Below, one piece after another: positions 1-64,000 of a DNA stretch of 64,000 nucleotides (within the stretch, counting starts at the first letter, position 1; the number at the start of each line of letters is the position of its first letter). Under the pieces are notes generated by a model, which did not search any database, had not been told where the DNA came from, and saw only the letters and a program-made list of their open reading frames with translations. The DNA lies in the NCBI RefSeq assembly GCF_000766945.1, contig NZ_ALBT01000033.1, positions 1 through 64,000 on the forward strand, read 5' to 3'. This DNA comes from Cellvibrio mixtus subsp. mixtus J3-8 (lineage in GTDB: Bacteria; Pseudomonadota; Gammaproteobacteria; Pseudomonadales; Cellvibrionaceae). The position numbers and the translations under genes are program-made.

Positions 1-1670
1 TTGAACGGGTAGGTGTGACGGATAATTTCTTCCATTTGGGTGGGCATTCGTTAGCTGCCAGCCGGTTAGTTGCTCGTATTAACAGTGCGTGGAAAATAAA
101 TTTCCCTGTTATTGAACTTTATCGGCATCCTGTCGTGGGGCTTTTAGCCGGTTTCATTGACAAAAATATTGAGCATATCCGCGCTGAAAATATGCTTGAT
201 ACCGATATTCCTTGTCTTGGCCAGTTGGAAAGTGCTCCGCTTTCATTTCCTCAACAAGATCTTTGGTATCTCTTCAAAAACACTGGGCTTAGTGCTGCTT
301 ATAACATATGTTCCGCGTTGTCATTGAAAGGGCATGTTGATGTTAATAAAGCGCGGGCCGCCATTGATTTTCTTTTGCATCGACATAATTCATTGAGAAG
401 TTATATTGATGAACGCGACGAAGGACCAATACAAGTTTTTTCTACTGAGAAGCTCTCTTGCTTTGAATATGCTGAAAGTGAAATTGATTATGCGGGATGG
501 GAAGATGCTGCAATATTAGGTTCAAGCTACGTCAAAGAATATATTAAGGCATTTTCAAACAGGCCATTTGATATTTATACCCCGCCTCTTATCCGGTTCA
601 AGCTACTGAGGTTAACGTCAAATCTTTCGTTATTCCTGCTTAACATCCACCACATCATTTCCGATTTGTGGTCGATGGAATTACTTATTACTGATTTCTG
701 TAGCTTTTATAATGAACCTCAACTGGAGTTGAAAAATTCAATTTCGCCAGTTGCGCATTATTCTGATTTTTCAACATGGCAGCACAGTGATGTAGCACAT
801 CAACTATTTATCAAGCAAGAACAATACTGGAAAAAAAACCTGGATGGTTTTCCTCCAAGATTAAATTTGCCATATGACAATCCAGCCCCGGCGGATTCAT
901 TGTCTGAACAAGGCAAGGTATTGCGATTTGAATTACCCAATGTTGATGTGTCTTCTATCAAGGATTTTATAGCCGAAGAAAAAATATCACTTTTTATGGT
1001 GCTCATGAGCGCGTATGCCGTCACTCTTTCCCATTATTCCGGACAAAGCGACATCATAATTGGAACTGACCATGCCAATCGTAATGGGAAAAATATGGAT
1101 AATGTGGTTGGTTTCTTTATTAACCAATTGGCTATCAGGATAAATGTTGATGCAACAAAAAGCTTCGCTGATCTTTTGTTGCAAGTGAAAGATAAAGCAA
1201 TAGAGGCATATGACAATAAAGATGTTCCATTTAATCGGTTGCTGAAAAACTTAAATGTGAAACGTGAAAAAGGTTACTCTCCACTTTTTCAGACCAAATT
1301 GGTTCTCTACAACACGCAGGAAAACGAAATTAATGTAAATGGAGTTGACGTTTCATTTGTGGAGCCAGAAATAGCAACTGCGAAATTTGACCTTATGTTT
1401 TCTATTAAAGAACGTGATGGTTTATTGTCGATTGATGTTCAATATAAAACTTCTCGCTTTAAACCCGAAACCATTAATCATATGATCAAATGCTTTGAAG
1501 CGACACTTGTCCAAGCTATAGGAAATTTACATTCGCCGATTTCCGGCTTGCTGTCAAAGTTGGTTTTGAGTTTCCCCACTACGGATGCAATGAATGTTGG
1601 CCGGGCTGCCGCCCAGGCAAAGAATATGTTCGAAAAATTTAAAAAAATAGAGAAGAGATTAATTAAATGA
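1..1670 (+). CDS. Non-ribosomal peptide synthetase, C-terminal part (PCP-C), 5' end outside window
   Basis: The reading frame is already open at the window edge and runs through the GTG at 15, so this is the 3' end of a larger synthetase rather than a complete gene. Counting from that GTG, a peptidyl-carrier protein is seen first (LGGHSL, phosphopantetheine serine about residue 12), then a condensation domain (about 70-510) with the early motif LSFPQQDLWYL and the active-site motif HHIISDL at 212-218. The final Gly of HHxxxDG is Leu here. The protein ends about 45 residues after the C domain with a Lys-rich tail and no A domain or thioesterase, so the C domain should act with an adenylation module on another protein, presumably the synthetase at 2697. 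The stop codon overlaps the start of the hydroxylase gene (ATGA-type), which supports one operon. Confidence 0.9.
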   Translation, partial: ERVGVTDNFFHLGGHSLAASRLVARINSAWKINFPVIELYRHPVVGLLAGFIDKNIEHIRAENMLDTDIPCLGQLESAPLSFPQQDLWYLFKNTGLSAAYNICSALSLKGHVDVNKARAAIDFLLHRHNSLRSYIDERDEGPIQVFSTEKLSCFEYAESEIDYAGWEDAAILGSSYVKEYIKAFSNRPFDIYTPPLIRFKLLRLTSNLSLFLLNIHHIISDLWSMELLITDFCSFYNEPQLELKNSISPVAHYSDFSTWQHSDVAHQLFIKQEQYWKKNLDGFPPRLNLPYDNPAPADSLSEQGKVLRFELPNVDVSSIKDFIAEEKISLFMVLMSAYAVTLSHYSGQSDIIIGTDHANRNGKNMDNVVGFFINQLAIRINVDATKSFADLLLQVKDKAIEAYDNKDVPFNRLLKNLNVKREKGYSPLFQTKLVLYNTQENEINVNGVDVSFVEPEIATAKFDLMFSIKERDGLLSIDVQYKTSRFKPETINHMIKCFEATLVQAIGNLHSPISGLLSKLVLSFPTTDAMNVGRAAAQAKNMFEKFKKIEKRLIK

Positions 1671-2695
1671 ATTCTATTGATGGATCAGTAAAGAAATTTG
1701 GCCAAAGAAAAACAATAACGGTCAATGATGAGATTTGTAACCGTGTTATTGGCAACCATGCAACCAAAATACTTTGTATTTATCCCAATAATAAAGAAAA
1801 TGTGTGTTTGGAATCATGGATTAAAAAAAATAAACCAGAAATAGAAAGTAAGTTACTTGAGTATGGTGCATTACTGTTCAGGGGGTGGGGGGTTGAATCG
1901 ACGGAAAAGTTTAAAACAGTCGCTATTGGCGCATTGGGCTACAAACCACTTAGCTATGTATACAGATCCTCACCAAGGACATTAATCGATTCGTATGTTT
2001 ATACTGCTACTGAATATAACTGTAAGCGGGATATTCCCCTGCACAATGAAAATTCTTATTCACACGCATGGCCTACGCATTTGGTTTTCGGCTGTCACTT
2101 GGCTGCCACTTCCGGTGGGCAGACAACATTGGCTGATTCGCGCTTTATTTATAACAATTTAAGTGAATCAATAAAAAATAAATATAATCAACGCCGATTG
2201 ATGTATGTACGAAATTATGGAGTTGTTGATTTACCCTGGAGTGAAGTCTTTCAAACAACCGATAAGGGCGAGGTCGAAATATTTTGTAAGGAAAACAATA
2301 TAGAGTTTCGTTGGGGGGACGATGGGGGGTTACAAACCCGTCAGCTATGTAACGCGACATTTGTGCATCCAACAACGAAAGAAAATGTGTGGTTTAACCA
2401 GGCGCATTTGTTTCATGCTTCTGCAACAGATGATAAATACACGCTTGCTGAAGAAGGCTGCGACAACACAATTTATCCGCGTAATGTATACCATGCTGAT
2501 GGGAGTGAATTGGAGTTGAATGCTTTGTCGGAAATACGCGATCTTTATGCGCAATGTTCCTATGATTTGTGCTGGGAAAATGGAGATGTCTTGTTGCTCG
2601 ATAATTTATTGGTAGCACATGGTAGAAGGGCATTTACCGGGGAACGAAAACTTGTTGTGGTAATGCTGGATAATAACCTTACGGAAGCAAAATAA
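1667..2695 (+). CDS. TauD/SyrP/AsnO-like Fe(II)/2-oxoglutarate dioxygenase, probable Asx beta-hydroxylase
   Basis: The 342-residue protein has the clavaminate-synthase/TauD fold signature. The iron-binding triad is visible as H126-x-E128 (LHNENSY) and H318 (VAHGRR), with R327 (GERKLV) as the likely 2-oxoglutarate-binding arginine. Use of HxE rather than HxD, and the sequence around both motifs, resemble AsnO and SyrP, which beta-hydroxylate Asn or Asp free or bound to a carrier protein. It overlaps the upstream synthetase by 4 bases and stops one base before the ATG of the next. Because the first A domain of that synthetase has an Asn/Asp-like pocket, beta-hydroxylation of that residue is the natural inference. 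Substrate and timing (free or PCP-bound) are not shown by the sequence. Confidence 0.85.
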   Translation: MNSIDGSVKKFGQRKTITVNDEICNRVIGNHATKILCIYPNNKENVCLESWIKKNKPEIESKLLEYGALLFRGWGVESTEKFKTVAIGALGYKPLSYVYRSSPRTLIDSYVYTATEYNCKRDIPLHNENSYSHAWPTHLVFGCHLAATSGGQTTLADSRFIYNNLSESIKNKYNQRRLMYVRNYGVVDLPWSEVFQTTDKGEVEIFCKENNIEFRWGDDGGLQTRQLCNATFVHPTTKENVWFNQAHLFHASATDDKYTLAEEGCDNTIYPRNVYHADGSELELNALSEIRDLYAQCSYDLCWENGDVLLLDNLLVAHGRRAFTGERKLVVVMLDNNLTEAK

Positions 2696-2696
2696 C

Positions 2697-5600
2697 ATGA
2701 ACACAATTAACGAAGGTTTTGCCCTGTCGCCACAACAGAAAAAATGGTGGGAAAGCAATAAATCAGAATGCCAGGAAAAAATAGTTGTTCGCCTGGCTGG
2801 TCTGCCTGGTTTGGACTTTGGAAAATTAAAAGATGCATTTGAATCTGCATACAAGGAGCATGAAGCGTTACAAACCAGAGTGTTAACGCTCGATAAAAAT
2901 TTCCCAATTTTAACGTTAGCAGCTGATAGTTGCATTAAATTTCAATTAATAGATACAGTTGAACCAGGAGCAGCGGATAAATACTGGGAAGGCTTTATAA
3001 GTGAGAACGCAGATTTAGATAATCCTGTTGCTGTAACATTTTTTATTGAGCATGGTTTTGTAGCCCATATTTTTATAAGGGCCAGCACCTTCGTTTGTGA
3101 TGCACATTCTTTGCAGGTTATGTTGGCCAGGGTGCAGTCTGTTTATTGTGGTGATTCCATTCCCTGCACGCCTTTGCAATACCCGGATGTAGCAGAATAC
3201 ATGTCTGAATTACTTGAAGTCGCGGAATCAAAGCCATTTATCTCAACGTTACAAGAAAAGATTGCAATGCCGCCCTTGGTTGGCGCGCCTTTTTTTAGTG
3301 GGGCCATTAATGCCCAAAAAAATGAAGGTAATGTTAAAAGCAATGATATTATTGAAGTTGAAGTAAATGACTTCGTTATGAGCAAATTGCACCAATTTTC
3401 CCAAGCTCATTCAGTTAGTGTGGAAATACTCTTTATTTCTACAATCTATGCCTTATTTTATAAACAATCTAAAGAATGCGAGTTAAGCGTTTCATATCAA
3501 TTCAGTGGCAGGTTGCACGAAGAGCTAAATGAAGTAATTGGTCTTTTTTCAAAAAACATCCCATTGCTTGTTCGCCTTAATCCGGAAGAGTCTTTTCTTG
3601 ATTTAATTAACAACGTTAGGGCGAAATATGACGAAATAAAATCCCTACAGGAGTATTTTTCCCCTTCTTCATCAGGTTTTGGAAACAATGATGTGGTTGT
3701 TAGTGTGCATGATTTTGGCGTGCATTGTGACCGGTCTACCTCTTTATTGATTAATAAAATATGGTACCTGGAGAAGTATTTACTAATAGGATCGCTTAAT
3801 CCCATTAAGTTTGAATTTGTAAAATATAATAATTGGGTTTTGCAGTTGCATTGTGCAAAGAATTCTATGCTGCCGGGCTATGGAAATATTATTGCTGCGC
3901 AGATGATTAGCTTATTGGAAAATGCATTGCACAATCCGGATTGTTTGATCGGTGACCTTGTGTTGCCGACACCTTACGATCAAATCATTGAAACTATGGG
4001 TGCAAATTCCAAAATAGAAGAAGGAAGACCAAAAAATTTACTGGCCTCATTTTTGAACCATGTTGAAAAATCACCACTGCATGTAGCAGTGAAAATTGGC
4101 GAAAATAAAATTTCATACGCGGATATTAATATTCATGTAAATCAATTAGCCAATTACATAAATTCGTTATCCCTGCCAACATCCCAAACGATTGCTATTT
4201 CGATAAAACGTTCTCCGGAATTAATTATTGCGATTTTAGCTATTTACAAGGCGGGGCATCACTATTTGCCAATAGATCCTGACATTCCTGAAGTTCGTGC
4301 CAGGTATATGCTTTCTGACTCAGCTGCTGCCTTATGTATTGTGGATGATTCTACGCAGGAATTGTTTAAAGCTATCGACATTAAAATCCATAATGTTAGC
4401 AATTTCTATAAATTTGATTTTCTGCAATATGACAGTACTTATGTAGATATAGAGCCTGAAGATAATGATCTGGCATACATAATGTACACCTCTGGTTCTA
4501 CCGGCACACCCAAAGGGGTCATGATAACTCATAAAGGTTTAAATAATTATTTGGCTTTTTGCAAGAAAGAATATCCGTTGGTAGGTAATGGGGCTTCAAT
4601 TTTACATTCGTCAATTGGATTTGATGCCACCATAACTACCATGCTTGCTCCTATATATGCTGGTGGGTGTATCCTCGCGCTTCCCGAAAAAAATATTGAA
4701 GAATTGGCCGGGTTGTTAGAACTACCGGTGGATTACGGCGTTATAAAAATTACGCCGTCACACATGGCAGCAATTCAGGAAATGCGAAATTTTTCTTCAC
4801 TGAAAGCAAATGTGAGTGCGTTTGTAATTGGTGGTGAAGTACTCAATTCGGAATCCGTCTTTAAATGGAAGGCAGTTTTCCCCAAGGCCCGATTTATTAA
4901 CGAGTACGGCCCGACAGAAACAGTTGTAGGCTGCACCATTTATGACGTGAAAGATAAAATAATCGGACATATTCCGATTGGTAAACCAATTGACAATATG
5001 GAAGTACTGATATTGGATTCGCAGCTTAAGCCAGTTTCGGTAGGATGTATTGGTGAGATTTATATTAGCGGTGAAGGATTGGCGTTGGGTTATCGCAATC
5101 TTTTAAACCAAACCATGGATCGATTTATAGCGCATCCATTAGTGCAAAATATAGAGACAAAATTATATAAAACCGGTGATCTTGCGTATTATCTTCCCGA
5201 TGGAAATATAGTGTGTATAGGAAGGGCAGATAGCCAGGTAAAAATTAATGGATACAGAATCGAATTAGACGAAATCGAAAAAGCTATCGCCGCCTTCGAG
5301 GACGGCTGCTCTGCCAGGGTGATTGCCCATAAAACGGCGGCGGGGCGAGAAACTCTCATTGCATTCATTACTCGACAGTTAAATAAAAATGAATGCCCCC
5401 TGGAGCGTTTGCATAAGCATATAGCGGCAAGGTTACCATCCTATATGCAGCCTGCCAAAATTATTTTAGTGGAGCACTTTCCGACAACGGTTAACGGAAA
5501 GCTCGATACGGAAGCACTTTCTTCTATTTACGAAGAGCATATACAGCAGCGACGTATTGATCCTCCAATAACACACTTTGAGAAAATCCTGGTAGATATT

Positions 5601-8600
5601 TGGTGTGAGGTTTTGGGGCTGGAAAATATTGGGATTAATGAAAACTTCTTTAGCTTGGGTGGGGATTCGATCCTGAGTATTAGAGTGGTTACGCGTGCTA
5701 ATAAAGTGGGTATAAAAATTTCAAGTAATGATTTTTATGAGGCTCAAACAATTTCGTTGCTTGCTGAACTTGCGGACAAAAAATCTCAAATAGAACCGCA
5801 AGAAATAGTAGGTGCAATTCTGCCTTTTGAAATAGATGGCGCGGAGTTAGCAAAGCGCTATTCAACTATTGGAAAGTTTGAAGATGCATATCCCCTGACT
5901 TCTATGCAGTGGGCTATGCTTGCTTTCAGCCAGTTTGACAAAAAAGAAGAATATTCCAGTTATGTTGATGTTTCTTCATATCGCATCACCGGGAAATTTG
6001 ATAGCAATCTGTTCGCTAATGCAATCAGTGAAATTGTTTACAGCAACGAAATATTGCGAACCTGTGTACTAACTCTTGAGGATGGGACTCCATATACATT
6101 TGTGCGTGATCGCGCAAGCTTTTCCTATGGAATTGACGATATAAAGGTTACAGACATTTGTGGATTGGATGAGCATTCTCAAAATGGCGTTATTTTTGAT
6201 TTTCTTGAAGGGAAAAAACGAGAGAAGTTTGATGTATCAACCGCACCACTCTTTAAATTTTATGTGCATATTCTCAGTAACGATTGCACAGTTTTAACCT
6301 TCTCCAGGCATCACCTGATTTTAGATGGGTGGAGCACAGCCGTTTTGCTTTCCAATGCATTTCATTTATATGAAAAATTGTCCCGGGGCGAAAACATAAA
6401 ATTATCTTCATATGGAGGGCTGTCTTTTAAGCAATATGTTGCAAGGGAAGCTCGAAGTTTGAGGGATGAGAAAATAATTGAATACTGGAAGGCCAGGCTG
6501 GCCTGCGGTGTTTCGTCAAAAATACCTGCATCACCCTACTACAGCAGGTCTGCTGTGGGGCGAAGACTGGTTAAATCTATAGTGATTTCAAACGATTTAT
6601 CAAATCGTTTGAAAGACATGGCAAAAATGCAGTCGGTTCATGTTAAAACTGTGCTACTTGCCGCGCACATGAAAACGCTATCGCTGCTGACAGGGGAATC
6701 AGTTGTTTCAACGGGTTTGGTAATCAATAATCGACTGGATTATGAAGGTGGTGATGAAGCACTGGGTTTATTCTTGAACACCTTGCCATTTTACATTAAT
6801 GCTTCCACATCAGATTGGTTGGAATTAATCAGTGCTATTAGTAAGGAAGAGGCAGATTCCAGTTTTGCTAAAAGTTTTCCTCTGAATAATCTGCAGGTTA
6901 TGAACGATGGGCAAAACCTGTTCCATACATTATTTAATTTTGTTAATTTCCATGCATATCGATCTGTTGGTGAGGCAAGTACTTTCGCGATAGATACCAT
7001 CTTCGAATATGAAAAAGTCAATTATCCATTTGTTGTTTATTCCCGTATCAATGTTAAAAATAACAATATAGAGCTAGACATTCATTTCGATCCGACAATT
7101 TATCCTGAACAACAAATAGAGATTGTTGCTGGTTATTACTCAATGAACCTGGAGCAGATGACACTGGCAGAAAGCAAGCCGGAGTTAAAATCCATAGCAC
7201 CCGACTTTAACAAGATTATTAATCTCCCATCTGGAACCCTTGATAATAATTATACCGTTCATGAATTAGTTATTAAGCAAGCATTGGCTGAGCCAGATTT
7301 AGTGGCTGTACGGGATAATGATCGCGTTCTGACTTATCGTGATTTGCTAATCGAAGCTACTGGTATTGCCATATCGTTGCAAAAAAACGGTATACAAAAA
7401 GGCGGCATTGTTGCGGTAATGTTGGCGCGAGGGTACAGGCAAGTAACTGCTTTATTGGGTGTGCTTTTTTCGGGGGCGGCGTACCTGCCGATTAGCCCTT
7501 CATCACCTATTGACCGTACCAATGAAATTCTTAAATTATCCGGTGCCGGTTTTATTATTACCGAATTTAATAATGCATCTGAAAATACAGACAAGTATGA
7601 ATGCAATGTAATTGATTTATCGGCCCTTGATGTGAGCCAAACTTTAGATGTGGATTTCCTTTCCGGGGTTTCTAGCGACCCGTCTAGTCTTGCATACGTG
7701 ATTTATACATCGGGGTCTACCGGTGCTCCAAAAGGTGTTGCAATTGAACACAACGCCGTTGTGAACACACTCATTGATATGAACAGGCGTTTCGGTATTT
7801 CTTCAGATGATGTTGCGATTGGGATATCAGAGCTGACCTTTGACCTTTCGGTATACGATATTTTTGGAATGCTTATTTGTGGCGGAAGCTTGGTTATTGT
7901 TGCCGAAAAACATAAAAGAGATCCGGAATACTGGATTGCCTTGGCCCGGCAATTTCAAATCACTGTCTGGAACTCAGTACCAGCATTGCTGGATATGCTG
8001 GTTTCCTACCTGGAAAATTTTTATCAGAATGACTCCAGGCTGCCGTTTAGAAATATATGGATGAGCGGCGATACTATTTTGCCATCCTTGCCTGACCGCA
8101 TTAAAAGTTTTTGCAATGACGATGTTCAGGTTGTTAGCTTGGGTGGTGCTACAGAAGTTTCAATATGGTCAATCTATTATCCAATTAATGACAGGAGTTC
8201 AGAATGGGGAAGCATACCTTATGGTCGCCCATTATCCAATCAGGAAATATATGTTCTTGATGAAAACCTGGCGCCCTGTTCGCCGCTTCTGAGTGGTGAT
8301 ATTTATATTGGCGGTGCAGGCTTGGCCAGATGCTATTGGAATGATGATACTCGCACCGAGCAATCATTTATTTATCACCACCAATTAAAAAGAAGGCTTT
8401 ACAGAACCGGTGATAGAGGGCGCTGGCTTCATGATGGTCAAGTTGAATTCCTTGGACGCTTGGATAATCAAATTAAAATCAATGGCTTCCGGGTCGAGTT
8501 GGGCGAAATTGAAATTGCATTGAAAAAGCACCCGCTGATTAAAAATGCTGTAGTCACACTTATGGTGGAGGATGAGAAAAAGTATATTATTTCTTATGTC

Positions 8601-9074
8601 GTCTCAGATGAAGGCATTGATAAAAATGAATGCTCCAGATTTTTAAAAAAACTACTTCCAACATATATGATCCCTTCATATTATGTTTTTTTGGACTCTT
8701 TCCCCATTACCGAAAATGGCAAAATAAATCGGAGCAATTTGCCTGCGCCGGAGAGAGATCTAAAAAATGATGATGAGTTGATTCCTCCTGTGACACCCAC
8801 AGAATATAAAATGTGGGATATCTGGACAAAAATGTTATCAGTTAAAAATATAGGCATTAATAGTAATTTTTTTGATGTTGGCGGAAATTCTTTGCTGGCA
8901 ATGAAATTAGTGGCTCTGATAAAGGATGAAATGAATATTCATATTTCAGTAACGATTATCTTTGAAAGCCCTAATTTGCAATCAATTTGTAGCTACATCG
9001 ACGCCATATTGGTAAACAGGGAAAACGAAAATTTACATATTGACGCCTACTTAATGGAAGAAGAAGTCCTGTAG
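2697..9074 (+). CDS. Non-ribosomal peptide synthetase, C*-A-PCP-C-A-PCP
   Basis: The 2125-residue enzyme has six domains. (1) A degenerate N-terminal condensation domain, 1-430, where HHxxxDG reads STFVCDA at about 130. (2) Adenylation domain A1, 445-935, with TSGSTGTPKG near 597, NEYGPTE, GRADSQVKINGYRIE and NGKLD; the specificity residues read by eye are D-A-T-T-V-G-E-V-G-K, closest to Asn/Asp codes. (3) PCP with LGGDSI, Ser991. (4) A condensation domain with intact HHLILDG at 1205-1211. (5) A2, about 1519-2000, with FDLSVYD, WNSVPALL and SLGGATEVSIW; its code reads D-L-Y-N-W-S-L-I-W-K, one residue from the classical Cys code. (6) PCP with VGGNSL, Ser2065. No epimerase, cyclisation or thioesterase domain is present. 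The hydroxylase gene ends just before the start. Product release must be supplied by another protein. Confidence 0.95.
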   Translation: MNTINEGFALSPQQKKWWESNKSECQEKIVVRLAGLPGLDFGKLKDAFESAYKEHEALQTRVLTLDKNFPILTLAADSCIKFQLIDTVEPGAADKYWEGFISENADLDNPVAVTFFIEHGFVAHIFIRASTFVCDAHSLQVMLARVQSVYCGDSIPCTPLQYPDVAEYMSELLEVAESKPFISTLQEKIAMPPLVGAPFFSGAINAQKNEGNVKSNDIIEVEVNDFVMSKLHQFSQAHSVSVEILFISTIYALFYKQSKECELSVSYQFSGRLHEELNEVIGLFSKNIPLLVRLNPEESFLDLINNVRAKYDEIKSLQEYFSPSSSGFGNNDVVVSVHDFGVHCDRSTSLLINKIWYLEKYLLIGSLNPIKFEFVKYNNWVLQLHCAKNSMLPGYGNIIAAQMISLLENALHNPDCLIGDLVLPTPYDQIIETMGANSKIEEGRPKNLLASFLNHVEKSPLHVAVKIGENKISYADINIHVNQLANYINSLSLPTSQTIAISIKRSPELIIAILAIYKAGHHYLPIDPDIPEVRARYMLSDSAAALCIVDDSTQELFKAIDIKIHNVSNFYKFDFLQYDSTYVDIEPEDNDLAYIMYTSGSTGTPKGVMITHKGLNNYLAFCKKEYPLVGNGASILHSSIGFDATITTMLAPIYAGGCILALPEKNIEELAGLLELPVDYGVIKITPSHMAAIQEMRNFSSLKANVSAFVIGGEVLNSESVFKWKAVFPKARFINEYGPTETVVGCTIYDVKDKIIGHIPIGKPIDNMEVLILDSQLKPVSVGCIGEIYISGEGLALGYRNLLNQTMDRFIAHPLVQNIETKLYKTGDLAYYLPDGNIVCIGRADSQVKINGYRIELDEIEKAIAAFEDGCSARVIAHKTAAGRETLIAFITRQLNKNECPLERLHKHIAARLPSYMQPAKIILVEHFPTTVNGKLDTEALSSIYEEHIQQRRIDPPITHFEKILVDIWCEVLGLENIGINENFFSLGGDSILSIRVVTRANKVGIKISSNDFYEAQTISLLAELADKKSQIEPQEIVGAILPFEIDGAELAKRYSTIGKFEDAYPLTSMQWAMLAFSQFDKKEEYSSYVDVSSYRITGKFDSNLFANAISEIVYSNEILRTCVLTLEDGTPYTFVRDRASFSYGIDDIKVTDICGLDEHSQNGVIFDFLEGKKREKFDVSTAPLFKFYVHILSNDCTVLTFSRHHLILDGWSTAVLLSNAFHLYEKLSRGENIKLSSYGGLSFKQYVAREARSLRDEKIIEYWKARLACGVSSKIPASPYYSRSAVGRRLVKSIVISNDLSNRLKDMAKMQSVHVKTVLLAAHMKTLSLLTGESVVSTGLVINNRLDYEGGDEALGLFLNTLPFYINASTSDWLELISAISKEEADSSFAKSFPLNNLQVMNDGQNLFHTLFNFVNFHAYRSVGEASTFAIDTIFEYEKVNYPFVVYSRINVKNNNIELDIHFDPTIYPEQQIEIVAGYYSMNLEQMTLAESKPELKSIAPDFNKIINLPSGTLDNNYTVHELVIKQALAEPDLVAVRDNDRVLTYRDLLIEATGIAISLQKNGIQKGGIVAVMLARGYRQVTALLGVLFSGAAYLPISPSSPIDRTNEILKLSGAGFIITEFNNASENTDKYECNVIDLSALDVSQTLDVDFLSGVSSDPSSLAYVIYTSGSTGAPKGVAIEHNAVVNTLIDMNRRFGISSDDVAIGISELTFDLSVYDIFGMLICGGSLVIVAEKHKRDPEYWIALARQFQITVWNSVPALLDMLVSYLENFYQNDSRLPFRNIWMSGDTILPSLPDRIKSFCNDDVQVVSLGGATEVSIWSIYYPINDRSSEWGSIPYGRPLSNQEIYVLDENLAPCSPLLSGDIYIGGAGLARCYWNDDTRTEQSFIYHHQLKRRLYRTGDRGRWLHDGQVEFLGRLDNQIKINGFRVELGEIEIALKKHPLIKNAVVTLMVEDEKKYIISYVVSDEGIDKNECSRFLKKLLPTYMIPSYYVFLDSFPITENGKINRSNLPAPERDLKNDDELIPPVTPTEYKMWDIWTKMLSVKNIGINSNFFDVGGNSLLAMKLVALIKDEMNIHISVTIIFESPNLQSICSYIDAILVNRENENLHIDAYLMEEEVL

Positions 9075-9083
9075 TGAAATGGG

Positions 9084-9119
9084 TGTTAGCATGCTTTTTA
9101 GCATAAGGGCATGCTAACA
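9084..9119. other. 11-bp perfect inverted repeat between NRPS and next gene
   Basis: TGTTAGCATGC (9084-9094) is perfectly complementary to 9109-9119, with a 14-base loop. It lies in the 64-base gap after the second synthetase. No T-run follows, so it is a weak intrinsic-terminator candidate. An mRNA-stabilising or attenuating hairpin, or an operator, is equally possible. Confidence 0.6.
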
Positions 9120-9138
9120 TTAACTCCGTGGTGAATAG

Positions 9139-10479
9139 ATGCTATCTATATCCTTCGCAAGAGGTTGGTTCGGTAGTTTGAGGAATTTTCAGAAGCCTAA
9201 TAAAGATGATCTCAGGATTAATTATCTTAATGATTTACGCATCCTCGCACGTATGCAACCCGACGATATTATTTATTTGTATTATGACTGTCGTAGCTTG
9301 CCGCAATCAGATAATGGTTTCAGTCAACGATTAATTCGCTCTCTTAAGTCAGAGTATAAAAATATATCTCCTGTTGATCTTGGGGATTTGGAATCACGTC
9401 AACAATATAGTGCATTTGATGATGAGGTTCTGAGGGTCATTGATATTCTCGTAACTGCTCCAACACCAAATTACGGATATATTTGGGATGTGGTTAGATT
9501 GGCCCATCTGTCCGCGAGAGATTATGCCGTACCTATGGATACTGACGTTAAGCTACTTAAGAAAATAAATATAGCTAAGGTAGAGCAAATATGTGGCAGT
9601 GGTATCAATGGGATTTCGTTTTGCTATAACGAGGCTAATAAACAAAATTCAGTAATGTTTTCCATGCACAGCCAAAGTGAAGCGACTAAATTAGCCATTA
9701 TAAAGTTAGGTAACTATTTTTCTGAAAAAAACCAGGGACGCCTTATAAATTCCATATCCCTGGAATTGTTAGTTTTGAAAATGCAGGTGTTTGCAACACC
9801 AATGTTATCTGGTTTTGAAAAATCACTTAAAGAGTTTGCTGATTCATTTGCTGCGGAACCCGTTATTCGCAACAAAATTATAAATTATGCAAATCAATTA
9901 GCTCCTGGTAAGGGAGGGCAAAAACATTTTAGCCCGGAAATATTTTCTGCCGCTTTTTTGCGATACGGATCCTATTATCAATTGGATTTGGAGAGTCCAG
10001 GAGATTGGATAAAGTTACTTGTAGATAGGAGTATTGTGGGGCGGAAAAATGAGCATGTGCCTGACGATTTTATAGTCGCTGTATGTGGCGAGGCGGCAAC
10101 AATAATGGCGTCCTTGGTCACTCGGTTAAAATCAACAAGGGATATGTTTCTATTTTCTCCATACGAAGCTGCCGCCCTTTTTTTGATAGCCTTCAGGATT
10201 AATGATGCCATTTTTGGGTATACTTGCCTTGCGCTGCTTGATGTCATTGCCGGGCTGGAATCAGCCAATAAAGATAGCGAATTGCTAATATTGCTGGCTT
10301 ACATGATGTCGACCAGGGCGGGAAGTCTGTTGCAGCGTTATGATTTTACCGATTATGCCCATGTATTTACGTTGCCGGCGTCAACAACACGTCAACAAGC
10401 TTTTTTAGACCAGAAAAAATATGGCGATATATTTAACGTTGAAAGCCATGGTTCCTGGCATAGTTCACCAATTATTTAA
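9139..10479 (+). CDS. Hypothetical protein, possible DxD glycosyltransferase-like N-terminal region
   Basis: I do not recognise this 446-residue protein with confidence. Around residues 50-140 there is a pattern resembling the DxD glycosyltransferases of the sugar-binding-region type: IIYLYYDCRSL, then IWDVVRLAHLSARDYAVPMDTDVKLL, where an R-x-x-x-L helix precedes a D-x-D. The C-terminal half (about 200-440) is largely helical in appearance and shows no motif I can name. No signal peptide or membrane segment is seen. It follows the NRPS after a hairpin and overlaps the MbtH frame, so it belongs to the cluster. A tailoring role such as glycosyl transfer to the peptide is a guess. A role in releasing the peptide cannot be excluded, because no thioesterase is visible. 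Confidence 0.75.
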   Translation: MLSISFARGWFGSLRNFQKPNKDDLRINYLNDLRILARMQPDDIIYLYYDCRSLPQSDNGFSQRLIRSLKSEYKNISPVDLGDLESRQQYSAFDDEVLRVIDILVTAPTPNYGYIWDVVRLAHLSARDYAVPMDTDVKLLKKINIAKVEQICGSGINGISFCYNEANKQNSVMFSMHSQSEATKLAIIKLGNYFSEKNQGRLINSISLELLVLKMQVFATPMLSGFEKSLKEFADSFAAEPVIRNKIINYANQLAPGKGGQKHFSPEIFSAAFLRYGSYYQLDLESPGDWIKLLVDRSIVGRKNEHVPDDFIVAVCGEAATIMASLVTRLKSTRDMFLFSPYEAAALFLIAFRINDAIFGYTCLALLDVIAGLESANKDSELLILLAYMMSTRAGSLLQRYDFTDYAHVFTLPASTTRQQAFLDQKKYGDIFNVESHGSWHSSPII

Positions 10480-10678
10480 TTTTGATGAGAAAAAAATGGA
10501 TGAAATTTTATATTCTGTAGTTAAAAACCACGAGGAGCAATATTCGATATGGCCGAGCCAGAAAGAGTTGCCCCTTGGATGGATTGGTTGTGGCATATCG
10601 GGAAACAAAGAATATTGCCTGGATCAAATAGAAAAAATATGGACTGATTTACGTCCTGTCAGTGTTCGTGCAACTTAA
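10448..10678 (+). CDS. MbtH-like NRPS accessory protein
   Basis: The residues NHEEQYSIWP, ELPLGWIGCG, CLDQIEKIWTDLRP are the MbtH signature, including its three conserved tryptophans (IWP, GW, IWTD). MbtH proteins bind A domains and are often needed for their solubility and activity, so this one probably serves A1 and/or A2 of the upstream synthetase. The start is uncertain. The frame is open from an ATG at 10421, then 10448, then 10496. The family normally keeps the F-D-x-E segment that lies just before 10496, so 10448 is favoured, giving 76 residues and a 32-base overlap with the preceding gene. None of these starts has a clear ribosome site, so translation is probably coupled to the gene upstream. 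Confidence 0.88.
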   Translation: MVPGIVHQLFNFDEKKMDEILYSVVKNHEEQYSIWPSQKELPLGWIGCGISGNKEYCLDQIEKIWTDLRPVSVRAT

Positions 10679-10759
10679 CATTCTGCCGGTTTGGTTGAGT
10701 ACAAAATCGATGTCTATGCTCGATTACCAAAGAAAAATTCTAATCATAAAGAGTAGTCA

Positions 10760-11623
10760 ATGAAAAACACCCTTATTGCATTATTAAGTGCGCCGTTCTT
10801 GTTTGCATCCCTATCTGGTTTTTGTGGAGAATTGCCAGCAGTAACTTATCCAATGTCCGAAGTCAGGTCATTGCATGCCGTTGCAAACAATAAAGATTAC
10901 GAATTGTTTATTCAATTACCGCAATCCTATAAAGAAACCAATAAAAATTATCCTCTAGTTGTGGTTAACGATTCTCGTTTTGCTTTTCCAATTGCCAGTG
11001 GTGCAATGCAATTGATGGGCGGGCGAGTTGTTCATGAAGCGATTGTGGTTGGCATCTCCTACGCAAAAGGCGAGGACTATGGTGTTAGCAGAACACGAGA
11101 CTACACACCTACTTATTCTCCTCAGGAATCTTCTGCTCATTCCGATGCGGCGCGTGCTGTTTCAGGACATGCAAAAGAATATGTCCAATTCATTCAGGAA
11201 CAGGTTATTCCTGACATTAAAAAGCATTATCGTGTCGACAATAATAATAAAGTATTTGTAGGGCATTCGTTCGGTGGCTTGCTGGGTTCTTATATTTTAA
11301 TAAATAAGCCTGAAATTTTTGATCATTATATTATTGGCAGCCCATCTCTTTGGTACGACAAAAAAGTTATTCTAAAAATGGAAGAGGAATATTCAAAGCA
11401 CCATAACAATATGAAGGCTAATGTCATGATATATGTTGACGCTGACATAACGGGTAGTAATTCAATGGTTACTGATGTGCAAGCATTTGAGAAGTCTTTA
11501 CGTTCAAGGTCTTACAAGAATCTTAAGTTACATGTAGAGGTTCTTAAAGGTGAAAATCATCATAGTGTTTTCCCTGCGTTATTATCCAAAGGATTAATGA
11601 AATCTATTCCGCTGAAACCTTAA
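10760..11623 (+). CDS. Periplasmic IroE-like alpha/beta-hydrolase (putative siderophore esterase)
   Basis: The 287-residue protein begins with a signal peptide (residues 1 to about 22). It carries the nucleophile elbow VGHSFGG with Ser170, the RTRDYTP motif typical of the IroE/esterase-D-like siderophore esterases at about 111-117, and a C-terminal catalytic His candidate in GENHHSVFP (267-268). Family members hydrolyse ester bonds in siderophores such as the enterobactin and salmochelin trilactones in the periplasm. Here the gene closes the NRPS cluster, 81 bases after mbtH. It may therefore linearise or release the cluster's peptide, or process a related iron chelate on import. It is the only alpha/beta-hydrolase in the visible cluster, but its signal peptide argues against a cytoplasmic thioesterase role. 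Confidence 0.85.
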   Translation: MKNTLIALLSAPFLFASLSGFCGELPAVTYPMSEVRSLHAVANNKDYELFIQLPQSYKETNKNYPLVVVNDSRFAFPIASGAMQLMGGRVVHEAIVVGISYAKGEDYGVSRTRDYTPTYSPQESSAHSDAARAVSGHAKEYVQFIQEQVIPDIKKHYRVDNNNKVFVGHSFGGLLGSYILINKPEIFDHYIIGSPSLWYDKKVILKMEEEYSKHHNNMKANVMIYVDADITGSNSMVTDVQAFEKSLRSRSYKNLKLHVEVLKGENHHSVFPALLSKGLMKSIPLKP

Positions 11624-11954
11624 AACTTTTCCGAAAATAGGATTTAAAATTTACAAAAACTACCGATCAAAGCCATCGTGGGATCAAGCTACACACTGCT
11701 ATCGGTAGTGTGTAATCAATTTATCTCAATAAAAAAGTGTCCGGCTTTACTTGATCAGTACAGTGTGCTGCGATCGCACACCAATTGAAACTTTGTTTGA
11801 TGGAAAGAGGGGTTAGGCTGAAAGAATCTAGCTCAAAACTAAACTGACAGGGCCCTGAAGGTGACAGGACCCTAAAAAACGGTAGCTGTCAGCTCAGGCC
11901 CTGGCTAGTAAACAAAATACAATTACGACACTCTTTCTCCAAATCGCTAACTGG
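11624..11954. other. Intergenic region with two competing hairpins
   Basis: This 331-base stretch separates converging genes. It holds TACACACT/AGTGTGTA (11690-11697 with 11707-11714) and an overlapping alternative pairing ACTACCGAT/ATCGGTAGT (11659-11667 with 11701-11709). The two cannot form at once because they share 11707-11709. Neither is followed by a T-run. No other feature or convincing small ORF was seen. Confidence 0.5.
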
Positions 11955-12872
11955 TTATTTGGCTTCAACAATGCCAGCGGCAGTAAATGCTTGTTTGATA
12001 TAATTTTCATTCTCTGAGGGGTGGCGCAACTCTGACTCTGGCACACCTTTACTATGAGCAATAGCTGCTACCCTGCCTTGCTTGTGGAAAGCCACTTGGG
12101 GGAACTCTTTAGCAATAGCGTCTTTATAAGCGCGTTGTGGCGATATAATTTTCCAGCCACGGTTACGTAAATGCTGGATCAAATCCCCCACAAATAAAGC
12201 TGCCGCATCATTTTCATGCAAGAGAAGTACATGTCGTGGTGAGCGATGCAAGGTTTTTTTTGCAATGGAGTCATAAAATTCAATAGATTCATAAAGGCTA
12301 TTTACGTAAAAATCACGCGCTTTATCATAATCAATTGATTTTTTTTCTTCAGCAGCCTGAGTTATTAAGGTGCTAATGTACCAATCAAAATTATCGACTG
12401 TTACATAGCCATCTTTATAGCCAAGCTCTGCCAGCACAGCTTGAAGCTGATTAATATCAGTTAAATCCTTACCATAATGTAAATAGGGAAAACGGTGGAA
12501 ACCAAGTACGCCCTTAAACGGCTTTAATGCCAGGTGCGCCTTGTATGCATCAATCGCATAGGCATTTGCACCTAATTGATTCGCTGACTGATGAGTAAAA
12601 CTATGACTGGCCAGATGAAAGCCTGCATCCGTATATTGCTTTAAACGTGCTGCCGTTTGTTGATCAATGTAATCTGCCTTAACAAAAAACAATGCATCCG
12701 AAACCTTTGCCTGTTGCAATGCAGAAATTATTTTGTGCGTGCGCTCAACACCTGTCATCATCGCAGAATCGGGAGTTGGGGCATCATCAAACGTCAATGC
12801 AATCTCACGTGCGGCGGAAAGCATCGGTACCACTGATAAACATAAAAGAACAATTTTCAAGCAATGACGCAT
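11955..12872 (-). CDS. Secreted polysaccharide deacetylase (NodB/CE4-like)
   Basis: The protein shows the NodB homology motifs: TFDDAP (metal-binding Asp pair) near the mature N-terminus, HSFTHQ (H-x3-H metal site), and RFPYLHYG (substrate-binding Arg motif 3). These enzymes remove N- or O-acetyl groups from glycans such as chitin, xylan or peptidoglycan. The start is set at 12872 because an AGGAGG lies just upstream (12878-12883 on the complement) and the following residues MRHCLKIVLLCLSVVPMLSA form a signal peptide; a start at 12905 would give a longer, unlikely N-terminus. It is transcribed divergently from the glycosyltransferase operon, so a link to the glycan made there is possible but unproven. 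Confidence 0.88.
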   Translation of the reverse strand: MRHCLKIVLLCLSVVPMLSAAREIALTFDDAPTPDSAMMTGVERTHKIISALQQAKVSDALFFVKADYIDQQTAARLKQYTDAGFHLASHSFTHQSANQLGANAYAIDAYKAHLALKPFKGVLGFHRFPYLHYGKDLTDINQLQAVLAELGYKDGYVTVDNFDWYISTLITQAAEEKKSIDYDKARDFYVNSLYESIEFYDSIAKKTLHRSPRHVLLLHENDAAALFVGDLIQHLRNRGWKIISPQRAYKDAIAKEFPQVAFHKQGRVAAIAHSKGVPESELRHPSENENYIKQAFTAAGIVEAK

Positions 12873-13261
12873 TTTTTCCTCCTTGGGAAACCAATAGAAA
12901 TTCATAGAAAACCAATCAACACTTTATTATATTAAGTCCAAAAGTGTAAACTGGACGGGAGAATATCCCGCGAAGACTTAAAGTAAGGAAACAGTGATTT
13001 GGCACAATAACATAAATGAATAAAACAGATCCATAAGATGGAATGCGGATCGATTACCCATAATTCAATTGATTTAACTTGCCAAAAAACAGGTGTCAAG
13101 CCTTACGGGTATGTTTTATGGGGCCAGCAATAAATTATTTAAAAAATCCAGCGCCGGGCTCATGAAGATAAAAATTTCCGATAGCGCACCCATTCAACGC
13201 TAGAATGGCATCCTGGACAATTGATAAAATTACTCAATAATAATTAAAGGGATATACAGAC
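12873..13261. other. Divergent intergenic region (deacetylase / glycan operon)
   Basis: This AT-rich 389-base spacer must hold the promoters of both flanking genes. TTGATA near 13220 could be a -35 element for the operon at 13262, but no well-spaced -10 is convincing. AAAGGGATATACAG before the ATG at 13262 is a weak ribosome site. A 30-codon ORF at 13111-13203 has no good ribosome site. Nothing else was recognised. Confidence 0.4.
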
Positions 13262-14248
13262 ATGAAAGTACTCTACTATTGCCTTAGAAAACCCGGTGAT
13301 CTCCATGGCCGCCTCAGTGGTCCCCGTCGCTCAAGCAGGATTATTTGTAAAGCTATTCAACAAGCAGGAATACAGCTCACAATTATAGACAAGGAAAGCT
13401 ATTCAAGTGCTTATTGTGCAAGCCTCGAACAAGAGCACGACATTGTCCATACTGACAATCCCGATATTCTATCGGATCAATTAAAACGCAGTTTTATTCC
13501 TGATGTTATTGGAGCCAGAAATTGGGCGCCTTCTAAATATTATCGCGATTTTCCTGGCGGATTTTTTCAGTACCCGGGCTACGAACACGCTCCTGATAAG
13601 CTTTATGATGATGCGATCTGGATCAGAAATAGTTTCCAGGAAGAAGAATTTAAACCGGCGCTTTTAAAAAAAATACGGATAGTCCAACCCGCAATAGAAA
13701 TTGATGAAATATATCCAAATGAAAACGTAAAACCCGAAGAAAAAAAATATATTTTATGGGCAGGAAACAAGGAACGATGGGAAAAAAACTGGCATATTAT
13801 GGATCAGCTTATGAGGAGCGTAGAGCTTCCATCGAATTACGAATGGTTGATCCTAAATAACTATGAGGAGCAGGATTATTTAAATATATTGGATCACACC
13901 GCGCTGATGATATATACCAGCCAATTTGAATCATTCGGATTTCAGTTATTTGAAGCTTGGGCAAAAGCAATCCCTGTTATTTATCCCGCTTCCTTGTGGG
14001 GAAAAATGGGCTTTAACGGTTGCGGAGGTATTCCTTTATCAGCAAACAGCCTGGAGGCCTATCAGGTAGCGTTAAAGGCATTTTTGGCGAAACCTGTTGC
14101 AGCACAAGAAATTGTAGGCAAGCAATCAAGAGATATTGTTTGCCGTGACTTCAGTATTGCAAGATTAAGCAGGGAACTAAAAATTATTTATCATCAGGCT
14201 TTTATTTCAAAACAATCCCCATCACCAATAACCATACCTAATAGTTAA
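13262..14248 (+). CDS. Glycosyltransferase, GT-B fold (GT4-like)
   Basis: The 328-residue protein has the GT-B layout. The C-terminal nucleotide-sugar domain shows KKYILWAGNKERWEKNW (start of domain 2, about 160-176) and ESFGFQLFEAWAKAIPVI, the E-x7-E motif that binds the donor in GT4-type retaining transferases. It is the first gene of a string of glycosyltransferase genes on the plus strand and is preceded by a 389-base promoter region. No signal peptide or membrane span is seen, so it acts in the cytoplasm. Donor and acceptor are unknown. Confidence 0.85.
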   Translation: MKVLYYCLRKPGDLHGRLSGPRRSSRIICKAIQQAGIQLTIIDKESYSSAYCASLEQEHDIVHTDNPDILSDQLKRSFIPDVIGARNWAPSKYYRDFPGGFFQYPGYEHAPDKLYDDAIWIRNSFQEEEFKPALLKKIRIVQPAIEIDEIYPNENVKPEEKKYILWAGNKERWEKNWHIMDQLMRSVELPSNYEWLILNNYEEQDYLNILDHTALMIYTSQFESFGFQLFEAWAKAIPVIYPASLWGKMGFNGCGGIPLSANSLEAYQVALKAFLAKPVAAQEIVGKQSRDIVCRDFSIARLSRELKIIYHQAFISKQSPSPITIPNS

Positions 14249-14285
14249 ATTTCTTACTTATATTGGAAGACTCAAAGGAATTTTC

Positions 14286-14993
14286 ATGAGTGTGTCATTA
14301 CTAATTGCTTATAGAAATCGGGAACATCATCTAAATGAACTAGTCAATTATTTCAGAAAAATAAATTTTCATCATGAAATTGAAATAATTGTTATCGAAG
14401 GAAGCGCCGAGCCAACACTAACTATGCTCCCCCCTCTATTACCGTACCTAAAAATCTTTCACGTTCCAATGATAGGTGCATTTCATAAATCTTTACTGTT
14501 AAACCTGGGGCTCAAGGTGGCCAGTCATGAATATGTGATTCCTTATGATGTTGACCTTCTTCCGCTCAATAATGCAATAGATCGATCTTTGAAAATAGCC
14601 ATGGCATGTCCTGAAATTTTAGTATCAGGCTATAGATTGATGTCTGACACTCCATTTTATAAGGGTGATATCAATGAGCTTGGTTATGCTCCGGAAGATT
14701 CACAAAGCGCTGTTAAAAAACAAATTGTGAAAGGTGAGCGGTTTGGTGTTTGCCCGATATTTAAAAGGAAAAGACTGATAGATATTGGGGGGTGGGATGA
14801 AAAGTTCATTGGCTGGGGGGCAGAAGACCAGGACATTATCGAACGGTATTGTGGTAATAGTATAGAAATGGCAAGATTCACCAGTGTCGCCTATATACAC
14901 TTGCATCATGATAATTCCGCAGGCTGGAATGATATAAGCCTCACTCAAAAGAACAGGAAACATTATTCAGAAAAGCGAAATAAAAATAATTAA
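14286..14993 (+). CDS. GT-A glycosyltransferase with GT7C-type domain
   Basis: The 235-residue protein starts as a GT2-like Rossmann fold (VSLLIAYRNREHHL). It has a D88-V-D90 metal motif in VIPYDVDLLPL and ends with IGGWDEKFIGWGAEDQDII, the Asp/Glu-rich GWG-x-ED motif of the galactosyltransferase/chondroitin-synthase C-terminal domain (Glyco_transf_7C). Such enzymes add Gal, GalNAc or GlcNAc-like sugars by inversion. AAAGGA lies 7 bases before the ATG. It is one of two such enzymes in the operon; the other is at 16026. Confidence 0.85.
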   Translation: MSVSLLIAYRNREHHLNELVNYFRKINFHHEIEIIVIEGSAEPTLTMLPPLLPYLKIFHVPMIGAFHKSLLLNLGLKVASHEYVIPYDVDLLPLNNAIDRSLKIAMACPEILVSGYRLMSDTPFYKGDINELGYAPEDSQSAVKKQIVKGERFGVCPIFKRKRLIDIGGWDEKFIGWGAEDQDIIERYCGNSIEMARFTSVAYIHLHHDNSAGWNDISLTQKNRKHYSEKRNKNN

Positions 14994-15015
14994 TTAAAAG
15001 GAAATAATTTAAATC

Positions 15016-16041
15016 GTGATAAAAGTATATTTGTTTGCTACAGGAAACCTTGTGGCAGAATCAATGATAATTGCAGCAAGAGCATTGGAAAAACTATCCG
15101 ATGATTGTGAAGTTAATATAATAACTGATGACAGTTTTTGTATTGATTTAAATGGTTCATTGTCAAAATTTAAAAAAATAGCCGTTAATCGCCAACCGAT
15201 TGAGTTTAATGAAGGAGATATATTAATAACTGGGCTAATGTGGCCCGGAATCATTGAGCGGAAACTGATTTATTCAGCAAAATCAAAAAAAGCTACAACA
15301 ATTATTTTGTATCAGGATATAGCAGGAACTGCACAGAAGTTATTTGTTGATGACAAACTGCTTTTGCCAGATTACATCTGTGTTTCAGATAAAATAACCT
15401 ATGAAAATTTATTGTTGGCGGGAATACCGGGTAGCAAGCTTGCACCAATAGGTAGTCTATATATAGATGACATTTTTAATTCCTACCAAAACAAAAATAT
15501 TTCAAACAATAATATAGTTGCATATCTATCGGTACCCAATAGAAATGATTTTAAAATGTGGGGCGAGGATCTTGGCTATGACGAAGTCATAATTGCCAAG
15601 GAGATTTTTGAGGTATGCCAAGAGCTTGATCACAAACTATATATACGCAAGCATCCCAAAGAGTACCAATCAAATAAATACCAAACATTTCATCGCGAAA
15701 CCAACTGCGTAGAAGATTACACTGCCAGCAGCATCATAGATTTTATTGAAAAATGTAGTGTAATAATTAGCACCTATTCAACTGCATTAGTCATAGCTAA
15801 AAAAATCGGGAAACACACCATAAGTTTTCAGCCCAACTGCAATTCTCCTGCAAGGTCGGAGTTATACCGGGCAATGAACATTCCTATATTGAGTGATAAA
15901 AAAGAAGTTTTAAAATCTATAGAAAATTACAAAAATGGAACCAAAGCAAGGAAAAGTGAATACTTATTCTTCAATAGAAATAGAGCCGAAGATGCATTTC
16001 TTGATTTTATTAGAGAGATTTTAATATGCGAAATCTCCTAG
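15016..16041 (+). CDS. Capsule/teichoic-type GT-B-like transferase, family uncertain
   Basis: The protein has 341 residues with a GTG start and TAAAAGGAAAT upstream. The second half has the pattern of CDP-glycerol glycerophosphotransferase or polysialyltransferase-like enzymes: LYIRKHPKE (residues about 208-216), then a carboxylate-rich segment, then CSVIISTYSTALVIAKKIGKHTISF, in which Ser/Thr residues sit at a predicted nucleotide-binding loop. The N-terminal half looks like an alternating alpha/beta domain. It overlaps the next gene by 16 bases. The transferred group could be a sugar or a polyol phosphate; the sequence does not decide. Confidence 0.7.
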   Translation: MIKVYLFATGNLVAESMIIAARALEKLSDDCEVNIITDDSFCIDLNGSLSKFKKIAVNRQPIEFNEGDILITGLMWPGIIERKLIYSAKSKKATTIILYQDIAGTAQKLFVDDKLLLPDYICVSDKITYENLLLAGIPGSKLAPIGSLYIDDIFNSYQNKNISNNNIVAYLSVPNRNDFKMWGEDLGYDEVIIAKEIFEVCQELDHKLYIRKHPKEYQSNKYQTFHRETNCVEDYTASSIIDFIEKCSVIISTYSTALVIAKKIGKHTISFQPNCNSPARSELYRAMNIPILSDKKEVLKSIENYKNGTKARKSEYLFFNRNRAEDAFLDFIREILICEIS

Positions 16042-16748
16042 ATATAATAATAGCTGCCACTCAAAAACCTGAAGTAGAGAAAGTTGTTGCTCATTTGCAC
16101 TCGATTTCAAGTGAAATAGGATCCATCATAATAATAGATTTCGATGAAAGAAAACCATCGCTGCCACATGAAAAAATCCACAAACTTAAAGCAAAAATAA
16201 AAGGATTTAAGTACATCTTTGTAGAAGGACAACAGTACTTTAATAAATCTGTTGCATTAAATATAGGTGCGAGCTATTCCTCATCCGAAATAATATTATT
16301 TTGTGATGCCGATATTTTACTGGAGCGTGAATTTTTGAAAAATGGTATAGAGATATTATCTCAAGACGAAAAAAAATTTATTACCCCTGAATTTGTAACC
16401 GAGTCAGACACAGGAGAAAACAGGCTTGCTCCCGGCATATGCATGTTATACAAGAATAATTATATGCTTATAAATGGTTATTCAAATGAATATAAGGGAT
16501 GGGGAATGGAAGATATGGATTTTATTGAGAGATTGAAAAAATCTGGCATGAAGCGTGTTTTATCTTCTTCCGGTATACATATGTCTCACCCGGATGAGGC
16601 AAGAACACAAAATTATCATAGTAATTCAGTAGATGAAATGAGAAGGCAAAATAGGGCATTGTTCCAGAAAAAAATCGAAGAAAACAATCTGAATGGAACA
16701 ATGGACATAGATATCATTAATACTAATCACAAGGAGTATATAAATTGA
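16026..16748 (+). CDS. GT-A glycosyltransferase (GT2/GT7C-like)
   Basis: The 240-residue protein shows a GT-A fold with D94-A-D96 in ILFCDADILL and the acceptor-side motif KGWGMEDMDFIERL about 70 residues later, as in the enzyme at 14286. The start overlaps the preceding gene by 16 bases, and the stop overlaps the TTG start of the radical SAM gene by 4, showing tight translational coupling. It is a second, diverged copy of the same type rather than a recent duplicate. The two probably add successive sugars to one glycan. Confidence 0.82.
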   Translation: MRNLLDIIIAATQKPEVEKVVAHLHSISSEIGSIIIIDFDERKPSLPHEKIHKLKAKIKGFKYIFVEGQQYFNKSVALNIGASYSSSEIILFCDADILLEREFLKNGIEILSQDEKKFITPEFVTESDTGENRLAPGICMLYKNNYMLINGYSNEYKGWGMEDMDFIERLKKSGMKRVLSSSGIHMSHPDEARTQNYHSNSVDEMRRQNRALFQKKIEENNLNGTMDIDIINTNHKEYIN

Positions 16749-17635
16749 ATCAGCTATTGAAGACTCAGGTTTCAGATTTAAATTACAGCACCAATTATGA
16801 TGAAATTCGTATTGAAAACACTAACCTCTGTGGTTACAAATGTTATTTTTGCCCAAGAGAAGAGTTAACAAGGAAGAAAGGGGTTATGCCAGTTGAAGAT
16901 CTGGTGACCATTATAAATCAAATAGGCGACTACAGAGGTTCGGTGGATTTGCACGGTTTTGGCGAGCCATTACTTGATACAGATCTACCACAAAAAATCA
17001 GGTTGATAAAAAGCAAGTGGCCCCATTCCAAAACGAGGATAATCTCTACACTCGGCCTTTCATTGAGCGATGAGTCATTTAAACAGGTTGTTAATAGTGG
17101 GCTTGATACATTAGAAGTCAGTTTTTATGGTATAGATCGAGAGAGTTACAAAAAATCTCATGGTGTTGATAAGTTTGAGCTGGTCAGAAGCAACTTGACT
17201 TTAATATCAAACCTTATAAGAGAATCAAGCTCATCATTGGAGATGGTGGTGCGCGACTTGCCGATTATTAATAGCGATAGCGACAAAAGAAAGGAAATTG
17301 AGAGCTGGCTATTAGGCCTTGGCGTAAATAAAGTTAGCAAACATAACATGCACAATTACGGTGGAGGAAGAGAATATAACCAACCACCAACAGAAGGCGT
17401 GTGCTCTGTTGTTTGGGGATATAGAAAGCGCGTACTGCAAGTAACTTGGGACCTTAATATCATTCCTTGCTGCTTTGATTCTAACTCAACAATAATTTTT
17501 GGTAATTTGCGAGAATCCTCCCTGGAGAAAATATTTCAGGGTAAGAAATATATAGAATTCATAAATTCGCATAAAGAAAATAATTTATCAGGCTACCCGG
17601 TTTGTGAAAAATGTGAGCGCTGCTTTAAACCTTAA
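16745..17635 (+). CDS. Radical SAM/SPASM-domain protein
   Basis: The 296-residue protein has C29-x3-C33-x2-C36 (CGYKCYFC) for the radical SAM 4Fe-4S cluster, followed by DLHGFGEPLLD (the GGE-like SAM-binding segment). The C-terminal Cys set (C220, C242-C243, C287, C290, C293) fits a SPASM domain carrying auxiliary clusters. The start is TTG, chosen because AAGGAG (16731-16736) is ideally placed for it and it overlaps the previous stop. SPASM enzymes modify peptides or oxidise sugars and aminocyclitols (for example BtrN). With glycosyltransferases on both sides and no precursor peptide visible, a sugar or cyclitol substrate is favoured here. Confidence 0.85.
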   Translation: MNQLLKTQVSDLNYSTNYDEIRIENTNLCGYKCYFCPREELTRKKGVMPVEDLVTIINQIGDYRGSVDLHGFGEPLLDTDLPQKIRLIKSKWPHSKTRIISTLGLSLSDESFKQVVNSGLDTLEVSFYGIDRESYKKSHGVDKFELVRSNLTLISNLIRESSSSLEMVVRDLPIINSDSDKRKEIESWLLGLGVNKVSKHNMHNYGGGREYNQPPTEGVCSVVWGYRKRVLQVTWDLNIIPCCFDSNSTIIFGNLRESSLEKIFQGKKYIEFINSHKENNLSGYPVCEKCERCFKP

Positions 17636-17652
17636 ATAGAAAGAATGTTACG

Positions 17653-18501
17653 ATGGAAATACAAAAAAATCCCCTGGTTTCATGCTTGTGCATAACTAAC
17701 AACAGACTAATTTTTTTAAAGCGGGCTATTAATTGTTTCAAAAACCAAACATATGCGAATAGCGAATTATTGGTCGTATGCCTGGATACTGATTTGGCAA
17801 CAGTCAATTACATGCAAGACCATCACCTGAGCGAAGAAAATATTCATTTAATAATCATTTCAAGCGACCTTAACTTAACACTAGGCGACATGCGAAATGA
17901 ATCTATAAAAATCGCTAAAGGTGAGTTTTTTTGTGTATGGGATGATGATGACTACTATCACTGTGAACGACTATCTCGAAGTATGCACGCCATTAAAATT
18001 TCGGGAAAAAATGGTGTAGTGCTAGGAAATGTAATTATTCATCACTTGGCAACTAATTCCTTTTATATGTCTGTTACCAGGCTATGGGAACAAACATTAG
18101 TATTTAATAAACAAAAATTGCTAGATATAAATGCAGGGTATGCCTCCTTAAATAAAGGAGAGGATACCGCACTGGTTAGATCTATCATTAAGGAGCTGTA
18201 CTTTTTAAAAGATCCCACTTTATATATTTATACTTTCCATGCGTCTAACACATGTGATGCCTCTCATCTTCATGCTCATTTAAAAGTGGGAGAACGTTTA
18301 GGTAATATTCAGGAAGGGATCCTCCACACCTTGGTGTCTGATTGCAATGAAAAATTCGCCGCGAACATCCTTGACTCCCATGAATTTATGGAAGGTTTTC
18401 CGTTAGTTACGCAAGCAGATTTGTTACCTTGGGGAGTAAAGCCATTTTGCACCTATCCAAATCCTAGAAGAATTGATACTGAGGTAGGGATATGCCTATA
18501 A
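17653..18501 (+). CDS. GT2-family glycosyltransferase
   Basis: The 282-residue protein has a classic GT2 N-terminus (PLVSCLCITNNRLIFLKRAINCFKNQTY) and a clear metal-binding cluster, W96-D-D-D-D100, in FFCVWDDDDYYHCERL. The C-terminal part carries RRIDTEVGIC and is not assigned. It overlaps the next gene by 10 bases. The neighbour at 18492 aligns with this enzyme around the DxD region but has lost the acidic residues, so the two may work as a pair. Confidence 0.85.
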   Translation: MEIQKNPLVSCLCITNNRLIFLKRAINCFKNQTYANSELLVVCLDTDLATVNYMQDHHLSEENIHLIIISSDLNLTLGDMRNESIKIAKGEFFCVWDDDDYYHCERLSRSMHAIKISGKNGVVLGNVIIHHLATNSFYMSVTRLWEQTLVFNKQKLLDINAGYASLNKGEDTALVRSIIKELYFLKDPTLYIYTFHASNTCDASHLHAHLKVGERLGNIQEGILHTLVSDCNEKFAANILDSHEFMEGFPLVTQADLLPWGVKPFCTYPNPRRIDTEVGICL

Positions 18502-19274
18502 ATAACACTGAGGGAACTCAAGTGCATAAAAGGTCAGTTCTTTTTATAGTTATAGATACACCACGTGAAATAGATTTACAGTACATTATTAACAATATCA
18601 ATTCGCAAAAAAACATTCACCAAAAGATTGCCATAATTACTAAAGGCCAAATTAATCTTGGGCTATCCAATGAAAATTCAAATAATACTTTTATATATGG
18701 TTCAAATAATGAAGATTTAAACAGTTTAATTAATTCAATAATTATTGAATCAAGTGAAGAATATGTTTCCTTTTGGTTTAAAGGTCAATGGAGCCACACC
18801 AGCAGAATTATCTATCAAATAGAAAATATGGAGAGAACACACAAAGCTATATCCGTATTAAATTACACATTAATGTATGAAAAAAATCTGAAAATGGCAG
18901 CCGTATCACCTAGATTTTTAAATTTCACATCCTCATTATGGAAAAAAAATTATCTCCTTGAGTTGGGTTGTACAGGAATATCATTGGCAACAGGAAAAAC
19001 ACTAGATGTATCAGGCGATATATTGAAAAGAATATCGCCAGTTACCTTGCCTTATTTATTGATAATTTTTGATGAGGATCAGAGTCAATCAAGGGATGCA
19101 CGATATGAGTATATATGGGACTCTTTTATTCCTGTGAGCGATAACTTATTAAATTTGATTAACGGAATAGAGAGGATCGATGTTTACACTGATGGTTTAT
19201 CAAAAGCCCTTGAAATTCCCAAGGCCATAGAAAATATCGAATACGCCTTCACACGAGGCGAAATCCTACTTTAA
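18492..19274 (+). CDS. GT2-like protein lacking the DxD motif (probable pseudo-glycosyltransferase)
   Basis: By itself this 260-residue protein carries no recognisable motif. Placed against the GT2 upstream, the segment EEYVSFWFKGQWSHTSRII aligns with GEFFCVWDDDDYYHCERLS: the Trp, spacing and following Arg helix match, but DDDD is replaced by FKGQ (96-99). The next segment (LNYTLMYEKN... LWKKNYLLELG) likewise tracks the neighbour (LGNVIIHH... LWEQTLVFNKQKLLDI). It is therefore probably a paralogue that lost metal-dependent catalysis and serves as a partner or scaffold. An unrelated protein with chance similarity is possible. GGGAT precedes the ATG, which overlaps the GT2 gene. Confidence 0.6.
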   Translation: MPINNTEGTQVHKRSVLFIVIDTPREIDLQYIINNINSQKNIHQKIAIITKGQINLGLSNENSNNTFIYGSNNEDLNSLINSIIIESSEEYVSFWFKGQWSHTSRIIYQIENMERTHKAISVLNYTLMYEKNLKMAAVSPRFLNFTSSLWKKNYLLELGCTGISLATGKTLDVSGDILKRISPVTLPYLLIIFDEDQSQSRDARYEYIWDSFIPVSDNLLNLINGIERIDVYTDGLSKALEIPKAIENIEYAFTRGEILL

Positions 19275-19292
19275 TTATGATCGCAAACTTTC

Positions 19293-20477
19293 ATGACAAA
19301 TTATAAAGGCCAAATACATATTGCACGCCTGTACAATATTTTAGTCTATGGTATTTTCATACTGATTTTTATACTCATAAGTTCTGTTTTTATTTTTCCA
19401 ATAATGGACACTGTAAGACTAAATGGGTCCGTCAAAGACAATACCATTATGATCAGCGCCCAAAACTCCGGGATTGTTGATGAGGTATATATTCAGGAAG
19501 GCGTGGCGGTATCCCCTAATGACCGCATTATTAAAATTGACATGGGGAAATCAGCCCTCTATGACAATGACAGCTACAACAAGCAGCATGCCAGCCTCGA
19601 AAAGCGAATGAATTTTATTGGGAATCAACTAAAAATACTGGAGGAACAAAAAAATAACCATTTGGATTTGCTGTCCATTACGATTAAAAAAAATCGCGAA
19701 AAATTATTAATGTTAAATAAAAATATGGAGTCATATAAAAAAATACACGAAGAACAAAATAGTATTTTAGAAGGTATTAAGAACAACAAAGTTAAAAACA
19801 TTATTTCTAGAAAAGACATTGCCGATCTTGAAATACAAGTTGCAAATACAAACTTTAAAATACTGGATATAAGCAACGAAATAGCTTCAAGCGACTCTGA
19901 GCTCAATATATCCCAAAAAATGCATGACATAGAGATCATGAATATCAATCAAAAAATCGAAGAGGAAAAGGTCAAGCTAGCAGAAATAACACAACAATTA
20001 ATTGAATACCAAAGTAACCATGCAGAAATATCGAACGCCATTATTGATGGAACGGTTTCCAGAATTTACGTAAAAAAAGGAGAATTTGTTGAAAAGGGAT
20101 CAGTCATTGCAGCCATCGCGCCAAAAGTCAATTCCTATGAAATTTATTTACGTTCAAGCAGCCGAAAAATAGGAAAAGTTCATGTTGGCCAAACGGCAAA
20201 GATATGGTACCAGGCATTTCCACGCGCAGATTTCGGAACTTATGATGGAGTTATTAGTTATGTGGGAAAGGAGCCTGATTACGCGCTAGCCTCAACAACG
20301 CCATATAAAGCTGATATGGATACCTATTTAATAAAGGTGCGAATTGAGGATCCATATGTTTATAAAAACAATGAAAAGTTTTCGCTAATAAATGGGAGTG
20401 CAGTAGAAGTTTCCATTCAATTGGGCAAGAAAAAAATAATTTTCTGGATATTAGGATCATTGCTAGAAAACAAGTAG
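19293..20477 (+). CDS. HlyD-like membrane fusion (periplasmic adaptor) protein
   Basis: The 394-residue protein has one N-terminal membrane span (about 14-38), then two halves of a biotinyl-lipoyl-like domain (SGIVDEVYIQEGVAVSPNDRI at 56-76 and DGTVSRIYVKKGEFVEKGSVI at about 252-272). These flank a long Lys/Glu/Asn-rich coiled-coil hairpin (about 95-245). A beta-barrel domain (SRKIGKVHVGQTAKIWYQAFP) and membrane-proximal end follow. This is the adaptor of type I-like exporters linking an inner-membrane ABC transporter to an outer-membrane channel. Its ABC partner is 20 bases downstream. No TolC-like gene is in the window. Confidence 0.92.
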   Translation: MTNYKGQIHIARLYNILVYGIFILIFILISSVFIFPIMDTVRLNGSVKDNTIMISAQNSGIVDEVYIQEGVAVSPNDRIIKIDMGKSALYDNDSYNKQHASLEKRMNFIGNQLKILEEQKNNHLDLLSITIKKNREKLLMLNKNMESYKKIHEEQNSILEGIKNNKVKNIISRKDIADLEIQVANTNFKILDISNEIASSDSELNISQKMHDIEIMNINQKIEEEKVKLAEITQQLIEYQSNHAEISNAIIDGTVSRIYVKKGEFVEKGSVIAAIAPKVNSYEIYLRSSSRKIGKVHVGQTAKIWYQAFPRADFGTYDGVISYVGKEPDYALASTTPYKADMDTYLIKVRIEDPYVYKNNEKFSLINGSAVEVSIQLGKKKIIFWILGSLLENK

Positions 20478-20497
20478 CTGAATATTAGAGATGCAAC

Positions 20498-22633
20498 ATG
20501 GAATCATCTGAGCTAATCGATAAGTTTTTCCATAAAAACATATCACCAATACAACCGAATAAAAATCAGCCGGCCGATCTTTCATCGGCAATATATGCGC
20601 TACTGAATAAATACGATGTAAAAATAGATAAAGATTATGTGGATAGTTTTTTTATTCGATATTCCATATCTGATGATATGGATAGGTTTATTGAAAGGTC
20701 CAAATATTTTGAAGCAGATTTTTGTTTGCTTAATTTAGATACAATAGAAGAAATCAATGATTCTCTTTTACCCTGCATCACCAAAATCAATAATGATCAT
20801 GTAATTGTCACTAAAGCAAAACAAAAACACTTCCACATTTATAACCCTAATCTGGGTGAATATACCGTGGCGGCACATGAGCTGGATAAAGCTTTCGTCA
20901 AAAAAATTATTTATATAAAAAACATTTATACCGATTCATCAAAAAATGAAAAAGTTATTGGTTTGCGGGAGCTTTATAAAAATGTTTCCGGCTTTAAAGA
21001 AACCTTAGCTAAATTATTTTTATTGGCTTTATTTATTCAAGTATTTGCATTCTTTCTTCCTCTATTTGCACAGCTTGCAATTGATAACATTATCCCTAAC
21101 TATGACAAATGGTTATTGATGATTATTGCTGTTGGTTTTATATCTATAGTAGTAATTGATTCTTTCGTAAAAATTGTCGCTGGTCTTGTTACCACTAATT
21201 TACTGGTTTATCTGAATTCAAATACATTAGTTAGTGTATTTGATCATCTTGTTCATCTGCCTTCTTCTTTTTTTGATGGAAGACAAATGGGGGATATATT
21301 ATCGAGATTTAAATCGATTGAACCCCTAAATGGAAAAGTCACTAAAAGTTTGGTTGAAATTATAATCGACTCGCTCATGACAGTAACAATGTCAATCGTA
21401 ATGCTGATTTACGCACCGCTTATAGCTTTTATTTCCTTGATTTGTTTTATATTGATTACCGTAATCAGGTTTGGATTCAATAGTATCCTTAAAGATCTTG
21501 AAAGAAACGCAACGGAAAGATATGCGGAATCATCAAGCTATTTCATAGAAACTTTTAACTCAATGCAAAGCATTCGGGTTCTACAAGCAGAAAGCAAACG
21601 GAGAGATCAGTGGCTGGAGAGGCATGTTAAAGCAATACGGTACGACCAGCATCGAATAAAGCTGGCGCTTACTATTGATAACATAGCCGATATGATAAAC
21701 GGTATCGAAATGATTGTTGTTATTGCGCTATCGGCTCTTTACGTTATTGAATCATCAATGACATTGGGAGCTATGTTTGCTTATTTGAGTTATAGAACAT
21801 TATTTTCAACACATGCCTCGCGTTTAATTAAAAATATATCAGACCTGAGAATTCTAAATATTTACCTATCTAGAATCAGCACAATTCTTAACCATAAACG
21901 CATTAACTACATTCAATCAGATTTTATAGATGCCGATCCATTTGATCCTTTTTCAGGAAGAAATAAAATATCTATTTGTTTTGAGAAAGTTTCGTATAAA
22001 CAAAGCAATACAAATAAATTAATACTGAAGGATGTATCCTTTCAAATATCATTTGGAGAACTGGTTTGTATTGAAGGTGATTCAGGAGCTGGAAAAAGCA
22101 CATTGATAAAACTAATGTTGGGAATATTATCACCAAACACCGGGGTGATATCTATTAATGGCCTGGAATTAAATCCATTTGAAAAGCACTCAAGGACAAA
22201 TTGTGCTGCCGTTCTCCAAGGGGATAGAATTTTTGACCAATCAATTGCTAAAAATATTATTGGTGCAAGCTCTGAGATAGATATGGAAAGGATTATAGAT
22301 TGCTGTAAAAAAGTTAATATGCATGATGAAATAATGCAATTATCTGCAGGATATGAAACTATTTTGCAAAGAAATGAAATGAATATTTCTGTCGGGCAGG
22401 AAAAAAGGCTTTTATTAGCAAGGGCTTTATATTTGAAACCCCAAATATTATTTCTTGATGAAATAACCAGCAATCTGGATCGCAGCAACGAGCTTTTGAT
22501 TAATAATTTAATCAAAAGCCTTCACATCACCAGAATAGTTATTGATCATAGAAAATTCCTTTCAGCAAAAGCTAATAAAATCATAACCCTGGATAAAGGA
22601 GAGATAGAGATTGACCTCGTTGACCATTCCTAA
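20498..22633 (+). CDS. ABC exporter with degenerate C39 peptidase-like domain
   Basis: The 711-residue protein is built like bacteriocin/type I exporters. An N-terminal C39-like domain (1-150) is followed by a six-span membrane domain (about 165-440) and an ATPase with Walker A GDSGAGKST (about 527-535), Q-loop VLQGDRIF, signature NISVGQEKR (a variant of LSGGQ), Walker B ILFLDEITSNLD and H-loop His in VIDHR. In the peptidase-like domain the usual Q-x4-E-C-G-x-A is replaced by NKNQPADLSSAIYALL, so the catalytic Cys is absent; the His region (DHVIVTKAK) and an Asn in place of the Asp (IYNPNLGE) remain. It should therefore recognise rather than cleave its cargo. It probably exports the product of the surrounding enzymes. 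Confidence 0.92.
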   Translation: MESSELIDKFFHKNISPIQPNKNQPADLSSAIYALLNKYDVKIDKDYVDSFFIRYSISDDMDRFIERSKYFEADFCLLNLDTIEEINDSLLPCITKINNDHVIVTKAKQKHFHIYNPNLGEYTVAAHELDKAFVKKIIYIKNIYTDSSKNEKVIGLRELYKNVSGFKETLAKLFLLALFIQVFAFFLPLFAQLAIDNIIPNYDKWLLMIIAVGFISIVVIDSFVKIVAGLVTTNLLVYLNSNTLVSVFDHLVHLPSSFFDGRQMGDILSRFKSIEPLNGKVTKSLVEIIIDSLMTVTMSIVMLIYAPLIAFISLICFILITVIRFGFNSILKDLERNATERYAESSSYFIETFNSMQSIRVLQAESKRRDQWLERHVKAIRYDQHRIKLALTIDNIADMINGIEMIVVIALSALYVIESSMTLGAMFAYLSYRTLFSTHASRLIKNISDLRILNIYLSRISTILNHKRINYIQSDFIDADPFDPFSGRNKISICFEKVSYKQSNTNKLILKDVSFQISFGELVCIEGDSGAGKSTLIKLMLGILSPNTGVISINGLELNPFEKHSRTNCAAVLQGDRIFDQSIAKNIIGASSEIDMERIIDCCKKVNMHDEIMQLSAGYETILQRNEMNISVGQEKRLLLARALYLKPQILFLDEITSNLDRSNELLINNLIKSLHITRIVIDHRKFLSAKANKIITLDKGEIEIDLVDHS

Positions 22634-23393
22634 AATATTTCAAATAGGATTTAATTTAACCGACTCGCTGTCACTACATAACTATTTGCTGTGCAATGGC
22701 ATAAAATCTATATTTGGTGATAGCGGAAAGCTTGCAATCTCTATGGTCAACAATAGCTTGGCAGGTGCTGATGTTTTCTATAATTATGAAGGCTACGATG
22801 CATTCTTTGATATGGAAGCAATAGATGAAACAGGGAGTTTCATCTATGCATACCAGTACTGTCTGGATAAAATCATTGCTCAGTACCCTGCTGCACTATA
22901 TATTTTCAATACCCAAAACGTTGATAATTGGATACAGCGGCGCTCTGAGCTTTATGGCTATCTGCCATCCGCCTCAAAATTCCTTAAATGCTCTGAGCTG
23001 GAAGTAAAAGAAAAATGGAAAAAAGATTTTGAAGATCATACAGTCAATGTATTAAAAAAATTTAAGGGATGTGATAATTTTTTAATCCATAATATTGATA
23101 CAGATGGTATTGAAAACATTAATAATTTTTTTAATCGACACAGCATAAACCTCGATCCGACCCTTTATAAGCCATACAATGAAACCAGAGGTAGTACTGA
23201 TCTTTCCTATCATATTAAAAATATCAGGGAAGCTGCGCTATTTTTTAAATACCATAAAGATGATTTAAATACGGCAATACAATTATTAGAGTTAGCGCAA
23301 CAACACAGACCATGTTCGTCATTTTTTAAAAATGAGTTATTTGCATGGACCGAAATCAAAAACAACCATCAGAATAATGACCATGCTAAATAA
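22611..23393 (+). CDS. Sulfotransferase-like protein
   Basis: The 260-residue protein starts at a TTG with AAAGGAG 10 bases upstream and overlaps the ABC gene by 23 bases. IFQIGFNLTDSLSLHNYLLCNGI (10-32) matches the 5'-phosphosulfate-binding start of small sulfotransferase-family proteins, whose usual form is IGFNKTGTTSLH. Here the Lys is Leu and the Gly-Thr pair is changed. ALYIFNTQNVDNWIQRR fits the 3'-phosphate motif region, and W-x-x-D-x-x-D-H-x-x-x-V matches the conserved helix after it. The family transfers sulfate from PAPS to sugars or other alcohols. The altered P-loop means activity is doubtful. The operon context points to decoration of a glycan. Confidence 0.6.
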   Translation: MTSLTIPKIFQIGFNLTDSLSLHNYLLCNGIKSIFGDSGKLAISMVNNSLAGADVFYNYEGYDAFFDMEAIDETGSFIYAYQYCLDKIIAQYPAALYIFNTQNVDNWIQRRSELYGYLPSASKFLKCSELEVKEKWKKDFEDHTVNVLKKFKGCDNFLIHNIDTDGIENINNFFNRHSINLDPTLYKPYNETRGSTDLSYHIKNIREAALFFKYHKDDLNTAIQLLELAQQHRPCSSFFKNELFAWTEIKNNHQNNDHAK

Positions 23394-23928
23394 TTTCGAT
23401 GAATACTTAAGCTATTTAGAATTATTGGGAGCATCAGAATATAATCACATTTCCGGCCCAATGATTAACCATTTAACTGGAACGTATAATATTTTGTCCT
23501 CATGGGGTGCTCCATTACTAACCTGCAAAGCAGGGCTTTTTCATGCTATATATGGTCCACAAGGATTACCATCACCCTTAATATCACTGGAGAAGAGATC
23601 AGATATCAAAAATTTTATTGGACATGATGTTGAGGAACTTGTTTATTTTTATTGCGCTTGTGACAAAGGCTTTGTATTGCCTCAATTCAAGACAACATCT
23701 GAGATTATATTTAAGGATAGGTTCACAGGAGAGGAAAAAAAATTCGATAAAAATCTGATGACCAGTTTCTGTGAGTTAACAGTCGCGAATGAAATTGATG
23801 TGGCGAGAGGAAAAGACGTGGAAGTATATAGCGATGAAATTCTTGCTATGTTGAAAAGTATGCGTATCTATATTAATAAAAATGCACAACGTGAACTCGA
23901 TTCTATTTTTAAAAAACTGCCTATGTAA
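23377..23928 (+). CDS. HD-like protein of unknown function
   Basis: The sequence HISGPMINHLTGTYNILSSWGAPLLTCKAGLFHAIYG has spaced His residues (H-x7-H and a later AGLFH) followed by H-D (IGHDVEELVYFYCACDK), a helical metal-binding layout resembling HD-domain or DUF6817-type proteins. I cannot name a reaction. The frame is open from 23332 but the ATG codons at 23377 and 23383 are more plausible starts, since the earlier one would overlap the preceding gene by 62 bases. No ribosome site is clear, so coupling to the upstream gene is likely. It is the last gene of the dense operon; 274 bases follow without an obvious gene of normal size. Confidence 0.65.
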   Translation: MTMLNNFDEYLSYLELLGASEYNHISGPMINHLTGTYNILSSWGAPLLTCKAGLFHAIYGPQGLPSPLISLEKRSDIKNFIGHDVEELVYFYCACDKGFVLPQFKTTSEIIFKDRFTGEEKKFDKNLMTSFCELTVANEIDVARGKDVEVYSDEILAMLKSMRIYINKNAQRELDSIFKKLPM

Positions 23929-24144
23929 ACCCTCGCTATTTGTAGTGCATTATTTTAAACGTGATATTTTTTTTCATTCGGTATTAAGCTGTCCGGGGGC
24001 TTGCCATCAGCACGGACTGTAATGAAATAAGACCGACATTGTAGGTTTTAAGTGAGTAAATAAAACGCTCATTATTTTTCCATAAAATCCATGCGCATTT
24101 ATGAATTGACTTGGCTATTAATGCATGGAGAAATTGGGAGGATC

Positions 24145-24210
24145 ATGGCAACTTATAAGCACCTTCTCTTAGATTTTAACGTTCTTACTATGAGAAAATA
24201 TAATGAATAA
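24145..24210 (+). CDS. Possible 21-codon leader ORF before the GMC gene
   Basis: ATG at 24145 follows GGGAGG (24136-24141), the strongest ribosome site in this region. The frame encodes MATYKHLLLDFNVLTMRKYN plus Glu and stops at 24210, overlapping the GMC start (24203) by 8 bases. The GMC gene itself has only a weak GAGA upstream. A translational-coupling leader is the simplest reading; a small functional peptide is possible. Confidence 0.4.
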   Translation: MATYKHLLLDFNVLTMRKYNE

Positions 24211-25753
24211 TTTTGATGTTTTGGTCGTAGGATCTGGTGCGACAGGTGGCTGGGCTGCTAAAAGCCTGACTCAAAGAGGATTGCGAGTGGCTTTGCTTGA
24301 TGCAGGGCCTCAGCTTAATGCCAAGGAGGATTTTCAGCGTAGATTGATCAGTGGTAAGGCAAAGCAAAATATTGATCGTATAGATGGCTCTATGAATGCG
24401 ACAAGTGATCGTCAATTTATCCAGGCCAGTTGTTATGCGTATACTCCTTCTACAAAACATCTGTTTGTAGATGATTTGGATAACCCCTACGAAGTTGTTG
24501 AGGGAAAGCCGTTTAACTGGATTAGGTGTCGTCAAGTCGGCGGGCGTTCTAATTTGTGGGCACGAGTTGCAATCAGGATGTCTGATTTTCAATTCAAAGG
24601 TAAATATCAAAATCTGCCATCATGGCCCATTACTTATCAAGATGTCAGTTCCCATTACGATGAAATTGAAGATTTTTTTCATGTTTCTGGATACAAGGAA
24701 AATCATCCGGAAGTACCTGATGGAATATTTATCGAGGACGATTTACCCCCCCAATATTCAGAGCTCGCATTAAAAAAAGCAGCAGTAGACCTGTGGCCAG
24801 GTAACACAAGATTATTTCGATTGCGCACAACCACTCTCGCACAGCCTTACGTAAGTATGATTTCACGTGAAGCACTTCCTTTTTATAGCAGCTCAGGTTC
24901 AACTATTCCGAGTGCCATCAATTCAGGATTGGTGAGCGTAATTCCCAATGCGGTAGTACACAGGATAATTATGAGCGTTGATGGAAAAAAGGCGCAGGGT
25001 GTTGAATATTTTGATGCGATGTCAGGTGAATCCAAAGAGGTAACTGCAAAGGTTGTAATGTTATGTGCGTCCACCTTGGAGTCGACAAGGATTTTACTCA
25101 ACTCCAAATCCGGCAAACACCCTAATGGTGTGGGAAACTCCTCTGGTGTTTTGGGGCATTTTTTGATGGATCATGTATGTGGGGCGTGGGTGAGCGGGAC
25201 TAAGCTTCCCTCTTTGACCGATGAAAGGGATACTCACATTTACATGCCTCCCATACGCGTCAACTCGTCCCTTCCTGTTGGAGCGCAAGGATATTTATCA
25301 TCCAAGTCTGTCAAGTTTATTGGCTTTGGTGAAATGAGGCCTCGCTATGAAAATCAAGTCACTATTAGTGAGGAGTTAAAAGATAAATGGGGTATCCCTG
25401 CACTGAAAATTGAGTGTGAGTATTCAGAAGAGGAAAAAGCAGCTACGCATGAATGGAGGCGATATATGGAGGCATTCTTAACCCATGCGGGCTATAAGAC
25501 GAATGTTTCAACTGAAGAGCTTAGTGTGCCTGGGTCAGGAATTCATGAAGTAGGAACAGCAAGAATGGGAAGTGATCGAAAAAATTCGATATTAAATCCT
25601 TATTGTCGCTCATGGGATGTACCAAATCTTTTTGTGACCGATGGTTCTGCTTTTGTGACGTCTTCATATCACAACCCAACATTAACCATGCTGGCACTTA
25701 CAAATAGGGCTTGCGTGCATATTGCAGAGAATTTTAGTTCGGAGTTCGCATGA
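24203..25753 (+). CDS. GMC-family FAD-dependent oxidoreductase
   Basis: The 516-residue protein has the FAD-binding G10-x-G-x-x-G motif (VVGSGATGGWAAK), an acidic ribose-binding Asp at the end of strand 2 (LLDAGP), and the GMC C-terminal region HEVGTARMGSD ... LFVTDGSAFVTSSYHNPTLTMLAL with the catalytic His-Asn pair. Close relatives oxidise alcohols of sugars, cyclitols or gluconate to carbonyls. The stop overlaps the start of the aminotransferase gene (ATGA), so the two probably act in sequence: oxidation to a keto compound, then transamination. No Tat or Sec signal is seen, so it is likely cytoplasmic. Confidence 0.88.
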   Translation: MNNFDVLVVGSGATGGWAAKSLTQRGLRVALLDAGPQLNAKEDFQRRLISGKAKQNIDRIDGSMNATSDRQFIQASCYAYTPSTKHLFVDDLDNPYEVVEGKPFNWIRCRQVGGRSNLWARVAIRMSDFQFKGKYQNLPSWPITYQDVSSHYDEIEDFFHVSGYKENHPEVPDGIFIEDDLPPQYSELALKKAAVDLWPGNTRLFRLRTTTLAQPYVSMISREALPFYSSSGSTIPSAINSGLVSVIPNAVVHRIIMSVDGKKAQGVEYFDAMSGESKEVTAKVVMLCASTLESTRILLNSKSGKHPNGVGNSSGVLGHFLMDHVCGAWVSGTKLPSLTDERDTHIYMPPIRVNSSLPVGAQGYLSSKSVKFIGFGEMRPRYENQVTISEELKDKWGIPALKIECEYSEEEKAATHEWRRYMEAFLTHAGYKTNVSTEELSVPGSGIHEVGTARMGSDRKNSILNPYCRSWDVPNLFVTDGSAFVTSSYHNPTLTMLALTNRACVHIAENFSSEFA

Positions 25754-27027
25754 AGTCTAAAAATTGGCGCTTGGCGATAGATGGAGCTGAGCCTACAGTA
25801 AAAACCAAATTACCCCCACCTACTCTTGGCGGATTAAGGATAGGGGATGACGAAGAAGAAGCTGTACTAAAGGTACTCAGAAATAAACGATTGTTTCGTT
25901 ACTATGGTGCTATCGGAGGTGTTGAATCCCAAGTTGATAATTTTGAAAAGCTATTAAGTACAAGCTTGGGGGTTAAGTATGCTCTCGGTGTAAATTCAGG
26001 CACATCGGCGTTATCCTGTGCAATGACTGCAATGGGAGTTGGGCCAGGAGACGAAGTAATAATTCCTGCTTATGCCTGGGTGTCAAGCGCAGCGTCTGTA
26101 GTCAGGGTTGGTGCTGTACCAATTCTTGCCGAAATTGACGATACTTTTTGTCTTGATCCTAAGGATCTTGAAGAAAAGCGTAGCCAATACACTAAAATGA
26201 TTATGCCCGTACATATGTGCGGTGCATCGTGTGATATGGAATCAATAGTAAATTTTGCAAAGAAATTCAATTTGATGGTGTTAGAGGATGCGGCGCAGGC
26301 TTTAGGAGCCAGTTACAAGGGCGCCGCCCTGGGTAGCATCGGGGATGCAGGAATCTTAAGTTTTCAATGGAATAAAATGATAACAAGTGGTGAGGGCGGA
26401 GCTGTAGTGACTAACTCTCAAAAAATATACGAGCGATCTCTTTTATATCATGATGTACTTGGAGCGTTTAGAGAAGGTGGTGACCTGCAAATTGATGAAA
26501 TCCCTTTTGGAAATGCGTATCGTATGTCCGAGATACAGGGGGCTATTTTGAATGTTCAGATGCGAAGGGTTGAAGGTATTCGATCAGATTTGCGTACGCA
26601 CAAAAGACTTCTATTGGAGCAAATTAATCCTGTTCTCGAGAAAAATGGAATTAAACAGCGGCGCTATAACGACCCGACAGGTGACACAGCTACTGATATA
26701 TTTTTAACATTCCAGGAGCAAGACTGTGAAAGAATTCCATTTATCGCTAAAGCATTGTTCCATGAACGAGTACCAGTAAATACATTTTCTAATGATTTGC
26801 ATGTATATGATACTTGGGTTCCGCTTTTCTTTAAAACGGCCTGGACGAAAAATGGAGGGCCCTGGCTACACCATCCTAGAGAAATAAATTATTCTCCCTC
26901 TATGTGCCCAAAAACCCTCCAACTAATGTCGTCGACTATAAAAATTCCCTTAAGTCCTGACATGAGTATTGAACAGAGAGAACAAGTGGGTCTGGCCATA
27001 AATAAGGTTTTGGATGTGGCGTTGTAG
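25750..27027 (+). CDS. DegT/DnrJ/EryC1/StrS aminotransferase (StsC-like)
   Basis: The 425-residue PLP enzyme has the expected order of motifs: GVNSGTSALSCAM (phosphate loop), VLEDAAQALGASYKG (Asp binding the pyridine nitrogen), and SFQWNKMITSGEGGAVVT with the Schiff-base Lys209. The N-terminus, RLAIDGAEPTVK ... LGGLRIGDDEEEAVLKVL, resembles the L-glutamine:scyllo-inosose aminotransferase branch more than the nucleotide-sugar branch; this is recall, not an alignment. It forms an amino sugar or aminocyclitol from a ketone, probably the product of the GMC oxidase that overlaps it by 4 bases. A short hairpin (TAGCCA/TGGCTA, 27025-27040) lies at the stop. Confidence 0.88.
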   Translation: MKSKNWRLAIDGAEPTVKTKLPPPTLGGLRIGDDEEEAVLKVLRNKRLFRYYGAIGGVESQVDNFEKLLSTSLGVKYALGVNSGTSALSCAMTAMGVGPGDEVIIPAYAWVSSAASVVRVGAVPILAEIDDTFCLDPKDLEEKRSQYTKMIMPVHMCGASCDMESIVNFAKKFNLMVLEDAAQALGASYKGAALGSIGDAGILSFQWNKMITSGEGGAVVTNSQKIYERSLLYHDVLGAFREGGDLQIDEIPFGNAYRMSEIQGAILNVQMRRVEGIRSDLRTHKRLLLEQINPVLEKNGIKQRRYNDPTGDTATDIFLTFQEQDCERIPFIAKALFHERVPVNTFSNDLHVYDTWVPLFFKTAWTKNGGPWLHHPREINYSPSMCPKTLQLMSSTIKIPLSPDMSIEQREQVGLAINKVLDVAL

Positions 27028-27048
27028 CCATTTCTGGCTAAAAGCTGC

Positions 27049-27094
27049 TGAGGTTTGAATTGCTTAAATGTGTGTAAGCCCCTATCAAACCTCA
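27049..27094. other. 10-bp inverted repeat after the aminotransferase gene
   Basis: TGAGGTTTGA (27049-27058) pairs with TCAAACCTCA (27085-27094). A mixed T-rich stretch follows (CTGTAATCTTTCT). It may end the transcript but is not a textbook terminator. It marks the edge between the AT-rich accessory block and the core genes to the right. Confidence 0.4.
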
Positions 27095-27263
27095 CTGTAA
27101 TCTTTCTACTGCGCACGGCCTCGCATCGTTGGATAATTCCAGCGTACACGAACTTAAAAATCTGCCACCACTAATTTACAATCTTACGAGTTATTCTGAA
27201 ATCTTGTGAAATCGAAAAACTACTTAAACTATTGATTTATATAAAATGATAACTCATAAAATA

Positions 27264-28133
27264 TCACTCAATATTCTGCACCTGCTCGCGCATCTGCTCA
27301 ATTAATACCTTCAATTCCACTGCTGCCTGCGTGGTTTCACTAACAACAGATTTTGATGAAAGCGTATTGGCTTCGCGGTTTAATTCCTGCATTAAGAAAT
27401 CCAGGCGGCGACCCAGTGAATCGGTTTGTTTAAGGCTGCGTTTTACTTCGATGACGTGAGTATCCAGGCGATCCAGCTCTTCATCGACATCGGCTTTCTG
27501 CGCGAGTAATACAACTTCCTGTTCCAAGCGTTCAGGGGCTAAATCTATTTGGATGGCGGCAAGTTTGGTTTGTAATTTTTCGCGTTGTGCTGCGAGAATT
27601 TCCGGCATCCGTGAACGCACTGCTGCAACATGGGTGGAGACACTGGCGAGGCGGTTGATAATTAATTGTTCGAGCTCCGCGCCTTCGCGCGAGCGGTGTT
27701 CAATTAAACCTTCCAATGCTGATTCAAACAAATCCAGCGCTGCTCTATGCAGCGCCTCGCGATCCAATTCCTGTTTCTGGATCACACCGGGCCAGCGCAA
27801 AATATCCAGCGCATTCACAGGGGCGGCAGCGGCACCCAGCAGTCCGTTGATTTGCTGTGCGGACTTGGTGAGCTGGGCTACTTTGGATAAATTGATACCC
27901 AACTCGGATTCACCTTCCTGTTCCCATTGCACGCTCAGGCTGGCTTCTACCTTGCCGCGTTGCAGGGCTTTACGCATGGCATCGCGCAGGTAAGGTTCTA
28001 TTTCGCGGAAATCTTCTGGCAGGCGGAAACTGGGTTCAAGGTAGCGGTGGTTTACACTGCGGATTTCCCACACGAGGGTTCCCCAGGGGAGTTTGGCTTC
28101 ACGTCGGGCGAATCCCGTCATACTGCGTGGCAT
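27264..28133 (-). CDS. yicC: YicC-family endoribonuclease
   Basis: The 289-residue protein begins with MPRSMTGFARREAKLPWG and continues EIRSVNHRYLEPSFRLPEDF, both hallmarks of YicC/YloC. It ends with the conserved block LDTHVIEVKRSLKQTDSLGRRLDFLMQELNREANTLSSKS. Length matches the family (about 287). Members are cytoplasmic endoribonucleases linked to RNA turnover and stationary-phase survival. The gene is divergent from rph, the common arrangement in gammaproteobacteria, with a 184-base shared promoter region. Confidence 0.97.
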   Translation of the reverse strand: MPRSMTGFARREAKLPWGTLVWEIRSVNHRYLEPSFRLPEDFREIEPYLRDAMRKALQRGKVEASLSVQWEQEGESELGINLSKVAQLTKSAQQINGLLGAAAAPVNALDILRWPGVIQKQELDREALHRAALDLFESALEGLIEHRSREGAELEQLIINRLASVSTHVAAVRSRMPEILAAQREKLQTKLAAIQIDLAPERLEQEVVLLAQKADVDEELDRLDTHVIEVKRSLKQTDSLGRRLDFLMQELNREANTLSSKSVVSETTQAAVELKVLIEQMREQVQNIE

Positions 28134-28317
28134 AGCGGCTCCTGGAACTAAGTCGTTCTTGGCAAAGGTAAATTCAAGCGGGGCGGTTACGTCAGGCGAC
28201 TATAACTGGTAGAGTTCCCCGGCACATTAACATTCGTTTACAGATGCGGGATGGTACCACAGCTTTTTTATCATCCCTTTGAATTTCTGATTTTTTCCCG
28301 CAGTAAGGATCCTATTT

Positions 28318-29040
28318 ATGCAACGTCCCAGTGGCCGCACCCCTCATCAGTTACGCTCCGTTCGTATCACCCGTCACTACACCAAACACGCTGAAGGTTC
28401 AGTGCTGGTGGAATTTGGTGATACCAAAGTTATTTGCACTGCCAGTGTGGTGAATTCTGTACCGCCGTTTTTGCGCGGCCAGGGGCAAGGTTGGTTGACC
28501 GCAGAATATGGCATGTTGCCGCGTTCTACCGGCACCCGTATGGATCGCGAGGCAGCGCGAGGCAAGCAACAGGGGCGCACGGTGGAAATCCAGCGCTTGA
28601 TTGGCCGTTCGTTGCGCGCGGCGGTGGATTTAACCGCGTTGGGTGAAAACACTATTCATATCGATTGCGATGTAATCCAGGCCGATGGCGGTACACGCAC
28701 GGCCTCTATCACTGGCGCCTGGGTGGCATTGGCTGATGCGATTAATTTCCTTAAAGCGCAAGGCAAAGTCACGGGCGAACCGCTCAAGCGTGCGATTGCT
28801 TCAATCTCTGTTGGAATTTATCAAGGCGTGCCGGTGCTTGATCTGGATTATCCGGAAGATTCATCCGCAGATACCGACATGAACGTAGTGCTGGGTGATG
28901 ACGGTGGCATTATCGAAATCCAGGGCACTGCAGAAGCGGAACCCTTTACCGAAGCCGAATTTGCCGCAATGTTGGGATTAGCCAAGCAGGGAATTGCGCA
29001 ATTGCATGAGTTGCAGAAGCAGGCGCTCAGTGCCAATTAA
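28318..29040 (+). CDS. rph: Ribonuclease PH
   Basis: The 240-residue protein starts [30 protein letters not shown] and holds the family motifs [33 protein letters not shown] and [19 protein letters not shown], the last forming the phosphate/metal site. RNase PH trims the 3' ends of tRNA precursors phosphorolytically as a hexamer. The length is normal and the C-terminus intact, unlike the frameshifted copy of E. coli K-12. AAGGATCC provides the ribosome site. Confidence 0.98.
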
Positions 29041-29066
29041 ATAAAAGCGGTCTCGTAAATAAAAAC

Positions 29067-29088
29067 GGCCTCGCGCTTACGCGAGGCC
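29067..29088 (-). terminator. Hairpin terminator, best read on the minus strand
   Basis: A 9-bp GC-rich stem (29067-29075 with 29080-29088) has a 4-base loop. On the minus strand it is followed by GTTTTTATTT, so it would end the TonB-like frame. On the plus strand, after rph, there is no T-run. Confidence 0.75.
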
Positions 29089-29098
29089 TAACACCACA

Positions 29099-29335
29099 CT
29101 AACGAGCATTCTCTAACTTCCACACCAATTTGGTTTGATGCCAGCAAGCGACCGCTTTGTCACCTTCCATGCAGGGTGAAAATTTCCAGTTGCGTTTTGC
29201 GTGTGCAATCGCGGCACTATCCAAACGCTCTGAGCCACTACTGGATGCTAATTGCACGTCAACCACTCGCCCCATTTCATTGATATATAAACGCAAACCG
29301 GTTGCGCCTTCCTGAAGCTTGCGGTGAACGCAAAA
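29099..29335 (-). pseudogene. TonB C-terminal domain fragment
   Basis: The translated segment GATGLRLYINEMGRVVDVQL ... RLDSAAIAHAKRNWKFSPCM is a TonB C-terminal domain (strand, then the E/D-x-x-A helix, then W-x-F-x-P). Reading upstream, VHRKLQEGATG continues the homology, but an in-frame TGA at 29336-29338 and absence of an N-terminal membrane anchor or Pro-rich region show that most of a TonB/TolA-like protein is missing. The only internal start is TTG at 29296 (65 residues). It keeps its own terminator hairpin. It is either a decayed tonB or a minimal free-standing domain; decay is more likely. Confidence 0.65.
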
Positions 29336-29499
29336 TCAAGCGGCAACGCTGAAAACCTGAATGGCAACGCCGGATTTCACGCGATTATTTTCGGTGAAAA
29401 TTAATCGCCGATGACTAAAGTGTAGGCTGCTAAAAAATATTGAAAATGGCCAAATAAAATTGTTTATGCGCGCGTTACGGAAAAACGGGGTGGCGCATA

Positions 29500-29540
29500 A
29501 AAAATCCGCAAAAACCGGTGAGATTTTTATGCGGATTTTT
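29500..29540 (-). terminator. Terminator after metF
   Basis: AAAAATCCGCA (29500-29510) pairs with TGCGGATTTTT (29530-29540). Read on the minus strand it lies 19 bases past the metF stop and its 3' arm ends in TTTTTTA. Together with the TonB fragment and the terminator at 29067, it accounts for the gap between rph and metF. Confidence 0.8.
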
Positions 29541-29558
29541 CAGGGGCGTTTACGCGGA

Positions 29559-30407
29559 TTATTCAGCAGGAATCAAACCCAGGTTGCGCACGATTTGCGC
29601 CGTAGGTTCAGTTTGGTTCATCGTATAGAAATGCAAACCGGGAGCTTCGTTTTCCAGCAATGTTTCGCAGAGCTCGGTTACCAGTTCTACCCCGAACGCT
29701 TTCAAGCTGGCTTCATCATCGCCGTAATTTTCCAACGCTTTACGCAACCAACGCGGAATTTCCGCCCCGCACGCGTCGGAGAAGCGGATTAAATTTTTGT
29801 AGTTGATGATCGGCATAATGCCGGGGTAAATCGGCTGGGTAATGCCGGCCTTCTGGCATTGATCAATAAAGAAAAAATACGAATCCGGATTGAAAAAATA
29901 TTGCGTAATCGCGCTATTTGCACCCGCGTCAAACTTGCCTTTTAGGTAGCGCACATCATCGCTATAACTGTTGGCTTGCGGATGGATTTCCGGGTAAGCC
30001 GCTACTTCCAGGTGGAAGTGCCCGCCGAAATGTTTGCGGATGAACGCAACCAGTTCATTGGCGTAGACTAATTGGGAGCCGCCGCCCATGCCGGATGGCA
30101 TATCGCCACGCAATGCAACAATACGATCTACACCCGCGTCTTTGTATTCCTGGATTAATGCGTTGATCGTCTCGTCATCGTCACCGCCAAATGACAAGTG
30201 TGGTGCGGTGCTAATACCATCGCGCACGAACTGGGTAACCAGGCCTTTGGTGTTATCGCGAGTGGAACCACCGGCGCCGTAAGTGACGGAAAAAAAATCC
30301 GGATTGAAAAAATTTAATTCGTTGCGCACATTGATCAACTTTGCTTTTCCTTCCGGTGTTTTTGCGGGAAAGAATTCAAAGCTTAAGCGCAATTGTGAGT
30401 CTGTCAT
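29559..30407 (-). CDS. metF: 5,10-methylenetetrahydrofolate reductase
   Basis: The 282-residue protein starts with the MetF motif LSFEFFPAKTPEGKAKL and has FFSVTYGAGGSTRDNT (FAD site), IVALRGDMP and FNPDSYFFFIDQCQKAGI. It reduces methylene-THF to methyl-THF for methionine synthesis. It is the last gene of the minus-strand order regulator-metK-ahcY-metF, so it completes the methyl-group supply side of the SAM cycle. A 192-base spacer carrying inverted repeats separates it from ahcY. Confidence 0.97.
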   Translation of the reverse strand: MTDSQLRLSFEFFPAKTPEGKAKLINVRNELNFFNPDFFSVTYGAGGSTRDNTKGLVTQFVRDGISTAPHLSFGGDDDETINALIQEYKDAGVDRIVALRGDMPSGMGGGSQLVYANELVAFIRKHFGGHFHLEVAAYPEIHPQANSYSDDVRYLKGKFDAGANSAITQYFFNPDSYFFFIDQCQKAGITQPIYPGIMPIINYKNLIRFSDACGAEIPRWLRKALENYGDDEASLKAFGVELVTELCETLLENEAPGLHFYTMNQTEPTAQIVRNLGLIPAE

Positions 30408-30420
30408 AATGGTGCTCTAC

Positions 30421-30575
30421 GTAGGTTGGGGCGGGCCGCGTAGGCTGAGGTGACCCCAACACAATTAACGAGGATAAATAATTTTTAAGCGAAGATGTTT
30501 ATTCGTTTGCATGGATAAACATGAGCGCAAATTGAGAGTTCGTCATGTTGGGGTTCGTTCCTCACCCCAACCTAC
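30421..30575. repeat. Nested intergenic inverted repeat (GTAGGTTGGGG family)
   Basis: Outer arms GTAGGTTGGGG (30421-30431) and CCCCAACCTAC (30565-30575) are complementary over 11 bp. Inside, CCCCAACA (30454-30461) pairs with TGTTGGGG (30546-30553). Each end can also fold locally (30425-30431 with 30454-30460; 30547-30553 with 30565-30571). It shares its core with the element at 32009-32082. Confidence 0.8.
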
Positions 30576-30599
30576 ATGACCTGCCACAATCTACATCAA

Positions 30600-31988
30600 T
30601 TAATATTTATAAGAATCCGGCTTGAACGGACCTTCAACTTCCACGCCGATATACTCAGCTTGTTGCGTGGTAAGTTTGGTAATAACACCACCAAAACCTT
30701 CCACCATGTCTTTAGCCACTTCTTCATCAAGCTTCTTCGGCAATACACGCACGTACAAATGCTCGGCCTTTTCGTTGGCTGGCAGGTCGGCAAATTTGCG
30801 CTCGTATAAATAAATCTGTGCGAGTACCTGGTTGGCGAAAGAACCATCCATAATGCGCGATGGGTGACCGGTTGCATTACCCAGATTCACCAGACGACCT
30901 TCCGATAACAAAATCAAATGATTGTTTGTGGCCTTGTCGCGGTAGATTTTATGCACTTGTGGTTTAACTTCTTCCCATTCCCAGTTTTTGCGCATATAGG
31001 CAGTATCGATTTCGCTATCGAAGTGACCGATGTTGCAAACCACGGCACCATTTTTTAACGCACGCAACATGGAAGAGTCGCATACATTGACGTTACCGGT
31101 GGTAGTCACAACCAGATCAGTAGTGCCGAGTACGATGTGATTGATATCTTCAAATTTGCCGGTATTGATGCCGTTGTTGTATGGCGATACCACTTCAAAG
31201 CCATCCATACACGCTTGCATTGCACAGATAGGATCGATTTCGGTCACTTTAACAATCATGCCTTCCTGGCGCAGTGAGGCAGCAGAACCTTTACCCACAT
31301 CGCCGTAACCAATAACCAATGCTTTTTTACCGGCGAGCAAATGGTCGGTGCCGCGCTTGATTGCATCATTCAAACTGTGACGGCAACCGTATTTGTTGTC
31401 GTTTTTGCTTTTGGTCACGGCATCGTTTACGTTGATCGCAGGAACTTTCAGCGTGCCTTTTTTCAACATATCAAGCAGGCGATGAACACCGGTGGTGGTT
31501 TCTTCTGAAATGCCGTGGATTTTATCCAGCATGTGCGGATATTTTTCGTGCACGATTTGCGTTACATCACCGCCGTCGTCGAGGATCATATTCGCATCCC
31601 AGACGTTGCCATCTTTATTGATGGTTTGTTCGATACACCACCAGAATTCTTCTTCGGTTTCACCTTTCCACGCAAATACCGGAATGCCGGCAGCGGCGAT
31701 TGCAGCGGCAGCGTGATCCTGTGTTGAGAAAATATTGCACGATGACCAGCGCACTTCTGCACCCAGGTCCACCAGTGTTTCAATCAACACGGCGGTTTGG
31801 ATGGTCATGTGGATACAGCCGATAATTTTTGCATCGGCCAATGGTTTTGAATTTTTATATTTGCGACGCAATGCCATCAATGCCGGCATTTCACCTTCGG
31901 CGATTTCAATTTCCTTGCGGCCCCAATGGGCATCTTTCGCAAATTCTTCGGGGGTTCTGGCGGCAACTTTGTAGTCGGTGAAGCTCAT
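30600..31988 (-). CDS. ahcY: Adenosylhomocysteinase
   Basis: The 462-residue protein has the SAHH motifs [38 protein letters not shown] and the NAD-binding [14 protein letters not shown], and ends in the conserved PFKPDSYKY where Lys and Tyr reach the neighbouring subunit's NAD. It splits S-adenosylhomocysteine into homocysteine and adenosine. AGGAAAAAATT precedes the ATG. It lies between metK and metF; inverted repeats occupy both flanking spacers. Confidence 0.98.
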
Positions 31989-32008
31989 AATTTTTTCCTA
32001 TGTGATTG

Positions 32009-32082
32009 CGTAGGTTGGGCAGCAATGCCCAACATAGTTAAAGCGGAAATCTTTTTTGTTGGGCATTGCTGCCCAACCTACG
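32009..32082. repeat. 26-bp perfect inverted repeat in the ahcY leader
   Basis: CGTAGGTTGGGCAGCAATGC... (32009-32034) is the exact reverse complement of 32057-32082, with a 22-base spacer. It fills most of the 108-base metK-ahcY gap. The sequence resembles widespread GTAGGTTGGG/CCCAACCTAC elements (REP- or MITE-like). It could fold strongly in the mRNA. Confidence 0.9.
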
Positions 32083-32096
32083 GGCTACGGTAGTTT

Positions 32097-33251
32097 TTAA
32101 AGCGCTTTCTTCAACGCATCAGCCTTGTCAGTTTTTTCCCAGGTGAAATCAGGCAGCTCGCGCCCGAAGTGACCGTAAGCGGCGGTCTGGCGATATATCG
32201 GGCGTCTCAGGTCCAGCATTTCGATCAGGCCACGTGGACGTAAATCAAAATGTTCGCGTATTAAATTAATAATCGCGGCATCAGAAATTTTGCCGGTGCC
32301 AAAGGTGTTGATTGAAATTGACGTCGGTTCAGCAACACCAATTGCGTAACTCACTTGAATTTCCAGGCGATCTGCCAAACCCGCGGCAACAATATTTTTT
32401 GCAACATAGCGACCGGCGTAAGCCGCAGAGCGATCTACTTTTGATGGATCTTTACCAGAGAATGCGCCGCCACCGTGACGAGCCATGCCACCGTAAGAGT
32501 CCACAATAATTTTGCGGCCAGTCAAACCACAATCGCCCACCGGGCCGCCGATAATAAATTGGCCGGTCGGGTTGATGTGATATTGGGTATCCGCATGCAG
32601 CCATTCAGCAGGCAACACATTTTTAATAATTAATTCGCGTACTGCCTCGCGAATATCAGATTGTTTTACGTTGGGGCTGTGTTGGGTAGAAAGTACTACA
32701 GCATCAACAGCAACGGGTTTGCCATTTTCGTAACGCAAGGTTACCTGGCTTTTTGCATCAGGGCGCAACCAGGGGAGTTCGCCGCTTTTGCGCAATTGCG
32801 CTTGTTTTTCTACCAAGCGGTGCGCGTAAAAAATCGGTGCTGGCATTAATACAGACGTTTCGTTAGTGGCATAACCGAACATCAAACCCTGGTCGCCCGC
32901 GCCCAGATCTTTTTCATTGCCTTCATCAACGCCCATGGCGATGTCAGCAGATTGCTTGCCGATTGCATTCAATACTGCGCAAGATGCCCCATCGAAGCCC
33001 ACATCGCTGGAGTTGTAGCCAATATCCAGAATTACCTGGCGAATCAAATCTTCCAGGTCGACATAAGTAGAGGTGCGCACTTCACCGGCCACAATTGCCA
33101 TACCGGTTTTTACCAGCGTCTCTACTGCAACGCGTGCATGGGGATCATCTTTTAAAATTGCATCGAGCACGGCATCGGAAATTTGATCCGCTAATTTATC
33201 GGGATGGCCTTCAGAAACCGATTCGGAGGTAAAAACAGAATATTCAGACAT
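32097..33251 (-). CDS. metK: S-adenosylmethionine synthase
   Basis: The 384-residue protein starts [30 protein letters not shown] and has the ATP-binding [12 protein letters not shown] and the P-loop-like [19 protein letters not shown]. It makes SAM from methionine and ATP. The frame is open much further upstream (to 33602), but the start is placed at 33251 because AAAGGA sits before that ATG, the length then equals the family's, and the earlier part has no homology and runs through the regulator gene. Confidence 0.98.
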
Positions 33252-33293
33252 GATTTTTCCTTTACATAATTTCAAATTAAAAAAAATCGGTAG

Positions 33294-33372
33294 CCCGTAT
33301 GGAATGCAACCTAATACGGGGTTGTTATTCACATCATCAATCGTTCCCGTATTTCGTTGGGCGCAATACGGG
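33294..33372. repeat. Two CCCGTAT/ATACGGG hairpins in the metK leader
   Basis: CCCGTAT (33294-33300) pairs with ATACGGG (33314-33320). A second copy pairs 33346-33352 with 33366-33372. They fill the gap between the regulator and metK and look like dispersed intergenic repeat elements. No known SAM or SAH riboswitch pattern was recognised here. Confidence 0.7.
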
Positions 33373-33378
33373 TTAGGT

Positions 33379-34401
33379 TTAAAAATTTGTCGGTTTAAAA
33401 AATTGGCGTAACTGGATTTGGAAGCCATTGCGCAACGCAAAATAAACGCTCTGGCCTTCATCCAGACCAGCGGCTTTGGCCCAGCGCGAAAAATCTTGCG
33501 GGTCAAATCCCTGCCATAAATCACCGCAGGCATCGCGCGCCCAATCCTGTTCATGGCGACATAAATCGCAAACCAATAGCGCCCCGCCCGGTGCAAGTGC
33601 ATTACTCAAATCCTGGAAAATATCCGCGGGTGATGGCGTGTGGTGTAGAACCATGTTTACCAAAATGCAATCGGCCAATACTTTGTTGGCCGGTAAACTT
33701 TGGGTGTCGCCATGGATAAATTCGATATTGCGCAAATGATTTTCGCGTGCGAAATTTTTTGCTTTATCGAGCATATTGGCCGCGTTATCCAACGCAATCA
33801 CGTGATTAAATTGTTGCGCTAATACGGCGAGAAATTCGCCTTCGCCGGGGCCAACTTCCAGGGCGAGATTTTTATCGCGCAATGACGTGTTGTTAAGCAA
33901 CTGCGTCATTTGTTCCGCATAAACCGGGTAGCTCGCAATTAAATCTTGCTGCGCACGGAATTTGTCTGCGTTTTCACTAAAAAATGCCTGTGCGGCCTGG
34001 CTGCGCTCTTGTTGCAGCTCGATAATCGGCGCGCGCAAATGGTCGGCGATAGGCAATGTATCCAGGCTCGCAAACAATTGTTGCTGTAATGCGGAGAATG
34101 GATGATCCGGCGATAAATACGCCCGGCGATAGAAAATTGAATTGGCCTCGCGCCGTGAACTCAACAAACCGGCATTGGCGAGCACCTTTAAATGATGGCT
34201 CATGCCCGACTGCTTGATCGAAAAAATCCGGCACAACTCCAATACCCCGTAAGAATCCTGGCTCAGCACGCGCAAGATCTCCAGCCGCAATGGATCGCCC
34301 GCGGCTTTTAGCAGGTTGGCGAGCGGGCTGAGCGGCGTTTCCAGTTCGACCGTATCGGTGAGTACAGGAAGTTCGTCAGTATTGGGCAGGGGGTGGTTCA
34401 T
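33379..34401 (-). CDS. ArsR-family regulator fused to a SAM-dependent methyltransferase-like domain (SahR-like)
   Basis: Residues about 25-110 form an ArsR winged helix ([20 protein letters not shown], then [24 protein letters not shown]). No metal-binding Cys pair of the classical arsenic sensors is seen. From about 165 there is a class I methyltransferase domain with motif [18 protein letters not shown] and an acidic ribose-binding loop (ALDNAANML). This fusion next to metK-ahcY-metF is the hallmark of SahR, the SAH-responsive repressor of SAM-cycle genes known from Proteobacteria. A perfect palindrome lies 46 bases upstream of its ATG. The methyltransferase domain probably senses SAH or SAM rather than methylating a substrate; that is inference. 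Confidence 0.88.
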
Positions 34402-34822
34402 TTTTTGACCAGTCGCGAGGAATTGTCGTGCAGTCTAACAGCCTGAAAAACCTATATCAAAATATTTTGATATAGGTTTTAGGCTTTTTTGGCTGCATAG
34501 CGACCATCCTGGCTACTTTTGAGATCAGCGTCGGGGCTTTTTGCGATTAATTGTGCCGATGAGGGTGGTTATTTCTTTACGGCTGGCGCGCGCTGGGTGA
34601 AAATGCCTCCCCATTTTGTCTGTGGCTTTCAGTGTGTTAATGAGTGCCACACCCAGCGACGGCGGCTGGAACCCAACGACATAAAAGCCCATCAGAGGCC
34701 TGTAAATAAGTGGCGTTTGCCCAATAGTGCTTTGCAACCCCGGGGTGCCCTGAACCGCGTAGACGGCAGTGATGCGCCCAACTACAACAGCAATCAACTT
34801 TATTTAAGGAGCCTTGAGTTTC
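34402..34822. other. Divergent intergenic region between SahR-like gene and tkt
   Basis: This 421-base spacer contains the palindrome at 34447-34480 near the regulator, and AAGGAG (34806-34811) as the tkt ribosome site. The middle part (about 34500-34800) has no recognised gene or RNA. It presumably carries the tkt promoter and a long leader. Confidence 0.5.
34447..34480. promoter_or_regulatory. 34-bp perfect palindrome, probable SahR-like operator
   Basis: AAAACCTATATCAAAAT is followed exactly by its reverse complement, centred at 34463/34464. GCCT (34441-34444) and AGGC (34481-34484) extend the symmetry after a 2-base interruption on one side. The position 46 bases before the ArsR-type gene fits an autoregulatory operator controlling the whole regulator-metK-ahcY-metF operon. 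The T-run after AGGC also allows a terminator reading for plus-strand transcripts, though none is expected here. Confidence 0.8.
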
Positions 34823-36826
34823 ATGCCAACTCGTCAACACCTTGCCAATGCGATCCGCGTCCTCTCGATGGATGCGGTTCAGAAAGCCAACTCAGGCCAC
34901 CCGGGCGCCCCAATGGGCATGGCGGATATCGCCGAAGTTCTGTGGAATGACTTTTTAAAACACAACCCGCAAAACCCTGAATGGGCTGATCGCGACCGTT
35001 TTATACTGTCCAACGGCCACGGCTCCATGCTGATTTACTCCTTGCTGCATTTGACTGGCTACGCAGTTTCACTCGCCGACTTACAACAATTCCGCCAACT
35101 ACATTCCAACACACCGGGTCATCCCGAGCGCGGTTATACCCCGGGTGTTGAAACTACCACTGGTCCATTGGGCCAGGGTATTGCGAACGCCGTTGGTTTT
35201 GCGCTGGCGGAAAAAGTATTGGCTGCACAATTCAATCGCGATGGCCATGACGTTGTTAATCACTTCACCTACTGCTTCCTCGGCGATGGCTGCATGATGG
35301 AAGGTGTTTCCCATGAGGCCTGTTCATTGGCAGGTACTTTGGGGCTGGGTAAATTGATTGCGTTCTATGATGACAACGGTATTTCTATCGATGGTCACGT
35401 TGAAGGCTGGTTCACTGACGATACTCCAAAGCGTTTCGAATCTTACGGTTGGCATGTAATCCCGGCGGTAGATGGCCATAATCCGGACGCAATCAAAGCG
35501 GCAATCGAAGCCGCGCGCGCTGAAACCGGCAAACCAACCCTGATCGTTACCAAAACTGTCATTGGTTTCGGTTCACCCAACAAACAAGGTTCGCACGATT
35601 GCCACGGTTCACCACTGGGCCTGGAAGAAGTTGCTTTGGTACGTAAAACGCTGAATTGGGAATACGAGCCATTTGTTGTTCCCGCCGATGTTTACGCCGG
35701 TTGGGATGCAAAAGAAAAAGGCGCTGCCAATGAGAAAGCGTGGAATGAAAAGTTTGCTGCCTATAAAGCGGCGCACCCGGAATTGGCTGCCGAATTCGAG
35801 CGTCGTGTAATCAAAGGCGAATTGCCTGCTGATTTCGCTGCAAAAGCAGAAGCGTTTATCGCTGAGACTCAAGCCAAAGGCGAAAAAATTGCGAGCCGTA
35901 AAGCCTCGCAAAATACCATCGCTGCTTTTGTTGAGTGGTTGCCGGAAATCCTTGGCGGTTCTGCTGACCTCGCGGGTTCCAACCTGACGCTGGTTAAAAA
36001 ATCCAAAGGCGTAGAAGCGGGCGATGCAAGCGGTAACTATGTGTATTACGGGGTGCGCGAATTCGGTATGAGCGCGATCATGAACGGCGTATCTGCCCAC
36101 GGCGGATTTATCCCTTACGGCGCAACCTTCCTGATGTTCCAGCAATACGCGGCTAACGCGGTGCGTATGTCAGCGCTGATGAAATTACGCAACGTATTTG
36201 TTTACACCCACGACTCAATCGGCCAGGGTGAAGACGGCCCGACTCACCAGCCAATCGAAGTGCTCGGCAGCTTGCGTCTGACGCCAAACCTGGAAACCTG
36301 GCGCCCGGCTGACAGCACTGAATCGGCTGTTGCGTGGAAAGCAGCCGTTGAACGTAAAGATGGTCCCGCAGCATTGGTATTCAGCCGTCAAAACCTGGAT
36401 TTCTTCGCGCGTACACCCGAACAAGTTGCGAACATCGCCAAAGGCGGTTATGTGCTGGTTGATTCGGTAGGCGAGCCGGAAGCCATCCTGATCGCCACCG
36501 GTTCAGAAGTTGGCGTAACGGTGAAAGCTGCTGAAGCGCTGAAAGCAAAAGGCAAAAACGTTCGCGTTGTGTCTATGCCATCCACATCTGTATTTGATCA
36601 ACAGGATGTTGCCTACAAAGAATCGGTATTGCCCATCAGTGTAGGCGCGCGTGTTGCGGTTGAAACTGCCCACGCTGACTACTGGTACAAATACGTCGGC
36701 TTCGATGGTCGCATTGTCGGCATGACCACCTTCGGTGAATCTGCGCCGGGCAATAAACTGTTGGAACATTTCGGCTTCACTGTCGACAATATCGTCAGTA
36801 CGGTTGAAGAATTGCTGGAAGACTAA
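34823..36826 (+). CDS. tkt: Transketolase
   Basis: The 667-residue protein starts [38 protein letters not shown], with the thiamine-diphosphate motif [13 protein letters not shown] ... DDNGIS and the transketolase motif [11 protein letters not shown]. It links the pentose phosphate pathway to glycolysis. The start is at the ATG 34823 rather than the in-frame TTG at 34814, because AAGGAG (34806-34811) is too close to the TTG. No glyceraldehyde/erythrose-phosphate dehydrogenase gene lies between tkt and pgk, where many gammaproteobacteria have one. Confidence 0.98.
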
Positions 36827-36842
36827 GGCTTTTAATCGAAAG

Positions 36843-36878
36843 AAACAAAACACCCGGCGCGAGTCGGGTGTTTTGTTT
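36843..36878 (+). terminator. Intrinsic terminator of tkt
   Basis: A 14-bp stem, AAACAAAACACCCG (36843-36856) with CGGGTGTTTTGTTT (36865-36878), has an 8-base loop and a T-rich 3' arm, 16 bases after the tkt stop. It overlaps the nominal open frame of the next gene, showing that gene starts further down. Confidence 0.9.
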
Positions 36879-36908
36879 TAGGCTGTGTAATAACGCCAGC
36901 TTGACTGG

Positions 36909-36948
36909 TGTAGCTAAAAAGGCTACAAATGAAGCCAATATTGCTACA
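36909..36948 (+). promoter_or_regulatory. Three TGTAGC/GCTACA half-sites before the nucleotidyltransferase gene
   Basis: TGTAGC at 36909-36914 and GCTACA at 36922-36927 form an inverted pair. A further GCTACA lies at 36943-36948. They sit 18-58 bases before the ATG at 36967, which encodes a winged-helix protein. An autoregulatory operator is plausible but untested. Confidence 0.4.
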
Positions 36949-36966
36949 TTATGGCAGCGCTTGATC

Positions 36967-37551
36967 ATGAATAGCCCATTAGCTGATTTGCTCTTTAAAG
37001 AATATCGTCGCCGTGTGCTGGGGCTATTACTGCTACACCCCGAACAGGCTTACCATGTTCGCGAAATTGCACGTTTGACTGGGACTGTCGCGGGTACTCT
37101 GCATAAAGAATTGAGCAAATTGGCGGATGCAGGTCTGCTATTAAAGATGGCACAGGGTAACCAGGTGAGTTATCAAGCTAATCGCAATAGCCTGATCTTT
37201 GATGAACTGGCCAGTATTTTGCGCAAAACATCGGGTGTTGCTGATGTACTTGCGGAAGTATTGGCTCCGGTTGCGCAACAAATTGACCTGGCGTTGGTGT
37301 TTGGGTCTATTGCCAGTGGTAAAGCCAACGCTGTTAGCGATATAGATTTATTGATTGTTGGTCGTGTGGGTTTTGGTGAGATAGTTAAAGCACTTTATCC
37401 TGCCCAGCAGCAATTGCGACGGGAAATTAATCCCAAGTTATATTTACCGGAAGAATGGAAATTAGTTCTGGTGGAGCGCTCTGCATTTGTGCGTGAGTTG
37501 CTTGAAAAGCCGGTTATTAAAATCATAGGAGACATGGATGACGCTGGATAA
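36967..37551 (+). CDS. Winged-helix protein with minimal nucleotidyltransferase domain
   Basis: From the ATG at 36967 the protein has 194 residues. An N-terminal winged helix (LGLLLLHPEQAYHVREIARLTGTVAGTLHKELSKL) is followed by a minimal nucleotidyltransferase domain with LVFGSIASGKANAVSDIDLLIVG, the G-S-x10-D-x-D signature. Such domains, paired with HEPN proteins, form MntA/HepT-type toxin-antitoxin systems where the transferase AMPylates the toxin. The start at 36868 is rejected because it lies inside the tkt terminator. The gene overlaps the HEPN-like gene by 14 bases. The winged helix suggests self-regulation. Confidence 0.82.
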   Translation: MNSPLADLLFKEYRRRVLGLLLLHPEQAYHVREIARLTGTVAGTLHKELSKLADAGLLLKMAQGNQVSYQANRNSLIFDELASILRKTSGVADVLAEVLAPVAQQIDLALVFGSIASGKANAVSDIDLLIVGRVGFGEIVKALYPAQQQLRREINPKLYLPEEWKLVLVERSAFVRELLEKPVIKIIGDMDDAG

Positions 37552-37966
37552 TTTGTTGGGTATAAGTTTGGAAACTATCGAGCCTGATTCATTAACTATC
37601 AGGCGTTTACTGGAAGCAGCAAAACGCAATATTCACGATTCGCATTTATCTGGCTTGAGCAATGAAAATCGTTTTGACGCTGCGTATAAAGCGATTATGC
37701 AAATAGCCAATGCTGCACTGCAAACTCGCGGTTTTCGTACGTTAACCAGTAAGCCTGGGCATCACCAAACCATGATTCAAAGTTTGGTAAAAACGTTGGA
37801 TGTCGATTTTGAAACGGTGATTGTTCTCGATGCACTGCGTAAGCAACGGAATGTAGCGGATTATTCGGGTGACGTGGTAACAGATGCAGCAGTTAAGGAA
37901 TGCATTACCCAGGCAGAATTATTGTTGAGTATGGTTTCCGAAAAGTGTAAGCCTGATGTGCTCTGA
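37538..37966 (+). CDS. HEPN-like partner of the nucleotidyltransferase
   Basis: The 142-residue, all-helical protein has NRFDAAYKAIMQIANAAL and LDALRKQRNVADYSG, the two conserved helices of HEPN proteins. The RNase motif R-x4-6-H is not seen; it reads R-N-V-A-D-Y, a variant found in HEPN partners of nucleotidyltransferases. It may therefore be a substrate-binding partner or a non-nuclease toxin. The 14-base overlap with the upstream gene supports a co-expressed two-gene module. It sits between two housekeeping genes, suggesting insertion. Confidence 0.72.
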   Translation: MTLDNLLGISLETIEPDSLTIRRLLEAAKRNIHDSHLSGLSNENRFDAAYKAIMQIANAALQTRGFRTLTSKPGHHQTMIQSLVKTLDVDFETVIVLDALRKQRNVADYSGDVVTDAAVKECITQAELLLSMVSEKCKPDVL

Positions 37967-38048
37967 TTTTCAGAACTAATCACTGTGTGTAATCAGAAAA
38001 ATTTTTAATACAGACTTCTACAAAAGTATTTTTTATCAGGAGAATTCT

Positions 38049-39221
38049 ATGACCGTAAAATTAATGAAAGACCAGGATCTCGCCGGCAAGCGTGTATTGA
38101 TTCGCCAGGATCTGAATGTGCCATTGGAAGATGGTCGCATCACCAGTGCGGTGCGTATTGATGCTTCTATCCCGACTATCAAAGAAGCGTTGGCGAAAGG
38201 CGCAAAAGTGATGGTGATGTCGCACCTTGGACGTCCGGATGAAGGTGTTTATGACGAAGCTTCTTCATTGGCTCCGGTTGCAAAATATTTAAGTGAAAAA
38301 TTAGGCCGCCCGGTTCCGCTGGTAAAAGATTGGGTTGATGGTTTCTCTGATCAAGGCGATTTGGTGTTGTTGGAAAACGTTCGCTTTAATGTCGGCGAAG
38401 GCAAAAATTCTGACGAGCTTTCCAAAAAAATGGCAGCGCTGTGCGATGTATTTGTGATGGACGCATTCGGTACTGCGCACCGTGCGCAAGCATCAACACA
38501 CGGTGTTGCGAAATTTGCCCCCGTTGCGGTTGCCGGCCCATTACTGGCTGCTGAACTGGAAGCGCTGGCAAAAGTGCTCGACAATCCTGCGCGTCCATTG
38601 GTAGCGATCGTTGGTGGTTCAAAAGTATCTACCAAACTGAGTGTGCTTGATGCCTTGTCAAAAATTGCTGACATTTTGGTTGTGGGCGGCGGAATCTCTA
38701 ATACTTTCGTTGCATCTGCGGGTAATGAAGTAGGCAATTCTTTGTACGAAAAAGATTTAATTCCGGAAGCACAACGTTTGCGTGCACAAACTGAAGTGGT
38801 GTTTGCGACTGACGTTCGTGTTACCAAAGAAGGTTTCAAGTCCTGGAATCACAATTCCGTTGCTGTTGTGAAGAAAGTTAATGAAATTGCTGCTGACGAA
38901 GAAATTATCGATTACGGCCCTGAAACAGCCGCGCGCGTTGCGGAAATTATCAAAAATGCAAAAACTGTTTTATGGAACGGTCCTTGTGGCGTGTTTGAGT
39001 TCGATGCTTTCGCAAAAGGTACTGAAGAAATTTCGCGTGCAATCGCCGAGAGCGATGCATTCTCGGTCGCTGGCGGTGGCGATACTCTGGCGGCAATCGA
39101 CAAGTGGAACCTTGCCGACAAAATCTCCTATGTTTCTACCGGTGGCGGTGCATTCCTTGAATTCGTGGAAGGTAAAGTTTTACCCGCAGTTGCGATTCTG
39201 GAAGAGCGCGCCAAAGGTTAA
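38049..39221 (+). CDS. pgk: Phosphoglycerate kinase
   Basis: The 390-residue protein has [61 protein letters not shown] and the C-terminal nucleotide loop [12 protein letters not shown] ... [12 protein letters not shown]. It transfers phosphate from 1,3-bisphosphoglycerate to ADP. CAGGAGAATTCT provides the ribosome site. It has its own terminator, and the small TA-like pair upstream separates it from tkt. Confidence 0.98.
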
Positions 39222-39249
39222 TCCTTGCCGTTAGGTGATGTTATAAAAG

Positions 39250-39277
39250 AGGCGATCTTCGGATCGCCTTTTTTTTG
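39250..39277 (+). terminator. Intrinsic terminator of pgk
   Basis: AGGCGATC and GATCGCCT form an 8-bp stem closed by a TTCG tetraloop, followed by eight T. It ends just before the converging TonB-dependent receptor gene. Confidence 0.93.
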
Positions 39278-39279
39278 TG

Positions 39280-42030
39280 TTACCAGTTAAAGGTGAGTGC
39301 TACATACCAACGCCGCCCGGCGACATCGTAAGTCATCGTATCGGTATTTACATCCAGCCAGTTAATAACGTAAGGCGCGCGGTGGTCAAACAGGTTGTTG
39401 ATACCGAATGCAAGCTTGTAGTCATTCGCCTGATAGGCCAGTTGCGCATTGTGGTAAGTAATACCCGGCAACTGTGCGCCCAGGTTGGCAGGGTCTGCAT
39501 TCAGGGCATCGCCCTTACCCAGGTAACGGGCGCTGTAGCTACCGGTCCAACGGTCCCGGGTCAGGTTGATTTGCGCGAGCGAGCGCCATTTTAAATAGCT
39601 GCCACGACCGCTGGTAACCTTGCCGGTGTAGTCGATATGTGCTGCACCCAAATAAGGTTCTACGTGGTAGTAGTCCAAGTAACTGGTGTGCCAATCCAGT
39701 CCGACTCTCCACGCGTTCCAGTCAAATTGGCTGCTCACACCCAGGTCTATGCCGGCCTGTTCCTCCTCGGCGGCATTGACCCATTGGGTCGACAGGAAAT
39801 TGATCTCGCCAGAGAGTGGATTGCGCGTGAAGTTACCGCTTGAGCAAAAGGGATGGGAGTTATTGCTGGAGTTGTAGCAGGCGGCAAGCCGCGAGCTGCC
39901 GTCAATGGCCACAATGGCTTTATCGATATGGATTTTGTAGTACTCCAGCGTCACTTCTAGCGGGACAATCTCCGGTATCCAACGAAGTCCCAGGGTGCGG
40001 GTAGTGGCCTCTTCCGGCTTGAGGTCGCGGTTGCCGCCCAGCGTAGAAAGCACACTGGAGACCAGTTGCTGGTAACCGGCAGGTACTCCGGCGGCCTGGC
40101 AGTTCTGATAAACCGGAGAACTGGCGGGCAGATTGCTCCAGTTGCTGCAGGGGTCACTGGTAATAAGGTTCAGCTTTTGTTCGCCGGCGAATAATTCGGG
40201 GATATTGGGTGTGCGGAAAGCACTGGCGTGGGTGGTGCGAATTTGCAGGCTGGGGGTGATTTGCCAGTTGAGTCCCAGTTTGTGATTGGTGGTGCTGCCA
40301 AACAGATCGTAGTCTGAATACCGCAAGGCAGCGTTCAGTGTAAGTGCTTCCACTCCTGTGAACGCTTTAAGGAGGGGCAGGTTGGTTTCGATGAAGGCTT
40401 CGCGCGCTTCATAGGAACCGGCGGCGGGTTCCTGGCGATTGGTATTGGCTACACCGTTGCGGACAAGGGGATCAGGGTGGCGCCAGGCTTTTTCACGACG
40501 CAGGTCGATACCGGTAGCCAGTTGCACATAACCGGCGGGTAACGCGAACAGTTCACCATTCAGGCTGCCGCTAAAGCCCAGCATCTGGTTGCCGCCATGG
40601 TCGCGGGTTTCTGTCATCAGGTAATCGAGCACTGCGGGGGTGATATCGCCATAGCCCAGGTAATCGGCACAGGGAATGGCGGCGCCCGGGCTATTACTGC
40701 AACGTGTCCGGTCCAGCGTGGCATCTACATGGTCCAGGTTGGCAGCATTGGCCAATCCATCGACACCGGTATTGCGGCTCCAGTTGATACCGGATTGCCA
40801 GCGCCAGCCGGATTCCATTTTCCCATCCAGCCCAATTAGCCCCTGCACATAATCGACGTCCTGATAAAGGGTGCGGCTACCGGCTTCCAGTAAACGCCGG
40901 CGTTCCAATACCAGGTTCTGGCCGGTGGGGTTAGTGGGGTGGTCGACGGCGATAGTGATTGGACGATTCAGCCCCAGGGTGCCGGGGGACGCCATTTGTG
41001 CGGATTCGCGCCGGGTGTAAATCCAGGTAGAAGACAAGTGCAATTGCTCGTTGAATTGCCATTCGCCTTTGCCGCTCAGGCTGGTGCGTTTGATGGGATT
41101 TATTGCATTCAGGTAATGATTGGCGTTGAAGTTATGTTTGCTGGCGGAGTAGGGTTCATAAAAGTCGCCGTTGCCACCGACAACCTGGTTGAAATTGATG
41201 CGCTGGCCATCCGCAAGGCGGGCGCGCCCACCGATAGTATTGGCACTGTCTACACAAATGAGCTCACCGGCCACTTCACCCAACCCGCAAGGCGCGCGGT
41301 CAGCCATATTGATCGGGTCGCTGGTGAAATGGCTGAGGTTAACCAGTAGTGAGCCTTGCTCGCCTTTAGTACCCCAGCTGAATTGAGCCGCTTGTTCCGC
41401 GCCATCGTTTTTGCTGGTCTGGCCATAGTGAAGGCTGGCTTCGCTGCCCTCCAAGCCCTGGCGGGTAATGATATTGACTACGCCGGCAACCGCATCTGCC
41501 CCATAAATGGCTGAGGCCCCATCGCGGTAAATTTCAATACGTTCCACCAGTGCTAGGGGAATAGCGTTGAGATCGACGGCGGCGTTGGCACCGGTGCCGC
41601 CATTGGCCAGGCGGTGGCCATCGAGCAGTACCAGGGTGCGGTTGATGCCCAATCCGCGCAGGTTTACATGGGTGCTGGCATTGCCATTTACCCCCCAGTA
41701 GGCGTTGCTCTGGTTGCCGGCATAACCCGCAGAGATGGGCAATTGCTGCAATAGTTGTTCGATGGAGGTGGCGCCGTAGCGGGCGATACTGGCCCTTTCT
41801 ATTACCGTAATAGGACCGGTTGCGAGCGGGTTTGTTTGCTGTATGTGGCTGCCGGTGATGCGCGTGTTCATCAGTTGGCCCAAATCCATATCCAGCAGCT
41901 GATCCATTGCATCAGCCTGTACAGCAGGGGCATTGGTCACCGCTAACATCAACCACATGCTGTTGGACAAAAGGCGTATACATCGGATGCTGCAAGGGGT
42001 TGAGTTTTGCCCGTAACGGCTGAATCGCAT
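39280..42030 (-). CDS. TonB-dependent outer-membrane receptor
   Basis: The 916-residue protein has a signal-like N-terminus, a short TonB-box-like region, and a plug domain (SIEQLLQQLPI ... VNLRGLGINRTLVLLDGHRL ... VERIEIYRDGASAIYGADAVAGVVNIITR), then a long barrel ending in WYVALTFNW with the terminal aromatic residue of outer-membrane proteins. The plug sequence resembles receptors for oligosaccharides or vitamin-like ligands in this group of bacteria rather than siderophore receptors. It is divergent from the GH81 gene with a 301-base shared promoter region, so uptake of beta-glucan fragments is likely. Confidence 0.92.
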   Translation of the reverse strand: MRFSRYGQNSTPCSIRCIRLLSNSMWLMLAVTNAPAVQADAMDQLLDMDLGQLMNTRITGSHIQQTNPLATGPITVIERASIARYGATSIEQLLQQLPISAGYAGNQSNAYWGVNGNASTHVNLRGLGINRTLVLLDGHRLANGGTGANAAVDLNAIPLALVERIEIYRDGASAIYGADAVAGVVNIITRQGLEGSEASLHYGQTSKNDGAEQAAQFSWGTKGEQGSLLVNLSHFTSDPINMADRAPCGLGEVAGELICVDSANTIGGRARLADGQRINFNQVVGGNGDFYEPYSASKHNFNANHYLNAINPIKRTSLSGKGEWQFNEQLHLSSTWIYTRRESAQMASPGTLGLNRPITIAVDHPTNPTGQNLVLERRRLLEAGSRTLYQDVDYVQGLIGLDGKMESGWRWQSGINWSRNTGVDGLANAANLDHVDATLDRTRCSNSPGAAIPCADYLGYGDITPAVLDYLMTETRDHGGNQMLGFSGSLNGELFALPAGYVQLATGIDLRREKAWRHPDPLVRNGVANTNRQEPAAGSYEAREAFIETNLPLLKAFTGVEALTLNAALRYSDYDLFGSTTNHKLGLNWQITPSLQIRTTHASAFRTPNIPELFAGEQKLNLITSDPCSNWSNLPASSPVYQNCQAAGVPAGYQQLVSSVLSTLGGNRDLKPEEATTRTLGLRWIPEIVPLEVTLEYYKIHIDKAIVAIDGSSRLAACYNSSNNSHPFCSSGNFTRNPLSGEINFLSTQWVNAAEEEQAGIDLGVSSQFDWNAWRVGLDWHTSYLDYYHVEPYLGAAHIDYTGKVTSGRGSYLKWRSLAQINLTRDRWTGSYSARYLGKGDALNADPANLGAQLPGITYHNAQLAYQANDYKLAFGINNLFDHRAPYVINWLDVNTDTMTYDVAGRRWYVALTFNW

Positions 42031-42331
42031 GGTCGGTTTTCCGGCGGCTATGTGGATTTAAAAACTATAGCAGCCCGTGGACGACTTTCCGTTTCGCTTT
42101 CCCCCTTTGCATAACGGTAAAGTGAGACAACGCCCACCTTAAGGTGGATACCCAATATGGGACGACGTGGTTGCGTAGCTGCGCGACACTGGTTTAACCG
42201 GGCTTCCACCCAGCGTCTTATCGGTACAGCGCCGCGTTGTCAGGGATCAATAACTATAAAAGTGGCTGTGCACAAAGCACGGGAAATCCGGGTTCGAATA
42301 ATCAATAACAAACCACAAGCAGGTCACTATC
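42031..42331. other. Divergent promoter region, TonB receptor / GH81
   Basis: The spacer contains a perfect 14-bp palindrome CCACCTTAAGGTGG (42134-42147) and, just downstream, CCCAATATGGG (42151-42161) leading into GGGACGAC. No small gene was seen. Promoters for both flanking genes must lie here. Confidence 0.55.
42157..42166 (+). promoter_or_regulatory. GGGACGAC motif, copy 1 (upstream of GH81)
   Basis: ATGGGACGAC is 166 bases before the GH81 ATG and adjoins the palindrome at 42134-42147. It matches the core of copies at 45821, 53184 (complement) and 55101, though with A instead of G at its first position. Confidence 0.5.
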
Positions 42332-45300
42332 ATGAATCGATTCAAGCGAGCTTTGCTCCTGCTGGGCGCATTGGGTTTTGCCCATGCCGGCCAGGCGGCA
42401 ATCATTACTTACGGTGCCGGTAATATCAGCGATACCATCAACACCGCCGGTTGGAAATGTACTGTGGATTACGGCAACTGGATCCATAATGCCGGCGTAG
42501 TAAAGCCGGGTGTTAGCAGTTGTAACCCGATTGGCGCGCCTACCCCGATTTACCCGCAAGAAGTTTCCCCGGCAAGTACCAAGCCAACCATGACCCACCG
42601 CTGGTGGGGTTCGATCCCGTTTGTGGGTGAGATGAAAGTAGGCGTGAGCACCGATGCCGGCTATATCACTCCTGATCCGATTACGGCCCGCATCACCGAG
42701 CGTGGCGTGCGCTTGTTAGGTATTCCGGGCGGGCTGCGCACCGGTACTAACGACACTATTTATGCGATTCCCGACCCGTTCAGCGAAGTGTTTGACGGTA
42801 TTGCCATTGGTAACTCTGCTTATTCAAACCTCGATGCTTTCCTGAAAGATTACAGCGATGGCTCGGTTACCGTGCAGTGGAAAAGTGGTTCCACGGCGGT
42901 AATGGAGGCGACCTTTGTGCATGGTTCGCCCTATGTTTATTTCACCGCATTGCAGGGAAACCTTGTCGTGCGCACCAAGTCAGCAGACGGCGGTGAAAAA
43001 GGAATTTTCTACCAAAACGGCAACAACCTGGGGGTATGGACAGATGTAGCGGGTAACCGCAACGCATTCCTGATCACCGGTCACGATGCCACAACATTTA
43101 GCGGTGTTAACAGTAACAGCATTGGCGTCACCAACGGCACCAAGCGCATGACTGTCACCTGGTTGCCGCAGCTCACCGGTACGCCCTCCAGCGCGATGAT
43201 TACGGCCTTTGCCCAATATGCGACCCAGCAAGTGGACAAGGTAAACATCAATTACAGCGTGGATCGCGCCACCAACAAAGTTACCATCACCCACCAGTAC
43301 CAATTTAATGGTGCAAACGTGACTACCATGGCAGGCTTGTTGCCCCTGCACTGGAAAAATTCCACCCAGGGTGTGACCAGTTACAAGGTGCGTTCCGCGC
43401 GCGGCGTGACCAAATTTGCGACCACCAGCAGTTACAGCTACACCATTCCGTACGTGGGCGTGTTGCCTTACTTCCCGGAGAACATTGGCGATTACAACGC
43501 AACCCAATTGCGCGCATTGGTAACCGAGTTTGTTAACCAGGGCACTGCCCAGTGGAATACCGCAGGCGACACCTACTGGGCCGGTAAAAACTACGGCAAA
43601 GTGGCAGAGCTGGCGGCGATTGCCCGTTCTATCGGCATGACCACGGAAGCTAACCAGATGATCGCCTGGCTGAAAGCCGAATTGCAGGACTGGTTCCGCG
43701 CTAATACCACCGGCGCGTTGGATACCACCAAATACTTCGTGTACGACAACAACTGGAACACCCTGTTGGGATTTGATGAGTCCTTCGGTGCCCAGCAACA
43801 ATTGAACGATCACCACTTCCACTACGGTTACTTTGTGCGTGCCGCAGCGGAAATCTGCCGTGTGGATGCCGCCTGGTGCGGATCAACCCAATATGGCCCC
43901 ATGGTTGAATTGCTAATCCGCGATTACGCTGCCGGCCGCAATGACAGCCAGTTCCCGTACCTGCGTAACTTTGACCCCGCGTATGGTTTCTCCTGGGCAT
44001 CGGGCCACGCCAATTTCGCCTTGGGCAATAACAACGAATCGACATCAGAAGCAGCAAATGCGTACGGCGCGATTGTTCTGTACGGCATGATCACCGGTAA
44101 TAACGACCTGGTGAATCGCGGCATGTACCTGCACGCGTCATCTACAGCGACTTACTGGGAATACTGGAACAACATCGACCGCTTCAAAGGCCTGGGCGGC
44201 GATTATGACAACTTCTCGTCCACCTACACCAAACCAACGACCTCGATTATCTGGGGCAACGGCCATGTATTTTCTACCTGGTTCTCCGGTGCTTATGCAC
44301 ACATCCTCGGTATCCAGGGTTTGCCGCTGAGCCCGCTGGTGTTGCATATCGGTCAACATGCGGATTACCTGAACAACTATGTCGCATTGGGCTTGAGCGA
44401 GTCATCCAACGGTAAACCGTCCGGCTTGCCTAACGGCCAATGGCGCGATGTCTGGTGGAATATCTGGTCGATGACCAACGGCCAGGCGGCGGTGGACGAT
44501 ATGCTGGCGTACGGTTTGAACAACCTGATTCCGGAAGAAGGTGAAACCAAAGCCCACACCTACCATTGGGTCTACACCCTGAAGCAATTGGGTCACCTGG
44601 CAACTGGAACCGGGGCATTAACGGCTAACCATCCTGCGGCAGTGGCATTCAATAAGAATGGTGTGCTGACTTACATCGCTTACAATTTCAGCTGTTCGGC
44701 CATTAATGTGGCTTACTCCGATGGCACCGGCTTCTCCGTTCCTGCAAAAGGCTACGCGTTGAAGCGCACTGGCCAATCGGTAGTATCGAGCGGTGCCGGT
44801 TGCACCGGCACCAGCAGCTCGGTTGCCAGTTCTACCCCGGGCAGTGTGGCCAGTTCTTCCAAATCGTCCGTTGCCAGCTCTGCGGTGGCCAGCTCCGCAG
44901 TGGCAACTCCTTACGGCCACACCGTATTGACCAGCACCAGCGTACGCTTCCATGCGAACAATGCAGCCTGGGCGGATATCCACTACACCATCAACGGCGG
45001 TGCCCAGCAAAATATCCGTATGACCCACAATGCGGATAACTCCAACACTTACACCGTCAGCAACATTCCAGCCGGTGCGACTGTGCGCTATTTCTTCACC
45101 ATCGCCCAGGGCGCCGGTGCCATTGATACGGACTGGGTGCAATTTGGTTGCTGCACGGGCGGGACATCAAGTACCCCGGTGAGCAGTGCGTCAAGCAGTT
45201 CAACGCCTGCTTTCACCCAACTGGTACAAGCGGAAGCGTTTACCGCGATGAGTGGTGTGCAGACCGAAGCCACTACCGATACCAATGGCGGCCAGAACGT

Positions 45301-45592
45301 GGCCTATATTGATGCGGGTGACTGGATGGCTTACGCCAATATCACCATCCCGGCCACGGGCAGTTATCGCATTGAATACCGCGTGGCCAGCCCATCGGGA
45401 TCACTGCTCTCGGCTGACCTGAACGCCGGTACCACCCAATTGGGTAATGTCACTATTCCGGCAACGGGGGGCTGGCAAAACTGGACCACCGTAAGCCACA
45501 CGGTAACCCTTACTGCAGGCACCCACAGCTTCGGTGTGTTCGCCCAGCAGGCTGGCTGGAACTTCAACTGGTTCCGCATTACGCGCCTGTAA
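42332..45592 (+). CDS. Secreted GH81 endo-beta-1,3-glucanase with CBM56-like and CBM6 modules
   Basis: The 1086-residue protein has a signal peptide (1-22), then a GH81 catalytic domain (about 40-790) with FDESFGAQQQLNDHHFHYGY, WASGHANFALG and NNNESTSEAANAYG; Glu569 and Glu573 in the last motif correspond to the conserved acidic pair of the family. Ser-rich linkers (SSSVASSTPGSVASSSKSSV and a second near 950) separate a CBM56-like domain (about 855-940, YGHTVLTSTSVRFHANN ... DWVQFGCC) and a C-terminal CBM6 (about 965-1086, VQAEAFTAMSGVQTE ... GWNFNWFRI). It cuts laminarin-type beta-1,3-glucan outside the cell. Poly-Ser linkers are typical of Cellvibrio and Saccharophagus enzymes. Confidence 0.95.
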   Translation: MNRFKRALLLLGALGFAHAGQAAIITYGAGNISDTINTAGWKCTVDYGNWIHNAGVVKPGVSSCNPIGAPTPIYPQEVSPASTKPTMTHRWWGSIPFVGEMKVGVSTDAGYITPDPITARITERGVRLLGIPGGLRTGTNDTIYAIPDPFSEVFDGIAIGNSAYSNLDAFLKDYSDGSVTVQWKSGSTAVMEATFVHGSPYVYFTALQGNLVVRTKSADGGEKGIFYQNGNNLGVWTDVAGNRNAFLITGHDATTFSGVNSNSIGVTNGTKRMTVTWLPQLTGTPSSAMITAFAQYATQQVDKVNINYSVDRATNKVTITHQYQFNGANVTTMAGLLPLHWKNSTQGVTSYKVRSARGVTKFATTSSYSYTIPYVGVLPYFPENIGDYNATQLRALVTEFVNQGTAQWNTAGDTYWAGKNYGKVAELAAIARSIGMTTEANQMIAWLKAELQDWFRANTTGALDTTKYFVYDNNWNTLLGFDESFGAQQQLNDHHFHYGYFVRAAAEICRVDAAWCGSTQYGPMVELLIRDYAAGRNDSQFPYLRNFDPAYGFSWASGHANFALGNNNESTSEAANAYGAIVLYGMITGNNDLVNRGMYLHASSTATYWEYWNNIDRFKGLGGDYDNFSSTYTKPTTSIIWGNGHVFSTWFSGAYAHILGIQGLPLSPLVLHIGQHADYLNNYVALGLSESSNGKPSGLPNGQWRDVWWNIWSMTNGQAAVDDMLAYGLNNLIPEEGETKAHTYHWVYTLKQLGHLATGTGALTANHPAAVAFNKNGVLTYIAYNFSCSAINVAYSDGTGFSVPAKGYALKRTGQSVVSSGAGCTGTSSSVASSTPGSVASSSKSSVASSAVASSAVATPYGHTVLTSTSVRFHANNAAWADIHYTINGGAQQNIRMTHNADNSNTYTVSNIPAGATVRYFFTIAQGAGAIDTDWVQFGCCTGGTSSTPVSSASSSSTPAFTQLVQAEAFTAMSGVQTEATTDTNGGQNVAYIDAGDWMAYANITIPATGSYRIEYRVASPSGSLLSADLNAGTTQLGNVTIPATGGWQNWTTVSHTVTLTAGTHSFGVFAQQAGWNFNWFRITRL

Positions 45593-45636
45593 GTTCGTTT
45601 TCCCACAATAAGTGGGATGCCTGGTTCCAGGTAGAT

Positions 45637-45674
45637 AGCCCCCGGTAGAACTGGTTCTGCCGGGGGCTTTTTTT
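45637..45674 (+). terminator. Intrinsic terminator of GH81 gene
   Basis: A 15-base near-perfect stem (AGCCCCCGGTAGAAC with GTTCTGCCGGGGGCT, one G-T pair) is followed by seven T, 45 bases after the stop. Confidence 0.93.
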
Positions 45675-45820
45675 CAGTACCACTTTTGTCGGTGAGTAGA
45701 AACGACACAGGCGAAATTGTCCGGATGAACATATCTAACTTATTGATATTAATAGTTTTTAAGGGTTCCCACACAGGGTGGTAAAAAGTGATATGCCTCA
45801 GGTTCGAGTAAATTTTCAAG

Positions 45821-45832
45821 GTGGGACGACAC
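45821..45832 (+). promoter_or_regulatory. GTGGGACGACAC motif, copy 2 (upstream of TonB receptor)
   Basis: AAG-GTGGGACGACAC lies 145 bases before the receptor start at 45966. It is identical over 12 bases to the copy at 55101. Confidence 0.6.
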
Positions 45833-45965
45833 TCTGAACGCCACCTGTGATTATCAAATCGCTAGAAAAGCGGTCATGGCCCGGTACGAGGGTGACCTAC
45901 GAGAGAAACCGCTCAATAAAGCGGGCCAGAATAAATTCCATACCAATAAATAAATGGAGAATTCC

Positions 45966-48899
45966 ATGAGTAAGACACTAACCAACAAGCAATCAACCAG
46001 CTTCAGAAGAAAACTCATTGCCACCGCAGTGACTTCTGCCATGCTCGGTGCCAGCAGTTTTGCGCTGGCGCAGGATGATGTGGAAGAAGTTGTTATCACC
46101 GGTATTAAAGCGAGCTTGGCCCGTGCAATGGATATCAAGCGCGATGCCAAGGGTGTTGTTGATGCCATTTCTGCAGAAGACATCGGCAAGTTCCCGGATA
46201 CTAACCTGGCTGAATCGTTACAGCGTATTTCGGGTGTATCGATTGATCGCTCCAACAACGAAGGTAGCAAAATCACGGTTCGTGGTTTTGGGCCAGAATT
46301 TAACCTTGTGACCTTGAATGGTCGTCAAATGCCTACCAACGGAAGTTCACGCTCATTTGAATTCTCCGATTTGGCGGCAGAAAGTGTTAGCGGCGTAGAC
46401 GTATACAAAACATTCAGCGCCGACAAGGTGACTGGTGGTATTGGCTCGTTGGTCAATATTAATACTGCTCGCCCGCTCGACAAACCTGGCATCAATGGAT
46501 CGATTGGTGTTAAAGGGATGATGGACACCACTAATGAAATTGGTGATGACGTAACACCGGAAGTGTCGGGTATTTTCAGTGGCACATTCTTCGATAACAC
46601 CTTTGGTGTGGCAATTTCCGGCTCATATCAAGAGCGTGATAGCCGTTCAGTCAATGCGGATATTGCGAACTGGAGAAACAATCTTAACTACAACCCAAAT
46701 GCCAATGTGGTAGATAACCGTACCGACAAAAGCGGTCCGACTTTTTATCCACGTAACTTCGGTTATGGTATTGATGATATTTCGCGCGAGAGAACGAATG
46801 GTCAAGTAGTGTTGCAGTACGCACCTACAGATACCATCAAGGCAACCCTGGATTACACCTACTCCAAAGTTGATTATCGTGCGCTGAATACCGGTGTAGG
46901 TATTTGGTATAGCGATACTGGTGCTACCTTGACCGAAGGTATTATCGATGAAAACGGTACCTTCGTTCGCGTTACTGAATCCGGTGAAGACTACGCGTCA
47001 AATATTCGTTTGAATACTTCCCAGACTGAAAATAAATCGCTTGGCTTTAATCTTGAGTGGCAAGCTACCGACAGTTTGAAAGTGAACTTCGACGTGCATG
47101 ATTCAGAAGGTGAAAATGGTGGTGTGGGCAGAGGGAATGATGTGTTCCTGATTCTCGGTGCCAAGCAAATCGATAAAAAAACCTACGATGCCACCTCAGG
47201 AAAAGACATTCCAGACATGATTATCGATTTCCTCGATAACGGTGTCGGAATTGTTAATGGCCAACCAACCGGCGCATCCTATGATTCACTGTTCGCGCAG
47301 GCGGGCAAAAATATCAATAAATCCGATGTTACCCAGGTTCAAATTGATGCAGTTTGGGAAACCGGTGATGAAGCTGGTATAACCTCCATCGATTTTGGTG
47401 TGGCTAATACTAAAATTACGAACCGCTGGCGTGCATTTAACACTGGCCAATTACCGCTGGGTTGGTATAGCGGCAATAACGCTCTGTGGGCGACGACTGT
47501 CGATTTTGAAGAGAAGCAACTCACTGGATTAATGCCGTCCTTCTCTGGTGGCGCATCCTCAATTCCTATCTACCACACATGGGATCTGGAAAAGGGTATT
47601 GCGATTGCTGAAGCGCAATGGGCAAACCATGCTGCATCGCCATTACCTTCCTGGGGTACAGCACCGGAAGGTTCAGTAATGAGCCCAAATATGGCCGGCG
47701 CCCCTAATAGTGATCACACCGTTACTGAAGAAACTGCTGCAGCTTATGTGCAGTTTAATATGCAAGGTGAACTCGCTGATATGCCGTTGGATGTTTCAAC
47801 GGGTGTTCGCTATGAGTCGACCGATATTGAATCCAACAGTTATCAGCAAGATCCCACAACCATCATTTGGCAAAATCCTACCGAGTGGGGCATCACTCGC
47901 GCAGCAAATAGTCGTTACACCGCAGAATTTGGTGATTACGATACCTGGTTGCCAAGCCTGGATGCTGCGTTGAATATTACTGATGATGTTGTTGGCCGTT
48001 TCAGTTACAGCCGCTCACTAACACGTCCGCGTTTGGGCGCATTGATTGGTAATACCTCGATTACTGATCGTCCGAAACCAGGCGAAAGAAATGGTAGCAA
48101 GGGTGTACCTGATCTCCTTCCGTATACCGCGGACAACCTGGATATTTCTGCTGAGTGGTATTACGCCGAAGCCAGTTATGTTTCTGTTGGCCTTTTCCAT
48201 AAGCAAGTAGTTAACTTTATTGTGGACGAGTCTGTTCCCGAGCAAGTGTTTGGCCTGCGCGATCCATTACAAGGACCTCGTGCCCAGGCAGCAAGAGCCG
48301 AGCTGGAAGCGGAAGGTTTACCACTCACCGATACCAATGTGTTTAATCGCATTAATGAGATGGCGGGCACTTCAGGTCCAATTGCACAAAGCTCTGCTGA
48401 TCCATTGGCTACCTTCCAAATTTCTACACCTAAAAATATTGAAGACGCGAAGCTGCAAGGTGCAGAGTTTGCAGTTCAACATACTTTCGGTGAATCAGGA
48501 TTTGGTGTAGTTGCGAACGCAACTTTGGTAAGTGGTGATTTGGAAGTTGATAACTCTGCTACTGACTTCCAGTTCGCATTGCCAGGTATGAGTGACTCTG
48601 CCAACTTGATCGGTTTCTACGATAAAAATGGCTTGCAAGCACGTATCGCTTACAACTGGCGTGACACATTCCTGAATGGTATTGGTGAAAACAATACTCC
48701 TCTTTACACGGAGGAATATGGTCAAATTGATATCTCCGTCAGCTACGACTTGCCATTCGTGGAAGGTATGACTGTCTTTGTTGAAGGAATCAACGTTACT
48801 GACGAGTCACAACGTGTTTATGCTCGTTACAAGAACCAGTTTAAATCAGCGTATCAATACGGCGCGCGTTATAACCTGGGTGTTCGTTACAGCTTCTAA
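45966..48899 (+). CDS. TonB-dependent receptor, carbohydrate type
   Basis: The frame opens at 45954, but the ATG at 45966 has GGAG 7 bases upstream, so that is the start (977 residues). A signal peptide ends near ASSFALAQ; the TonB box region EEVVITGIKASLARAMDIKR and plug motifs DIGKFPDTNLAESLQRISGVSIDR and ITVRGFGPEFNLVTLNGRQMP follow. The barrel ends in YNLGVRYSF. This IKASLARA-type N-terminus marks the receptors that accompany glycoside hydrolase loci in Cellvibrio-like and Caulobacter-like bacteria. It probably imports beta-1,3-glucan oligomers produced by GH81. SapC, cupin and halogenase genes follow on the same strand, a recurring set. Confidence 0.93.
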   Translation: MSKTLTNKQSTSFRRKLIATAVTSAMLGASSFALAQDDVEEVVITGIKASLARAMDIKRDAKGVVDAISAEDIGKFPDTNLAESLQRISGVSIDRSNNEGSKITVRGFGPEFNLVTLNGRQMPTNGSSRSFEFSDLAAESVSGVDVYKTFSADKVTGGIGSLVNINTARPLDKPGINGSIGVKGMMDTTNEIGDDVTPEVSGIFSGTFFDNTFGVAISGSYQERDSRSVNADIANWRNNLNYNPNANVVDNRTDKSGPTFYPRNFGYGIDDISRERTNGQVVLQYAPTDTIKATLDYTYSKVDYRALNTGVGIWYSDTGATLTEGIIDENGTFVRVTESGEDYASNIRLNTSQTENKSLGFNLEWQATDSLKVNFDVHDSEGENGGVGRGNDVFLILGAKQIDKKTYDATSGKDIPDMIIDFLDNGVGIVNGQPTGASYDSLFAQAGKNINKSDVTQVQIDAVWETGDEAGITSIDFGVANTKITNRWRAFNTGQLPLGWYSGNNALWATTVDFEEKQLTGLMPSFSGGASSIPIYHTWDLEKGIAIAEAQWANHAASPLPSWGTAPEGSVMSPNMAGAPNSDHTVTEETAAAYVQFNMQGELADMPLDVSTGVRYESTDIESNSYQQDPTTIIWQNPTEWGITRAANSRYTAEFGDYDTWLPSLDAALNITDDVVGRFSYSRSLTRPRLGALIGNTSITDRPKPGERNGSKGVPDLLPYTADNLDISAEWYYAEASYVSVGLFHKQVVNFIVDESVPEQVFGLRDPLQGPRAQAARAELEAEGLPLTDTNVFNRINEMAGTSGPIAQSSADPLATFQISTPKNIEDAKLQGAEFAVQHTFGESGFGVVANATLVSGDLEVDNSATDFQFALPGMSDSANLIGFYDKNGLQARIAYNWRDTFLNGIGENNTPLYTEEYGQIDISVSYDLPFVEGMTVFVEGINVTDESQRVYARYKNQFKSAYQYGARYNLGVRYSF

Positions 48900-49056
48900 T
48901 CACCTTCGGCGATTATGAGACAAGGAAAAGCCGCTTTAAACAGCGGCTTTTTCTTTGCTGGCAGCGGCTAAGCTTTTTATGTGTGTCTCTATAGTAGTGT
49001 TAAAAAAGTGTACTGTCCAAATAGCGTAAAAAAATGATCGTTACGGGGAAATAAGC

Positions 49057-49776
49057 ATGTCTAACAATGCATTACTGAATAATGTAACGCACAAAGATCT
49101 TAAAATTATTACTGCACGTGGCGCTGCCTACGGTGATGATTTGTGGCATGCGACCATCGTGCCGCGTGAGTTTCGTCAGGTTGCGGCTACCTATCCTATT
49201 GTGTTTCGCAAAATAGCAGCGACTAATCAATTTGAAGCTGTTGCCCTGTTTGGTTTTGCAGCAAAAGAAAATTTATTTCTTGATGCAAATAGTTGGCAAG
49301 CTGACTATATACCTCTTTCCGTAGAACGAATTCCTTTTATGATTGGTCAGGCCACAGATCGTATAACGGGTGAGCAACAACCGGTTATTCATATTGACAT
49401 GGAGCATCCGCGCATCAGCTTTTCTGAAGGCACCAGCGTTTTTTTAGAGCATGGTGGTAACACTCCATATCTTGAGCGCATCAATAGCATATTAGCTGAG
49501 TTGATGGGTGGGTTAAATTCAGGTAAGCGTTTTGTTGACATTTTATTGGCTGAAGATTTACTAGAGCCTTTTACATTAAAATTTGCTGTTGATAGCCAGC
49601 ACTCGATTGAGCTAAATGGTTTCTACACAATCAACGAAGATACGTTGCGTTCGTTAAATGGCGAGCAATTATCACGCCTGCACAACCAGAATTTTCTGGA
49701 ATTGATTTACATGGTTATTGCATCGCTATCCAATATCGGAAAATTAATTAGAAAAAAGCAGAATAGTCTCCGTTAG
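49057..49776 (+). CDS. SapC-family protein
   Basis: The 239-residue protein fits the SapC family: PREFRQVAATYPIVFRK, ALFGFAAKENLFL, YIPLSVERIPFMIG, then FVDILLAEDLLEPFTLKF and the C-terminal NEDTLRSLNGEQLSRLH. Despite the name (from an S-layer-linked locus), the biochemical role is not established. No signal peptide is seen. It lies between a TonB receptor and a JmjC-like cupin, a gene set commonly found beside sugar receptors. A weak GGGGAAATA lies before the ATG. Confidence 0.85.
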   Translation: MSNNALLNNVTHKDLKIITARGAAYGDDLWHATIVPREFRQVAATYPIVFRKIAATNQFEAVALFGFAAKENLFLDANSWQADYIPLSVERIPFMIGQATDRITGEQQPVIHIDMEHPRISFSEGTSVFLEHGGNTPYLERINSILAELMGGLNSGKRFVDILLAEDLLEPFTLKFAVDSQHSIELNGFYTINEDTLRSLNGEQLSRLHNQNFLELIYMVIASLSNIGKLIRKKQNSLR

Positions 49777-49792
49777 CGGGAGTGTAAAAATT

Positions 49793-50827
49793 ATGATTGA
49801 TCAGCGGCCCATAAATTCGGTAGCAATTTCCCCGGTTGAAGTTGTTGAAGGTTGTACGCCCGATGCAATTCCGGATTTTGTATTTACCTGTAATAAACCG
49901 CTGCTATTAAAAGGCCTTGTAAAAAAATGGCCGGTCGTTGCCGCCGCAGCGCAATCACCAGAAGCTGTATCTCAATATATCTGCGGTTTTTATAATAATG
50001 AATTGGTGAATGCTGCTATCGGCAACAGCGACAATGATGGAGCCATTTTTTATAACGAAGACCTTAGCGGCTTTACTTATCAACGCCAGCGCACGCGCCT
50101 GGATAATGTGCTGGAACAAATACGCTTATTGGAACGTGCCGGGTCAGCGCAAGCCTATTATGTAGATTCAGCGCCAGTAGAATATTGCCTGCCTGGTTTC
50201 CGGACACACAACGACTTGCATCTGGGTGGATTTAAACCTCGTGTCAGTATCTGGATGGGCAATAAAACCCGCGTATCTGCCCATTATGATATTCCCGATA
50301 ATATCGCGTGCGTTGTTGCTGGCAAACGGCGTTTTACCGTTTTCCCTCCAGAGCAATTGTCCAATTTGTATGTCGGCCCACTTGATTTCAATCCGGCTGG
50401 GCCCGCTATCAGCATGGTGGATTTGAATCAACCGGATTATCAAAAATTTCCGCGTTTTCGCGATGCGCTTGAGCATGCGCAGGTGGCAGAACTGGAGCCC
50501 GGTGATGCAATCTATATTCCCGGCATGTGGTGGCATCATGTTGCAGGATTGGAAATTTTTAATGTATTGATTAATTACTGGTGGAGTGCGTCACCAGAAT
50601 ATTTTGGTTCGCCACTGGATGCCTTTAATCACGCACTGATGAGCATAAAGTCTTTACCGGTAGATCAGCGCAAGAGTTGGCAGAATTTATTTGAATATTA
50701 TATTTTTTCATCAACACCGGAGCAGTTTTCACATATTCCTCCTGAACGAAAAGGTATGTTGGGCGAACTTGATGAAGCAATGGTTCGCCGCATGCGATCC
50801 ATGCTGTTGAACCGATTAAATCGGTGA
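49793..50827 (+). CDS. Cupin-8/JmjC-like Fe(II)/2-oxoglutarate oxygenase family protein
   Basis: The 344-residue protein has the cupin-8 layout: PLLLKGLVKKWPVV at the N-terminus, RVSIWMGNKTRVSAHYDIPDNIACVVAGKRRFTVFPPEQ (with H-x-D iron ligands HYD), and ELEPGDAIYIPGMWWHHVAGLE (distal His). Family relatives hydroxylate protein side chains. It is 16 bases after sapC and 22 before the halogenase gene, so all three are probably co-transcribed. Its substrate here is unknown; a role on the neighbouring receptor or another envelope protein would be speculation. Confidence 0.87.
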   Translation: MIDQRPINSVAISPVEVVEGCTPDAIPDFVFTCNKPLLLKGLVKKWPVVAAAAQSPEAVSQYICGFYNNELVNAAIGNSDNDGAIFYNEDLSGFTYQRQRTRLDNVLEQIRLLERAGSAQAYYVDSAPVEYCLPGFRTHNDLHLGGFKPRVSIWMGNKTRVSAHYDIPDNIACVVAGKRRFTVFPPEQLSNLYVGPLDFNPAGPAISMVDLNQPDYQKFPRFRDALEHAQVAELEPGDAIYIPGMWWHHVAGLEIFNVLINYWWSASPEYFGSPLDAFNHALMSIKSLPVDQRKSWQNLFEYYIFSSTPEQFSHIPPERKGMLGELDEAMVRRMRSMLLNRLNR

Positions 50828-50849
50828 TTTTCTGAGTTAAAAATAATAG

Positions 50850-52370
50850 GTGAAAAAATTGCAGGACAATAACATAAGAAAAATTGCGATTATTGGTGGC
50901 GGCACATCTGGCTGGATGAGTGCAGCAGCGCTGGCGCAAGTACTGCGCGGAAAGTACAGTGAAATAACCCTTATTGAATCCGACGATATTGGCACTGTCG
51001 GCGTGGGCGAAGCAACGGTCCCGCCAATGCATATATTTAATCGCATGCTTGATTTAAATGAAGCCGATTTTATGCGTAAAACCCAGGCAACTTTCAAACT
51101 GGGAATTCAATTTGTAAATTGGGCGCGCTTGGGGGATTCCTATCTACATGGTTTCGGCGATATTGGTAAAGATATCAATGCAATACGTTTTTACCATTAT
51201 TGGTTGAAATTATCGCAGCAGGGATTAGTTGAAGATCTCGATAACTATAAAATTGCCAGTGTTGCAGCATTGCAAGGCAAGTTTATGCTGCCTATCGATC
51301 AGCCTGATTCCCCACTATCAGAAATTGCTTACGCGTTTCATTTTGACGCGGGTTTGTACGCACGCTATTTACGGGAATACGCTGAAGCCCGTGGTGTAAA
51401 ACGCATTGAAGGAAAGGTAATCAACACCCGGCTTTTTGATAACGGTTTTATTGAGGCTGTGACGCTGGAGTCCGGCGAGCAAATTACTGCAGATTTGTTT
51501 ATTGATTGCTCGGGTTTTCGCGGGCTATTGATAGAGGAGGCATTAAAGACCGGTTACGAGGACTGGAGCCATTGGTTGCCTTGTGATCGCGCATGGGCTG
51601 TTGCGACCGAAAATTGCGGTGAGCCAAAACCCTATACAAAAGCAATCGCGCATTCCGCCGGTTGGCAATGGTGTATTCCGTTGCAGCACCGAACGGGTAA
51701 CGGGCATGTTTTTTCCAGTAAATTTATGAGTGAAGATGAAGCGCGCTCGATTCTCATGAATAATCTTGATGGGCAAGCGAAGGGCGAGCCGAGGTTACTG
51801 AAATTCATCACCGGTAAACGCAAAAAAGTTTGGCAAAAAAACTGTGTTGCCATAGGTTTATCGAGCGGATTTATGGAGCCATTGGAATCTACCAGCATTT
51901 ATCTTGTGCAGTCAGCACTGGCGCGACTGGTGACTTTATTTCCTAATAAAAATTTTGATCAGCACACCATTGATGAGTTTAATCGCCAGTCGGATTTTGA
52001 AGTGGAAAGAATTCGCGACTTTCTCATACTTCATTATCATGCTACTAGCCGTAACGATTCGGTGTTCTGGGATTATTGCCGCACAATGGCGATTCCGCCA
52101 ACGTTAACTGAGAAAATTGAATTGTTTAAAAGTAGTGGCCGCGTTTTTCGCACAGCCGCAGAAATGTTCAGTGATCAAAGCTGGATCGCGGTTATGAATG
52201 GCCAGGGTATTTTCCCTGCAACTTATCATCCCTTGGTGGATCGCTTATCCAATGATGATGTCGTAAGGCGAGCGGAAAACATAAAAAAAGTTATTGAAAA
52301 ATCTGTGGCACTCATGCCATCTCATGCTCAATTTATTAATCACTACTGCAAGGCAGGCATACCCGATTAA
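50850..52370 (+). CDS. Tryptophan-halogenase family flavoprotein 1
   Basis: The 506-residue protein has a GTG start. It has the FAD motif IIGGGTSGWMSAAALA, GVGEATVPPMHIFNRML, the Lys in TFKLGIQFVNW at the position of the catalytic Lys of flavin-dependent halogenases, and the diagnostic W-x-W-x-I-P as GWQWCIPLQHRTGNGHVFSS. These features support a flavin-dependent halogenase fold with both key motifs intact. It is the last gene of the receptor-SapC-cupin-halogenase string. Whether it halogenates anything in a polysaccharide locus is unclear; members of this clade have no established substrate as far as I recall. Confidence 0.88.
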   Translation: MKKLQDNNIRKIAIIGGGTSGWMSAAALAQVLRGKYSEITLIESDDIGTVGVGEATVPPMHIFNRMLDLNEADFMRKTQATFKLGIQFVNWARLGDSYLHGFGDIGKDINAIRFYHYWLKLSQQGLVEDLDNYKIASVAALQGKFMLPIDQPDSPLSEIAYAFHFDAGLYARYLREYAEARGVKRIEGKVINTRLFDNGFIEAVTLESGEQITADLFIDCSGFRGLLIEEALKTGYEDWSHWLPCDRAWAVATENCGEPKPYTKAIAHSAGWQWCIPLQHRTGNGHVFSSKFMSEDEARSILMNNLDGQAKGEPRLLKFITGKRKKVWQKNCVAIGLSSGFMEPLESTSIYLVQSALARLVTLFPNKNFDQHTIDEFNRQSDFEVERIRDFLILHYHATSRNDSVFWDYCRTMAIPPTLTEKIELFKSSGRVFRTAAEMFSDQSWIAVMNGQGIFPATYHPLVDRLSNDDVVRRAENIKKVIEKSVALMPSHAQFINHYCKAGIPD

Positions 52371-52382
52371 TCGTTTTTCAAT

Positions 52383-52413
52383 AAAAAAGCCGGATTTTTA
52401 TCCGGCTTTTTTT
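52383..52413 (+). terminator. Intrinsic terminator after halogenase 1
   Basis: AGCCGGAT (52388-52395) pairs with ATCCGGCT (52400-52407), with flanking A- and T-runs extending the stem and giving a 3' T tract. It ends the receptor-SapC-cupin-halogenase unit. Confidence 0.92.
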
Positions 52414-52472
52414 ATGCTTCAAATAATTCCACTGCCCATCGAAATAAAAATATCAGGGACAAATATCATTAA

Positions 52473-52946
52473 TTAAAGGCAAGTATATTTCAGCGGTGGG
52501 TAAGAATACGGGCTTTGCGGTTGTACAGAGTAAGGGCAGCCCTGGCCACAGAATTGGGTCGGGGTGATATTCGGATTTAAATAACCGTTAGGGCCGGTTT
52601 GTACGGTAATAGTTGAACCGGGATAACACGCCTGGGCTTTTGCAACTGGTGCGGTAACATATTTTAAAATCACGGCGCTGTCGCAAGAGCCACTTTGCAC
52701 ATACCCGGGGGCAACCCAGGTAACGCTGCAACTGGGGGCGTAGCGATTATGTTTTTGTTCGCGTGTTGCGATGGAGGTGCCGTTCAAATCGCAAGATGAA
52801 TTTACAATAGCACCGCTTGCGCTGGATACCACACTGGTGGTCACCCAGGTGCAACCGGAAGGTGTGGTCGATTGTGCGTAGCTGCTGGCAGCCATAGTAC
52901 TGATTAATGAAAAACCTATACCCAACATTACTTTTGATAACTTCAT
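52473..52946 (-). CDS. Secreted Cys-rich protein of unknown function
   Basis: The 157-residue protein begins with a clear signal peptide (MKLSKVMLGIGFSLISTMAA, cleavage after SSYAQ or nearby). The mature part has eight cysteines, enough for four disulfides, and is rich in Ser, Thr, Pro and Tyr, ending in PPLKYTCL. No family is recognised. It is the only minus-strand gene inside this stretch of the glucan locus, and a GTGGGACGA motif on its own strand lies about 240 bases upstream, as for the other locus genes. A small carbohydrate-binding or envelope protein is possible. Confidence 0.75.
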   Translation of the reverse strand: MKLSKVMLGIGFSLISTMAASSYAQSTTPSGCTWVTTSVVSSASGAIVNSSCDLNGTSIATREQKHNRYAPSCSVTWVAPGYVQSGSCDSAVILKYVTAPVAKAQACYPGSTITVQTGPNGYLNPNITPTQFCGQGCPYSVQPQSPYSYPPLKYTCL

Positions 52947-53365
52947 ATAAATTCCTATTCATCGTTAGGGTGTTTGTCTGCGCGTGATATCCATTGTCCC
53001 GTGAATACTCGCAGCGATGTGGTGACATCGCACATTGTTATCAGCCTCCTGGCTGATTTTTTGAATCACCGGCTGTTGCCGATTGAACTCAAACGGGTTG
53101 GCTCGCCATTTATTTTAATAATGCTTTACAACCTGACTCTGCCTTGAAGCTGCGCTGATTTTCATCGGTAATTAAAAAAATATCGTCCCACCTTTTGCTT
53201 ATGGAAAAACTGGGCTGCAATACCCCGGTGAGGATGATGATTGATGCGCAATAACGATTTTTTTGCTGCTGGATTAGCGGATAAGTGCGCTGCCACAACA
53301 GCTGGTGCATAATGCGCCCACTACACAGCAGAGCGGCCGGTTAAAAGGCCAACAGGTCAAACAAC
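52947..53365. other. Divergent intergenic region with a regulatory motif copy
   Basis: The spacer between the Cys-rich protein gene and halogenase 2 carries the complement of AAGGTGGGACG at 53184-53194. A 66-codon frame on the minus strand (53110-53310) has no homology or ribosome site and is not called. Nothing else was recognised. Confidence 0.5.
53184..53194 (-). promoter_or_regulatory. AAGGTGGGACG motif, copy 3 (minus strand)
   Basis: On the minus strand the sequence reads AAAAGGTGGGACGATA, matching copies at 45821 and 55101. Its orientation agrees with the gene for the Cys-rich secreted protein (start 52946, 238 bases away). Confidence 0.55.
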
Positions 53366-54925
53366 ATGAGTAATCCCATTAAAAAAATAATGATTGTCGG
53401 CGGCGGTTCAGCGGGTTGGTTAACCGCTGGGGTAATTGCGGCGGAACATCTGGTTGATAAAGAACGTGGTATTGAATTGGTATTAATTGAATCACCGGAT
53501 GTACCCATCATCGGTGTCGGTGAGGGTACCTGGCCCTCAATGCGCACTACCTTGAAAAAAATCGGCGTATCCGAAACCGATTTTTTTCGCGAGTGTGATG
53601 CGAGCTTCAAACAAGGTTCCAAATTTATCGATTGGCTCAAACCCGGCGGTGGCAGTTATTACCACCCGTTCAACCTTCCCGACGGCGGTAATGATTTTAA
53701 TCTGGCCGAACACTGGTTGCCCTTTCGCGATACAGTCACATTTGCCGATGCTGTTTGTCCTATCAGTCACATTTCTGATCGCAACCTTGCCCCCAAATTA
53801 ATTACCACACCGGAATTTAGCGGCAACAGCAATTATGGTTATCACCTGGACGCGGGAAAATTTTCCGTGTTCCTGAAAAAACATTGCATTGAAAAACTGG
53901 GTGTTACTTATATCCAGGATCACGTAATCAAAATCAATTCCGCCGAAAATGGTGATATAGCGTCGCTGAGCACTAAAATGAATGGTGATATCAGCGCGGA
54001 TTTGTTTATTGATTGCACCGGATTTGCATCATTACTACTTGGTGAGCATTATCGGATTCCGTTCAAGGAGGAGCGCCGCGTATTGTTTAACGATAGCGCC
54101 CTTGCTGTGCAAGTTCCCTATCCGGACGCCGATGCACCCATCGCCTCTTGCACCTTGTCGACCGCGCAGGATTGCGGCTGGATCTGGGATATAGGCCTGC
54201 CCACACGCCGCGGTGTGGGTCACGTATTTTCCAGTGCGCATACCAGTGACGAACAAGTGCTGAAAAATTTACAGGCTTATCTCCAACCCGCAATTGGCAA
54301 AGCAGCGGCTGAAAAAATTATGCCGCGCAAGCTCAGCTTTAATCCCGGTTATCGCCAGGAGTTATGGCATAAAAATTGTGTCGGTGTGGGGATTGCTGCC
54401 GGTTTTATCGAACCCCTGGAAGCGACGGCGTTGGTGTTGATTGAATTATCTGCACAAATGATTGCCGAGCAATTGCCGGCAACGCGCGGCGTGATGGATA
54501 CCGTTGCCAGCCGTTTTAACCGGAAACTTTACGATCATTGGCAGCGCATCATTGAATTCCTGAAATTGCATTATGTGATCAGCGAGCGTCGCGATACCGA
54601 CTACTGGCGCGATCACCTGGATGAGTCCACCCAGCCGGACGGTTTGCGTGAATTGCTGGAACTCTGGCGCTATCACGTGCCCTGGAGAAACGATATCCGC
54701 AGCGATGAAATGTTTCCCTGGGCGAGCTACCAATATGTGCTTTACGGCATGGGTTATCACACGATGCTGCCGTCAGTCGCAAAGCGAAATGCGGCCATGG
54801 ATATAGAAAAAGCCGGGCGTATGTTCAATGAAAATATAAAAAAATCACAAACCCTGGTTAGCAAGTTACCCACCAACCGGGTTTTATTAAGCAAGCTGCG
54901 CGAATACGGCTTCCAAAAAATATAA
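53366..54925 (+). CDS. Tryptophan-halogenase family flavoprotein 2
   Basis: The 519-residue protein has VGGGSAGWLTAGVIA (FAD site), GVGEGTWPSMRTTLKKIG and the active-site Lys region SFKQGSKFIDW. The W-x-W-x-I-P motif is changed to WIWDIGLP: Trp, Trp and Ile are kept but the Pro position is Gly. It is clearly related to, but diverged from, the enzyme at 50850. A weak ribosome site (ACAGGT) precedes the ATG. Its role in the glucan locus is unknown. Loss of strict halogenase function, leaving a flavin monooxygenase or other oxidase, is possible. Confidence 0.87.
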   Translation: MSNPIKKIMIVGGGSAGWLTAGVIAAEHLVDKERGIELVLIESPDVPIIGVGEGTWPSMRTTLKKIGVSETDFFRECDASFKQGSKFIDWLKPGGGSYYHPFNLPDGGNDFNLAEHWLPFRDTVTFADAVCPISHISDRNLAPKLITTPEFSGNSNYGYHLDAGKFSVFLKKHCIEKLGVTYIQDHVIKINSAENGDIASLSTKMNGDISADLFIDCTGFASLLLGEHYRIPFKEERRVLFNDSALAVQVPYPDADAPIASCTLSTAQDCGWIWDIGLPTRRGVGHVFSSAHTSDEQVLKNLQAYLQPAIGKAAAEKIMPRKLSFNPGYRQELWHKNCVGVGIAAGFIEPLEATALVLIELSAQMIAEQLPATRGVMDTVASRFNRKLYDHWQRIIEFLKLHYVISERRDTDYWRDHLDESTQPDGLRELLELWRYHVPWRNDIRSDEMFPWASYQYVLYGMGYHTMLPSVAKRNAAMDIEKAGRMFNENIKKSQTLVSKLPTNRVLLSKLREYGFQKI

Positions 54926-54951
54926 GCGCTATTGCCGTTCGTTTTATCGAC

Positions 54952-54985
54952 AAAAGCCTGTTATCCGTACGATAACGGGCTTTTT
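54952..54985 (+). terminator. Intrinsic terminator after halogenase 2
   Basis: AAAAGCCTGTTATC (54952-54965) pairs with GATAACGGGCTTTT (54971-54984) with one G-T pair and a 5-base loop, followed by T. Confidence 0.9.
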
Positions 54986-55100
54986 ACTTTGTTATTTCCC
55001 GCCCTTCGTTCGATTAAGCCTCCGTTGGTGTTTATCAGAACCTGTGCGAATAAATTGCACACACAAAAGTGAATAGCCCCATGTTCCACTCGCGATAAAA

Positions 55101-55112
55101 GTGGGACGACAC
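55101..55112 (+). promoter_or_regulatory. GTGGGACGACAC motif, copy 4 (upstream of GH3)
   Basis: AAA-GTGGGACGACAC lies 430 bases before the GH3 ATG. It is identical over 12 bases to the copy at 45821, which lies before a receptor of the same locus. Confidence 0.6.
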
Positions 55113-55530
55113 CCTTTTGCGTCCGATGCCACTATGAACTACGTCAGCCGGATTGCGTGCCCGTGGTTGAGCCACAAGCCGGTGTGCCAGTGATTGGTTT
55201 TTTTCACTGGAACAGAACCCTTGGGTGATGTCAGGTCCCCGGGGGTGTTAGCAAGCGTGGTGCAGGTACACCTATGCCAACCCTATCTACACTTGTTAGC
55301 TCTCCTTGCTTTGCTCTGGCGTTCTACCCTCGAAAAGAACGCCGGGGCGTTTTTCCGATTCGGTTACTCATGTTCACCAAACAGGAATCAGCTAGAAAAA
55401 TAACAATATTTATCTCAAGCATGCTTCTGGCAATTAACCATCGGCAAGAAAAATTAACAATTAAATAAAATCCGGTAAGTAGCAAAACAACCTGAATTCC
55501 CAATGATTAATTTTTATAGCGAGGTAATTT

Positions 55531-58086
55531 ATGCCCACTAATGATAAGGCTGCGGTGTATAGGCTGGCAGTACTGACCCTGTGCAGCCTGGCAGTTGTCA
55601 TTGCCTTGGCTGGCTGTGGCAAAAAAAATACAGAATCCGGCGCGACTGAAACACTCTCCACCGCTACTGAATCGCCCTGGCCGAAATTGGAAAGCGCGGT
55701 TAAAAAAGATCCCGCCGTTGAAGCAAAAATTACTGAACTCTTGGGAAAATTATCCGTCGAGCAAAAAGTCGGGCAATTGATCCAGCCTGAACTGCGCCAT
55801 GTGACCCCGGCCGATGTGATCGAATATGGTGTGGGGTCAGTATTGAATGGCGGCGGCTCTTTTCCCGCTGAAAATAAACACGCAAAAGTTGAAGACTGGC
55901 TGGCATTGGCCGATGGTTTTTACAACGCATCCATGAATACCGATAACGGTCGAGTGGCTATCCCGATTTTCTGGGGAACCGATGCGGTTCACGGCCACAA
56001 CAATATTATCGGCGCAACCCTGTTCCCGCATAACATCGGCTTGGGCGCAACGCGCAATCCGGAATTGATTAAGCAAATTGGTGCGGCAACGGCGGCTGAA
56101 ATTGCAGTGACGGGTATCGATTGGAGTTTTGCACCGACACTTGCTGTGGTGCGCGATGATCGCTGGGGGCGCACTTACGAATCCTATTCAGAAGATCCGG
56201 CAGTAGTGAAATCCTATGGCGGCAAAATGGTGGAAGGTTTGCAGGGTGTTGCCGGTAAGGATTTCCTGAGCGAGCAACACGTGATCGCTACCGCGAAACA
56301 TTTCCTTGCCGATGGCGGAACCCAGGGCGGGCAAGATCGCGGCGATGCAACTATCGATGAAGCCGAATTGGTAAAAATCCACAACGCCGGTTATGAAACC
56401 GCGCTCGCCGCCGGTACACAAACGGTGATGGCATCCTTCAGCAGCTGGCAAGGCGTGAAGATGCACGGCAATAAATATTTGCTCACCGACCAATTAAAAA
56501 ACCAGATGGGTTTTGATGGTTTGGTGGTGGGCGACTGGAATGGCCACGCTTTTGTTTCCGGTTGTACACCAGTCAGTTGCGCGCAAGCAATTAATGCCGG
56601 CCTGGATATTTTTATGGCCCCGGAAGGCAATTGGAAAGAGTTGTACCACAACACTGTTGCACAAGTAAAAAGCGACGAGATTTCACAAGCGCGCCTGGAC
56701 GATGCAGTTGCGCGCATTTTGCGCGTAAAAATTCGCGCCGGATTATTTGAAAAAGGTGCGCCTTCAATGCGTGAGCTTGCAGGCAAGCGCGAAATAATCG
56801 GTTCAGCTGAACATCGTGCGGTCGCCCGTCAAGCCGTGCGTGAATCGATTGTGTTGTTAAAAAATAATTCGCAAACGCTGCCAGTAAAAGCCAACAGCAA
56901 AATTCTGGTGGCGGGTGATGGTGCGGATAATATTGGCAAACAATCCGGCGGCTGGAGCATCACCTGGCAAGGTACCGGTAACACCAATGCAGATTTCCCC
57001 GGCGGTTCATCTATTTATCAAGGTATTGCTGGTGCCGCAAAAGCGGCAGGCGGTGCTGCTGAATTGAGTGTGGATGGAAATTACAAAACGAAACCTGATG
57101 TTGCTTTTGTTGTGTTTGGTGAAGATCCTTACGCCGAAATGCAAGGTGATATCGGCAGTTTGATTTATAAAAATGAAACCAATCTTGCACTGCTGAAAAA
57201 ATTAAAAGCCGATGGCATTAAAGTCGTTTCATTATTTATTACTGGTCGCCCGCTATGGGCCAATAATTTTATCAACGCTTCCGACGCGTTTGCGGTTATC
57301 TGGTTGCCGGGTTCGGAAGGTGCCGGTGTTGCGGATGTTGTCCTGACAAAAGCAGATGGTTCGGTAAATTACGATGTTAAAGGTAAATTGCCATTTTCCT
57401 GGCCATCATCGCCTGCGCAATCCCCGCTTAATGTTGGCGATGCGGATTACAAACCACAATTCGCATTTGATTTTGGTTTGACCTACGCCGACAAAACCGA
57501 AACACCAGTACTGGATGAGACGGCGGCGCAACTTGCTGCGGCGCAAGTGCCGGATACCGTTCCGGTATTTAATCAGCGGGTAATGAATCCGTGGACACTG
57601 GTGTTGCTGGATCATGTGAACAACATGGCTCCGGTTACAACCAGCAGTGGTGAATTAGGTGCAGTAAAAGTCTCGTCGCAAGATAAACATGTACAAGAGG
57701 ACACTCGCCGTTTGCAATTTAATGGCAGCGCAAAAGCAACCGCAGTATTTGGCTCTACCTTGCGCTCGGATTTCAGCAGTTACGCTGAAAAAGGTGCGCT
57801 GGTATTCGATGTAAAAGTAAATGCCAAACCGGATGCTGACGTGACTGTAGGTATGTATTGCGGCAGTGATTGCCAAGGCGAAATTTCCGTTGCAGAGCAA
57901 TTAAATGCCGCGCCGGTAGGCGAGTGGAGCAGCGTCAGTATTGCTCTGGACTGTTTCGCGAAAAAGCGCGTCAAACTGGATATGGTGCTCGCGCCCTTTA
58001 TGATCAGTTCTGCGGGCAACCTGGATATTTCGCTCTACAATGTACGCATCGAAAAAAATGCCACTGCACCTGCTTGCGGCGAATAA
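55531..58086 (+). CDS. GH3 beta-glucosidase/exo-glucanase lipoprotein
   Basis: The 851-residue protein carries a lipoprotein signal with lipobox LAGC (Cys about 29). The GH3 N-terminal barrel shows VGQLIQPELRHVTP, FWGTDAVHGHNN, DDRWGRTYESYSEDP, KHFLADGG and the nucleophile in LVVGDWNGH (Asp335). The alpha/beta second domain follows (RESIVLLKNNSQTLPVK). A C-terminal ExoP-like module (about 715-850, GALVFDVKVNAKPDADVTV ... LDISLYNVRIEK) is related to the two modules of the GH16 protein downstream. Close family members hydrolyse beta-1,3/1,4-gluco-oligosaccharides. Membrane anchoring fits trimming of oligomers from the GH81 enzyme. Confidence 0.94.
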   Translation: MPTNDKAAVYRLAVLTLCSLAVVIALAGCGKKNTESGATETLSTATESPWPKLESAVKKDPAVEAKITELLGKLSVEQKVGQLIQPELRHVTPADVIEYGVGSVLNGGGSFPAENKHAKVEDWLALADGFYNASMNTDNGRVAIPIFWGTDAVHGHNNIIGATLFPHNIGLGATRNPELIKQIGAATAAEIAVTGIDWSFAPTLAVVRDDRWGRTYESYSEDPAVVKSYGGKMVEGLQGVAGKDFLSEQHVIATAKHFLADGGTQGGQDRGDATIDEAELVKIHNAGYETALAAGTQTVMASFSSWQGVKMHGNKYLLTDQLKNQMGFDGLVVGDWNGHAFVSGCTPVSCAQAINAGLDIFMAPEGNWKELYHNTVAQVKSDEISQARLDDAVARILRVKIRAGLFEKGAPSMRELAGKREIIGSAEHRAVARQAVRESIVLLKNNSQTLPVKANSKILVAGDGADNIGKQSGGWSITWQGTGNTNADFPGGSSIYQGIAGAAKAAGGAAELSVDGNYKTKPDVAFVVFGEDPYAEMQGDIGSLIYKNETNLALLKKLKADGIKVVSLFITGRPLWANNFINASDAFAVIWLPGSEGAGVADVVLTKADGSVNYDVKGKLPFSWPSSPAQSPLNVGDADYKPQFAFDFGLTYADKTETPVLDETAAQLAAAQVPDTVPVFNQRVMNPWTLVLLDHVNNMAPVTTSSGELGAVKVSSQDKHVQEDTRRLQFNGSAKATAVFGSTLRSDFSSYAEKGALVFDVKVNAKPDADVTVGMYCGSDCQGEISVAEQLNAAPVGEWSSVSIALDCFAKKRVKLDMVLAPFMISSAGNLDISLYNVRIEKNATAPACGE

Positions 58087-58092
58087 AAAACC

Positions 58093-58126
58093 AATGCAGT
58101 GAAGTAAAAAGCTTCACTGCATTTTC
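58093..58126 (+). terminator. Hairpin after GH3 gene
   Basis: AATGCAGTGAAG (58093-58104) pairs perfectly with CTTCACTGCATT (58112-58123). Only a short T stretch follows, so termination may be partial and the GH16 gene downstream may be read through. Confidence 0.7.
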
Positions 58127-58254
58127 ACTGGCGGATAACCGCAACGTTTGCCGAGCAATTTTATCCGATGTTTATTTTTTAAATTACTACAGCTCTTTTT
58201 CAAATACTAAATAGCAATAACACCCTGGGTTTCACAATAACAATAGAGGTAATT

Positions 58255-60399
58255 ATGAAAAATCACGAGTATGGCTTTAAGCCGGTTTTATCCTACACTC
58301 TCCTCGGTGTCGCACTCGCCGGTTTAATAGGTTGCGGTGGTTCCAGTAATGAGGGCAAAAAAAATAATTCAAGCGCTGCAACATCAGTATCCAGTATTGC
58401 GCCCGGCACCAGCAGTTCCTCCAGCGTTAGCAGTGCATCTTCGTCGGCTGCCAGCAAATGGGAATTGGTGTGGAGCGATGAATTTAATGGCACCACAATT
58501 GATTCCAGCAAATGGAGCCATGAAAAAAATTGCTGGGGCGGCGGCAATAATGAACAACAGTGTTACACCGATCGCCCGGTAAATTCTTTTGTTGCCGATG
58601 GCGTTTTAAATATTGTTGCCAAACGTGAAGACTTCACTGGTTCTGATTCAGCAGAAGGTGAAAGCCCCACCACCAAAACATTACCTTATACCTCAGCGCG
58701 TTTGCGCACTAAAAATATTCAGGAATGGACCTTCGGGCGCTTTGAAATTCGCGCGAAATTGCCAGCAGGCCAGGGCACCTGGCCGGCGATCTGGATGCTG
58801 CCAACCAACTCGCCCTACGGCGTGTGGGCATCCAGTGGTGAGATCGACATTATGGAAGCGGTGAATTTAAAAACCGTCACTAATGGCAGCGCGCCTGAAG
58901 CGCGTGTGCACGGCACGTTGCATTATGGTCGTGTATGGCCAGGCAATGTAAATGCGGGCGCGGCATATACGCTTCCCAATAATGCAAACCCTGCGGATGA
59001 TTTTCATACCTATGCGGTTGAATGGGAAGAAGGTGAGATTCGCTGGTACGTCGATGACGTTCATTTTGCAACACAACGTGAAACCGGCTGGTATGGACAA
59101 TACATGCAAGATGGCACCTTAAAGGATGCGCCTGTCGGTGCACCTTTTGATCGTTTTTCAAAATTCCACTTATTATTGAATCTCGCAGTAGGCGGCAACT
59201 GGGCGGGCAACGTTAATAATACGGGCATTGATGCATCCGTATTTCCGCAAACCATGTTGGTAGATTTCGTACGCGTTTATCAATGCAGTGTTGCACCGTC
59301 AACTGGAAAAGGTTGTGCAACTATTGGTGCGAACGCAGAAATTGTTCCTGGTCACCAGCGCCCGATTATTGGTAATGTGAAATTGCCGGGGCCGCCATTA
59401 TTTTTAATGTACGGTGATGATATTGCTACCGGTTTAGGTTTTGATTCCTACAATCCCGATGGTGTTATCAGTCATTCTGAAATAGCAGAAGCGGGACGTG
59501 GTGAAGTGTGGAATGTGGTAAAAACCGGTGCGAATGGCAACGCTTATTTTAAAGTGGCAGGAGATCCGACCGATATGCGCGGCTGGGCCACAGATAGCGA
59601 ATTAATTTTTGATGTAAAAGTAAACAGTAAAGCCGATGGTGCAAAATTATTGGTGAAACTCGATAGCGGCTGGCCCAACGTAAGTGATGTGGAGGTCCCC
59701 GTTGCTGAAAATGGTGTGTGGAAAGAATTTCGCATCACACTTGCCGATTTATTGGATAACGGCAACTCCATGGCATCCGGTAAAGCGACGCTCGCTTCCA
59801 TTGTAAATACATTTGTTGTGGACCCTTCAGCGGCGATGAATGTATCGTTCGATAATATTCGCATCGAAGGTAAAGCCAGCAGTGGTGTCGACGAGTTTGC
59901 GAAATTGCCATTATTTACACTGTATGACAACAGCATTGCTTCCGGTTTGCAAATACAAAGTTATAACCCGGCCGGCCATATTACTGCGTCTGAAGTCGAC
60001 GAAGCGGATCGCGGCAAAGTATTTAAAGTGGTAAAAACCGGTAGCGATGGCAATGTATTTTTTAACGTAAAAGATGGCCCGGCCAATTTAAATCACTGGT
60101 CTTCCGGCGGTGAATTGGTGTTTGATTTCAAGGTTAACAGCAAAGCTGATGATACTAAACTGCTAATTAAAATGGACAGCGGTTGGCCAAACGTGAGCGA
60201 TGTATCTGTGCCCCTTCCTGCAAATGGTGTTTGGACTGAATATCGTATTGGGGTTGCAGATTTAATTGATAACGGCAACTCGGTTTCATGTTGCCCGGGC
60301 ATAGCCAAACTTAATGCCATCACCAACATTTTTGTTGTCGAACCTTCCGGTGCAATTGATGTGGTGTTTGATAATGTGAGGTTGGTTGAGAAGCCCTAA
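58255..60399 (+). CDS. GH16 beta-1,3-glucanase (laminarinase) lipoprotein with duplicated C-terminal module
   Basis: The 714-residue protein has a lipobox (LIGCGG), then a Ser-rich linker, then a GH16 domain (about 70-345) with WSDEFNG, FGRFEIRAKLPAGQGTWPAIWMLP and the catalytic SGEIDIMEAV (Glu196, Asp198, Glu201), typical of laminarinases. Two tandem copies of a roughly 160-residue module follow (about 375-540 and 550-714). Both contain F-D-x-K-V-N-S-K-A-D, SGWPNVSDV and DN-I/V-R, and resemble the C-terminal module of the GH3 protein. It probably cuts beta-1,3-glucan at the cell surface. The modules may bind glucan, but that is inference. Confidence 0.94.
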   Translation: MKNHEYGFKPVLSYTLLGVALAGLIGCGGSSNEGKKNNSSAATSVSSIAPGTSSSSSVSSASSSAASKWELVWSDEFNGTTIDSSKWSHEKNCWGGGNNEQQCYTDRPVNSFVADGVLNIVAKREDFTGSDSAEGESPTTKTLPYTSARLRTKNIQEWTFGRFEIRAKLPAGQGTWPAIWMLPTNSPYGVWASSGEIDIMEAVNLKTVTNGSAPEARVHGTLHYGRVWPGNVNAGAAYTLPNNANPADDFHTYAVEWEEGEIRWYVDDVHFATQRETGWYGQYMQDGTLKDAPVGAPFDRFSKFHLLLNLAVGGNWAGNVNNTGIDASVFPQTMLVDFVRVYQCSVAPSTGKGCATIGANAEIVPGHQRPIIGNVKLPGPPLFLMYGDDIATGLGFDSYNPDGVISHSEIAEAGRGEVWNVVKTGANGNAYFKVAGDPTDMRGWATDSELIFDVKVNSKADGAKLLVKLDSGWPNVSDVEVPVAENGVWKEFRITLADLLDNGNSMASGKATLASIVNTFVVDPSAAMNVSFDNIRIEGKASSGVDEFAKLPLFTLYDNSIASGLQIQSYNPAGHITASEVDEADRGKVFKVVKTGSDGNVFFNVKDGPANLNHWSSGGELVFDFKVNSKADDTKLLIKMDSGWPNVSDVSVPLPANGVWTEYRIGVADLIDNGNSVSCCPGIAKLNAITNIFVVEPSGAIDVVFDNVRLVEKP

Positions 60400-60421
60400 G
60401 AAAAACTGTATTCACACCAGA

Positions 60422-60456
60422 AAAAAGTCGGCACATATTGCCGGCTTTTTCTTTTT
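60422..60456 (+). terminator. Intrinsic terminator after GH16 gene
   Basis: AAAAAGTCGGCA (60422-60433) pairs with TGCCGGCTTTTT (60439-60450), with one G-T pair, followed by CTTTTTT. Confidence 0.9.
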
Positions 60457-60569
60457 TCGGGACGTTAATTTTTAGCTTTTTGGAAATTATATGCCTCAGT
60501 GGTAAGTGGACTTACACCAAGGCTAATGCGAACCTGTCGCACCGACAACCTGCCAGTGCGATGAATGTA

Positions 60570-61730
60570 CTAGATCGCTTTTGCTTCTTTTTGTAAATTT
60601 TGTTTGCGAAATTCGGTTGGCGACATTCCCACCAGCCGATTAAAGAAACGGTGAAACGCTGATTTGCTGTTAAAACCCGCATGCAACAATACATCCATAA
60701 CAGTCATATCGACATGTTGGATATCGCTTAATAAACGCTTGGCTTCTTCGACCCGATAAGAATTCATAAATTCGAAGAAGTTGGTGCCGTAGTGTTTGTT
60801 GATAACCGCCGACACTTCTTTCACTGGCAAATTAATACGTTTGGAAAACTCATCGATATTCAGGTTTTGTTTGAGGAACAGTTTCTGGATTTCCATTCCC
60901 TGCTGTACTTTCTGGATCGCGGTATCGGTAAGTTTTTCATCAACTTTATCTTTGGTTACTTCCGGTTTGGTGGTTAGCAACTTGTGGGTATGCACCACGC
61001 TGTTAATAAACAGTGCGTTGATTAAAATAAAAATAACGTAATTTTCAGTGATCCCAAACAGGTCCGAAACCTGTGGTGCGGCGAGTGCGATGGTGTTGGC
61101 GATAATGTGCACCAGGATGGAAAAACTCCAGGTGAATAAAAAGCCGAGGCTTAATATATTTAACCAGCTCGGTTCTGTCGGTGAAAAATTCGAATACTGG
61201 TTATGCAAGCCGATGCGATATAAGCGCACGCGATTTACGGCGGCGAGTGCGTAGAAAAACGGCATGACTTTAATGAAATGCCAAATGCCGTTGGCAATCT
61301 GGCGATCCGTTTCGCTCATGCCCAACGTCCTGAAGCGCAAATCGGTGCTGTTAATTTGAAATATTGCCAGCCAGAGCACCGCAAGCGCTGCGGGAATCAA
61401 ATGCACCAAATGCCTGCGCATCAATTTGAAGGCGTCTTCAGTGAGTGAGACTACGTAAAGTAATAACAGCGGGCCTTTGAGTAATTGGGCGATGACGAGG
61501 AAGTAAGGTAGTAAATGTTCATCAAAGACCGTGAACAGGCTTACATCATCATTCCATAACACCATGATGCATGCGGAGCTGATGGCGATGGAAATTAAAA
61601 ACGTACTGAGCAGGCGATTGGCGAGCTGGTTTTTGACCGGAAGGATTGCCTGGAAGATAACGAGCAGGAAACATTCTGCTACCGTCATAAACAGGACGAC
61701 ATCGTGAATATTGAATATGTGTTTTTGCAT
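60570..61730 (-). CDS. AraC-family regulator with N-terminal membrane domain
   Basis: The 386-residue protein has about seven hydrophobic segments in residues 1-240 (for example VVLFMTVAECFLLVIFQAIL and LVHLIPAALAVLWLAIF). A C-terminal AraC DNA-binding domain follows (about 285-380: NLPVKEVSAVINKHYGTNFFEFMNSYRVEEAKRLL, then LHAGFNSKSAFHRFFNRLVGMSPTEFRKQ). This architecture senses a signal at the membrane and regulates nearby genes. Its place at the end of the glucan locus suggests it controls that locus, perhaps through the GTGGGACGAC motif; this is untested. It converges on the GH16 gene. Confidence 0.9.
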   Translation of the reverse strand: MQKHIFNIHDVVLFMTVAECFLLVIFQAILPVKNQLANRLLSTFLISIAISSACIMVLWNDDVSLFTVFDEHLLPYFLVIAQLLKGPLLLLYVVSLTEDAFKLMRRHLVHLIPAALAVLWLAIFQINSTDLRFRTLGMSETDRQIANGIWHFIKVMPFFYALAAVNRVRLYRIGLHNQYSNFSPTEPSWLNILSLGFLFTWSFSILVHIIANTIALAAPQVSDLFGITENYVIFILINALFINSVVHTHKLLTTKPEVTKDKVDEKLTDTAIQKVQQGMEIQKLFLKQNLNIDEFSKRINLPVKEVSAVINKHYGTNFFEFMNSYRVEEAKRLLSDIQHVDMTVMDVLLHAGFNSKSAFHRFFNRLVGMSPTEFRKQNLQKEAKAI

Positions 61731-61927
61731 GAGCTCAAACCCTGGTGTTGTCGTTGTTATGGTTTTAGGTCTGTTTTTAGTGTTTTTGGTTGACGGGGGT
61801 GATTATAGTGGAAGCATCCGCGAGTGTCGCACCGATTTACCCGGCGTTACATCAGCGTGTTATGTGAGCATTGGCATTTATTATTGAGCAATCGATTACA
61901 TGCTGTGTTACCTACCACATCCAAATC

Positions 61928-62926
61928 ATGGGTTTTTTTATGCCATCTGTGAGTTTTACCCGCAACCAGGCCGATGCATTGCAAGCAGCATTGCCTGAGC
62001 TTGAGTTTGTCGTCGAACCCGAGGGCATTGGTGCAGATAATCCGTTACTGGAAAGTTATCTTACGGGTTACCGGCTGGATTTTTCCGCACAATACCCGGG
62101 GCTTGTGCATGCCTTGGGAGTGGTAACGACGGGCAATTTTCGTATCGCCACCCAGTACTGGATTCCGGCGCAAGCGCGCGGCACGCTGGTGGTGGTACAC
62201 GGCTATTACGACCATATGGGAATTTACGATAAGGTCATTGCCTTTGCACTGGCACAGCGCCTTGCGGTATTGACATTTGACTTGCCGGGCCATGGTTTAA
62301 GCGACGGTGAGCGCGCGACAATAGAATCCTTTGACCAATATGGCGATGTGCTGGACGCGATCCTTCTGCATGCGCAACAACGCTTGCCCGCACCCTGGCA
62401 CGCGGTAGGCCAGAGCACTGGCGGCGCGGTATTGCTCAACCATTTATGGCGTTATGATTCCCGCCGCTCCAAACCCTTGCTGGACAAAACTGCGCTGTGC
62501 GCTCCGCTGATCCTGCCGCGTGGATGGACGCGTGGACGCTGGCTCTATATGCTCCTCCATCGGTTTGTTCGCCAATTACCCCGGGGCCCTTCACGCAGCT
62601 CCCATGATGAAAACTTTATCCGTTTCCTTGATGAGGAGGATTGCCTGCAATCGCGCTTCCTTTCTGTGCGTTGGGTGGGGGCCATGAAGAACTGGGACGC
62701 GCAATTCCGGCGTTGGCAACCGCTGGATAAACCCATGCTTATTATTCAGGGAACCGACGATCAAACGGTGGCCTGGCGCTATAACCTGAACCAGCTGCAA
62801 CACAAATTGCCAAATGCCAACGTGCAATTTATTGAAGGGGCCGGTCACCAATTAGTGAACGAGCGTGACGATTTTCGTGAACAAGTCTTTGTAACTTTGC
62901 GTGATTATTTTTGTACACTGCCCTGA
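61928..62926 (+). CDS. Alpha/beta-hydrolase (serine aminopeptidase S33 / monoacylglycerol lipase-like)
   Basis: The protein has GTLVVVHGYYDHMGIYD (oxyanion HG region), LAVLTFDLPGHGLSDGERATIESFDQYGDVLDA, the nucleophile elbow GQSTGGAVLL, a catalytic Asp in QGTDDQTV and His in GAGHQLVNE. This order is typical of lysophospholipase/monoacylglycerol lipase-type hydrolases. The frame opens with a TTG at 61871, but ATG at 61928 or 61940 is more likely; none has a clear ribosome site, so the start is uncertain. It is not obviously linked to the glucan locus. Confidence 0.85.
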   Translation: MGFFMPSVSFTRNQADALQAALPELEFVVEPEGIGADNPLLESYLTGYRLDFSAQYPGLVHALGVVTTGNFRIATQYWIPAQARGTLVVVHGYYDHMGIYDKVIAFALAQRLAVLTFDLPGHGLSDGERATIESFDQYGDVLDAILLHAQQRLPAPWHAVGQSTGGAVLLNHLWRYDSRRSKPLLDKTALCAPLILPRGWTRGRWLYMLLHRFVRQLPRGPSRSSHDENFIRFLDEEDCLQSRFLSVRWVGAMKNWDAQFRRWQPLDKPMLIIQGTDDQTVAWRYNLNQLQHKLPNANVQFIEGAGHQLVNERDDFREQVFVTLRDYFCTLP

Positions 62927-62962
62927 ACCCATTTCATTATCAGCGACGACTAAGGAATTACC

Positions 62963-63619
62963 GTGGAACTTATCCAGTTAGCTATCAGTTTTATCTTGCA
63001 TGTGGACCAGCATCTCACCGAGCTGTTTAACCAATATGGATTGTGGATTTACGGCATTCTGTTCCTGATTATTTTCTGTGAGACCGGTTTGGTAGTAACA
63101 CCATTCCTGCCGGGTGACTCACTGTTGTTCGCCACTGGCGCGTTGGTGGTGGGCACAACGCTGGATGTGAATTTGATGGCGTTGGTGGTCGTCAGTGCGG
63201 CAATCCTGGGCAATACGGTGAATTATACGATTGGCCACTTCTTTGGCGAGCGCTTGTTTCGCAATCCCAATTCCAAAATTTTCCGCCGCGATTATCTGGA
63301 TCGAGCCCATGCGTTTTATGAGAAACACGGCGGTAAAACGATTGTAATGACTCGTTTTGTGCCGATCTTCCGTACCTTTGCGCCGTTTGCGGCGGGTATG
63401 AGCAGCATGGGGTATAAGCGTTTTATGGCGTATAACGTTATTGGTGCTGTGTTGTGGGTGGGAATTTTCCTGTATGCCGGTTACTGGTTTGGCAATTTGC
63501 CGGTAGTGCGCAAAAACTTCACGCTGTTGATTCTGGGTATTTTGGTGTTGTCGATTTTGCCAATCGTGTTCGAAGCCTGGAAAGCACGTAAAGCCAGCAA
63601 GGCAAGTCCAGCGGCATAG
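62963..63619 (+). CDS. DedA-family membrane protein
   Basis: The 218-residue protein has [27 protein letters not shown], the E-x-x-x-x-x-x-x-P-x-x-P-G-D motif of DedA proteins, then [13 protein letters not shown] and [27 protein letters not shown] with the conserved Arg residues, and four to five membrane spans. The family is linked to envelope integrity and lipid (undecaprenyl phosphate) transport. AAGGAATTACC precedes the GTG/GAA-region start. It stands alone between the hydrolase and a converging serA. Confidence 0.93.
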
Positions 63620-63641
63620 CCAAATTGATGCCATGGAAAAC

Positions 63642-63672
63642 AAAAACGCCGCATTAAGTGCGGCGTTTTTTT
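63642..63672. terminator. Bidirectional intrinsic terminator between dedA and serA
   Basis: AAAAACGCCGCA (63642-63653) pairs with TGCGGCGTTTTT (63659-63670), with a 5-base loop and T- or A-runs on both sides, so it can serve the DedA gene and the converging serA. Confidence 0.92.
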
Positions 63673-63721
63673 ATTCGTCTATCAATATCTGCTGTCGGTT
63701 AGAACAACACTCGGCAACGAC

Positions 63722-64000
63722 TTAGAACAATACGCGGCAACGAATAGTCCCTTCAATATTCTTCAACTGCTCCAACGCCACTTCGCTGTAAGGTGAATTG
63801 ATATCAACCACTACATAGCCAACCTTGTCGTTGGTTTGCAGGTACTGGGATGAAATATTGATCTGGTTGTCGGAGAAAATTTTGTTGATCTTCGACAATA
63901 CGCCGGGAACATTAGCGTGAACGTGCAACAAACGGTGCGCGTCCGGATGTCCGGGCAAGGCCACTTCCGGGAAGTTAACCGAGCTGGTAGTGGTGCCGTT
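63722..64000 (-). CDS. serA: D-3-phosphoglycerate dehydrogenase, C-terminal ACT domain (5' part outside window)
   Basis: The frame continues past the window edge: residues NGTTTSSVNFPEVALPGHPD read in from 64000. LLHVHANVPGVLSKINKIFSDNQINISSQYLQT ... VGYVVVDI is the C-terminal ACT domain of SerA, which binds serine for feedback inhibition of the first step of serine synthesis. NFPEVALPG is the hinge before the ACT domain in the gammaproteobacterial enzyme. Only about 92 residues are visible. Confidence 0.93.
   Translation of the reverse strand, partial: NGTTTSSVNFPEVALPGHPDAHRLLHVHANVPGVLSKINKIFSDNQINISSQYLQTNDKVGYVVVDINSPYSEVALEQLKNIEGTIRCRVLF

Follow-up and report, generated by a model that had tools for sequence, protein, structure and literature searches.

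A conserved operator of alternating half-sites in a beta-1,3-glucan locus of Cellvibrio and its probable membrane AraC-type regulator

Class II activators of the AraC/XylS family, such as RhaS, MelR, and AraC, bind several half-sites per promoter, and the promoter-proximal half-site overlaps the -35 box. Membrane-bound AraC proteins are numerous among the polysaccharide degraders of the group to which Cellvibrio belongs. In Saccharophagus degradans, 16 of 31 AraC regulators are membrane-bound and several of them are positioned beside polysaccharide genes; the sensing of extracellular polysaccharides by such proteins was proposed in 2008 (PMC2386152). The xylan genes of Cellvibrio japonicus, which are activated by oligosaccharides, are controlled by AraC-type regulators of the hybrid two-component kind (Emami et al. 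2009, as cited in PMC10766802). During growth of C. japonicus on fungal necromass, glu81A, glu16A, glu16B, and glu16F are among the most up-regulated genes, and up-regulation extends to TonB transporters (PMC11497827). Such co-induction is what one glucan regulon would predict; the glu genes may not be those of the locus described here. No published target site or motif of a membrane AraC protein was found in the open literature searched.

The locus studied here is located in a 64,000-nucleotide stretch of the genome of Cellvibrio mixtus subsp. mixtus J3-8, and the whole of this stretch is referred to as the window. The only regulator recognized in the locus is an AraC-type protein. It has the C-terminal double helix-turn-helix (HTH_18 / HTH_AraC) that defines the AraC/XylS type, and a DNA-binding domain of this type is common to it and to RhaS, MelR, and AraC. 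The HTH_18 domain is recognized at residues 296–377 with 65.7 bits (Pfam cut-off 33.6, E 4.8e-18), and the region of the second recognition helix, NSKSAFHRFF, is invariant in the aligned orthologs. Six strong hydropathy maxima are distributed over residues 11–249, and about six to seven membrane segments are predicted in residues 1–250. The predicted N-terminal membrane segments and the polysaccharide-degradation genes nearby assign the protein to the membrane one-component regulators, and the same combination of an AraC-type helix-turn-helix, six to seven predicted membrane segments, and neighboring polysaccharide-degradation genes is described in the accessible text on S. degradans (PMC2386152). 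However, the evidence presented in that text is genomic proximity, with no DNA motif or target set, whereas here an operator, its targets, and its distribution can be given. In contrast to the xylan regulators of C. japonicus (PMC10766802), the protein belongs to a one-component system, and Pfam detected only helix-turn-helix domains in it and no histidine kinase or receiver domain. The position of the soluble sugar-binding N-terminal domain of RhaS, MelR, and AraC is taken by a predicted membrane domain. Relative to these three activators, the sequence of the half-sites and their alternating < > < > layout are peculiar to the present system.

An earlier note on this DNA drew attention to the core GGGACGA in four intergenic regions of the locus. 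All four copies are present (42159, 45823, and 55103 on the plus strand, 53183 on the minus strand), and each has the orientation of its downstream gene. The sites had been located correctly, only their exact starts had been placed one to two bases too far upstream, at the TGGGACGA/GTGGGACGA form. The identity over 12 bases between two of the copies also holds: GTGGGACGACAC at 45821–45832 is repeated at 55101–55112, and these are the only two copies in the 5,183,709-base genome, both at the glucan locus. The exact 12-mer is present in many related genomes, where many of its copies precede the same genes. The short core itself was rejected as the unit, because its frequency is no higher than chance (six copies in the window, 3.96 expected). 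The 15-mer AAAGTGGGACGACAC, with up to two mismatches, has four matches in the 5.18 Mb genome, of which the best two are at the glucan locus, compared with 14 matches of its reversed control. This 15-mer is the promoter-proximal end of an element of about 50 bp, which also contains AAAGTGA and CCCAYGTT upstream, and the observation is thus larger than first noted. A separate TTCCA/TTCGA element, which had been proposed to lie ahead of the core, was rejected. At the receptor and at GH3, its first letters are the final bases of the inverted half-site (CAGGTT running on into CGA and CATGTT into CCA, respectively), and it is not conserved in relatives.

Aligned copies of the 12-mer are preceded by AAAGTGA, an inverted half-site (CC)CCAYGTT, and 11–12 variable bases, after which AAAGTGGGACGAC follows; the consensus of 51 sites from several genera reads AAAGTGA-N4..6-CCCAYGTT-N11..12-TCAAAGTGGGACGAC. 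In profiles of 78 sites, with the T of TGGGAC as the reference point, half-sites in forward orientation lie at -4 and about -37 and those in reverse orientation at -26 and about -56. Each full operator is a series of AA[AG]GTGGGAC-type half-sites with alternating orientation (< > < >), the outermost copy being degenerate in some promoters. When the 78 sites are pooled, the best -10 match is at offset +27 from the T of TGGGAC, with a spacer of 17 from ACGACR, and the hexamers are weak. The predicted -35, ACGACR, is the 3′ extension of the last half-site and a poor box, located 17–18 bp before a -10-like hexamer. Because the best -10 match is 17 bp downstream of ACGACR, the last half-site seems to extend over a weak -35, in the way of class II activator promoters. 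The predicted -10 of the GH81 gene and that of the Cys-rich gene are poor matches. The positions of the elements and genes are listed in Table 1.

Table 1. Elements and genes of the glucan locus, with positions in the window (> and <, half-site orientation)
Feature	Position	Strand or orientation	Basis or remark
GH81 operator, weaker variant, predicted	42119..42190	+	
GH81 half-site AAAGTGAGAC	42119-42128		
GH81 half-site GCCCACCTT	42132-42140		
GH81 half-site AATATGGGAC	42154-42163		
GH81 predicted -35 ACGACG	42162-42167		
GH81 -10 GACACT	42185-42190		doubtful
GH81 with CBM56 and CBM6 (endo-beta-1,3-glucanase), target	42332..45592	+	Pfam
TonB-receptor operon operator/promoter, complete, predicted	45766..45854	+	R1, R3, half-site and -10 offsets from 78 aligned sites
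Receptor site 0 TTCCCAC	45766-45772	<	
Receptor site 1 AAAGTGATAT	45785-45794	>	
Receptor site 2 GCCTCAGGTT	45795-45804	<	
Receptor site 3 AAGGTGGGAC	45818-45827	>	
Receptor predicted -35 ACGACA	45826-45831		
Receptor predicted -10 GATTAT	45849-45854		
Target operon: TonB-dependent receptor, SapC, cupin-like, tryptophan-halogenase-like	45954..52370	+	Pfam
Cys-rich secreted protein, target	52473..52946	-	orthologs in L066, L067, L078, L081
Cys-rich gene operator, predicted: inverted half-site AGCCCAGTTT and AAGGTGGGACGA	53183..53216	-	
GH3 operator/promoter, predicted	55066..55135	+	R1, R3
GH3 half-site AAAGTGAATA	55066-55075	>	
GH3 half-site GCCCCATGTT	55076-55085	<	
GH3 half-site AAAGTGGGAC	55098-55107	>	
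GH3 predicted -35 ACGACA	55106-55111		
GH3 predicted -10 CACTAT	55130-55135		spacer 18 bp
Hairpin conserved in the GH3 leader RNA, after the predicted promoter; apical GUGCCCGUGGUUGAGCC	55146..55184	+	covariation
GH3 (55531-58086), then GH16 (58255-60399), target	55531..60399	+	Pfam
One-component AraC-type protein, predicted regulator	60570..61730	-	Pfam, hydropathy, motif co-occurrence

The models used in the searches included R1, a sequence-only model of 14 sites, and R3, which was derived from 25 sites of other genera only. The receptor site has an E-value in the genome of 2.2e-14 with R1 and 1.8e-7 with R3, and the GH3 site one of 1.6e-11 and 1.2e-6. In the R3 ranking of the whole genome, these two sites take first and second place, followed by a di-haem oxidoreductase promoter (E 0.007) and, in fourth place, by the GH81 site (0.058). 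Within the window, the GH81 site reaches E 7e-4 with R3, and its R1 score of 6.1 bits is not significant alone; the Cys-rich site has E 0.007 with R2 and 0.02 with R3. The GH81 and Cys-rich copies score weakly on their own, and their position and orientation are kept in several other Cellvibrio genomes. The GH81 site is retained upstream of GH81 orthologs and of second GH81 genes, and same-strand sites precede the homologous Cys-rich unit in five relatives (L066, L072, L078, L079, and L081). The Cys-rich secreted protein has no Pfam or NCBIfam match. The GH16 gene would be co-transcribed with GH3. No site was found upstream of the AraC gene of the window.

The leader of the GH3 transcript contains a hairpin that is common to 12 orthologous GH3 leaders, with a nearly invariant apex GTGCCCGTGGTTGAGCC. 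In the stem, 92% of cells are paired, and 29 cells are compensatory compared with 9.5 in shuffles (0 of 500). The hairpin has no Rfam match. Single-sequence folding is strong in some members only.

A genome-wide motif search, which had been set beforehand as the refuting test, returned the glucan locus as its strong matches and provided no refutation. R1 yielded 34 strong matches (E ≤ 1e-3) in 21 Cellvibrio genomes; 13 of them also belong to its training set of 14, the 14th training site being from another genus. All 34 precede glucan-locus genes in the correct orientation. Their targets are 16 GH3 genes, 14 TonB receptors, one GH81, one GH16, and two accessory genes, one encoding a protein of about 230 amino acids that stands before the Cys-rich gene in other loci, the other belonging to the ADP-ribosylglycohydrolase family. 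Strong matches persist where the TonB receptor is only 37–43% identical, and outside the main locus the element precedes further GH81 genes and a GH16 gene. Among 245 genomes of the order searched at E ≤ 0.01, matches were obtained in six genomes of this family and, marginally, in two of other families, which is close to what chance alone would give. Several weak R1 matches are unrelated to the element: one family (L097, L098, and L103) lies inside a 364-aa ORF, those of L087 and L105 are inside ORFs, and that at 18249–18291 of the window is inside the ORF 17653–18501.

Within the family, the distribution of the motif was compared with that of the AraC protein over 144 genomes. Sixty genomes have the motif (E ≤ 0.01), 64 the AraC ortholog (E ≤ 1e-110), and 58 both (58/2/6/78; Fisher p ~1e-30); without Cellvibrio, the counts are 39/1/5/78 (p 2e-25), and the common descent of the motif, the AraC gene, and the enzyme genes in a single locus inflates all these figures. 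The six genomes with AraC only contain weak copies of the motif, which in five of the six are beside or near the AraC gene. Genome G170 has the motif and no strong AraC match; an AraC protein of 45% identity is encoded beside its GH81 gene, with the motif between them. In G005 and G003, the AraC gene is not beside the sites. The GH81 genes of G160, G051, and G050 were rejected as AraC-less controls, since GH81 forms part of a longer protein in G160 and G051 and the G050 gene is at the end of a contig, so that they are not comparable. The matches cluster upstream of coherent genes, and their presence tracks the regulator with one exception, G010. The co-occurrence is strong circumstantial evidence, not proof. 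Because the motif accompanies the AraC protein in nearly all related genomes that contain the motif, this protein is probably the switch, and it is the most likely binder of the operator.

A genuine glucan operator could be bound by another protein encoded elsewhere, for example a membrane AraC paralog or a two-component response regulator, with the AraC protein riding along in a different role. We regard this as rather unlikely. Several paralogous membrane AraC proteins are encoded in Cellvibrio genomes, and G010 (assembly 97% complete), which has no AraC ortholog at the cut-off, keeps an intact-looking site upstream of a GH81 gene and the 12-mer before a di-haem/CBM56 gene. The case of G010 may be explained by loss of the gene not long ago, by a gap in the assembly, or by the binding of another protein. 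The one G010 match at E ≤ 0.01 is the promoter of the di-haem oxidoreductase gene, which is preceded by a related element in other genomes as well. These promoters (C2:300470 and orthologs) were not accepted into the regulon, because they have the layout in common and lack the dependence on AraC; their element may belong to a paralog. However, the strong motif tracks this particular ortholog group, whereas paralogs occur in Cellvibrio genomes regardless. Furthermore, one other genus has 11 genomes in which the site occupies the intergenic region adjoining this AraC gene, 136–165 bp from the start codon, and the weak sites of the AraC-only genomes are also mostly near it.

Explanations that dispense with a regulator of this kind fare worse. 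The receptor sites of close relatives are alike over most of about 120 bp, as common descent predicts, and the promoters might owe their similarity to duplicated upstream regions with no specific regulator. This is very improbable, since what is kept between promoter classes and between genera is limited to the half-sites, the spacing, and the end overlapping the predicted -35, while the spacers differ, and matches precede unlinked genes that have a common function but different sequences. The element invariably lies upstream of a gene and on its sense strand, as could also a site for sigma-54 or CRP or an RNA element within the transcript, but the region has no Rfam match, the half-sites are upstream of the predicted -10, and the consensus contains neither the TGGCAC-N5-TTGCT pattern of sigma-54 nor the TGTGA-N6-TCACA pattern of CRP, which makes this reading even less probable. 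The least credible explanation is the chance recurrence of a 7-mer picked by eye. Six copies where four are expected would suit it, but for the full element it is already refuted by E-values of 1e-14 to 1e-6, the model from other genera included, and by the agreement of 34 out of 34 targets.

Almost certainly, the motif belongs to a genuine and conserved operator that serves a beta-1,3-glucan regulon in Cellvibrio. Computation shows directly that the element is conserved, which genes it precedes, where it is placed, and that it co-occurs with AraC. The targets and the co-occurrence also support the suggestion of the earlier note that the core marks a candidate site for the locus regulator, perhaps the membrane AraC protein, and we infer that this protein binds it. 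Its membrane part would sense glucan-derived oligosaccharides, the presumed inducer. The protein would bind the operators and, as an activator, recruit RNA polymerase in the manner of class II activators, so that GH81, the TonB-receptor operon, GH3-GH16, and the Cys-rich secreted protein would be switched on together. More tentatively, and with considerable doubt, the polytopic membrane AraC family may here have its first defined operator. The protein, embedded in the membrane as a dimer or tetramer, might read the four alternating half-sites as two pairs about 32 bp, or three helical turns, apart and sense glucan at the membrane, and the scattered glucan promoters would have to reach the membrane to fire.

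With a fixed spacing within the motif, few target genes, and one candidate regulator, the sensing proposal becomes testable. The element allows glucan regulons to be predicted across the Cellvibrionaceae, unlinked genes included.

The GH3 leader contains an RNA hairpin that covaries across 12 Cellvibrio genomes, in which its apex of 17 nt is nearly invariant, and no Rfam family corresponds to it. It is possible that the hairpin provides a second layer of control on GH3. The TonB-receptor leaders have TGTGATTAT...GGCTAGAAAAGCGGT in common past the operator, which may represent the −10 region and a start-proximal element. The inverted half-site and one more direct half-site of the GH81 operator compose the perfect palindrome CCACCTTAAGGTGG.

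The genes of a family of ~230-aa proteins, which have hydrophobic N-termini and no Pfam match, stand with or near the gene of the Cys-rich protein. Loci L066, L067, L072, and L079 also contain the family, and no member was found in the 64-kb window.

Positions of the features (L, compared loci; C2, contig of genome G000)
Feature	Position	Strand	Support
Conserved stretch past operator, receptor leader	window ~45833-45880	+	
RNA hairpin, GH3 leader	window 55146-55184	+	covariation
Perfect palindrome, GH81 operator	window 42134-42147		
~230-aa family member	L077:12645-13340		
~230-aa family member	L081:14358-15050		
Operator-related element before di-haem oxidoreductase gene	G000:C2:300470-300519	-	

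The related element preceding a di-haem oxidoreductase gene in G000, L086, L088, and L099, CTTCTCACTTTTT...AAGTGAGATGCCCCAGCTT...AAAAGTGAGAAG, has the same layout as the glucan operator but differs in the last half-site, and is perhaps read by a paralogous regulator. In L100, L101, and L102, GTGGGACGACAC stands before genes that unite three kinds of module: di-haem oxidoreductase, F5/8 type C, and CBM56. An inverted half-site, CACTTT, accompanies it in L101 and L102, and the spacing is the usual one. These multimodular genes may constitute an oxidative arm of glucan use.
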